Below, piece after piece: positions 1 through 42,716 of a DNA stretch of 42,716 nucleotides. Location of the stretch: contig CAMMBX010000003.1 of assembly GCA_946494345.1 (NCBI GenBank), positions 1-42,716 of the forward strand, written 5' to 3'. Positions within the stretch are counted from its first letter, which is position 1; every line of letters starts with the position of its first letter. The DNA comes from an uncultured Mycoplasmatota bacterium. GTDB taxonomy: Bacteria; Bacillota_I; Bacilli_A; RF39; UBA660. Below the pieces are notes generated by a model that saw nothing but the letters and a program-made list of their open reading frames with translations, made no database searches and had not been told where the DNA came from. Made by a program: the position numbers and the translations under genes.

Positions 1-43
1 CTAGATTTTATCTAGGGTTGCAAGGGTTTTTATATTAAAACTG

Positions 44-259
44 TCAAACTAGGGTCTTTAATACAGCTGTAAATCTAGGGGTGAATTCTTCACAATGACT
101 ACAACCTGTTTGAACAATTTCTAAAATAAAACTTTCTTTATTATCTATCATGGTTTCAAGTTCACTATAACTAATATCAGTTATAGTTTTTTCATTATTA
201 CATCCTGTTAAAAATACTATAAATAATCCTATTAATAAATATTTAATTTTTCTTTTCAT
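44..259 (-). pseudogene. Thioredoxin-like lipoprotein, apparently truncated/frameshifted
   Basis: Lipobox-like LTGC signal and CSHC redox motif. ORF stops after FTAVLKTLV, while another frame continues FDSFNIKTLATLDKI up to the window edge. Confidence 0.5.
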
Positions 260-373
260 TTTATCACTACTTTCCTAAGTAATTATAGCAATTTTAGGTT
301 ATAAAAACAATAAATACTTTTCAAATTTAAAAAATTAATATATACTTAATATATAGTAAAGGGGTGTAGTTCT

Positions 374-1903
374 ATGATTTTAAGAAAGCCATATGCTCTT
401 TTAATTCAATATTTTCAAAGAATACATTTAGTATTAATATTAATTTGTGCTTATATATTTTATAAAATAATGTCATTACGTACTTTTGTGGCGAATTTTT
501 TGGATACAGAAAGTTATAATGCCTATTATGAACCAATAAGTGATCATATAAATTTCTTATTAATTATTGCCATAATAGCAGTTGTTGCTATTAGTATAGC
601 ATTGATAGTATTGTTACGTTATAAGAAAAAACCATGGAAGATATATTTAGTGCCAATTGTAGAATATATTTTTATGTTGGGTGTTTTGATCTATGTTAGA
701 AATTATTTTGATAGTTATAATGAATTATCTACTATTACCTCTATAATGGCTGGTAGAGACTTGTTAAATATAGTATCATTACCACAATATGCTGTTTTTA
801 TAATTTTGGGAATTAGATTTTTAGGAATTGATTTAAAAAAATTCGGTTTTAAACAAGATGAAGAATACTTTGATATCAAAGAAGAAGATAGAGAAGAATT
901 TGAAGTAAATATAGAATTTGATAAAGATAAGATAACAAGAACAGTTAAGAAGTTTTTTAGAAATGTTAAATATGTTTATTTTGAACATCAACTAGTATGT
1001 AATATACTTATCGCAATAGCAGCAGTTTCATTAACAGGATATACTTATTATTATTTTGGAGTTTTGCATAGAACTTATAGAGAAGGTAATACATTTTCAG
1101 CTAATTATTATGATATAACAGTTAATAATAGTTATTTAACTGATAGAGATAGTAGAGGGGATGTTATTAATAAAAACTATAATTACTTAGTTGTTAATCT
1201 TACTGTTAAAAATAATTCATCTAAAAGAGATATTAATCTAGATAGATTTAGAATTATGAATAGAAGCGAAGAATTTCGCTATGTTAGTAGACTTTATGAT
1301 AATTTTACTGATTTAGGTAAAGTTTATAATAACAGAGAATTAAATACAGGTGATGATACAACATTTATTTTGGTATATCAAGTTCCTAAGGACTTAAATG
1401 AAAAAAGGTATGTTTTATATTATCCTGATGTTACAAGTGGTATTTTACTTAAAAAAGTAAAACTTAGTGTAAATGATGTAACAGAATTGAAGACAGTAGC
1501 AGAAGCTAAATTAACTGAAGAAATGACTTTCCCTGATGGGGATACTTTAAGAGTAACTAACTTTAATATAACTAATGAAACAACTTATAATAGATATTCT
1601 TGCGATAATGTAAGTTGTGGTACTATGGATTTACCACTTACATCAAGTAATAAAATATTAGAAATATCTTTTGTAAGTAATAATTTTACAGGTGAAAGTT
1701 TGGTTGACTTTTCCAGTATATATGCTAAAATTAGATATGAGGATAGTAATGGTAAGATGCAGAATATAAATCCTAATTCTTTAGTAAATAACTATAATGG
1801 TAATTATGCTTATTATAGTTTACCTAATGATATTAAAGAAGATGGGTCCTTAGATTTAATCTTTACTTTTAGGAATGAACAATATGTGTATCATTTGAAT
1901 TAA
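374..1903 (+). CDS. Polytopic membrane protein with C-terminal extracytoplasmic DUF4352-like/Ig-like region
   Basis: ORF with RBS (AAAGGGG), several hydrophobic helices, then a beta-rich region (YLVVNLTVKNNSSKRDINLDRFRI). Confidence 0.75.
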   Translation: MILRKPYALLIQYFQRIHLVLILICAYIFYKIMSLRTFVANFLDTESYNAYYEPISDHINFLLIIAIIAVVAISIALIVLLRYKKKPWKIYLVPIVEYIFMLGVLIYVRNYFDSYNELSTITSIMAGRDLLNIVSLPQYAVFIILGIRFLGIDLKKFGFKQDEEYFDIKEEDREEFEVNIEFDKDKITRTVKKFFRNVKYVYFEHQLVCNILIAIAAVSLTGYTYYYFGVLHRTYREGNTFSANYYDITVNNSYLTDRDSRGDVINKNYNYLVVNLTVKNNSSKRDINLDRFRIMNRSEEFRYVSRLYDNFTDLGKVYNNRELNTGDDTTFILVYQVPKDLNEKRYVLYYPDVTSGILLKKVKLSVNDVTELKTVAEAKLTEEMTFPDGDTLRVTNFNITNETTYNRYSCDNVSCGTMDLPLTSSNKILEISFVSNNFTGESLVDFSSIYAKIRYEDSNGKMQNINPNSLVNNYNGNYAYYSLPNDIKEDGSLDLIFTFRNEQYVYHLN

Positions 1904-1917
1904 GAGGAGCGTTGGTT

Positions 1918-3756
1918 ATGAATAGTAAAAAGAAAAAAATTAATAAGAAAAAAATAATTAGGATAGCAGTTATAGTATTAATAATTGTTGTAGTTGTTTT
2001 ATTGGTATGGTTTTTATATTTTTATCCACGTCAAGTTTTCAGAAATAATGAAAAACTATTAAGTGAAGCTGGTGAGAGATATTATGAAATTAATAGTACT
2101 CGTCTTCCTCAAGAGGAAGGACGAGTTGTTTCCGTTACTTTAGATACTTTAGTTAAACAAGATTATCTAGATGGTTTATATACAGCATATGGTAATAAAT
2201 TGTGTGATTTAAAGGAGTCTAATGTTAAAGCGGTTATTAGAAATGGTGATTATCAATATTATACATATTTAAAATGTGGTAATTTTGAGTCTGATGTTGA
2301 TCATGAAGGGCCTGAAATTACTTTAAATGGAGATACTACAGTTAGACTAAACAGGGGAGAAGAGTATGTTGAAGCTGGTGTTAAAAGTGTTAGAGATAAT
2401 ACTGATGGTGAAATGAGTGTAGATAGTGTTAAAATAAGAGGAGAAGTTAATGTAAATCAAGTAGGAACTTATGAAATAACATATACAGCGACTGATAGTT
2501 TGAGTAATGAAAATACTGTTACAAGAAAAGTTATTGTAGAAGAGTCTCTTAGTAATGTAGTGAAGAGTGCAACTAAAGATTCTAATAATTACTATAAAGG
2601 TGAAGCGGAAAATAATTATGTAATGTTTAATAATATGGTCTTTAGAATTGTAAAAGTAAATGATAATGATACTGTTACAATTGCTAGTGATGAGTTATTA
2701 GCTAATGTTGATTATACTAATGATGGTAGATTTGCTGATAGTTCATTAGATTCTTGGTTAAATGATTATTTCTATAATCTTTTAGAAGATAAATTTAAAG
2801 ATTTAATTGTTTCTTCTAAATGGTGTGATGATGTTATTAGTAATGATAATTATATGACAACTGAATGTAGTAGAACTAGTGCTAAGAGAAATGTTGGTAT
2901 TTTATCTATTCAAGATTATAATAATACTTTACAAGATGATGTTAGTTTCTTAGATTTTTCTGGTATTGTATGGTATGCTAATTTAGGTGAAGATAATAAT
3001 CCTTGGACAGTAACAAGTATTTTAGCATATCCATTAAAATCTGAACCTATGAATAAAGAGTATTTATTTAATGTAAGACCTGCTGTTACTCTTAAAAAGA
3101 ATACAAAAGTATTAGATGGTGATGGTAGTGCTGCTAATCCATATATTTTAGTTGAAAATAATAGTGCACGTAGAAATACTAATGTTAATGAAAGACAAGT
3201 AGGTGAATATATTAATTATTCTGGTTATACTTGGAGAATAGCTGGTTTTGATGGTGATAAGACTGAAATAATTATGACTGGTGTTGCTGCTAATAATGGT
3301 ATTGAAGTTGAAATTGGTTATGAAAATAAAGGTGCTAAAGTATATAATCCTAATAAAGAAGGTAATATTGGCTATAAAGTAATCAATGAAATAACTAGAT
3401 ATGTTTCTACTGATTTATTTGCAAGAACAAAAATTACAGTTCCTATTTATGATAATAGAGTTACTTATAATGGAGATAATGATGAAAAAACTTATAATAA
3501 TATAATTACTATTCCATCAACATTTGATATTTTTTCATCAAAGGGTTATGCTAGTAGTAGCAGTGGTTATTGGCTAATTGATTCATCTAGAGAAGATAAT
3601 GTTAAAACACTTATGAATCCAGTAGGTACTGTTAGTTATACACCTGTTACTGATGATTTTACAGCTGGAGTTAAGGTAAAGGCATACTTAAAAGATGATG
3701 TATATATTACTGATGGTACTGGTATATTGACTGATCCATATGTAATAAGTGATTAG
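1918..3756 (+). CDS. Single-TM surface protein: pilin-like N-terminal region, DUF5011/HYR-like domain, two tandem copies of a DUF6273-like domain
   Basis: ATG at 1918 after AGAGGAG. N-terminal TM; 'DHEGPEITLNGDTTVRLNRGEEYVEAGV' is DUF5011-like. Repeat ends 'VRPAVTLKKNTKVLDGDGSAANPYIL' and 'VKVKAYLKDDVYITDGTGILTDPYVI'. Confidence 0.7.
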   Translation: MNSKKKKINKKKIIRIAVIVLIIVVVVLLVWFLYFYPRQVFRNNEKLLSEAGERYYEINSTRLPQEEGRVVSVTLDTLVKQDYLDGLYTAYGNKLCDLKESNVKAVIRNGDYQYYTYLKCGNFESDVDHEGPEITLNGDTTVRLNRGEEYVEAGVKSVRDNTDGEMSVDSVKIRGEVNVNQVGTYEITYTATDSLSNENTVTRKVIVEESLSNVVKSATKDSNNYYKGEAENNYVMFNNMVFRIVKVNDNDTVTIASDELLANVDYTNDGRFADSSLDSWLNDYFYNLLEDKFKDLIVSSKWCDDVISNDNYMTTECSRTSAKRNVGILSIQDYNNTLQDDVSFLDFSGIVWYANLGEDNNPWTVTSILAYPLKSEPMNKEYLFNVRPAVTLKKNTKVLDGDGSAANPYILVENNSARRNTNVNERQVGEYINYSGYTWRIAGFDGDKTEIIMTGVAANNGIEVEIGYENKGAKVYNPNKEGNIGYKVINEITRYVSTDLFARTKITVPIYDNRVTYNGDNDEKTYNNIITIPSTFDIFSSKGYASSSSGYWLIDSSREDNVKTLMNPVGTVSYTPVTDDFTAGVKVKAYLKDDVYITDGTGILTDPYVISD

Positions 3757-3772
3757 TGTTAGGAGAAGTACA

Positions 3773-4555
3773 ATGAAGAAAAAAATGATAATTGCATTGA
3801 GTATATTAATTGTTATTGTTGCAATTGCTTTAGTTTTCGTGTATTATAAAGTTAACTTCAGAACAAGTGATTTTGCTGTTTTGGATGAAACTGATAAGAT
3901 AGAGGATGCTAAGCAATATGGTGATGAGGTTGTAGGATGGCTTAGAGTTGAAGGTACTAATATTGATTTGCCTTTAATAAAGATAAACGAAGATACAGAT
4001 GTTTATAACGATGCCTACGATTTTGCCTGGACTAATTCTATTCCTGATGGTACAGGTAATCGTCCTGCCTATATTTCTCATAATGTTAGAAATGTGTCTC
4101 GCAATCCTATAGTTGGCGATGATACAATGACAAGATTTGAACAACTGATGTCATTTATTTATCCTGACTTTATTAAAGATAATCAGTTTATCGAGTTCAC
4201 AGATAGTGAAGGCGCTACTAGTTTATATAGAATTTATGCTGTTGCATTATTAGAAGATGATCAGAATGCTTCTTTTAGCGATACTTATACTGATGAAGAA
4301 CAAAGAAGGTATATTAAGAAAGCTAAAAGAGAAAGCATGTATGATATAGATGTTGATGTTAATGAAGATGATTTAATGTTGACGTTATTTACTTGCACTA
4401 GGTTTTATGGTGCATATACTAGCTATTCTTTTAGAGTTGATGCTAGAAAGTTAAGGGAAGGTGAGGATAAAATATACGCAAAAGTAGAGACTAACAAGAA
4501 TTATGAAAAAATAAAGGAAAGGATGGAAGAAGGTGAAAATAATGAAGAAGTATAA
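3773..4555 (+). CDS. Sortase, class B-like
   Basis: N-terminal TM, GWLRVEGTNIDLPL, catalytic His (AYISHN), TLFTCTRF Cys motif and downstream Arg (YSFRVDARK). RBS AGGAG before ATG 3773. Confidence 0.88.
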   Translation: MKKKMIIALSILIVIVAIALVFVYYKVNFRTSDFAVLDETDKIEDAKQYGDEVVGWLRVEGTNIDLPLIKINEDTDVYNDAYDFAWTNSIPDGTGNRPAYISHNVRNVSRNPIVGDDTMTRFEQLMSFIYPDFIKDNQFIEFTDSEGATSLYRIYAVALLEDDQNASFSDTYTDEEQRRYIKKAKRESMYDIDVDVNEDDLMLTLFTCTRFYGAYTSYSFRVDARKLREGEDKIYAKVETNKNYEKIKERMEEGENNEEV

Positions 4556-7256
4556 AATTATATTAGCAGTAGTTGTAATTGGTCTTTGTGCTACTTTTGG
4601 AGTTTTAGCTAATACAACTTCAGTTGATGCTGCTAATAATGAATGTTCTACGGGTTATACTAAGAAAACTTATATAAATAAGATTGGGTATGAGATTTCT
4701 GGCAATACTGTATCTTTTACTGGTGCTAAAGGATTAATGTATTCAGTAAGTTATGATTCTAGTGAAGTGAGAAATCATATTGATAATAGTGGAAATTTCT
4801 CAATTACTGTTCCAGATGAGTATGCAAGTGGAAAAATTGTCGTTACATTTTATCTTGATGAAGATGATGGTGTATGTGATGGTGGTATAGAAGTTGGAGG
4901 TATGGAATTTTATCTTGATGAGGCTTCTTATAACCAATTATATAACGATAGTTTATGTGCGAATTATCGTAGTAGATGGTCTAATAATAAGACTATGAGA
5001 GAGGCAGTTCCATATTGTTTTACTGAATACGTATCTATACAATATTCTTATAATGATGTAAGTAGTTGGGTTAATGATGCAGAAAGACTTTATAATTTAC
5101 AACAACATGGTAGTAGTGCGATTGTTCAAGATCCTTCTTATAAAAATGTTGATGATGTAGAAAATACTGAGAAATTAGTTTGTGATGCTTTTAGTAATAA
5201 TAATTATGAAACTATGCATAAATATAGTCATATGCAAACAAATACAGTTAATAATTGTACAACTACTTGTAAAGAGGAAGTTGAAGTAAACTTTAGTGAT
5301 CCTGTGGCAACACAAGCTGGATTATGTTTCCAATATTTAATAGAGATTAAATCTAAAGTAACTTGTGATAGTATTTATACAGCTCCTATGCCTAGTAGAC
5401 CTGGTGTTTGTGTACCTACAGCTTTTTGTGAATATAGTGCTAGTTCTACAAGTGACAAAGGTGGTCCTAGTGAGGATTTTGATGAGTGTGTTAATCAATG
5501 TGATGGTGGTGAATATACTCAAAAGTGTATAGATTCATGCTATACTAAAGTTTATGGAAAAGATAATACTGATACTGTTACACAAACTGCTTTTGGTGAA
5601 GTTGGTAATTCTATATTAACATTTGATCTTAATTCTACTATGTTTGATGGAACAGATAATGCTAAATTACTTGCTAATGGATGTATAGATCCTAAAAATG
5701 CTCCTTATTCTCAAGCTGCTGATTTATATAATCAACATCAAAGAGATCCTGGTGGTTATTATGAAATAGTAAATGGTAGAACAGTATGGAAAAAGGACAA
5801 TAATTCTGCTTGTCCTAGTGATATTGGACAATACTATTTTAGAAGTGTTGATGCTACTTTAAATACAATGCATGAGCTTCGTGGAGATTATTCACAAGGT
5901 GCTGGAAATAAAACATATAGAGCTAATGGAGAAGGAATTCTTTATAGATATTTAAGAAATAATCATGAAGATGTTTGTACTGATGATTGTACATGGATTA
6001 ACAATTGTAGTTCTAATACAGTATTAACAGAGTATCTAGCTGAACAACAATATCAACAAGCTTTAGCTGAATACAATAGTAAAAAGGCTGCTTGTGAATC
6101 TGGTACTGCTGTTTGTAGTAATGAAACTACTGATTATAAGATAGTTGTTGATAATATTGATACAAATACTAGTAATGGTGATGATAAAGAAGATTTCACA
6201 TCTTCACAAAAATTAAATAGCACTAATGTTACAGGAGCTTTTCCTGATATGGTTATTTTAACTGATGGAAGTTGTGAAGATGGACAAAGTGATCCATGGA
6301 ATTATCACAATATTATTACATTCCCTGGTACTTGGGTAAATAATAAGACAGGTCAAACTGTTCATTCAATGGATCCAGGACATGAAGATTTCTATACTTA
6401 TGTTGGTAATGAATATTGTACTAAACTAAATTCTGTTCCTATTAATACTGCATGGTATGATTGGAAAGTTAATCAAAATGGTGATCAGGGTGCTTTAACT
6501 GATTCACGGAAAAATCAAATTAGTAATAATATTGATATGAATATCAATGGTCATATTGATAATTATGGTTACTTTGGTTGGGATTTTGATGTTAGTTGTT
6601 TCTATGCTATAGGATCTCCTGAGGAAAGTTGTCCTCCAACTGATCCAAATTTCCCTGATTGTGAAGGTACTCCTACTCCGGATGATCCTGTTCCAGATCC
6701 TGATGGTCCAGGTGGTGATCCAGGGGATTCTCCAGTAAATGAATATGAATTTAGATCAGTTGCACTTGATAATGTTTTCCCATCTAGTACTGATGAAGAA
6801 AGAGAAATTGGATTTAACTGGACTTGTGCTGCTACTAACTTGGAAAATACTGATTATCTAATTCAACCAGTGACTGTTATGAATAATATTCAAGCTTTAG
6901 GTGATAGTATTTATGATGGTGAAGAATATTTGGATTATCATGTTAGACTAACTCCTGAAACAATGAGAAAAGTAAGAAATTATAATGATGATTATGATAG
7001 TTATACTGAACCAACTAGTGATAATAGTAATGAAGTGTTAACAGCTGGTAATAAGAAAACAGCAGGTATTACTGTTTATCGTAGTTATTTACTTCATAAA
7101 GTTCTTAATAGTAATGAATTATTAAGAAGTGGTGTTATTGGATGTAATAATGAAGAGAATGGAAGTTGTCCTAGAGGAACTGCTGCTATTGATACTACTA
7201 CAAGTTGTTATAATGAATATATGGCACAATCTGCTGTATTGAAAGGAGCTAATTAA
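4542..7256 (+). CDS. Large Cys-rich secreted protein with Pro/Asp/Gly-rich linker
   Basis: Signal peptide; about 30 Cys in the mature part; linker TPTPDDPVPDPDGPGGDPGDSP; no C-terminal sorting signal. Start overlaps the sortase 3' end. Confidence 0.75.
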   Translation: MKKYKIILAVVVIGLCATFGVLANTTSVDAANNECSTGYTKKTYINKIGYEISGNTVSFTGAKGLMYSVSYDSSEVRNHIDNSGNFSITVPDEYASGKIVVTFYLDEDDGVCDGGIEVGGMEFYLDEASYNQLYNDSLCANYRSRWSNNKTMREAVPYCFTEYVSIQYSYNDVSSWVNDAERLYNLQQHGSSAIVQDPSYKNVDDVENTEKLVCDAFSNNNYETMHKYSHMQTNTVNNCTTTCKEEVEVNFSDPVATQAGLCFQYLIEIKSKVTCDSIYTAPMPSRPGVCVPTAFCEYSASSTSDKGGPSEDFDECVNQCDGGEYTQKCIDSCYTKVYGKDNTDTVTQTAFGEVGNSILTFDLNSTMFDGTDNAKLLANGCIDPKNAPYSQAADLYNQHQRDPGGYYEIVNGRTVWKKDNNSACPSDIGQYYFRSVDATLNTMHELRGDYSQGAGNKTYRANGEGILYRYLRNNHEDVCTDDCTWINNCSSNTVLTEYLAEQQYQQALAEYNSKKAACESGTAVCSNETTDYKIVVDNIDTNTSNGDDKEDFTSSQKLNSTNVTGAFPDMVILTDGSCEDGQSDPWNYHNIITFPGTWVNNKTGQTVHSMDPGHEDFYTYVGNEYCTKLNSVPINTAWYDWKVNQNGDQGALTDSRKNQISNNIDMNINGHIDNYGYFGWDFDVSCFYAIGSPEESCPPTDPNFPDCEGTPTPDDPVPDPDGPGGDPGDSPVNEYEFRSVALDNVFPSSTDEEREIGFNWTCAATNLENTDYLIQPVTVMNNIQALGDSIYDGEEYLDYHVRLTPETMRKVRNYNDDYDSYTEPTSDNSNEVLTAGNKKTAGITVYRSYLLHKVLNSNELLRSGVIGCNNEENGSCPRGTAAIDTTTSCYNEYMAQSAVLKGAN

Positions 7257-7258
7257 TT

Positions 7259-7720
7259 ATGAGTAAAGGTATGTTAATTGTTGGTATTATCCTTTTAGCT
7301 ATTATTACTTTTGGGGTTGTTAATATAGTTCAAAATTATCAAACTGGTAATGAGCTAGATTACTATTTATTAAGAGAAACGACTGAAGCGGCAATGACTG
7401 ATGCAGTAGACGTTGGTTATTACCGCTTGAGCGGTCTACTTAGAATAGATAAAGAAAAATTTGTAGAGAGTTTTGTTAGACGTTTTTCTGAGAATGTTTC
7501 TAATAGTCGTACTTATGATATTGGCTTTTATGATATTAATGAAACACCACCTAAAGTTAGTGTTTTAGTTAAATCAGAAACTGCTGCTAGTATTAATGGT
7601 GAATCTTTAACTTTATCTAATAAAATTGATGTAATATTAGAGTCTAAATATCATGAAAATCAATATGTAACAAAAATGACTAGAGCTGGACAACTTGATT
7701 ATAGTGATGTTGATAGATAA
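7259..7720 (+). CDS. TadE-like / minor pseudopilin-like protein (DUF5411-like)
   Basis: N-terminal TM then 'YYLLRETTEAAMTDAVD', with an extracytoplasmic C-terminus. Position in Tad module. Confidence 0.5.
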   Translation: MSKGMLIVGIILLAIITFGVVNIVQNYQTGNELDYYLLRETTEAAMTDAVDVGYYRLSGLLRIDKEKFVESFVRRFSENVSNSRTYDIGFYDINETPPKVSVLVKSETAASINGESLTLSNKIDVILESKYHENQYVTKMTRAGQLDYSDVDR

Positions 7721-7741
7721 AAAGAATGAGGAGGATGTTTG

Positions 7742-8566
7742 ATGAATAATTTAGTGATTGGAATAAAAAAATTCTTAACTAATAAAAATACTGTTACTGT
7801 TGTTGGTGTTATTCTTGCAATTGTAATCCTTTATGTTGGATATAATATGCGAATTAATCAGGCAATAACACCTGTTACTGTTCCTTATGCTACAGAAACT
7901 ATAAAGGCTAGAACACAAATAACTGAGGATATGATAAGTACTATGGAAATTCCTCAATCAATGGTAACTGATGATATAATTACAAATAGTGCTGATGTTA
8001 TAGATATGTATGCAAATGGAGATAGTGTTATACCTGAAGGTAGTTTATTTTATACGAGATGTGTAGTGTCTCGAGATCAATTACCTGATAGTATAATTTT
8101 AAATTATCCTAAGGGATATGTTTTATATAACTTAGATGTTGATATGGCTAGTACATATAGTAACTCTATTTATCCAGATAATTATATTGATATTTATTTG
8201 AAAGTTCAAAATGCTGAAGGTAATGAAAATGGAGTTATTGCTGAAGATAGAATCATGGTTGGTAAACTATTATCTAATGTTAAAGTTTTAGCTGTATTCG
8301 ATAGTAATGGTAATAATGTTTTTGCTGACCTTGAAGAAAAAACTGAGCCTGCCCAAATAATCTTTGCGGTACCTGAAGAGTATCATATCTTACTTCGTAA
8401 AGCTAGTTTCTTAAGAGCTTATGAATCTGAGATTATTCCTGTTCCTACTGCAGAGTCTTTGGAAGATGAACCAGGAGATGTAACTTTATCTAGTGAGGAT
8501 TTAAGAAACTTTATTAATAATGTTACTGCTATGACAGAAGAAGATTTATCTTATACACAACAATAA
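7742..8566 (+). CDS. CpaB/RcpC-like SAF-domain protein
   Basis: TM followed by SAF-like 'VPYATETIKARTQITEDMISTMEIPQ'. RBS GAGGAGG before ATG 7742. Directly upstream of CpaF-like gene. Confidence 0.75.
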   Translation: MNNLVIGIKKFLTNKNTVTVVGVILAIVILYVGYNMRINQAITPVTVPYATETIKARTQITEDMISTMEIPQSMVTDDIITNSADVIDMYANGDSVIPEGSLFYTRCVVSRDQLPDSIILNYPKGYVLYNLDVDMASTYSNSIYPDNYIDIYLKVQNAEGNENGVIAEDRIMVGKLLSNVKVLAVFDSNGNNVFADLEEKTEPAQIIFAVPEEYHILLRKASFLRAYESEIIPVPTAESLEDEPGDVTLSSEDLRNFINNVTAMTEEDLSYTQQ

Positions 8567-8587
8567 AAAGAAAAGGGGTATGATTTT

Positions 8588-9814
8588 ATGAATGATTCCA
8601 TTTTTGATAAGTTGGATTTTGGACTTTTTGAACCATTAATTAAAGATGATGATATAACTGATATTTCTTATTGTAATCACGGACAAATTTGGATTCGTTC
8701 TTTAACCCAAGGTTCTAAAAGAGTAGAAATTGAAGGGCTAAATGATGCTTTTGTAGAGAAGTTAGCCTTTCAATGTTCTAATGTTATGGGAACTACATTT
8801 AATAATGCTAAACCATTTTTGGATGCTGAATCTACAGAACTTCGTCTTAACTTTGTTCATGATTCTATTGCTACTAACGGTATTGCAGTAGTTATTCGTA
8901 AAACACCAGCTAAGATTAGGTTATCTAGAGAAAAGTTACTTAAAGAAGATTATTTTACTGCTAACATTCATGACATTTTAATGAAATGTGTTGAAGGACA
9001 TTGTAATATTATGGTTAGTGGTGAGACTGGTTCTGGTAAGACTGAGTTTGTTAAATATTTGGCCAGTCATACTAAAGAAGATGAAAAGATTATTACAATT
9101 GAAGATACTTTGGAACTTCACTTAGATAAAATCTTTCCACATCGAGATATCGTAGCGATGAAAACAAATAACGTTGCCAGTTATTCTGATGTATTAGTTA
9201 CTTGTATGAGACAAAACCCAAAATGGATTTTATTATCAGAGGTACGTAGTGCTGAAGCAGTTACAGCTGTTCGTAACTCAATATCATCAGGACATAACAT
9301 TTTGTCAACAATTCATGCTGATAAAGCAAGTGCTATTCCTTATCGTATGTATTCACTTCTTGAAAGTGATATTGATGTGGATCAGTTCTTAACAACAATT
9401 TATCGTTATATTCAATTAGGAGTTCATATTAAAGCTTATTATAGTAAAGAATATGGTCAGTTTCACCGTGAAGTTGATGAGGTTGTTGAGTTTTATGTTG
9501 ATGATGATAATAAACCTCAGTCTCATATTCTTTATCAGAAGACTTTTGGTAAGGCTCCTGTTCAAAATATGCCTACTAAACATTTAAAAGAGTATTTAGA
9601 GAATCAAAATATCTTTATTGATAATCTATTTACTAAGGGGGATTCAATGAATGCAGTTAATAATGAAGTTAATAATGAAGTTAATAATATTGTTACACCT
9701 AGTGTGCAACAATCTACGGTTAATGTGGTAGAATCTCCTAATTTTGCTAATACTGTTAATACTGTTAATCAAGCGCCACAGCCTAAGGCTCCATTTCCTA
9801 CTGAGATAGTTTAA
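8588..9814 (+). CDS. CpaF/TadA (VirB11-superfamily) secretion ATPase
   Basis: Walker A GETGSGKTE, IITIEDTLEL, and 'LVTCMRQNPKWILLSEVRSAEA' typical of CpaF/VirB11 ATPases. Asn/Val-rich C-terminal tail. Confidence 0.92.
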   Translation: MNDSIFDKLDFGLFEPLIKDDDITDISYCNHGQIWIRSLTQGSKRVEIEGLNDAFVEKLAFQCSNVMGTTFNNAKPFLDAESTELRLNFVHDSIATNGIAVVIRKTPAKIRLSREKLLKEDYFTANIHDILMKCVEGHCNIMVSGETGSGKTEFVKYLASHTKEDEKIITIEDTLELHLDKIFPHRDIVAMKTNNVASYSDVLVTCMRQNPKWILLSEVRSAEAVTAVRNSISSGHNILSTIHADKASAIPYRMYSLLESDIDVDQFLTTIYRYIQLGVHIKAYYSKEYGQFHREVDEVVEFYVDDDNKPQSHILYQKTFGKAPVQNMPTKHLKEYLENQNIFIDNLFTKGDSMNAVNNEVNNEVNNIVTPSVQQSTVNVVESPNFANTVNTVNQAPQPKAPFPTEIV

Positions 9815-9829
9815 GAGAGGAGGAATTTC

Positions 9830-10723
9830 ATGGTACTTTTTTTACTATTAATAATTGCTATTGTTATTATTTTGTATAGAAATTATAAAGGACAAAATGT
9901 TTCTAAATATATTACTGAACAAGTTCAGGCAGTATATGATAAGTTTGCACCTTATTCTTATAAAGTAGTAAGGGAGAAAACAAAACAGTTGGGTCAAGAA
10001 TATACAGCAAGGCAATATTTAATTCAAATAGTTATAATGGGTGGCTTTGCAGGTATTGTAACGTATATGTACTTTTATAACTTAATAGTTTCAATAATTT
10101 ATGTTGTTATTGCTATAGCTTTTATTCCTTATTTATCTTTTTTAAGATGTAAAAGGGTATATAGTGAATTTATATTTGAACAAATACAAGTTTATACTAC
10201 TAATACTATTATGGAATTTGCTACGACACAAAGTTTTGTTAAATCTCTAGAAGGCGTTAGAGATTCTGGTATTTTGGAAGATCCAGTACTTTCTGATGTT
10301 AATAAGATGATTGATATGGCTTATGAAGAAGGGTCAATTGATGGGGCCTTAAACTTTATGAGTGATAAATATCCTTATTACATAGTAAAAAATATGCATC
10401 AATTGTTTTTACAAATAACTAAAGAAGGTGCTCAAGATACGGGAGAGAGTTTGGAAAATATGCAACTTGATATTGATACTCTTGTTGAAAGTGTTTATCG
10501 TGATAGAATGGATAGAGCTAATTTCCATAAGAAATTTTTACAATATGGTATTATGTTATTCCTTTTAGTTATGTTAATTCAATATATGCTTGGTAGTGAA
10601 AGTTATATTGAACTTATTAAGAGTATTTGGGTTCAACTTGTTCTTCATTTTATTATTATTTTTAATAGTTACTTCTTATTAAAAGGAGAAAAATATTATA
10701 ATGAGAATGTGGGGGTTGAATAG
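9830..10723 (+). CDS. TadB-like (T2SS-F family) membrane platform protein
   Basis: TM topology, and gene order directly after the CpaF-like gene and before the TadC-like gene. Confidence 0.7.
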   Translation: MVLFLLLIIAIVIILYRNYKGQNVSKYITEQVQAVYDKFAPYSYKVVREKTKQLGQEYTARQYLIQIVIMGGFAGIVTYMYFYNLIVSIIYVVIAIAFIPYLSFLRCKRVYSEFIFEQIQVYTTNTIMEFATTQSFVKSLEGVRDSGILEDPVLSDVNKMIDMAYEEGSIDGALNFMSDKYPYYIVKNMHQLFLQITKEGAQDTGESLENMQLDIDTLVESVYRDRMDRANFHKKFLQYGIMLFLLVMLIQYMLGSESYIELIKSIWVQLVLHFIIIFNSYFLLKGEKYYNENVGVE

Positions 10724-10725
10724 TT

Positions 10726-11505
10726 ATGGAAATAGTATTTGTTGCAGTTATTATTTTGTTTATTTTGATTTATAATAGAACAATTGATAAAAATAAATTT
10801 ATTAATGACAATAAAAAATATTTTGAAATATTAAGAGAAGATGATTATGACTTTCTTGTTTATGCAAAATATGGTGATAGTGCTTCTCCTAATGTTTTGT
10901 TTCAAAAAAGAATAACTTATGCAATTGGAGCATTCTTTATATTTATGTTTTTGTTTATTGATGATGTTAGTTTAATAAATATTATACTTGCTTGTTTAAT
11001 TGCAGTTTTCATATTCAAATCACCATATATGCAATTAAAAAAATATTATAAAGCTCATTTGCATCAAATCGATATAATGTTGCCATACTATTTAAAGAGT
11101 TTGGAAATATTAATTCAGCATTATACTGTTCCTGTAGCGATAGGTAAAAGTATAAATGATGCTCCTGATATTTTTAAACCAGGACTTCGGGAATTAATTG
11201 AAAAAATTAATTCAGGAGACTCTAGTATTACACCTTATATGGATTTTGCTAATACTTATCCAGTTAGAGATTCTATGAGAATGATGAGACTTTTGTATCG
11301 TCTTGGTCTTGGTGGTCAAGAAAAGAAACAAGAAAGGCTTTTAATGTTTTCTCGTACTGTTTCTAACTTACAAGCGAAAGCAAGAGAGACTAAGTATAAA
11401 GAAAGACTTGATCATATGGGAAATCAGACTATGATTATGCTAGTTGTTACTGGTGTTAGTGTTATGATTGTCATATTAGCGTCAATGTTAACTATGATTG
11501 CATAA
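10726..11505 (+). CDS. TadC-like (T2SS-F family) membrane platform protein
   Basis: TM pattern, paired with TadB-like gene. 'ALG...RLYRLGLGGQEKK...ARETKYKERLDHMGNQTMIMLVVTGVSVMIVILASML' resembles a TadC C-terminus. Confidence 0.7.
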   Translation: MEIVFVAVIILFILIYNRTIDKNKFINDNKKYFEILREDDYDFLVYAKYGDSASPNVLFQKRITYAIGAFFIFMFLFIDDVSLINIILACLIAVFIFKSPYMQLKKYYKAHLHQIDIMLPYYLKSLEILIQHYTVPVAIGKSINDAPDIFKPGLRELIEKINSGDSSITPYMDFANTYPVRDSMRMMRLLYRLGLGGQEKKQERLLMFSRTVSNLQAKARETKYKERLDHMGNQTMIMLVVTGVSVMIVILASMLTMIA

Positions 11506-11513
11506 AAAATAGG

Positions 11514-11541
11514 TTACAAAACAGTAATTATTTGATATAAT
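11514..11541 (+). promoter_or_regulatory. Putative sigma-A promoter for the pilin-like ORF (TTACAA-16-TATAAT)
   Basis: TTACAA 11514-11519; perfect TATAAT 11536-11541; RBS GAAAGGAGAGG and ATG downstream. Confidence 0.55.
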
Positions 11542-11578
11542 TAATTTTGTAAGATAATATGAAAGGAGAGGGTATTTC

Positions 11579-11737
11579 ATGAAAGAAGCGACTGGAGAGT
11601 TAAATATGACTGTAGTAACTATTGTACTTATTGGAGTTATTGCAGCTTTCTTTGCAATATTCTGGCCTAATGTTATTCAACCAGCTATTGAAGATAATTG
11701 GGAAAGTAATGTTGGTACTATTGATGATATAAATTAA
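11579..11737 (+). CDS. 52-aa single-TM pilin-like protein, candidate major Flp-type pilin (absent from ORF track)
   Basis: MKEATGELNMTVVTIVLIGVIAAFFAIFWPNVIQPAIEDNWESNVGTIDDIN*. Strong RBS GAAAGGAG; lies between TadC-like and TadE-like genes. Confidence 0.65.
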   Translation: MKEATGELNMTVVTIVLIGVIAAFFAIFWPNVIQPAIEDNWESNVGTIDDIN

Positions 11738-11762
11738 TATTAGTTTGAGGATGTGATTAATA

Positions 11763-12215
11763 ATGAGAGATGCGATAGGTCAAGTTTTTGCTGTACAAAT
11801 TATTTTAGCTTTTGTTTTGTTAATTAATGGTTATATGGCTTATTCTGTTAATTATACTAGAGCATTTCGAGTTAAAAATCAAATAGTTAATATTATTGAA
11901 CAGTATGAGGGACCTTATAATGATGAAGCGATTGATAAAATAAATGATTATATTGATCAGATGACTTATGAGGTTCCTCCTAGACTTACTCAAGACTTTT
12001 TAGATGATTATGCTAATGCTAGTGAAAAAAGTTGTCAGAATGGATGGTGCTATGTAGCTCATGATGTCTCTATTAGTGATGGGGATGGAGAAAGGAATGG
12101 TAAGTATTATTCAGTAGTAACCTTTGTTAATATTAATATTCCTGTAATAAACAATATAGTAGGCTTAGGTGATTTCTTAAGAGTTGTAGGTGAAACTAGA
12201 ACGATTTATCAATAA
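11763..12215 (+). CDS. TadE/TadF-like pseudopilin-type protein
   Basis: N-terminal 'MRDAIGQVFAVQIILAFVLLINGYMAYSVNYTRAFRVKNQIVNIIEQYEG'; single TM and extracytoplasmic domain with a Cys pair. Confidence 0.6.
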   Translation: MRDAIGQVFAVQIILAFVLLINGYMAYSVNYTRAFRVKNQIVNIIEQYEGPYNDEAIDKINDYIDQMTYEVPPRLTQDFLDDYANASEKSCQNGWCYVAHDVSISDGDGERNGKYYSVVTFVNINIPVINNIVGLGDFLRVVGETRTIYQ

Positions 12216-12230
12216 AAAGGAAGTGATAGG

Positions 12231-13211
12231 GTGAACGTAATTATTGCTAACGAAGCGAAAGGAATGCTATCGACTTTAGATATTGATGTTATTAAAAGTG
12301 TTGATGGAGTTCATACTGCAGATGAAATTGTTGATATGTTCAAAAACTTCTTTTATGCTAGAATGATTTTAGATATTACAGCAATTAAAGATTATGAAGA
12401 TATTACTAATATTCAAAAAATATCTATTGGACTTGATGCTGATAAAATCATTCTTTTACTTCCTAATAATGAAACATCTACATCTAGTAGTTATTTATCT
12501 AAGATTATTTCTATGGGAATATATAACTTTACAACTACTGTTGATGGAGTTAAATATTTTTTAGAACATCCTAATACTTATAAAGATGTTGCACATATTC
12601 AGCAACTAAATGATTTATCTAGTACTATTAATGATAAAGTAATTGCAGGATCTAGAATAATAGGCATTAAAAATGTTACGGACCATGCAGGAAGTACAAC
12701 TCTTATTTATATGTTAAAAAAAGAACTTGAACAAACTTATGGAATGAGTGTTGTGGCTATTGAAGTTAATCGTCATGATTTTGCCTATTTTAATAGTAAT
12801 AATATGATTTCTGTTGATGATGAACATCTTATGACAGAGATTGTTAAACATAAAGATGTAGCAATTATTTTAATTGATTTGAATGATTCTAGTAATGAGG
12901 GTGCTTGTAATGATGTTTTATACTTAATAGAGCCTTCTAGTATTAGATTAAATAAATTAATGAGAAGAAATAGAAGAGTTTTTGAAGAATTAAAGGGTAA
13001 GAAGATTATTCTTAATATGAGTTTACTTTCTAACAGTGATATAATGGATTTTGAGTATGAAGGTAAGACTAAGGTCTTTTATAATATACCACCTCTTAAT
13101 GATAGAGTAAAAAATCCGGTATTAAGTGATTTTCTATCTAAGATAGGACTTATTAATAAGCCTAAAGAAAAAGAGAGCAGTGGAAAAATATTTGGACTAT
13201 TTAAACGGTAA
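12231..13211 (+). CDS. TadZ/CpaE-like ParA-family protein with degenerate P-loop
   Basis: GTG start with RBS. Receiver-like N-terminus, then 'GIKNVTDHAGSTTLIYMLKKELEQTYGMSVVAIEVNR', which resembles an MRP/ParA deviant Walker region. Confidence 0.6.
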   Translation: MNVIIANEAKGMLSTLDIDVIKSVDGVHTADEIVDMFKNFFYARMILDITAIKDYEDITNIQKISIGLDADKIILLLPNNETSTSSSYLSKIISMGIYNFTTTVDGVKYFLEHPNTYKDVAHIQQLNDLSSTINDKVIAGSRIIGIKNVTDHAGSTTLIYMLKKELEQTYGMSVVAIEVNRHDFAYFNSNNMISVDDEHLMTEIVKHKDVAIILIDLNDSSNEGACNDVLYLIEPSSIRLNKLMRRNRRVFEELKGKKIILNMSLLSNSDIMDFEYEGKTKVFYNIPPLNDRVKNPVLSDFLSKIGLINKPKEKESSGKIFGLFKR

Positions 13212-13214
13212 TAA

Positions 13215-13243
13215 TTGACAAATTTTCATAATTTGTATATTAT
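13215..13243 (+). promoter_or_regulatory. Putative sigma-A promoter for T4SS module (TTGACA-17-TATTAT)
   Basis: Consensus -35 at 13215-13220 and TATTAT at 13238-13243, upstream of GTGGAGG RBS and the gene at 13268. Confidence 0.6.
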
Positions 13244-13267
13244 TATTGTAAGTGGAGGAGATTATAT

Positions 13268-13636
13268 ATGAAGAGTTTTATGTTAATGAATTTAGTACAA
13301 GTTTTAGATACAACTGTTAATGTGGATGGACCTTGTCATGGTTTTGGCTTCTTAGTTAGAATTGTTAAAAATGGGCTATTTCCTATTTTACAGATTGGTA
13401 TTCCTATTATCTTAATAGTTCTTGGTACTTTGGATTTAGGAAAAGCAGTTATATCTTCTGATGATAAAGCTGTTAAAGAAGCTCAATCTAAGTTAATTAA
13501 AAGATGTGTTTATGCAATATTAGTATTCTTTATTGTAACATTAATTAGTTTATTATTTACAATGATTGGTAATATTGCTGGTGATGCTGCTCCTGGATTA
13601 ACAAATTGGAGTAATTGTTGGAATAATCCTGAATAA
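13268..13636 (+). CDS. VirB2/TrbC-like T4SS pilin-family protein (paralog 1)
   Basis: Two TMs: 'LFPILQIGIPIILIVLGTLDLGKAVISSDDKAVKEAQSKLIKRCVYAILVFFIVTLISLLF'. Homologous to the next two genes. Confidence 0.7.
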   Translation: MKSFMLMNLVQVLDTTVNVDGPCHGFGFLVRIVKNGLFPILQIGIPIILIVLGTLDLGKAVISSDDKAVKEAQSKLIKRCVYAILVFFIVTLISLLFTMIGNIAGDAAPGLTNWSNCWNNPE

Positions 13637-13650
13637 TAGAAAATTATGAG

Positions 13651-13674
13651 TAAATAGCAACTAGTTGCTATTTA
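13651..13674. terminator. 24-bp perfect palindrome/hairpin after VirB2-like paralog 1
   Basis: TAAATAGCAA CTAG TTGCTATTTA; lacks a clean U-tract. Confidence 0.5.
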
Positions 13675-13697
13675 TTTGTATTTATAGAAAGGTTTAT

Positions 13698-14048
13698 ATG
13701 TATTTTTTTCAAGTATTAGATGAAATAACAGTAAATGTTGAAAGTAATTGTTATGGTTTTGATGCTATAGTAAGAGTTATTAAAGAGGGTTTATTTCCAG
13801 TATTACAAATAGCAATACCAATTATTTTAATAGTTCTTTGTACTTTTGATTTAGGTAAAGCAGTTATAAGTAATGATGAAAAAGAAAATAAGAAAACTAT
13901 TAAGAGGTTAATTAGAAGACTTGTTTATGCTATAGTATTATTTTTCTTTGTTACAGTTATTAATTTAGCTTTTACTATGATAAGTGATATTACAGAAAAT
14001 GAAGATTTGCTTAGATGGAGCGAATGTTGGAATGATCCTAGTGGATGA
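13698..14048 (+). CDS. VirB2/TrbC-like T4SS pilin-family protein (paralog 2)
   Basis: ATG 13698 after AGAAAGG. 'LFPVLQIAIPIILIVLCTFDLGKAVISNDEKENKKTIKRLIRRLVYAIVLFFFVTVINLAF'. Confidence 0.7.
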   Translation: MYFFQVLDEITVNVESNCYGFDAIVRVIKEGLFPVLQIAIPIILIVLCTFDLGKAVISNDEKENKKTIKRLIRRLVYAIVLFFFVTVINLAFTMISDITENEDLLRWSECWNDPSG

Positions 14049-14049
14049 T

Positions 14050-14077
14050 AAAAATAGTAATTGTAATTGCTATTTTT
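14050..14077. terminator. Hairpin after VirB2-like paralog 2
   Basis: AAAAATAGTAATT gt AATTGCTATTTTT (one U-G wobble), followed by ATTTTC. Confidence 0.5.
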
Positions 14078-14124
14078 ATTTTCTAATGATATACTTTATT
14101 TATGATGATGGGAGTGACTTAACG

Positions 14125-15354
14125 ATGAAAAGTAAGCTTTTTAATTTTATCTTTTTTTGCTTTTTAACTCTTCTATTCTTTAGTGTTAAAGATGTACATG
14201 CTTATACACCTGTTGAAGATGATTGCTTAGATAAAGGCACTTGTATTTTAGTTTGTAATTATAATAATGTATCTAAAGGCAGTAATAATAGAAAATTTAC
14301 AAGAAATATTTCTTTATATTATTATTTGGATAGTGAAGAATGGAAACTTTATTGGGAAGGGTCTTCAGCACCAAATTCAGGTGGTTCTAAGTTTTCGGTA
14401 CATACTAAAGGGCCTTCAACATTAGGTCATATATTTTCCAATAATGGTGAAAATGTTTATTTTAGTAGTCAACCAGATGCTTCTAAATTTAAATGTTTTG
14501 ATCACGCTTATTTAGATTATAGTAATCTTTTAAATTTTAATGAAGTTTGTTTTGATAATAATGGAAAAACATGTAAAAGCAAATATAATGGGGTAGGTAC
14601 TGCTTTCAAAGCTAATGACTATATAAGTGATGAACAGGATTATGATTTTGAAGATGATTTAACAAATTATGTTTCACATTGGAGTTTTGGGGATATAAGT
14701 TGTGATGATATTTTTAATAACTCTGTTGATATTAATAGTACAGATTACGTTAGTTCTAAGTTTGATAATGATTTAAAAACTAATTATTTACATGGTTATG
14801 ATGTTCCTGATTTTATTGCAAATAATGATATTTTAATTAATTCAAAAGAACAGGCAAAAACTGCTGTTGAAAATAAAAAAGCAGAATGTTTAAATCAAAT
14901 TCAACAATCAGTAACTAGTGGAGAAATAACTACTGATGAAGCGAATAGAAGACAAGAAATAGTTAATGGTATTAATTCAGATCAAGTAGCTGAAAATTTT
15001 CAAAATGCTGCTATAAAAACAAGAGACGAAAACATGACTATTAATAATTGGAATCAAACTGAAGTGAAATGTGAAGATATCTTTAAGTTTGATGAAGAAG
15101 GTTCTGTAGGATGGATTTTACAAACTTTATTTAACTATATTAAAGTTATAGGTCCTATTGCTGTAATTTTACTTAGTTCACTTGATTTTATTAAAGCAGT
15201 TGTAGGTACTGATGAGAAAGCAATGAAAGAAGCTCAATCTAAACTTATTATTAGATTAGTAGCAGCGGCAGCATTGTTCTTGATACCTACATTGTTACAA
15301 CTTTTATTAAATATAATAAATATAGCTATTCAACCAGAATGTTTTTTACGATAA
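14125..15354 (+). CDS. Secreted N-terminal domain fused to C-terminal VirB2-like two-TM domain (paralog 3)
   Basis: Signal peptide from ATG 14125 (RBS GGGAG). C-terminus 'IGPIAVILLSSLDFIKAVVGTDEKAMKEAQSKLIIRLVAAAALFLIPTLLQLLL' matches paralogs 1-2. Confidence 0.7.
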   Translation: MKSKLFNFIFFCFLTLLFFSVKDVHAYTPVEDDCLDKGTCILVCNYNNVSKGSNNRKFTRNISLYYYLDSEEWKLYWEGSSAPNSGGSKFSVHTKGPSTLGHIFSNNGENVYFSSQPDASKFKCFDHAYLDYSNLLNFNEVCFDNNGKTCKSKYNGVGTAFKANDYISDEQDYDFEDDLTNYVSHWSFGDISCDDIFNNSVDINSTDYVSSKFDNDLKTNYLHGYDVPDFIANNDILINSKEQAKTAVENKKAECLNQIQQSVTSGEITTDEANRRQEIVNGINSDQVAENFQNAAIKTRDENMTINNWNQTEVKCEDIFKFDEEGSVGWILQTLFNYIKVIGPIAVILLSSLDFIKAVVGTDEKAMKEAQSKLIIRLVAAAALFLIPTLLQLLLNIINIAIQPECFLR

Positions 15355-15362
15355 TAACTGTT

Positions 15363-15394
15363 AAATAAATAGCAATATAAATTGCTATTTATTT
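15363..15394. terminator. 14-bp perfect-stem hairpin after VirB2-like paralog 3
   Basis: AAATAAATAGCAAT ATAA ATTGCTATTTATTT, followed by T-rich sequence. Confidence 0.6.
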
Positions 15395-15448
15395 TGATAT
15401 TTGTTACAATATAATAGAGTGATTATTTCGAAAGAGAAGTGATAATAA

Positions 15449-17494
15449 ATGAACAATCCCAGTGGTATTATCAATTTTACAAGATTCATATTTGTTGGTA
15501 TAGAGTCTGTGGGTTATTTTCTTGTTAGTGGTGCGTATAATATATTTTTTACAGTTGCTAATGCACAACTTTTTAGTGGTGATATAATTAATACTTTTTA
15601 TAGTAGGATACAGTTAATACTTGCTGTTTTAATGACTTTTAAAATTGCTATTACACTTTTAAATATTATTATTAATCCCGATTCATTTAAAGATAAAGAA
15701 AAGGGTCCTGGTAAGTTGATAACAAGGATAGTGGTTTCTTTAGTATTACTTACATTGATAGTACCTATTCCTAATATACCAAAGAGTAGTAATCCTTTAA
15801 ATGAACAGATTAGAAGTAATGGTATTTTATTTGGATTTTTATATCAATTTCAAAATAGTGTTATGGACGATAATATTTTAGGTAAATTAATATTAGGAAG
15901 TAATGTTGGTAGTGTTGATGATGCTGATAATATAAGTAATCTTGGGGGTACTTTAGCAACAACGGTTGCTAAAACTTTTATAACACCGACTTTGAGCGTT
16001 GATGATGATGAAGTTAGTGGTACTGAACTGAATAAGAGTCAAGTAGCGTGTCCTTCAGCACTTGAGGAATATGGTTATAATAATTCTAATTTGCATTATT
16101 CTACACTTATAGATAATATAAATGAAACATGTGATTCTTCTGGTATGGGAGAAGTTTATGTATTTAATTATATTCCTTTTGGTGGCTTAATATGTTCCCT
16201 TATAATGACATTCATTATTTTAGGATTTACTATAGATGTTGCAGTTAGGGCTATTAAACTAGCAGTATTAAGACTTATTGCTCCTGTTCCAATAATTTCT
16301 TATATTATGCCAGGATCTGAGAAAAATGGTGCATTTGGCAATTGGGTGAAATCATTATCTTCTACTTATATAGATTTATTTTTAAGAATTGCAGTTATTT
16401 ATTTTGGGGCTTATATTATTTATATAATAGCTTTCAGTGGAGAAGATGGTATAAATATTTGGCAGGGTTCTTCTAGTTTTACTGTTTCACTTCTTTCAAC
16501 TGTATTTATAATAATTGGTGTTTTGATATTTATGAAGGAAGCTCCTAAATTCTTTAAAGATATGCTTGGAATAAAAGGAGATGGAGGTAACTTTTTCCGG
16601 GGTATTGGTACAATGCTTGGAGCTGCTGCCTTGACTGGTGGACTTGCTGGTTCTGTTGCTACTGGTGTAAGAGCTGGATGGCAAGAAGGTGCTGAGTATA
16701 AAGGACGTACTGCGGGACTTAGGCGTGTGCTTGGTGCTGGAGTAGCAGGATTAACTAGTGGTGTTGGTGGTGCTGTTGTAGGAGCTGGTGCTCTTATGTC
16801 TGCTGATAAGAAACAGGCAGGTGCTGTATTTTCTGCTATGCAAAAGAGAAATGCTATGAGAGCAGCTCATTCTACTTTACTTGGTCGTGCTACGAGTGGT
16901 GCTTATGGTATGTTTACTGGTAGATCTTTAGCTGAGAGAGATCAACAAATTCTTGATGCAACTAATGATGCAAAAAAAGGTATATCTTCATGGAACGAAG
17001 CAGCTACGGATGAAGCTTTAAAACAAACTGGTGCTGATGATTATGGTATTACAACTATAAATGGAAAGAAATATGGCTTTAATTGGGATACTTTAGAGGC
17101 TGCTATGAAAGGTGCTAATCAAGATGGATATTTCTATTATGGAAATAATAGATTTAATCTTACTGATTTTTCTAAGACAAGGACTGATGAGATCAAAAAG
17201 TCTCAAACATCTCGATTTGTTGCTAGACAATATAATAGAAAAACTGGACATTTTGATAACCCTCGTCTTGAGACAGAGTGGAAACTAGCTGCACCAAAAA
17301 TTGAGAAAGCTAATTTGGATTATAGTGACTTTAAAGCTACATATGTTGATGATGATGGAAATTCATATGAATTACCATTTCTTGATCCATCTTCAAAAGG
17401 TGCTATGTTAGGTAAAGCTGATTCACAGATTGAGCAATATACAAATAATATGAAACATGTAAAACATATGGCCAATCATAATCAATCTAAATAG
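15449..17494 (+). CDS. VirB6/TrbL-like polytopic T4SS channel protein with long cytoplasmic tail
   Basis: Multiple TMs, Gly/Ala-rich region and charged C-terminus. Sits directly upstream of PrgI/VirB3- and VirB4-like genes. Confidence 0.7.
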   Translation: MNNPSGIINFTRFIFVGIESVGYFLVSGAYNIFFTVANAQLFSGDIINTFYSRIQLILAVLMTFKIAITLLNIIINPDSFKDKEKGPGKLITRIVVSLVLLTLIVPIPNIPKSSNPLNEQIRSNGILFGFLYQFQNSVMDDNILGKLILGSNVGSVDDADNISNLGGTLATTVAKTFITPTLSVDDDEVSGTELNKSQVACPSALEEYGYNNSNLHYSTLIDNINETCDSSGMGEVYVFNYIPFGGLICSLIMTFIILGFTIDVAVRAIKLAVLRLIAPVPIISYIMPGSEKNGAFGNWVKSLSSTYIDLFLRIAVIYFGAYIIYIIAFSGEDGINIWQGSSSFTVSLLSTVFIIIGVLIFMKEAPKFFKDMLGIKGDGGNFFRGIGTMLGAAALTGGLAGSVATGVRAGWQEGAEYKGRTAGLRRVLGAGVAGLTSGVGGAVVGAGALMSADKKQAGAVFSAMQKRNAMRAAHSTLLGRATSGAYGMFTGRSLAERDQQILDATNDAKKGISSWNEAATDEALKQTGADDYGITTINGKKYGFNWDTLEAAMKGANQDGYFYYGNNRFNLTDFSKTRTDEIKKSQTSRFVARQYNRKTGHFDNPRLETEWKLAAPKIEKANLDYSDFKATYVDDDGNSYELPFLDPSSKGAMLGKADSQIEQYTNNMKHVKHMANHNQSK

Positions 17495-17517
17495 GGTGAT
17501 AAGGAGTGTGATAATAG

Positions 17518-17832
17518 ATGAATGAGTATTTAATACCTGCTAATACGAAAAATGGTACTTTGATTCTTGGACTTTTTAAGCCTTTCGACTTGGTGTTGTT
17601 AGGTACAGGAATTTTAATTTCATTGGTACTTTTGATGAGTTTTCCAATGAATGCTACTTGGCAAGTTGTAGTTGTTGTTAGTCCGGGATTGCTTTGTGCT
17701 TTTCTTGTTGTTCCTGTTCCTCATTATCATAATATTTTAACAATAATTGTAGAGGCTTATAACTTCTTTACAAATAGAAGAAGATATATTTGGAAAGGTT
17801 GGTGTGTTAAAGATGTCAAAGACGTTAAGTAG
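17518..17832 (+). CDS. PrgI/VirB3-like protein
   Basis: 'YLIPANTKNGTLILGLFKPFDLVLLG..' and two TMs. Position directly before VirB4 components. Confidence 0.75.
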   Translation: MNEYLIPANTKNGTLILGLFKPFDLVLLGTGILISLVLLMSFPMNATWQVVVVVSPGLLCAFLVVPVPHYHNILTIIVEAYNFFTNRRRYIWKGWCVKDVKDVK

Positions 17833-18361
17833 TCAATATACTGAAGATTGGCTTCCTATTACAGGTATTCAGAATGGTTATATAATTTGTGAAGGTAAAC
17901 AGAAAGTTACAGGAGTAAAAATAGTTCCTCGTAATATATTTATCCTTGATCAACAAGCTCAAGATAATGTCTTGATTAGCCTTAAAAACTTTTATAATAT
18001 GATTGATTTTGAGTTTTGGCTTGTAGTTGCTGATAGACCAGTTGATATTTCTGTTTATATGTCACAATTACAACTTTTATATAACGATTCTACATCTCCT
18101 GCAATTAGAAAAATAATACTACAAGATATTGATAAAGGTAATACTTTTATGAATAATAATATCGTAGATACTGAGTATTTTATTCTATTTAAAGATACTA
18201 GTGAAGATGTTTTACAAAAAAGAGTTCGTCTTTTAATAAATGGTCTTGCAGGATGTGGTTTAAATGCTTCACAAGTTAGTAATGATGACCTTAGAATAAT
18301 TATGGAAAACTTCTTAAATGGAGGAGTTTCTACTGAGTTTGGGACGGTGATGCCAGTATGA
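17813..18361 (+). CDS. VirB4/TraC-like N-terminal domain encoded as a separate protein
   Basis: 'DWLPITGIQNGYIICEGKQKVTGVKIVPRNIF' resembles VirB4 N-termini. No ATPase motifs; ATGA overlap with the next ORF. Confidence 0.6.
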   Translation: MSKTLSSQYTEDWLPITGIQNGYIICEGKQKVTGVKIVPRNIFILDQQAQDNVLISLKNFYNMIDFEFWLVVADRPVDISVYMSQLQLLYNDSTSPAIRKIILQDIDKGNTFMNNNIVDTEYFILFKDTSEDVLQKRVRLLINGLAGCGLNASQVSNDDLRIIMENFLNGGVSTEFGTVMPV

Positions 18362-20148
18362 GTATAAGTATAAAAAGTCAATTAGCTCCTAAAGGGTTAC
18401 AATTTAATCCAAGTGATTTCTTTATTAGTGATAAGTATGCAACTATTCTTTCAGTTATTTCTTATCCACGTTATATTGCTCCCGGTTATCTTTCTACCTT
18501 AACGTCTATGAGTGGAATAAAGATTGTAATTAAACATATCCCTGTTCCTTTTGCAACTATGTCTAAGATGATTAATAAACAAGTAGCTGATTTACGTGAA
18601 AAGTATCGTCAGGAGAAGGATCAAACAATGAAAGAGAGAATTAGACAAGATGCGGAAAGTCTTGAAGCTTTTGTTTCTATGCTTGCATCAAGTCAGTCTC
18701 GTATCTTTGACTTTCAAATGCATATTATGATTAATGCTGATACTAGAGAAGATCTTGAATTAAAAAAAGTTAATGTTAAAAACTATTTGGATGCGATGGA
18801 GTTAAGGGCGATATCTTTACGTTTTGAACAAGAGAAAGTATTGAAAAGTATTTTACCAATCTTTCCTAGTCAAGATATAGAAGAGAGAATTGGTACTCCT
18901 ATTCCAACTCCTACTATTGCAGCGATGTATCCTTTTATCTTTGATAGTATTAAAGATCCAGGACTTTCTGTATTACTTGGTGTTGATTTTTCTGGAGGAG
19001 TTATACTATTTAATCAATTCTTATATCAAACTAGAAAAGAAAATAATAGAAATAATGCCAATATGATTATTTTGGGTACTTCTGGTTCTGGTAAAAGTAC
19101 GGCTGCTAAACTATTACTTAGATCACATATTAGAAATGGTTGTCAAATAATTGCAATAGACCCTGAAAATGAACTTGAAGAGATGACTAGAACCTTTGGT
19201 GGAGATATTATAGATATTGGTAAGGGTGGAGAATTTGGTATGATCAATCCCTTAGAAGTTATAATAGACGCTGATGATGAAGAGATAAGTCAAGGTTTAG
19301 GTTATACTGTTTTAACTAGAACACTTCAATCTTTAAGGGCTTTTATGAAATATTATGATCCATCTATTGAAGAAGATGTACTTAATATGTTTAGTGAGAT
19401 TGTTCAAGATACTTATAAACGTTTTGGTATAGATTTTAATACTGATTTTTCTAAATTTACTTCTGCTGACTATCCAACATTTTCTGATGTTTATGCTACA
19501 GTTAGAGGTAGACTTATGGCTTTAACTGAACAAACAAGAGAAAAAGATATTATTCAAAGATTAGAGCTTAAAATTAGGCCTTTAATTAAAGAGCTAAAAT
19601 TCTATTTTGATGGTAAGACTACTATTACTGCTGATAGTGATTTTATGGTATTTAATATTAAAGAATTTATGAATTCTGATACTAATATTAGAAATGCTTT
19701 GTTCTTTAATATCTTAAAATATGCATGGGGTCTTTGTCTTGATCCTTCTGTAAATACAATTTTAATGGTAGATGAAGCTCATGTATTACTTGGTACTAAT
19801 AATGAACAAGGAGCTGACTTCCTTGCTCAAGTACAAAGGCGTGCTCGTAAATATAATACAGGTACTATTATAATTACTCAGCAGCCAAGTGATTTTTCTA
19901 GTCCTGCTATTATTACTCAAGGTAAAGCGATATTTGATAACTCATCATATTATTTAGTTATGGGACTTAGAAAGCAAGCGGTTGAGGATTTATCATTACT
20001 TATTGATTTAAACGAAAATGAAAAAGATAGTATTAAACGTTATTCTCAAGGAGAAGCTTTGTTTGTTTGTGGAAATAGACGTATGAGAATTAATGTAGTA
20101 GTTACTCAAGAAGAATTAGAATCATTTGGAAGTGGTGGAGGATTTTAA
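18358..20148 (+). CDS. VirB4-like T4SS ATPase
   Basis: Walker A GTSGSGKST; 'IIAIDPENELEEM'; 'TILMVDEAHVLL'; 'TIIITQQPSDF'. Confidence 0.92.
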   Translation: MSISIKSQLAPKGLQFNPSDFFISDKYATILSVISYPRYIAPGYLSTLTSMSGIKIVIKHIPVPFATMSKMINKQVADLREKYRQEKDQTMKERIRQDAESLEAFVSMLASSQSRIFDFQMHIMINADTREDLELKKVNVKNYLDAMELRAISLRFEQEKVLKSILPIFPSQDIEERIGTPIPTPTIAAMYPFIFDSIKDPGLSVLLGVDFSGGVILFNQFLYQTRKENNRNNANMIILGTSGSGKSTAAKLLLRSHIRNGCQIIAIDPENELEEMTRTFGGDIIDIGKGGEFGMINPLEVIIDADDEEISQGLGYTVLTRTLQSLRAFMKYYDPSIEEDVLNMFSEIVQDTYKRFGIDFNTDFSKFTSADYPTFSDVYATVRGRLMALTEQTREKDIIQRLELKIRPLIKELKFYFDGKTTITADSDFMVFNIKEFMNSDTNIRNALFFNILKYAWGLCLDPSVNTILMVDEAHVLLGTNNEQGADFLAQVQRRARKYNTGTIIITQQPSDFSSPAIITQGKAIFDNSSYYLVMGLRKQAVEDLSLLIDLNENEKDSIKRYSQGEALFVCGNRRMRINVVVTQEELESFGSGGGF

Positions 20149-20188
20149 AATTAGTTAAACTTTAATTGAAGTAAGGTGGTGAAGTTAA

Positions 20189-22540
20189 GTGAATGAAGAA
20201 GTTAATGATCAAGATGAATTAATTGATGAAGAACAACAAGATGCTGCTAGGGAGAATAATGCAAAAAAACGTAAAAAAGCTTCTTCTACACCATCTTTTT
20301 TTAATAGTGTTGTTAATAATATAAATAATAGAAATGCTAATAAAGAAAATAAATATCGTAGTAGGAAGAATAATAATCCTCTAACAAATAATAATACTTC
20401 TAAAAAACAAAGTGGTAATGCTATTAATAATAAAAATAAAGCAAATATTAAAAAGAATTTAGGTGATAAGGCTCTTGAAGTAGGTTCTAATCTTCATCCT
20501 GCTTTAAAGGCTTTAAATACTGCTAATAAGATAAAAAATGGTATAGGTGCTATTAGAAGTAGAAATAGTGGTGGAAGTAATAGACCTAATGAAAGTGGTA
20601 ATGCTAGTGATGGTAATAATGATGATAATAGTAAAAGTCAAAATACTAATAATAATTTAGGAAATGTTAATGATTCTACTGATGATAATGCTACTAATAA
20701 TAGAGGGGGTATTTTAAGTTCTATATTAGGTAATAATGCAAATGGAAATGGTAGATTTTCATCATTATTCAATTTTAGTGGCTTTGGACCAATTAATATG
20801 AAAGCTATGTTAATTGGTGGTTCTATTGCTTCAGTCTTTCTTTTTATTCTTATAATAATTATTGCAGTAGGTATCATTGCATTTTTTACTCCTTTTTTCG
20901 GTTTGGATGCTCATGCTGAAGATGGTATTGCTGAAGGCTTTTCTCAAGAAGAGCAGGATTATTATGATAGACTTGATGCAGTAAAGAGTCAATATGATGA
21001 AGAAGAAAAGGAATTTTCAGAAATGGTTATTACTTCGGCCTTTACAATTATGCAGCTTAATATACCTTCTTTTACTTATCAAGATATGACTACAAATAGA
21101 ATGAGGGAGATTGCTGATTTAATGCTTAGTTCAGCTGAAAATGAAGATGGAACGATTACTTATACTGCTAAAGGCGAAGAAGAGGTTAAAGCAAGTTTGG
21201 CTACTTATTTTAAACAAGTAGATCCTACTTTAAGCAATGTGACTTGTCAGCGAATGGCTCAAGATGTTTATGATTATATTGATAATTATTATGAACTTAT
21301 TGGTAAAGAAGAAGAAACAACTGCTTCTTTATGTGACTCTAATTCATATTGGTGGCCTATTGGTAGTTTAGATACTACAAGAGAAAATGGTGTGTTATTT
21401 GCTAGTGGTACTCCAGAGTCTTCGGTTTTAACTGCTTATTTTGGAGGTAATGATAGTGTTCATAATGGTAATCATGGAGCGATAGATATTTCTACTAGTA
21501 GTGGTATTGGCGTTACTAATGTTATCGCTGCTAAGGCTGGTACTGTTGTTTATCCTACCAGCGATTTAGAAACACAATTTCCTGATAATGGTAGTCTTAG
21601 TAATACCGATGGTGGTGGTTTAGGTAATTATGTTATTATTGAACATTCTGATGGTAATTATACAGTATATGGACATATGGCTCAAGGAAGCATTACAGTT
21701 AGAGCAGGTGATACAGTTAGACAAGGACAAGTTATTGGTAAGATGGGACATTCTGGTAGGTCAACAGGTGCACATTTACATTTTGAGGTAAGATCTGGTG
21801 GTAGATCTTCAGCCAATAGAGTTGATCCTTTACAATTTGTTAGTATTGATAATCCTAGACCTGGATGTGTTGATTTTTCTTTAACGGCAACTTCTTTATC
21901 TAGACAGGAATTTATTGCTAAGATGAATGCATATTGTACTAGTAGTGGTAATAGTAACTTCTGTAATAATTTTGCTAATAAAGCGGGAGAGGTTTATGAT
22001 GTATCAGTTGATTCTTCTGTTAATCCAGAATTAGTTGTTGTTACTGCTGGTACTGAACAAGGTTGGAGAACTTGTGCTGGTCTTTATAATTTCTGGGGTA
22101 TTGGTATTCCTAATGGACGAGGTTGTAGTGCTGGTCCACAGTTAACTTCTATGGCTCAAGGAATTAGAAAGTATGCAGAGACTATTGCTAATTATAGAGA
22201 AGGTGGTAGGTATGATAAGACTATCACTAATCGTTATAATGAAAGAGAAGCGGCTGGTTGTGATCCGGCAGGACATGGACTTCCTGGTAGTTTAGCAGGT
22301 ATGCAATCCGTTTATTCTTGGGTTGGTAATTACCGTTATAGTCCTGGTAACTGGGGTCTAGGTGGATGTGTTTATTTAAACATTATTTATGGCTCTAATT
22401 ATTGTTCTACTAAATCAGTTTGTACTAGTTATTCTAATTGTCCATCGTCATCGGCTACTACTGTTTGTGAGCAAAATGATTATACAGCATGGCAATTGCA
22501 AGAAAAGTTAGAGTTAAGAAGTGCTATATTTGGTTTATAG
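20189..22540 (+). CDS. VirB1-role cell-wall hydrolase: Asn-rich cytoplasmic N-terminus, TM, M23 endopeptidase, C-terminal glucosaminidase/lysozyme-like domain
   Basis: GTG start with RBS AAGGTGG. M23 motifs (HGAIDIS, YGHM, HLHFE); 'NPELVVVTAGTEQGWRTCAGLYNFWGIGIP' resembles GH73/lysozyme folds. Confidence 0.8.
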   Translation: MNEEVNDQDELIDEEQQDAARENNAKKRKKASSTPSFFNSVVNNINNRNANKENKYRSRKNNNPLTNNNTSKKQSGNAINNKNKANIKKNLGDKALEVGSNLHPALKALNTANKIKNGIGAIRSRNSGGSNRPNESGNASDGNNDDNSKSQNTNNNLGNVNDSTDDNATNNRGGILSSILGNNANGNGRFSSLFNFSGFGPINMKAMLIGGSIASVFLFILIIIIAVGIIAFFTPFFGLDAHAEDGIAEGFSQEEQDYYDRLDAVKSQYDEEEKEFSEMVITSAFTIMQLNIPSFTYQDMTTNRMREIADLMLSSAENEDGTITYTAKGEEEVKASLATYFKQVDPTLSNVTCQRMAQDVYDYIDNYYELIGKEEETTASLCDSNSYWWPIGSLDTTRENGVLFASGTPESSVLTAYFGGNDSVHNGNHGAIDISTSSGIGVTNVIAAKAGTVVYPTSDLETQFPDNGSLSNTDGGGLGNYVIIEHSDGNYTVYGHMAQGSITVRAGDTVRQGQVIGKMGHSGRSTGAHLHFEVRSGGRSSANRVDPLQFVSIDNPRPGCVDFSLTATSLSRQEFIAKMNAYCTSSGNSNFCNNFANKAGEVYDVSVDSSVNPELVVVTAGTEQGWRTCAGLYNFWGIGIPNGRGCSAGPQLTSMAQGIRKYAETIANYREGGRYDKTITNRYNEREAAGCDPAGHGLPGSLAGMQSVYSWVGNYRYSPGNWGLGGCVYLNIIYGSNYCSTKSVCTSYSNCPSSSATTVCEQNDYTAWQLQEKLELRSAIFGL

Positions 22541-22552
22541 GAGGAGAATACT

Positions 22553-23086
22553 ATGAAAAAAATAGAAAAAATAGAATTGGTGATAATAGTTATTTTGGTA
22601 GTAGTGTTTGGTGGTACTCTTATTTATTCAAGGCTTTTTGTAAATAATGCCGAAGAAAATAAAATAGATAATACAGTTATTGCTTTACAGGATGAAAATA
22701 GATTCTTTACAATTGATTCAGCGATTTCTAAATATATATCTTATGTAGCTAGTGGAGATACTGCTAATATTATTAAACTGCTTGATACTAATTTTGTTTC
22801 TAATAATAATATTACTTCTAATAACCTTTTTAATTATATAGAATCTTATGATACTAATTATGTTGGTAGTACTAGAGAAGTATATCAAGTTAGTTATAAT
22901 GATAATATTTATAAATATTATGTAAAAGTTAGATTGCTTAATGAAGATTTTGTTTCTTCTACTTTTGTTAAAGATACTTATTTTGAAGTTACAATAAATG
23001 AAAATAATTTAACCTTTGCAGTTGCTCCTATTTCTTCAGTTATGTATTCTAATAAAATAGAGGAGGCTGATTCTAATAATGATTAA
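22553..23086 (+). CDS. VirB8/TcpC-like single-TM protein (1)
   Basis: N-terminal TM and NTF2-like-sized extracytoplasmic domain (FFTIDSAISKYISYVASGDTANIIKLLD). Position in T4SS cluster. Confidence 0.45.
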   Translation: MKKIEKIELVIIVILVVVFGGTLIYSRLFVNNAEENKIDNTVIALQDENRFFTIDSAISKYISYVASGDTANIIKLLDTNFVSNNNITSNNLFNYIESYDTNYVGSTREVYQVSYNDNIYKYYVKVRLLNEDFVSSTFVKDTYFEVTINENNLTFAVAPISSVMYSNKIEEADSNND

Positions 23087-23549
23087 TAAAGTAAAAGTGA
23101 TTGTACTTATAATAATGATAGGCTTGTTTCTATTTCTAATTTTTAGTAATTTTCGAAATGTTAGTGATAGTATGAGAGAATTACCTAGTGAAGAAGAATT
23201 AAATGAATTTAATTCTGTTTCTTCTAAAAATGAAGTTAATACTTATGAAGTCAAAGATATTAGTAATGAACAGTTAGCGACTATATATTATTCTGACTTT
23301 AAAAATGAAGTGGTTAATTTTCCTGATGATATTTATAGTAAAATACGTAATAAGAGTGATATAACTTCTTCTGTTTTTGAAAGCTTTAGAAATGAACTTA
23401 TTAATAATTATTATAGTAATACAGTTTCTTCTTATAATTTTAGAAATACTACTAATGGTAAAATATTAGAAGTAACAAATAATTATAATCAAAAGATAAC
23501 ATTTTATATTGATTCAGTTTTAAATTACGAAATTGAGTTAACATTGTAA
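23079..23549 (+). CDS. VirB8/TcpC-like single-TM protein (2)
   Basis: N-terminal TM and small extracytoplasmic domain; overlaps the previous gene. Confidence 0.4.
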   Translation: MINKVKVIVLIIMIGLFLFLIFSNFRNVSDSMRELPSEEELNEFNSVSSKNEVNTYEVKDISNEQLATIYYSDFKNEVVNFPDDIYSKIRNKSDITSSVFESFRNELINNYYSNTVSSYNFRNTTNGKILEVTNNYNQKITFYIDSVLNYEIELTL

Positions 23550-23556
23550 AAATTTG

Positions 23557-23585
23557 TTTTCAAATTATAAAAATGTTGGTATAAT
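23557..23585 (+). promoter_or_regulatory. Putative promoter upstream of virD4-like gene (TTTTCA-17-TATAAT)
   Basis: TATAAT 23580-23585 with a 4/6 -35 match; an 11-bp direct repeat lies immediately downstream. Confidence 0.45.
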
Positions 23586-23590
23586 AAGCG

Positions 23591-23615
23591 TAGATTTTAA
23601 ACCTTAGATTTTAAA
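23591..23615. repeat. Two direct copies of TAGATTTTAAA (14-bp period) in virD4-like leader
   Basis: TAGATTTTAAA at 23591-23601 and 23605-23615. Confidence 0.8.
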
Positions 23616-23648
23616 TCAGTATAATGAGTATAAATGGAGGAGATTTTC

Positions 23649-25883
23649 ATGAAGTTAAAATTTAGAGCCGATAAAGACGATGTAATGATTTTTCTTGTTT
23701 TTGCTGTCTTTTTACTTTATATTGTAGCGATAGGAATTGTTAATTTACATTCTTTTGCTACTCTAGGATATTTTAGTGGTCTTAATCCATTTCCAGCTTT
23801 TGCTCCTAAATTTTTATGGATAACTTTAATTGTTTATTTTGTAGCGTTAATAGGTATGCTTGTTAGTGTTAAGTCTTATTTCTTTGAAATGGAAAAAGGA
23901 ATAGGTTTTACTACAGAGAAAAAAGATAAAGGTTATTCTAGATGGGCTAAAGATAAAGAGATGAAAGAAGAACTAGTTATGGTTACACCTGAACAAGAGA
24001 CTAGTGAGGCAGCAGGTGTTCCTATAATATTAAAAGATCATGAAGCTTGGGTTGATAATGGTGAGTATCATACTTTAGTTATTGGTTCTACTGGTTCTGG
24101 TAAGACTCAAACTGTTATTAAGCCTACAGTTAAATTACTTGCTAAAGCAGGGGAATCTATGATTATTACTGACCCTAAAGGTGAGATTTATGAATCTACT
24201 GCTAATATGTTAAGAGATAAAGGGTATGACGTACAAATACTTAATTTCCGTGATCCACAAAATGGTAGTAGTTGGAATCCTTTATCACTTCCTTATAGAA
24301 TGTATAAGAGTGGTAATCAAGATAAAGCCATTGAGTTACTTGATGACCTTGCTTTAAATATTCTTTATGATGAGTCTAGTAATAATAGTGATCCTTTCTG
24401 GGAAAAAACATCAGCTGATTACTTTTCAGGTGTTGCTTTAGGTCTTTTTGAAGATGCTAAAGAAGATGAAATTAATATTAATAGTATTAGTTTGATGACA
24501 ACAGTAGGAGAAGAGAAGTTTGGTGGTTCTACTTATATTAAAGAATACTTTTCCTTTAAAGATCCTGCTGGGGCTGCTTCTATTAATGCTTCTAGTACGA
24601 TTAATGCACCTAATGATACTAAGGGATCAATCTTATCAGTTTTTAGACAAAAAATTAAGTTATTTGCATCACGTGAAAACTTATCAGAAATGCTTAGTCA
24701 TAGTGATATAGAACTTGCTGATATTGGTAGACGTAAGACAGCTTTATTTATAGTTGTTCAAGATGAAAAGAAGACATATCATTCATTAGTTACAATTCTT
24801 TTGAAACAATGTTATGAAACATTAATTGATGTGGCTCAAGAAAATGGGGGAGAACTTCCTATTAGAACTAACTTTTTACTTGATGAGTTTGCTAATATGC
24901 CACCACTAAAAGATGTTACAACTATGATTACGGCGGCTCGTTCTCGTAAAATTAGATTTACAATGATTATTCAAAACTATGCACAATTAAATCAAGTTTA
25001 TGGTAAAGAAAATGCAGAGACTATTAGAGGTAACTGTGGTAATTTAATATATTTGATTTCAACAGAACTTGCATCACTAGAAGAAATATCTAAGATGTGT
25101 GGTGAGGTTAAGTCTAAGTCTGAAGATAAGACTGCTTCTACACCATTAGTTACTATTTCTGATTTACAGAGAATGAAGCAGTTTGAAGTTATTATCTTAA
25201 GAATGAGAAAACAACCATTTAAGACAAAATTTACTCCTGATTATAAACTTAATTGGGGTAAAGATTATCCTAAAGCTACATATCCTGTTAGAGAGAAAAT
25301 GCCAGTTCATACTTTTGATATAAAGACTTTTGTTAAGGAAAAGAAAAAAGAAAAACTACTTGAGATGATGAATAGTGCTAATCCTAATGGTAATCCTTCT
25401 AATGGTTCGACACCAGGTTTTGTACCCCCTAATTTATTTGGAATAGGATCAGGACCTAGTAATCCAATGAATCAAACATCAAATTCTTCGCTTAGACCTC
25501 CTAGACAAGATAGACCTATTAATACTAATGATATACCAGCATTTTTAAATCCTAATTTAGAATCTAATAATCCTTCTTCTACTGCAAAGAAACCAGCTTT
25601 TGATGTTGATGAATTAGTTAAGAAGATAGATGCTAAGATTGCTGAGTTAGAAAAAGAAGAAGCGATGAATAAACAGAAACAACAACAAAAGATGGAAGCG
25701 ATGAAAGCTAAAGAGGCGAAACCAGTTACTGATGTATCTCCAGTTAAAGAAGTGGTTAATAGTCCAATACCTGAAGTTAATAAGGAAGTAAAACCTGTTA
25801 AAGAACAACCTAAAAAAGAAGTTAATTTAAGTCTTGATGATGATGACGATGATGATTTCTTTGATGATTTCTTTGATGAGTAA
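23649..25883 (+). CDS. VirD4/TraG-family coupling protein with disordered, acidic C-terminal tail
   Basis: Walker A GSTGSGKTQ; 'MIITDPKGEIYE'; 'NFLLDEFANMPPLKDVTTMITAARSRKIRFTMIIQNYAQL'; ends LDDDDDDDFFDDFFDE. RBS GGAGGAG before ATG 23649. Confidence 0.92.
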   Translation: MKLKFRADKDDVMIFLVFAVFLLYIVAIGIVNLHSFATLGYFSGLNPFPAFAPKFLWITLIVYFVALIGMLVSVKSYFFEMEKGIGFTTEKKDKGYSRWAKDKEMKEELVMVTPEQETSEAAGVPIILKDHEAWVDNGEYHTLVIGSTGSGKTQTVIKPTVKLLAKAGESMIITDPKGEIYESTANMLRDKGYDVQILNFRDPQNGSSWNPLSLPYRMYKSGNQDKAIELLDDLALNILYDESSNNSDPFWEKTSADYFSGVALGLFEDAKEDEININSISLMTTVGEEKFGGSTYIKEYFSFKDPAGAASINASSTINAPNDTKGSILSVFRQKIKLFASRENLSEMLSHSDIELADIGRRKTALFIVVQDEKKTYHSLVTILLKQCYETLIDVAQENGGELPIRTNFLLDEFANMPPLKDVTTMITAARSRKIRFTMIIQNYAQLNQVYGKENAETIRGNCGNLIYLISTELASLEEISKMCGEVKSKSEDKTASTPLVTISDLQRMKQFEVIILRMRKQPFKTKFTPDYKLNWGKDYPKATYPVREKMPVHTFDIKTFVKEKKKEKLLEMMNSANPNGNPSNGSTPGFVPPNLFGIGSGPSNPMNQTSNSSLRPPRQDRPINTNDIPAFLNPNLESNNPSSTAKKPAFDVDELVKKIDAKIAELEKEEAMNKQKQQQKMEAMKAKEAKPVTDVSPVKEVVNSPIPEVNKEVKPVKEQPKKEVNLSLDDDDDDDFFDDFFDE

Positions 25884-25887
25884 AAAA

Positions 25888-25909
25888 CTTTAAATTTTGT
25901 AATTTAAAG
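25888..25909 (+). terminator. Hairpin at 3' end of the T4SS cluster
   Basis: CTTTAAATT TTGT AATTTAAAG, directly after the virD4-like stop codon. Confidence 0.5.
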
Positions 25910-26103
25910 GTAATTTAGAATTGAAAATTAAAAATTTAGTGGGCGAATTTATTAAATTTGACCTGCTTTTTTGTTTTAATTTGTAAAGTTCATAATTTTA
26001 CATATATTTAATTCTGTGTTATTTTAATTTTGTATTAACACGATTAGTATTTAAACAAAATTAGCGAAAGGAGATGATAGTTTAAGATATAGTATGGGAT
26101 GTA

Positions 26104-26436
26104 TTGATTATAGATATAAATCTAAGTCAAGATGTTTATTATGATTTAACAAGAAAATCGATTAATTTTGATTTAGATACTAATAAAATAAAAGAAGTAT
26201 ATCCTAAAACTTATACTAATGCTTATTATGAAATAAAGGAATATTTAGAAGATATTGGTTATAAGCATAGACAAGGTTCTGGATATATTTCTGTTCATGT
26301 TAAAACATTTGCAGAAGTAGAACAAGATATGATAGATTTAAGTAATATTTTAAATTGGTTAAAGTATTGTATTAAAAAAATAGATGTAACTAGTGTAGGC
26401 GATAGATATGATATGCTTGAAGTTATTAATGATTAA
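26104..26436 (+). CDS. VapD-like (Cas2-related fold) endoribonuclease; 5' end uncertain
   Basis: 'RKSINFDLDTNKIKEVYPKTYTNAYYEIKEYLEDIGYKHRQGSGYIS' matches the VapD family pattern. Only a TTG start is available. Confidence 0.75.
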   Translation: MIIDINLSQDVYYDLTRKSINFDLDTNKIKEVYPKTYTNAYYEIKEYLEDIGYKHRQGSGYISVHVKTFAEVEQDMIDLSNILNWLKYCIKKIDVTSVGDRYDMLEVIND

Positions 26437-26493
26437 TAGTAACACTTGCAAATATAAGATTAAAATTTAATTATAATGAGGAGTTGATTAAAA

Positions 26494-26838
26494 ATGATGA
26501 TGGAAATTTATTTTGACGAAGAAAAGTGTAAAAGGAATAATTATGATATTAATGAAAGATATAAGATTATAGATGATTTCTTTGAAAAAAATAATGTAAA
26601 GAAAATAGATAAAGGGGTGTATCTTGGTTCTAAAGATGACTTTGTAACCTTTTCGAAGGCCAATATAAATTTACCAAGGACTAAATGGTTTAGAGATATA
26701 ATAGATAAGATGTATTGGAGAGTAGAAGGATTGTCCCCTGCTTATAGGGAGGACTGTATGGAAGCTTATTATAATTCTAGAAAGCACTTTTTAGCATTTG
26801 CTAAGAAAAAAAATATTAATGTAGAAGATATGAATTAG
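26494..26838 (+). CDS. Small unknown protein, possible VapD partner
   Basis: ORF with GAGGAG RBS, 58 nt after the vapD-like gene. Confidence 0.55.
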   Translation: MMMEIYFDEEKCKRNNYDINERYKIIDDFFEKNNVKKIDKGVYLGSKDDFVTFSKANINLPRTKWFRDIIDKMYWRVEGLSPAYREDCMEAYYNSRKHFLAFAKKKNINVEDMN

Positions 26839-26918
26839 ATATTTTGATGAAGAGGAATGTAGAGATTTAATTATCTTAAATTTCTCTTTTATTAATTTTA
26901 AAAAAATTAAAAAAATAG

Positions 26919-26947
26919 TTGACAAATTATTCTCTTATTAATATAAT
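26919..26947 (+). promoter_or_regulatory. Consensus sigma-A promoter of NAD operon (TTGACA-17-TATAAT)
   Basis: Perfect -35 (26919-26924) and -10 (26942-26947) with 17-bp spacer. Confidence 0.85.
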
Positions 26948-26955
26948 GTTAATAA
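26935..26955. promoter_or_regulatory. Palindromic operator candidate A overlapping the -10 box
   Basis: TTATTAA-TATAATG-TTAATAA. Confidence 0.6.
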
Positions 26956-26989
26956 CAAGTTTAATTACTTGCTTATTTCTTAACTTATG

Positions 26990-27010
26990 TTATTAATAAA
27001 AAGTTAATAA
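26990..27010. promoter_or_regulatory. Palindromic operator candidate B just upstream of the RBS
   Basis: TTATTAA-TAAAAAG-TTAATAA, nearly identical to site A. Confidence 0.6.
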
Positions 27011-27024
27011 GAGGAGGAGTTGTT

Positions 27025-27612
27025 ATGAAAGTTGAGAATTTAAAAATTTATACTAAAGCTTTAATTATAGTAGATATGATTAATGGCTTTGTTAAGGAAG
27101 GAGTATTACATGATGAAGAAATTTCAAGAGTTATACCTAGACAAATAGAACTTATAAAAGAATATCATGATACTAATGGATTAGTAGTATTTATTCAAGA
27201 TACTCATACAATAGACTCTACAGAACATAAGAGATTTCCTGATGTTCATTGTATTAAAGGTAGTGGTGAAGAAGAGGTAGTTTCTTTATTAAAACCTTTT
27301 ACATTTTTGGATAATACTATTTGTATTCCTAAAAACTCTACAAGTTTTATGGAAGCAGAGAAGTTTAGAAAAGTCGTAGAAGATGCCACTAATATAAGGG
27401 AGTTTGATATAGTAGGTTGTTGTACTGATATATGTGTTTGTAATGGTTCTATTGGTCTTGCAAACTATCTTGATGAACATAATAGAGAGGCATTAATAAA
27501 AGTTCATCTTGATGCTATTGCGACATTTAATGAAAAAAATAGAAAAGAATATGTAGATTCAGCTTGCTTACTTATGGAACAACAAGGAATTCAGTTAGTT
27601 AAAAAAAATTAG
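27025..27612 (+). CDS. pncA: Nicotinamidase/isochorismatase family protein
   Basis: Asp-Lys-Cys triad in LIIVDMINGF, HCIKGSGEEE and GCCTDICV; operon with pncB and nadE. Confidence 0.85.
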   Translation: MKVENLKIYTKALIIVDMINGFVKEGVLHDEEISRVIPRQIELIKEYHDTNGLVVFIQDTHTIDSTEHKRFPDVHCIKGSGEEEVVSLLKPFTFLDNTICIPKNSTSFMEAEKFRKVVEDATNIREFDIVGCCTDICVCNGSIGLANYLDEHNREALIKVHLDAIATFNEKNRKEYVDSACLLMEQQGIQLVKKN

Positions 27613-27655
27613 ATTTTGATATTAATATTTTTGATAAAAAGAAAGGAATGATATT

Positions 27656-29095
27656 ATGATTAATAAAACAATGATGACTGATTTTTATGAATTAACTATG
27701 GCAGAGACTTATTTTAATGAAGGGAAGATGGATGAGATTGTTTATTTTGATGTTTTCTTCCGTAAGAATCCTTTTGATGGAGGATATACTATAAGTGGTG
27801 GATTAGAAGAGACTATTAACTATATTAAAAACTTTAAATATGATGAAGAGTTTATAAATTATTTGCAAGGATTAGGAAACTTTAGTGAGGAGTTTTTAAA
27901 ATATCTTTCTACACTTAGGTTTAAAGGTGATATTTATGCTGTACCTGATGGAACTTTTGTCTTTCCAAATGAACCTGTAATGACAGTTAGAACTGATATA
28001 ATTACGGCCCAACTTATTGAAACAGCATTACTTGCCAACTTTAATCATGCAGCACTTGTTACTACTAAGTCTAAAAGAATTACGAAAGAAGCTTCTGTCC
28101 CTGTTATGGAGTTTGGCTTAAGAAGAGCAAGAGGGCTAGATTCTGGTGTGGAAGCTAGTAAATATGCATATATTGGAGGTTGTGTTGGAACTTCTAACAC
28201 ATATGCTGGATATAAATTTGATATTCCAGTAATGGGAACAATGGCTCATTCTTTGATTATGGAAAGTGATGATGAGTATGAGGCATTCTTAAGTTATGCT
28301 AAGAGTAATAAAGATAACTGTGTATTTCTTGTAGATACATATGATACTCTTAGAAGTGGTATTCCTAATGCTATTAGAGTTGCTAAAGATTATCTTGTTC
28401 CTAATGGTTATAAATTTAAAGGTATAAGAATAGATAGTGGTGATTTAGCTTATCTATCTAAAGAAGCAAGGAAGATGTTAGATAAAGAAGGATTTACTGA
28501 TACTACTATTTGTTTATCTAATGGTTTAGATGAATATACAATTAGAGACTTAGTTAGACAAGGTGCAGTTTTTGATAGTTTAGGAGTTGGTGATAATATT
28601 TCTGCTTCAAAAGAAAGAGTTGGAGGTGTCTATAAATTAGTAGCAGTAGAAGATGATAATAAAATAAGTCCTCGCATTAAAGTTAGTAATGATAGTGCTA
28701 AGACTATTAATCCTGGATATAAAAAAGTATATCGTTTCTATGATAAAAATACAGGCTATGCTTTAGGTGATGTTGTCTCTTTAGCGGATGAAGTAATAAA
28801 TAAAAATCATTATACCTTAGTTCATCCTGTTGATACTTGGAAAAGACAAGAGCTTACTAATTATAATATTAGATCTTTGCTTGTTCCAATATTTAAAGAT
28901 GGTAAATTAGTTTATAATGATAAAACTTTGTTAGAAAAAAAGAATTATTGTGATGATGAGTTTAAGACATTTTATCCTGAAGTTACAAGAATTGATAATC
29001 CTCATGAATATTATGTTGATTTATCAGATAAACTAAGAATGTTAAAAAATAAAATGATTGAAGAACATAAAAATAAGGTATTGATAAAAAAATGA
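27656..29095 (+). CDS. pncB: Nicotinate phosphoribosyltransferase
   Basis: Full-length NAPRTase-like sequence (MMTDFYELTMAETYF..., GIRIDSGDLAYLSKEARKMLD). Confidence 0.93.
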   Translation: MINKTMMTDFYELTMAETYFNEGKMDEIVYFDVFFRKNPFDGGYTISGGLEETINYIKNFKYDEEFINYLQGLGNFSEEFLKYLSTLRFKGDIYAVPDGTFVFPNEPVMTVRTDIITAQLIETALLANFNHAALVTTKSKRITKEASVPVMEFGLRRARGLDSGVEASKYAYIGGCVGTSNTYAGYKFDIPVMGTMAHSLIMESDDEYEAFLSYAKSNKDNCVFLVDTYDTLRSGIPNAIRVAKDYLVPNGYKFKGIRIDSGDLAYLSKEARKMLDKEGFTDTTICLSNGLDEYTIRDLVRQGAVFDSLGVGDNISASKERVGGVYKLVAVEDDNKISPRIKVSNDSAKTINPGYKKVYRFYDKNTGYALGDVVSLADEVINKNHYTLVHPVDTWKRQELTNYNIRSLLVPIFKDGKLVYNDKTLLEKKNYCDDEFKTFYPEVTRIDNPHEYYVDLSDKLRMLKNKMIEEHKNKVLIKK

Positions 29096-29248
29096 GAAAA
29101 GAGAAATTAAAAGAATTAAATAATAGTTAAAGAACATAATTTAGATGAAAATGAATTTGTAAAATACTTTCTTTGTAGTTATGAGGAAGCTTTAGAACTG
29201 ATTAATATGGCTTATATTAAAGATATTCAATCTAAATATGCTTTATAA
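29092..29248 (+). pseudogene. Frameshifted small ORF between pncB and nadE
   Basis: ATGA overlap with pncB. MRKEKLKELNNS* resumes in another frame as VKEHNLDENEFVKYFLCSYEEALELINMAYIKDIQSKYAL*. Confidence 0.5.
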
Positions 29249-29278
29249 TTATCTAGAAATATATTAAGAGGTGATTAA

Positions 29279-31192
29279 ATGAAAGAATATGGATTTGTTA
29301 GAGTAGGGGCAATTGTTAATAAATTAGTACTTGCTAGTCCTATTTCTAATGCTAAAGAGATTGTTAAAATGATTAAGGAGGCTTATAGTAAAGATATATC
29401 TATTGTTGCAACACCTGAACTTGCTCTTACGGGATATACTTGTGGGGATTTGTTTTTACAAGATCAGTTACTTAATACGTCTTTAGAAGCTTTAAAAATT
29501 ATTCTTGATGAGACTAAGGATTTAGATATTATTTCTATTATAGGTATGCCTATAAGATGTAATAATCAATTGATAAACAGTGCAGTTGTAATAGAAAAAG
29601 GTGATATTCTTGGTGTAGTTCCTAAAAGTTATATACCAAACTATTCTGAATTCTATGAAAAGAGATGGTTTACTTCTAGTTTTGATTTAAGAAGTGATGA
29701 AGTTAAACTATTAGGTAAAAACGTACCTATTTCTACAAAGCTTCTATTTAGAGATAAAGAAATGAATGAGATTACTTTTGCAATTGAAATTTGTGAAGAC
29801 TTATGGGCTGTGAATGCTCCTAGTAATAATCACTGTTTAAATGGAGCCTCTATTATCTTTAATTTATCTAGTAGTAATGAAATAGTAGGTAAACACAGTT
29901 ATCGTAAAACTTTAGTCTCTTCTTCCTCTTCTAAAACAATATCAGGTTATGTCTATGTAAGTAGTGGAATAATGGAATCTAGTTCAGATTTATTATTTGG
30001 AGGAGCTTCTTTAATTTATGAAAATGGAAAGTTGTTGAAAGAAAATAAACGTTTTCTAATAGAGAGTAATTTGATTTATGCTGATATCGATGTCTTTAAT
30101 CTAATTAATGAAAGATGTCGTAATAGTAGTTTTACTAGTAGTGTTTATAGTGGTGATTATAAAGTTATTGAAGTAGAAGTTAGTGATAAAATAAAGAAAT
30201 TAGATAGAGCTTATAAGATGTATCCTTTTGTTCCTAATACTTTACAAGATGAAAGATTTAATGAGATCTTAGAAATACAAAGTAGTGCTCTTGCAAGAAG
30301 AGTTATGCAATTAAATTATACAAAATGTGTTATTGGAATGTCAGGAGGACTTGATTCTACTCTTGCTTTTCTAGTTATAGTTAGAGCTTTTAGAAAGTTA
30401 GATCTCGATACTAAAAACATTATTGGAGTTACAATGCCTGGATTTGGTACTACGGATAGGACTTATAATAATGCCATTAACTTAGTAAAAGAATATGGAG
30501 CGACTTTAAAAGAAGTTAGTATAAAAGAAGCCTCTTTATTACATATGAGGGATATTGGCTTAGATGAAAATGATAGAAGTGTTACTTATGAAAATATTCA
30601 AGCAAGAGAGAGAACGCAAATACTTATGGATATTGCTAATATGGTAGGGGGTATTGTTATTGGTACGGGTGATCTATCAGAACTTGCTTTAGGATGGTGT
30701 ACTTATAATGGAGATCATATGAGTATGTATGCAGTTAATTCATCTATTCCTAAGACTTTAGTAAGACATTTAGTAGAATATGTTAAAAATAATAGTGAGG
30801 AAAAGAGAAAAAAAATTTTAACTGATATTTTAGATACTCCTATATCACCTGAATTGTTACCACCTGATGAAGCAGGGAATATCTTACAAAAAACAGAGTC
30901 TAGTATAGGTCCATATGTTTTACATGATTTCTTTTTATATCATTTATTAAGACATGGAACATCTTTTAAAAAAATATATTTACTTGCTAAATTAACATTT
31001 AAAGATAATTTTACTAATGACGAGATTAAAAAATGGTTAAAAGTATTTATTAAACGTTTTTACACACAACAGTTTAAAAGAAATGCTATGCCTGATGGGG
31101 TTAAGGTTGGTAGTGTGTCTTTATCTCCAAGAGGAGATTTAAGAATGCCAAGTGATGCTAGTTATGAGGAGATTCTTGAAGAATTAGATTAG
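29279..31192 (+). CDS. nadE: Glutamine-dependent NAD+ synthetase (nitrilase + synthetase domains)
   Basis: N-terminal nitrilase-like domain and C-terminal 'VIGMSGGLDSTLAF' P-loop. Confidence 0.95.
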   Translation: MKEYGFVRVGAIVNKLVLASPISNAKEIVKMIKEAYSKDISIVATPELALTGYTCGDLFLQDQLLNTSLEALKIILDETKDLDIISIIGMPIRCNNQLINSAVVIEKGDILGVVPKSYIPNYSEFYEKRWFTSSFDLRSDEVKLLGKNVPISTKLLFRDKEMNEITFAIEICEDLWAVNAPSNNHCLNGASIIFNLSSSNEIVGKHSYRKTLVSSSSSKTISGYVYVSSGIMESSSDLLFGGASLIYENGKLLKENKRFLIESNLIYADIDVFNLINERCRNSSFTSSVYSGDYKVIEVEVSDKIKKLDRAYKMYPFVPNTLQDERFNEILEIQSSALARRVMQLNYTKCVIGMSGGLDSTLAFLVIVRAFRKLDLDTKNIIGVTMPGFGTTDRTYNNAINLVKEYGATLKEVSIKEASLLHMRDIGLDENDRSVTYENIQARERTQILMDIANMVGGIVIGTGDLSELALGWCTYNGDHMSMYAVNSSIPKTLVRHLVEYVKNNSEEKRKKILTDILDTPISPELLPPDEAGNILQKTESSIGPYVLHDFFLYHLLRHGTSFKKIYLLAKLTFKDNFTNDEIKKWLKVFIKRFYTQQFKRNAMPDGVKVGSVSLSPRGDLRMPSDASYEEILEELD

Positions 31193-31218
31193 TATATTGT
31201 TAAGAAGAAGGAGATAGT

Positions 31219-32256
31219 ATGAAAGAAGTAAAAAATAAATTTGGTGAAGGAATTCTTTATCAAGAAAGAGATTTAAAAGGAAATATTTATGCGACAAGTG
31301 CTGCTTGTATGTCAGTATGGAGTGATTTGTTATCTTTTGCAAATAAATATAAAGAAAGGTTTGTAACTGAACCAGTTAAAGCTGATACAATTGTTGTTCT
31401 TGGTTGTCAAGTAACTGATTTAGCAGTATTAAATGATTTAGAAGTAGCGAAAAAATTACATCAAAAAACAGGTAAAGATATTTTTATGGGTGGATGTCTT
31501 GCTCAGAGAATGGATATTCCTCTTCCTAGTTATATCAAAAGATTAGATGTAGTTAGAGAAATAGGAATTCCACTTAATGATAGAAGTTTGGTTAACTATG
31601 AAAAACCATTCTGGGTTCCTGATTTTGAAGATTCTGAAGATAATTTGAAAGATGGTAATTTATTTAGAAATTATTATCCTCTAAAAATTGGTGCAGGTTG
31701 TCATGGTAAATGTAAATACTGTACTATTCGCCATACCAGAGGTGATAATTATGCATTAGTTGCAGAGAGTCAAATAGATGAGTTTTTAAATCATGAACAT
31801 GTGGTATTAACTTCTGATAGTCCAACTGTATTACAGGTAAAATCTTGGTGTAAGATTGCTAAAAAATGTAATAAAGAAATATCAATTAGAAATATTGAAC
31901 CACAAAACTTAATTCAGTGTAGGGAAGAATTATTAGATTTAGCATATAATGGCTTATTAGATATTGTTCACTGTCCTGTTCAAAGTTTTGATGAAGAGTT
32001 ATTGAGAGTTATGAATAGAAATGTAGAAGCGACTAAGCAAGCGGTTTTATTGCTTCATGAATTAAAAGATAATGGGGTAATAACAGCGACTAATATTATT
32101 ATTGATTATACAGTAGATGGAAAGTTATATAAGAATCATGATAAAGAAAAGTTAGCAGAAAACTTTAATTATTATTCATGGAATCCATATTTTGATGGAA
32201 ATTTTGATATGGAAAGAGCGAAAACTAGATTTAAAAAGTATATTGTTAAACGGTGA
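31219..32256 (+). CDS. MiaB-like radical SAM protein lacking an evident TRAM domain
   Basis: CHGKCKYC cluster motif; UPF0004-like N-terminus (VVLGCQVTDLA, MGGCLAQR); shorter than methylthiotransferases. Confidence 0.8.
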   Translation: MKEVKNKFGEGILYQERDLKGNIYATSAACMSVWSDLLSFANKYKERFVTEPVKADTIVVLGCQVTDLAVLNDLEVAKKLHQKTGKDIFMGGCLAQRMDIPLPSYIKRLDVVREIGIPLNDRSLVNYEKPFWVPDFEDSEDNLKDGNLFRNYYPLKIGAGCHGKCKYCTIRHTRGDNYALVAESQIDEFLNHEHVVLTSDSPTVLQVKSWCKIAKKCNKEISIRNIEPQNLIQCREELLDLAYNGLLDIVHCPVQSFDEELLRVMNRNVEATKQAVLLLHELKDNGVITATNIIIDYTVDGKLYKNHDKEKLAENFNYYSWNPYFDGNFDMERAKTRFKKYIVKR

Positions 32257-32262
32257 TGTATT

Positions 32263-32853
32263 ATGAAAATAGGTATTTTTGGAGGTAGTTTTAATCCTCC
32301 TCATAAAATGCATAAACAAATAGCTTTAGATCTTATTAAAAATAATTATGTGGATAAAGTTATATTTGTTCCTACGGGTAGTAAATATAAATATAAAAAT
32401 AATCTTTTAAGTGATAAAGTAAGATTAGAAATGTTAAAGTTAATGTGTTGTGATAATGCTACTTTAGAAGTTAGTGATTATGAATTAAAAGACCATGTTG
32501 TTTATACTTATGAGACTTTAAATTATTTTAAGAAAAAATATAATAATGACGAAATTTATTTTATTTGTGGTACTGATAATTTAAGTTATATAGATGAGTG
32601 GAAAAATGGTTTAGATATTTTATCTAATAATAAATTATTAATTATTAAAAGAAGTACTGATAATATAGATCAGTTATTAGTAAAGTTTAAAGATTATAAA
32701 GATAATATTATTGTTACTAATATTTTAGAAAATGAGATATCTTCTACTAAAATAAGAAAGGAAATAAAGAGCGGAAATATTTCTAATGTTAAAAATTATG
32801 TTGAAAAAGAAGTCTTTAATTATATAGTAGATAATAAATTATATCTTAAATAG
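32263..32853 (+). CDS. nadD: Nicotinate-nucleotide adenylyltransferase
   Basis: GIFGGSFNPPHKMH and ISSTKIR motifs. Confidence 0.93.
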   Translation: MKIGIFGGSFNPPHKMHKQIALDLIKNNYVDKVIFVPTGSKYKYKNNLLSDKVRLEMLKLMCCDNATLEVSDYELKDHVVYTYETLNYFKKKYNNDEIYFICGTDNLSYIDEWKNGLDILSNNKLLIIKRSTDNIDQLLVKFKDYKDNIIVTNILENEISSTKIRKEIKSGNISNVKNYVEKEVFNYIVDNKLYLK

Positions 32854-32904
32854 TTACTTTAGATAAAATTTGTTATAATATTATTATGATTGGAGGCGGT
32901 ATTT

Positions 32905-33759
32905 ATGTTAGGAGCGATTATTGGAGATTTAGCAGGTTCTAGTTATGAAGTAGAAGAGGTTTCTTACTTTCGGAAGTATCATAAACCTAGGCCATATGAT
33001 GAGAGAATAAAAATAATGGATAAGACTGTGCCTTTATTTCTTGATAATTCTTCTTTTACTGATGATACTTGTTGGACTTGTGCTATTTATGATGCTATTA
33101 TTAATGGCAATTTTGAGTATGAGAAATATTTAAGAGAATATGGTATGAGAGAGTTAAATAAAGGGCAAGATATATATGGTAGAAGTAGATTTGGTAAGGG
33201 ATCTGTAGAATGGCTTAAGGGTAATTATCAAGGTGAAAGTTATGGCAATGGAGCGGCTATGAGAATTAGTCCAATTGGTTTTTGTTTTGATTCATCCTCA
33301 CAAATAAAAGAAGAAAGTTATAAGGCTACAATACCATCTCATAATAATATTGAAGCGCTAAAAAGTGCAGAAGCAGTAGCTATTTCTATTTATTTACTTA
33401 GATTTGGTATTGAAAGATGTGAATTAAAAGATTATATTGAAAATAATTATTATAAACTTGACTTTGATTTGGAAGAGTTAAGGCATAATTATACCTTTAC
33501 TAGTAGATCTAAAGATTCAGTACCACAAGCATTCTTTATTTTCTTTTCTTCTAATGACTTTGAAGATGCGATTAGAAAGGCTATTTCTATAGGAGGAGAC
33601 ACTGATACTATTGCAAGTATTACAGGAGCATTAGCAGAAGCTTATTATGGTGTACCTTTGGAATTAAAAGAAAAACTTGCAACTTTACTTGATGAAGATA
33701 CTTATAATTTATTAAAGAAAAGATACTTTGCCAAAAAAGAATATATATTGAAAGGGTGA
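32905..33759 (+). CDS. ADP-ribosylglycohydrolase (DraG) family protein
   Basis: MLGAIIGDLAGS, SFTDDT, GNGAAMRISPIG, GGDTDTIASITGA. RBS TGGAGGCGG before ATG 32905. Confidence 0.9.
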   Translation: MLGAIIGDLAGSSYEVEEVSYFRKYHKPRPYDERIKIMDKTVPLFLDNSSFTDDTCWTCAIYDAIINGNFEYEKYLREYGMRELNKGQDIYGRSRFGKGSVEWLKGNYQGESYGNGAAMRISPIGFCFDSSSQIKEESYKATIPSHNNIEALKSAEAVAISIYLLRFGIERCELKDYIENNYYKLDFDLEELRHNYTFTSRSKDSVPQAFFIFFSSNDFEDAIRKAISIGGDTDTIASITGALAEAYYGVPLELKEKLATLLDEDTYNLLKKRYFAKKEYILKG

Positions 33760-33763
33760 TTTT

Positions 33764-34237
33764 ATGAATTTTAAAGAAATTATTCATATCTTACAATTAG
33801 GACAAAAAACAATTGCAACAATGGAGTCTTGTACTGGTGGTGGTGTAGTTAATGCTATTACTAATTGTGAGGGTGCTAGTGAGATATTAAAATTTAGTGC
33901 AGTAACTTATTCTAATGAATATAAAGTTAAGATGGGTGTTCCTAAAGAAGTTATTGATAAATATACTGTCTATAGTATGGAAACAGCAATAGAAATGAGT
34001 AAAACAATTTGTAATTTTGCAGATAGTAATTATGGTATTGGTATTACTGGTAAATTAAATAAAAGTGATCCTAATAATCCAACTGGTGATGATAATACTG
34101 TTTATATTTGTATTTATGATAGAGATAATAATAAATTTTATAAAGAGAAGATGACTGTTAATAAAGAAAGTAGAGAATTAAATAAAGAACATATTATAGA
34201 TAAGATTATTAAAATGTTACTTGATATAATAAAGTAA
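33764..34237 (+). CDS. pncC: CinA C-terminal-like nicotinamide-nucleotide amidohydrolase
   Basis: 'TIATMESCTGGGVVNAITNCEGASEILKFSAVTYSNEYKVKMGVP' and 'GIGITGKL'. Confidence 0.85.
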   Translation: MNFKEIIHILQLGQKTIATMESCTGGGVVNAITNCEGASEILKFSAVTYSNEYKVKMGVPKEVIDKYTVYSMETAIEMSKTICNFADSNYGIGITGKLNKSDPNNPTGDDNTVYICIYDRDNNKFYKEKMTVNKESRELNKEHIIDKIIKMLLDIIK

Positions 34238-34287
34238 CATTTTAATAAATAATGTGTTATAATCATTTTATGAAAAAGAGGTGTAGT

Positions 34288-35121
34288 ATGGAAAAAGTTT
34301 ATAAGAGTGAAGAAGAGTTTTTAAAACATTATAATGCTAAAGACTTTGATCAGTTATCAATGACTGCTGATATTCTTTTAATAAGTGTATCTAGTGAAGA
34401 AGTTAATAACTATCGTAAAAATAGTAAGAAGATGATGAGTATTCTTTTAGTTAAAAGAAGTGATTATCCTTTTAAAGGTAAATGGTGCCTACCAGGAGGT
34501 TTTTTAAATCCTAAAACTGAAACTTTGGAGAGTTGTGCTAAAAGAGTGTTGAAAAAAGAAACTAATCTTTCTAATATTTATTTAGAACAGTTATATACTT
34601 ATGATGCAATTGATAGAGATCCAAGAACAAGAGTAATATCAACCTCTTATATTGCTTTAGTTGATAAGAATAGATTAACAGAAATGATTAATCCTAATGC
34701 TTGTTGGTTTGATGTTATCTTAATAGAAGAAAAGAATAATATTGTTGATATTACTTTAACTAATGGAGATGAGACTATTAACTTATCAATACAAAAGATA
34801 TTAAGAGAAAAGACTACTGATAGATATAGTTTTAAAGCAAGAAAAAATGTGTTAGCCTTTGATCATGATTTAGTGGTATTAGCAGGTATTGAACGGTTAA
34901 AAAATAAAGTTAATTATACTGATATCGTCTTTAATATGATGCCTGAATACTTTACATTAGGAGAATTACAGCAAGTTTATGAAGTAATACTTAATAAGAA
35001 ATTATTAGATCCTGCTTTTAGAAGAATTATTAAAGATAAAGTAGTTAAGACTAATAAAATGAAAACAGGAGAAGGACATAGACCATCAGTATTATTTAAG
35101 TATAGGAATAAAAATGATTAA
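34288..35121 (+). CDS. nrtR: NrtR-like regulator: degenerate NUDIX domain + C-terminal winged helix
   Basis: NUDIX-like core with altered box (GGFLNPKTETLESCAKRVLKKETNLS); C-terminal 'FTLGELQQVYEVILNKKLLDPAFRRII' typical of NrtR-type wHTH. ATG 34288 after AAGAGGTG. Confidence 0.8.
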   Translation: MEKVYKSEEEFLKHYNAKDFDQLSMTADILLISVSSEEVNNYRKNSKKMMSILLVKRSDYPFKGKWCLPGGFLNPKTETLESCAKRVLKKETNLSNIYLEQLYTYDAIDRDPRTRVISTSYIALVDKNRLTEMINPNACWFDVILIEEKNNIVDITLTNGDETINLSIQKILREKTTDRYSFKARKNVLAFDHDLVVLAGIERLKNKVNYTDIVFNMMPEYFTLGELQQVYEVILNKKLLDPAFRRIIKDKVVKTNKMKTGEGHRPSVLFKYRNKND

Positions 35122-35914
35122 GATAAATAGAATAAAGTTATTTGTTAATGATAATTTAAAATCAAAGAAAATTGCCGATATTGTTAAATCTAAATTAAAA
35201 GATAATGGCTTTAAAATAGTTACTAAAAACTATGACTTGGGAATAGCGATTGGAGGAGATGGATCATTTCTTCGGATGGTTAAAGATAGTTCTTTTGATA
35301 GTAAATGTTATTATATTGGTATTAATACAGGTACTCTTGGCTTTGCGATGGGATTGAGTTTTGATGAGATTGATACTTTTATTAAAAAACTTACTTTAGA
35401 AGAGTTAAAGTGTGAAAAAATAGGAATAGGGGAAATAGAAGTAGAAACTAAAGAAGAAACTTTTAACCACTTTACTTTAAATGAGATTGTTTTAAGAGAA
35501 CAAGAACTTAATACAGCAAAGTTTAAAGTATTAATAAATGATGAAGTATTAGAAAATTATGTAGGTGATGGGTTGTTAATTTCAACTTCTTTTGGTTCAA
35601 CGGCTTATAATCTTAGTTTTGGTGGTTCTATTGTTTATAATACCTTCCATACTTTACAACTTACTCCAATTGCACCACTTAATTCTAAAAGTTATAGAAG
35701 TTTACTTAATTCCTTGATTGTTCCTTCTGATAAGATAATATCTATAAGACCAGAAGTTGTTAGTAAAAATGTTCTAATTACTATAGACGGTGATAATTAT
35801 AAGTATAATGATGTAATAAGAGTAGATACTTATATAAGAGATAAAGAAATAAATGTTCTTAGAATGAATGATTATGATATGATTAAAAAAATTAATGAAA
35901 AATTCTTAAAATAA
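35114..35914 (+). CDS. nadK: NAD kinase
   Basis: 'GIAIGGDGSFLRMVK', 'GINTGTLGFA', 'NEIVLRE', 'GDGLLISTSFGSTAYNLSFGG'. Confidence 0.93.
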   Translation: MIKINRIKLFVNDNLKSKKIADIVKSKLKDNGFKIVTKNYDLGIAIGGDGSFLRMVKDSSFDSKCYYIGINTGTLGFAMGLSFDEIDTFIKKLTLEELKCEKIGIGEIEVETKEETFNHFTLNEIVLREQELNTAKFKVLINDEVLENYVGDGLLISTSFGSTAYNLSFGGSIVYNTFHTLQLTPIAPLNSKSYRSLLNSLIVPSDKIISIRPEVVSKNVLITIDGDNYKYNDVIRVDTYIRDKEINVLRMNDYDMIKKINEKFLK

Positions 35915-35919
35915 TTATA

Positions 35920-36600
35920 TTAGAGATATTTATGTACCTTAATAATATAATTATTTTTTTTAGTTTTTTTAGTTTTACCAATATATTTGTATTTACCATA
36001 TTTTCTAATACTAAAAACATCTTCTTCTTTTAAAAGATAAGAAGGGTTAGTAATAATGTTATAATTTAAGATGACTTCTTTATTTTTAAATTTTTCTTTT
36101 ACTTTACTTCTTGATAGGTTAGTAATATTTGCAACGATAGTATCTATTCTTTCACTTTTAACGATAAATTCTAGTTCTTTAAACTTTCTTTTATAGTCTT
36201 TTAAAGTGTTTATATCCATTTCTTCCAGTTTAATATAACTATTTTTAATTTTTGTAAAATTTGTTAGAAAATAATTTTTCATAGATGATAGTAAATAAAA
36301 ATAATAATTGTTATTATCTATGATAATGTCTCCAAAGACACTTTTGTTTATATCTAGAGAAAAGATACTTCCTAAAATGTCTTGGTGTTTAAAATTATCT
36401 TTAGTGATAATTTTAAATAATACTACTTCAGGTATTTTATTTTTATAAAGAATCATTTTTTCACATTCAGGGAATGGTTTAAATATATTATATTCATTCT
36501 TTTTAAAATATTTAGTTACTTCTATTACTTCATTTGGATCAAGAAAAAATGTATAATTATCATTTCTTAGTTTATCTATATTTTTCTTTATACTGTACAT
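35920..36600 (-). CDS. YlmH-like S4-domain RNA-binding protein
   Basis: 'ERIDTIVANITNLSRSKVKEKFKNKEVILNYNIITNPSYLLKEEDVFSIRKYGKYKY' is an S4 domain; YlmH-like length and N-terminus. Confidence 0.8.
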   Translation of the reverse strand: MYSIKKNIDKLRNDNYTFFLDPNEVIEVTKYFKKNEYNIFKPFPECEKMILYKNKIPEVVLFKIITKDNFKHQDILGSIFSLDINKSVFGDIIIDNNNYYFYLLSSMKNYFLTNFTKIKNSYIKLEEMDINTLKDYKRKFKELEFIVKSERIDTIVANITNLSRSKVKEKFKNKEVILNYNIITNPSYLLKEEDVFSIRKYGKYKYIGKTKKTKKNNYIIKVHKYL

Positions 36601-36604
36601 AATC

Positions 36605-37105
36605 TTATCCTTTTCTTTTTACAAATACTTTTTCTTTATTTATATAATCTATAAGTTCTTTACCATTATTTATTTCATCTATAGGAAAAATAGAATTATC
36701 ATTTAGTATTTTAGCACATTCTACTTTTTGATATTCTTCTATGACACAGTTTAATCTATCAATAGCATCTATTTGGGTTTTTGATACTCTTTTAGGAATT
36801 GTAATAAAGGCATAATCTACATGTTCACTACTAGGTGTAACATTAACAAATGTTGCAATGCCTATTTTGGCAAGAGCCCAGGAAATTTCAAAAATATCTC
36901 CTTTTATTAAACTTTTATCTAGTTTTTTTAATAGCCCTTGTTCTTTTAAAAATGGTTTTATTAATTTAGGATGTTCAAACTTAATAGTTGGATAAGGAAA
37001 GATAATTGTATCTTTACCATTAATAGGTTCTTTATAAAATAAAATTATTCTTATTTCATTAAAGTTATTTATAATCCCTTTATATATTTCAATTGCATTT
37101 GACAT
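36605..37105 (-). CDS. Hypothetical protein
   Basis: 166-aa ORF in operon with the S4 gene; family not recognised. Confidence 0.6.
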   Translation of the reverse strand: MSNAIEIYKGIINNFNEIRIILFYKEPINGKDTIIFPYPTIKFEHPKLIKPFLKEQGLLKKLDKSLIKGDIFEISWALAKIGIATFVNVTPSSEHVDYAFITIPKRVSKTQIDAIDRLNCVIEEYQKVECAKILNDNSIFPIDEINNGKELIDYINKEKVFVKRKG

Positions 37106-37227
37106 AATTTTTCCTCTTTTCCAAGTGTTAATATTTTATCACATATTTCTTTTTTTTTAAATTTATTGTATTATAAATTTAATAGATAATTTCTATATTA
37201 TATATTTATTATAGAAGGGAGTAAAAA

Positions 37228-37578
37228 ATGAGAGAGTATATGAGAGAATATATTAAAGAAGTAGATAAAAAGATTAGTGATAATCATAAATTTAGTAATG
37301 AAGAGATAGAAGACTTTCTATTTAAAATGAACCTTTTTCAAAGAGAGAGGGTTATACATTTAGGTATAACACTTTCTTATGTCTTTTTTACAATTTTATT
37401 TTTGTTTTTAACTAAATATATTTTTATGATGTTTATTATTTTCTTTATTTTACTTATTTTTGATGGGTTTTATGTATATCATTACTTTTTTTTAGAAAAT
37501 AGTGTTCAGTATATGTATAAACAGTATGATAAAATGAAAAAAGGTAGTATAATTAAAAAGAATAGGAAAGAGGGATAA
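37228..37578 (+). CDS. Small two-TM membrane protein
   Basis: ORF with GAAGGGAG RBS and two hydrophobic helices. Confidence 0.65.
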   Translation: MREYMREYIKEVDKKISDNHKFSNEEIEDFLFKMNLFQRERVIHLGITLSYVFFTILFLFLTKYIFMMFIIFFILLIFDGFYVYHYFFLENSVQYMYKQYDKMKKGSIIKKNRKEG

Positions 37579-37579
37579 T

Positions 37580-38368
37580 ATGAATTTACAAGGGAAAATT
37601 GCTGTTGTAACTGGTGGTGCGATGGGAAATGGTAAAGGAATTGTAGAGTCTTTACTTAAGGCAGGAGCCTCTGTTGTTATATTAGATAAGTCAACTGAGT
37701 TAACTAATACAGTTAATGAACTTGGTTCAAAAGGGTATAAAGTGTTAGGTATTAATGTTGATATAAGTAATAAGAACTTATTAGTTCAAGTTGTTGATAT
37801 TATAAAAAAATACTATGATCATATAGATATATTAGTAAATAATGCAGGTGTTTGTAAGTTAGAGACATTTGAAAAGATGACTGATGAGTTACGAGATTTA
37901 CATTTTGATATTAATATTAAGGGAACTTGGGATGTTACTAAAGTATTACTTCCAATGTTAAGAAGTAGTGGTAAAGCTAGTATTATTAATTTATCTAGTG
38001 TTACTGGTCCTATGGTAGCGGATTCAGGTGAAGTTGCATATGCTACTACAAAAGCAGCGCTTATTGGTTTTACTAAAGCTTTGGCGCGTGAAGAAGTAGA
38101 ACATGGTATTAGAGTTAATGCTATTTTACCTGGTTATATTAGAACACCTATGGTTGACGGTATGGCTAAAGAGACTAATCCAACTGATCCAGAGAGTGTT
38201 ATTAATGGTATTGCAAGTGCAATTCCTATGAAAAGATTAGGAGATCCTAGTGAGCTTGGAGAACTTGCATGTTTTCTTGCAAGTGATTCATCTAGTTATA
38301 TAACAGGTACTAGTATTGTTATTGATGGTGGTTCAACATTACCAGAAACTGTTATAATGGGTGTTTAA
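37580..38368 (+). CDS. SDR family oxidoreductase
   Basis: VTGGAMGNGKGI, NNAGV and YATTKAAL; C-terminal SSYITGTSIVIDGGSTL. Confidence 0.92.
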   Translation: MNLQGKIAVVTGGAMGNGKGIVESLLKAGASVVILDKSTELTNTVNELGSKGYKVLGINVDISNKNLLVQVVDIIKKYYDHIDILVNNAGVCKLETFEKMTDELRDLHFDINIKGTWDVTKVLLPMLRSSGKASIINLSSVTGPMVADSGEVAYATTKAALIGFTKALAREEVEHGIRVNAILPGYIRTPMVDGMAKETNPTDPESVINGIASAIPMKRLGDPSELGELACFLASDSSSYITGTSIVIDGGSTLPETVIMGV

Positions 38369-38390
38369 ATATGTTTTAGGGGGAATTTAT

Positions 38391-38813
38391 ATGATTGAAG
38401 GAAATAGAGTGGAAGTTTATCTTTCTGATGAGTTGAAAGCTAAGAAAAATTTATTTAAAATAAAAAAAGATGCTAGAATTAATGGCGGTCATGATAAGTG
38501 TTTTAAATTTATAAATAGTTATTATGATTTAAAAGTTAATTTTGCAGATATAAGTAATTTTTCTATAGATTATGCTAATTATGGTCATCTTTCTTTTTCT
38601 ATTGCTACACCATGGTTGTTAATTTCAATTCCTGAAGTGGTTAGTAATAGTCATTTAGAAATACTTAATAGTATTATGGAAGATTTAGATGGTAATGCTT
38701 TAGCAATATATGCATATATTAATAATGTGTTAGAGCAGTATATTATTGATGATACTTATAAAGATAATAAAGATATGTTAATTAAAGTCTTAAAGAAAAA
38801 GAAACTTGTTTAA
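38391..38813 (+). CDS. Hypothetical protein
   Basis: ATG 38391 after TTAGGGGG; family not recognised. Confidence 0.6.
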   Translation: MIEGNRVEVYLSDELKAKKNLFKIKKDARINGGHDKCFKFINSYYDLKVNFADISNFSIDYANYGHLSFSIATPWLLISIPEVVSNSHLEILNSIMEDLDGNALAIYAYINNVLEQYIIDDTYKDNKDMLIKVLKKKKLV

Positions 38814-38825
38814 GCTTCTTTTTTT
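38796..38825. terminator. Likely bidirectional intrinsic terminator over convergent stops
   Basis: AAAAAGAAACTT GTTT AAGCTTCTTTTT: 12-bp stem, one mismatch, A/T-tracts on both sides. Confidence 0.6.
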
Positions 38826-39019
38826 AAATTATTTTCAAGTATTGTTAACATTTCATTTTTCATCTCATCAGTTGAATTATTCCAAATTATTTCCATGAAT
38901 ACTCCCATACCAGGTAAAGTAACTTCATCTTTTGATGCAATTGATTCAGTTATTGCTTCCTTAATACTTTCTTTATTATCGTTTTTAAAGTTATTTAATA
39001 TATAATCTTTTATACTCAT
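38810..39019 (-). CDS. sspI: SspI-like small acid-soluble spore protein
   Basis: 'ITESIASKDEVTLPGMGVFMEIIWNNSTDEMKNEMLTILENNLKK' closely resembles the SspI consensus (LPGLGVLFEVIW...EKNEML.TLE). Confidence 0.8.
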   Translation of the reverse strand: MSIKDYILNNFKNDNKESIKEAITESIASKDEVTLPGMGVFMEIIWNNSTDEMKNEMLTILENNLKKEA

Positions 39020-39115
39020 AAAATCATCCTCCTAGACATATCTTTACCAAAATTTATTAATTTATACTATATTATTTTCGTCTTTTCATATATAATTTAA
39101 TTAGGAGGGATGAAA

Positions 39116-39679
39116 ATGTCAACAGGATTGATTATTGGAATAGTAGTAGTTGCTATTATTGTTATTTTAATTATTTGGTATGTAGTTACATATAACTCTT
39201 TAATTGCACTTAGAAATAGGGTTAAAGATCAATGGAGTCAAATTGATGTTCAACTTAAAAGAAGAGCTGATTTAATTCCTAATTTAGTAGAGACTGTTAA
39301 GGGTTATGCTAAACATGAAAGTTCTACTTTAGATGCTGTTATTAATGCAAGAAATAGTTTTAATACAGCATCAACTAAAGAAGAAGAGATAAAAGCTAGT
39401 GGTGAATTAACAGGTATGTTAAATAGACTATTCGCTCTTGCAGAAGCATATCCTGATTTAAAAGCTAATCAGAACTTTATGTCACTACAAAATGATTTAA
39501 GAGATACTGAAGATAAGATTAGTACTATGAGACAATTTTATAATGATACAGTACTTACTTATAATAATAAAGTACAATCTATTCCTAGTAATATAGTTGC
39601 AAGTATTGCTCATTTTAAAGAAGAAGAATTCTTTGAAATAGATGAGAAAGACAAGGAAGCACCTAAAGTATCATTTTAA
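39116..39679 (+). CDS. lemA: LemA family protein
   Basis: '[43 protein letters not shown]'. Confidence 0.93.
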
Positions 39680-39681
39680 GA

Positions 39682-39704
39682 CTTGCTAATAGCAAGCTTT
39701 TTTT
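39682..39704 (+). terminator. Intrinsic terminator/attenuator between lemA and DUF2207 gene
   Basis: CTTGCT AAT AGCAAG followed by CTTTTTTTC. Confidence 0.75.
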
Positions 39705-39723
39705 CTAAGAGGAGTGAATGATT

Positions 39724-41631
39724 ATGAATAAGGGAGTAAAAGTAGGGGTAGTTATTTTTATATTTTTAATAGTTGCATTAGTTTTTGCTGTTTCGATGAC
39801 TGATAGTGAGCCTACTGATAAGTTTTTAAGTGAGATAGAAATACAGGAAGATGGTTCTATTAAGGTGAGAGAACTTATTAAGATGAATGGGGACTTTAAT
39901 GGTATGGAACGTGATGTTAGTTATGCCAGTTATAATAATAGACCATATAGTGGTGATATAAGTGCTATTGAGGGAAATAGCGATTTATATGATGGTAGTG
40001 GTATTACTGATGTTAGTGTTGGTTCTATTAGTGACGATGGTGATCTTACTTTTGATGACTTTAATAGAAGTGTTAACTATTTTGATGAAGTTAATTTTGC
40101 AAGTAATGGAGAATCTTCTAAATATACCTATAATACTTTTATGAATGAAATTAATTTAAAACTTTTTAATCCTAGTGATTTAGATGAAATCTTTTATATA
40201 GAGTATACTGTTACTGATGTAGTAGTTGTTCATAATGATGTTGCAGAACTTGCCTGGAATACTTTAGGTGATGGTTATAGAGAAAATATTGGAGATTATG
40301 AAGTTAAAGTAATACTACCTAATAGCGATAGTGATTATAGAGTATGGTTACATGGACCTTTGAATGGAGAAATAGAAAGAACTAGTAATAGTGAAGCGAT
40401 TGGTACGTTTAACTTTTTAGGAGCATATAATCCTGTTAGTATTAGATTAATATTTAATAAAGATTTAGTACCTAATGCTACTAAAATGAGTGGTTTAACT
40501 GCTAAAGATGCTATTATAGATTATCAGGCTAAATTAAGTGATGAAGCGAATGATGAAAGAGAAAAAATTCAAAGACAAAATATGACTTTAATAATAGTAA
40601 GTAGTATTTGGGGTGTTATTGCTATTTCTCTTGCAGTTGGTGTTTATTTAAGAGAAAGAAAAATGAAGAAAACTGCCTTTAATATGGAATATTTTAGAGA
40701 CTTTCCTGCAAGTTATGGTCCAGAAGTATTAGAGTATTTATTAGATAAGAATGTAACAGAAAAAAGTTTATCGGCAACAATATTAAATCTAATATATAAG
40801 AAAGTATTAAAAGTAGAAAAGATTGATAATAAGAGAAAAGATGATTATAAACTAATATTACAAGAGTATGATGAATCTAGTTTAACTGAAACAGAAAAGA
40901 TAGCATTAAATTTAATTATCAATGAGGTGGGTAATAGTAAAGAAGTAGTATTATCTCATATAAAAGAGCATTGTTCTAGTTTAAGTAATGCTAATAGAGT
41001 AATGGATTTATATAATGATTTTGTTAAGACTAGTAAAACTTTAGGTAAAAGTGAAAACTTCTTTGCTAAGACTCCAGGGTTAGTAGCATTTACAGTTATT
41101 TTTAGTTTACTAGGACTTATTTTAACATTTATTAGTTTTACTTTAGATTTATCTTGGCTAGGAATAATAATTATTATTCTTATGATAGCATTAATCATCT
41201 TTGTAGTAACTAGAAAGTTTTATACAAAGAAAGGTGCGGATGATTATGCTAAATGGATGGCTCATAAAAGATTTTTAGAAGATTTTAGTAGATTTAATGA
41301 AAAAGAGTTACCTGAAGTAACTCTATGGGATAAATATTTAGTTTATGCAGTTGTCTTAGACTGTGCTGATAAGTTATCTAAAGAGATGGAATTAAAGATG
41401 CCAAATATGGATACAAATGATACTGCTTATGTAGGTTATAATCCATTAATGACTCATTATATTATAACTTCTAATATTTATTCTAGTATAAATAGTGGTA
41501 TTCATACTGCCGTTGCATCATCACGTTCCTCAATCGCTGCAAGTCAAGCTTCAAGTGGCGGAGGCTTTGGAGGAGGCTCTATTGGTGGTGGAGGTTCCTT
41601 CGGAGGTGGAGGCGGCGGAGGCCGTTTCTAA
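39724..41631 (+). CDS. DUF2207 (YciQ-like) membrane protein with Gly-rich C-terminus
   Basis: Signal/TM, extracytoplasmic beta domain, TMs, terminal GGGFGGGSIGGGGSFGGGGGGGRF; classic LemA neighbour. Confidence 0.85.
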   Translation: MNKGVKVGVVIFIFLIVALVFAVSMTDSEPTDKFLSEIEIQEDGSIKVRELIKMNGDFNGMERDVSYASYNNRPYSGDISAIEGNSDLYDGSGITDVSVGSISDDGDLTFDDFNRSVNYFDEVNFASNGESSKYTYNTFMNEINLKLFNPSDLDEIFYIEYTVTDVVVVHNDVAELAWNTLGDGYRENIGDYEVKVILPNSDSDYRVWLHGPLNGEIERTSNSEAIGTFNFLGAYNPVSIRLIFNKDLVPNATKMSGLTAKDAIIDYQAKLSDEANDEREKIQRQNMTLIIVSSIWGVIAISLAVGVYLRERKMKKTAFNMEYFRDFPASYGPEVLEYLLDKNVTEKSLSATILNLIYKKVLKVEKIDNKRKDDYKLILQEYDESSLTETEKIALNLIINEVGNSKEVVLSHIKEHCSSLSNANRVMDLYNDFVKTSKTLGKSENFFAKTPGLVAFTVIFSLLGLILTFISFTLDLSWLGIIIIILMIALIIFVVTRKFYTKKGADDYAKWMAHKRFLEDFSRFNEKELPEVTLWDKYLVYAVVLDCADKLSKEMELKMPNMDTNDTAYVGYNPLMTHYIITSNIYSSINSGIHTAVASSRSSIAASQASSGGGFGGGSIGGGGSFGGGGGGGRF

Positions 41632-42389
41632 TCCTCAAGAAAACATAAAATAATTTTAATAATTACATAAGTATTTTCTAAATAACAAAAGTGGGTACAA
41701 TTAGGAAAGATGATAAGCTCACTATTTGTTATTTTTTTGTGCATTAATTTACCATCTTTTAGGGGTGTATCTATATCTTTTTCTCCCCAGAGTATTAGAG
41801 TATTGGTATTAATAGAGGATAGATACTTAGTAAGGTCTAGATTGACAATATTTTTAAAAGTCTCTCGCATATTTTCATCTAATGATTGATAATCACTACT
41901 TGAAAACTTATTGAAAAGATATGTTTTAAACTTGTGTTTAAGCTTTTTAGGAAGATAATTGGCAATACTTTGTAGAGTCTTATATAGTTTTAATCTTAAT
42001 TTTTTCTTTAAAGTCATCTTAGGTTTTATACCAGCGCTGTCTATTAATATTAGATTTTTAATAGGAATATTATATTTAGAAGATAGAAGTATGGCAATTC
42101 TACCTCCAAAAGAATGGGCAATGATATTAGAATTAGATATATTTAAGTCATTAAGAAATTTAATTATTATTTTAGTATAATCATCCATAGTAAGATTATA
42201 ATTAGGAAAGGTGGTATTTCCAAAGCCTGGGTAGTCTATTATATATACAGTATAATCTATCATTAAAATATTAATTATTTCTAAGAAGGTATTTCTTGTT
42301 TCTCCCCAACCTGGTAATATAACAATAGTATCTTTTCCCTCTCCATATTTTAAATAAGATAATTTTATATCTTTATAGTCAATAGTCAT
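41628..42389 (-). CDS. Alpha/beta hydrolase fold protein
   Basis: ILPGWGET, nucleophile elbow AHSFGG, 'LILWGEKDIDTPL', C-terminal His (NCTHFCYLE). Confidence 0.88.
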   Translation of the reverse strand: MTIDYKDIKLSYLKYGEGKDTIVILPGWGETRNTFLEIINILMIDYTVYIIDYPGFGNTTFPNYNLTMDDYTKIIIKFLNDLNISNSNIIAHSFGGRIAILLSSKYNIPIKNLILIDSAGIKPKMTLKKKLRLKLYKTLQSIANYLPKKLKHKFKTYLFNKFSSSDYQSLDENMRETFKNIVNLDLTKYLSSINTNTLILWGEKDIDTPLKDGKLMHKKITNSELIIFPNCTHFCYLENTYVIIKIILCFLED

Positions 42390-42562
42390 ATACAACACCT
42401 ATTATAGGATATGTAACTGAAGTAAGATTGTTTATGGAAATTTATTGTCAAAGTTTGGTCTATGTGTTAATATTGTAATAGATAAGATTGGGGAAATAGA
42501 CGAATATATAAATAAAGTATTAAAAGTAATAATTTGGTAATATTAAAAATAGAGGTGTATTG

Positions 42563-42697
42563 ATGAGAAGATTATTATTAGAAACAAGTTTTAGTAAAAT
42601 ATATATAATAGTAATGGTTGTAATAACTCTATTAATAGTAGGAGGATATTTCTCCTATGCCATGGGGACTTATGTCAAGAAAGTGGACACATTTTAG
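42563..42697 (+). pseudogene. 5' fragment of an exported protein, possibly cut by an IS at the window edge
   Basis: MRRLLLETSFSKIYIIVMVVITLLIVGGYFSYAMGTYVKKVDTF*: signal-anchor-like start ending abruptly in IS-end-like sequence. Confidence 0.4.
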
Positions 42698-42716
42698 AGG
42701 GGGTTTTTATAAATTT
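42673..42716. mobile_element. Possible terminal sequence of an insertion element
   Basis: TGTCAAGAAAGTGGACACATTTTAGAGGGGG resembles IS3-type ends (TG..., GTGGACAC); pattern only. Confidence 0.25.

Follow-up and report, generated by a model that had tools for sequence, protein, structure and literature searches.

A very small, overlooked gene of gut Bacilli whose product is probably the chief subunit of an atypical Tad-like surface filament

In the stretch of DNA analysed here (the window; 42,716 nucleotides from an uncultured Mycoplasmatota bacterium), a very small gene that had been overlooked lies at positions 11579–11737. It is conserved, together with its own promoter, throughout a family of gut Bacilli related to Candidatus Onthousia, and its 52-aa product is probably the chief component of an atypical Tad-like (type IVc-like) filament on the cell surface; the filament genes adjoin those of a type IV secretion machine. 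This role, the major pilus subunit of the original prediction, is the one best supported by size, transmembrane (TM) helix, N-terminus, paralogues, promoter and position, and the prediction is upheld in part. Judged from sequence, the following count against it: no curated family match, Glu at +1 and Asn at +3 of the putative mature protein, no Glu5, and weak homology of the TadB and TadC proteins. The gene and its upstream elements are as follows.

11514–11541, forward strand: promoter, with TTACAA (11514–11519), a 16-nt spacer and TATAAT (11536–11541); from the sequence and from conservation in genus and family
11547–11554, forward strand: likely transcript start region TTGTAAGA; from upstream alignment, the start being placed by its distance from the -10 element
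11561–11568, forward strand: ribosome-binding site (RBS) GAAAGGAG; from the sequence, conserved in orthologues
11579–11737 including the stop codon, forward strand: 52-aa pilin-like protein with the N-terminus MKEATGELNMT, a TM helix and an acidic tail; from the sequence, orthologue alignments and profiles

The open reading frame (ORF) runs from an ATG at 11579 to a stop codon ending at 11737; it encodes exactly the protein quoted in the original prediction. Its stated absence from the ORF track would fit a 60-aa cut-off, which a protein of 52 aa does not reach. Among 60 related genomes the gene was found in 32, including 29 of the 34 other genomes of the same genus. The 30 same-genus orthologues, the window copy counted in, align without gaps across the first 30 codons, and the ORF is conserved in this alignment together with the RBS, the start position and the promoter. 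Pooled pN/pS is 0.18 over codons 2–30, with plentiful synonymous change; split in two, the pooled and uncorrected values are 0.03 for codons 2–12, where variation is almost confined to synonymous positions, versus 0.27 for codons 13–30. The protein is under strong purifying selection, and it is near-certain that the ORF is a real gene.

By profile search, the pilin gene turns up in 161 of the 199 genomes of the family, spread over 106 of 124 genera. Outside the family, no convincing match was obtained in the 397 class genomes sampled; the few weak ones (E > 0.0005) mostly sit within long unrelated frames. GTDB species genomes were scanned as well and yielded 336 loci. Analysis was confined to the best 80 of them, which include records named Candidatus Onthousia, an uncultured genus of the class Bacilli which we take to belong to the GTDB order RF39. 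A reading as a mobile-element gene was rejected, the pilin having no match among plasmid and phage records.

The promoter TTACAA-16-TATAAT and the RBS are present upstream of the ORF as originally described, and the -10 element is moreover of the extended type (TGaTATAAT), a detail absent from that description. The arrangement TTACAA-N13-14-TGNTATAAT occurs once in the window versus a mean of 0.03 in shuffled sequence. Promoter and RBS could be aligned in every same-genus orthologue having sufficient upstream sequence, and the start region TTGTAAGA is kept in most of them, not all. In the best 80 of the 336 loci, the 100 nt upstream of each gene were compared: of 79 loci, 64 show TATAAT before the first pilin copy, 59 of them together with a -35 element (at least 4/6 positions) at 16–18 nt, while the same paired criterion is satisfied in 0 to 7 loci (0–10%) for eleven other genes of those loci. 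No other gene tested in these best 80 loci comes close to the pilin gene in promoter conservation, and the claim that the gene has its own promoter is borne out at the level of both the genus alignment and the family. Upstream of the TadC-like gene TATAAT is also frequent in these best 80 loci, mostly without a -35 element, and in the window it falls within the coding end of the TadB-like gene. Other genera mostly have TTGATA-17-TATAAT about 30 nt 5' of the pilin start codon. The promoter is absent from several loci whose matched copy resembles a second, tandem paralogue, which is consistent with one promoter per pilin cluster. From such a promoter within the operon, the pilin would be made in excess.

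Across 96 copies, the N-terminus MKEATGELNMT is nearly invariant: E3 and N9 do not vary, K2 is found in 95, A4 in 94 and E7 in 95 copies, and Gly6 is kept in 93, with Ser in the other three. It leads into one hydrophobic stretch of about 18–20 residues near residues 11–30, a predicted TM helix, followed by a variable C-terminal tail that is short and acidic in the genus of the window and longer and often Cys-rich in many others, with paired cysteines in the tails of many genera. The length is 52 aa here and 52–98 aa across the family, and in several genera the gene is duplicated in tandem, the second copy having a different tail that often ends in C-x-[WY]-K-G. Pilins usually have a helix conserved at the N-terminus, an exposed tail that varies, and paralogues; the near-invariant N-terminus, variable C-terminus and tandem paralogues seen in these alignments likewise suggest a pilin-like pattern. 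The protein would sit in the membrane with the acidic tail facing outwards and the short N-terminus on the inner side. A canonical Glu at +5 had been described as not evident, and this holds throughout: counted from Gly6, position +5 (residue 11) is Thr in 94 of 96 copies, so that the missing Glu5 is a property of the family and not peculiar to one genome, and +6 is Val, Leu or Ile in all 96.

The gene lies in a locus whose order in the best 80 of the 336 loci is conserved as DUF5411, CpaB-like, TadA, TadB-like, TadC-like, pilin, TadE-like and TadZ-like, continuing onward with VirB2-like proteins, VirB6, PrgI-like and VirB4; several of the Tad labels in this order were assigned by position only. 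The neighbours in the window are as follows.

7259–7720, forward strand: DUF5411 protein with a single N-terminal TM segment (PF17424, E=2.3e-50)
7739–8566, forward strand: CpaB/RcpC-like protein (TIGR03177 E=1.6e-8, RcpC E=5e-5, SAF E=0.012, all below cut-off)
8588–9814, forward strand: TadA/VirB11-type assembly ATPase (T2SSE E=4.7e-28)
9830–10723, forward strand: TadB-like platform protein, from position; homology to PilC is undetectable by sequence
10726–11505, forward strand: TadC-like platform protein, from position, an AlphaFold2 model (pLDDT 80.5) and Foldseek matches to GspF domains
11763–12215, forward strand: TadE-like protein, candidate minor pilin with the N-terminal motif MRDAIG, from alignments and an AlphaFold2 model
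12231–13211, forward strand: TadZ-like protein, from position; no family match

The placement of the pilin gene between TadC-like and TadE-like genes stands, and it recurs in nearly all of the best 80 of the 336 loci, but these labels are weaker than had been implied, the first having moderate fold support and the second drawing on position, N-terminal motif and predicted architecture. The TadC-like model matched the cytoplasmic domains of GspF proteins (EpsF, OutF) in Foldseek with a probability of 0.63–0.84 and a target TM-score of 0.57–0.67; since E > 1, the fold support is only moderate. Pfam gave no match for the TadB-like and TadC-like proteins, scanning 25–29 members of each against Pfam brought up neither a platform family nor TadE or Flp, and profile-profile comparison of the TadB-like and TadC-like proteins with each other and with the PilC of the genome returned nothing usable. 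The identity of TadA as a T2SSE ATPase is, by its profile match, certain; the TIGR03819 TadA-family and VirB11 models score equally on it (E about 1e-32), both below cut-off. For the TadE-like protein, AlphaFold2 predicts a helix at residues 2–47 followed by a small alpha/beta domain (pLDDT 89.9), a layout that is pilin-like in the model, and a Foldseek search with this model found no significant match among solved structures. TadE-like N-termini follow M-[KR]-[EDQ]-[ASTV]-x-[GAS], with Ala or Ser at position 6 in some copies, and share M-[KR]-[ED]-[AST]-x-G with the pilin; the DUF5411 protein begins with MKESYWG in many relatives. The module thus contains three small bitopic proteins with related N-termini. 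The TadA ATPase would extrude the pilin on the platform formed by TadB and TadC, and the TadE-like and DUF5411 proteins would serve as minor pilins.

Curated Flp and pilin models gave no match to the pilin above cut-off, and NCBIfam yielded nothing relevant. The best Pfam relative is archaeal Pilin_N (PF07790; 16.3 bits versus a gathering threshold of 25.2, E=0.018), which appears below threshold in seven of 29 pilin members (best E=0.0022); this similarity may be taken as a hint only. Against solved structures, the pilin profile scored better with ATP synthase b helices (E=0.013) than with fimbrial proteins (E=0.3), which indicates generic matches of TM helices. The G/FTLIE-type N-terminus of the N-methyl type IVa pilins (PF07963) is absent from the 52-aa protein.

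Flp pilins are all-helical proteins of 50–80 aa (PMC12075869) with E/D at +5 and Tyr at +6 (PMC3244431). Like Flp/Tad (type IVc) major pilins such as Flp1, the present protein is small (50–80 aa) with a single helix, has its gene in a tad locus alongside tadA, tadB, tadC and CpaB/RcpC- and TadE-like genes, and shows Gly at the -1 position of a putative leader that is short and hydrophilic. Unlike them, it has neither Glu/Asp at +5 nor Tyr at +6 (PMC3244431), its locus contains no TadV, its putative leader comprises just six residues, and no curated Flp model is matched. Because the +5/+6 definition fails and no model reaches its cut-off, we regard it as a Flp-like pilin variant and not as a member of the Flp family. 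Some Gram-positive tad-like loci, among them those of Clostridium kluyveri and C. cellulolyticum, have no recognisable prepilin (PMC3244431); these share with our locus the monoderm host and the lack of a canonical prepilin, but tadV is present there (PMC3244431). Genes of the kind described here may explain such Gram-positive loci seemingly without a pilin, since ORF callers and pilin predictors alike miss genes this short whose N-termini are non-canonical. The archaeal type IV pilins of PF07790 resemble the protein weakly, below threshold, over residues 5–28 and often lack Glu5 (PMC4471445), whereas the host here is bacterial and the score stays under the Pfam cut-off. The linear plasmids of Cutibacterium acnes (PMC5696575) likewise carry tad and VirB4-type conjugation genes on one element; in contrast, the present locus is conserved family-wide and is followed in the window by housekeeping genes. 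Literature searches combining RF39 with Tad pili or type IV secretion brought up no work on the system.

Subunits of bacterial type IV filaments are regarded as all but defined by Glu5 and by prepilin cleavage, and a family-wide gene of gut Bacilli that breaks the Glu5 rule, and perhaps the cleavage rule, offers a test of what a Tad machine needs of its subunit. If the MKEATG leader is removed after Gly6, the mature pilin would carry Glu at +1, Asn at +3 and Thr, not Glu, at +5. Six residues are the minimum leader length, which fits cleavage after Gly6, and Gly/Ser/Ala at position 6 would, as expected, fit a -1 residue; Glu at +1 and Asn at +3 are unusual for a pilin core and count against it. 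Reading Glu7 as the +5 residue was rejected, as it would require cleavage after Lys2, for which we know of no precedent.

No prepilin peptidase gene lies in the window, as originally stated; the genome, when searched, was nonetheless found to encode one PilD-type enzyme on contig C38. This A24 peptidase of about 255 aa has two CxxC pairs and lies directly 3' of a PilC gene. Elsewhere in the same genome there are seven canonical N-methyl pilins with FTLIE-type starts, evident PilD substrates, all of which keep Glu5 (FTLIE, FTMLE). The PilC–PilD pair and the seven N-methyl pilins, on other contigs, indicate that the genome has a further system of ordinary type, a type IV pilus or T2SS-like one. 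At least one prepilin peptidase was detected in 189 of 199 family genomes, mostly in single copy. An association of peptidase and pilin by co-occurrence was rejected, since the peptidase is about as common in pilin-negative as in pilin-positive family genomes. Nothing ties this peptidase to the pilin protein, because it lies beside PilC, has evident substrates of its own and is about equally common without the pilin; if the pilin is processed, an unlinked shared peptidase is the simplest route, because the genome and nearly all its relatives have one. The chance that the six-residue leader MKEATG is cut after Gly6 by this unlinked enzyme appears, on the sequence evidence, to be about even. There is a parallel in the Kil pilin of Myxococcus, which is probably processed by another, unlinked and still unknown peptidase (PMC12075869).

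The foremost alternative overlaps the major-pilin reading and differs in the processing step alone: the filament subunit would never be cleaved, and MKEATGELNMT, partly common to the TadE-like and DUF5411 proteins, would be a recognition tag by which the TadA/B/C-like machine picks its substrates. We hold this possible, if tentative. It would account for the polar residues at +1 and +3 and the missing Glu5, for conservation flanking Gly6 on either side with Ser at position 6 in some copies, and for the related MKE/MRD starts of the TadE-like and DUF5411 proteins; the locus without a peptidase gene and the six pilin-positive genomes without a detected peptidase also speak for it, two of the six being 97–98% complete, although this rate also fits incomplete assemblies. 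On the other hand, the peptidase is found in almost all genomes, Gly/Ser/Ala at position 6 resembles a -1 residue, and processing by a prepilin peptidase is described for type IV filament subunits (PMC10191384, PMC4471445). Glu5 is described as almost invariable in pilins, yet often absent from archaeal ones (PMC4471445).

The Tad-like and type IV secretion modules of the window are adjacent and co-directional (7259–25883), and VirB4, VirD4 and a TrbL-like VirB6 are clear assignments. Of the best 80 of the 336 loci, 47 have more than 8.5 kb downstream, and type IV secretion genes follow in 42 of these, with VirB6 in 42 and VirB4 in 41. This steady linkage raises the question of one joint machine, in which the TadA-like ATPase may double as the VirB11-type ATPase. 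The genome, only 71% complete, gave no match for a relaxase (PF03432). At 13268–15354, three consecutive genes share a similar two-helix domain (e.g., LQIGIPIILIVLGTLDLGKAVISSDDKAVKEAQSKLIKR); the second gives a weak T4SS_pilin match (E=0.037), the third is fused to a Cys-containing surface region, and together they form a candidate VirB2/TrbC-like family.

It is conceivable, but unlikely, that the 52-aa protein has a minor or accessory role in the membrane part of a machine combining Tad and type IV secretion, and that the main extracellular fibre, if any, is built from the VirB2/TrbC-like proteins (13268–14048). The downstream secretion genes in 42 of the 47 long loci among the best 80 of 336, the promoter-like site TTGACA-17-TATTAT proper to the gene at 13268–13636 and the equal TadA and VirB11 scores of the ATPase would agree with such a role. 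However, five long loci have the Tad-like module with no detected VirB4 or VirB6 downstream, the presence of two platform-like proteins beside TadE/CpaB-like ones suggests an assembly line for a type IV filament, and the B2a-like protein is matched in just 61 of these 80 loci, some of which are short. An extension of the uncleaved reading, in which the gene would represent a family-wide class of Glu5-less, uncleaved subunits bearing the MKEATGELNMT tag in a joint Tad/type IV secretion machine, appears doubtful. That 11579–11737 is a spurious ORF or an RNA leader element, as its shortness and its omission from annotation might suggest, is already refuted by the codon pattern, given a pN/pS of 0.18, an RBS and start conserved in 30 orthologues and family-wide protein-level conservation with synonymous change.

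Two minor observations concern the surroundings of the gene. Directly 5' of the Tad-like module, at 1912–7256, a sortase-like gene lies by large Ig-like and Cys-rich surface proteins, a block conserved in the genus. Around the pilin promoter, most genus members have an imperfect dyad, with TTACAAAA upstream and TTTTGTAA downstream of the -10 element, and TTGTAAG is found also 3' of the promoter-like site preceding 13268; these elements (11514–11554 and 13215–13256) are candidates for an operator or a common start-region motif.
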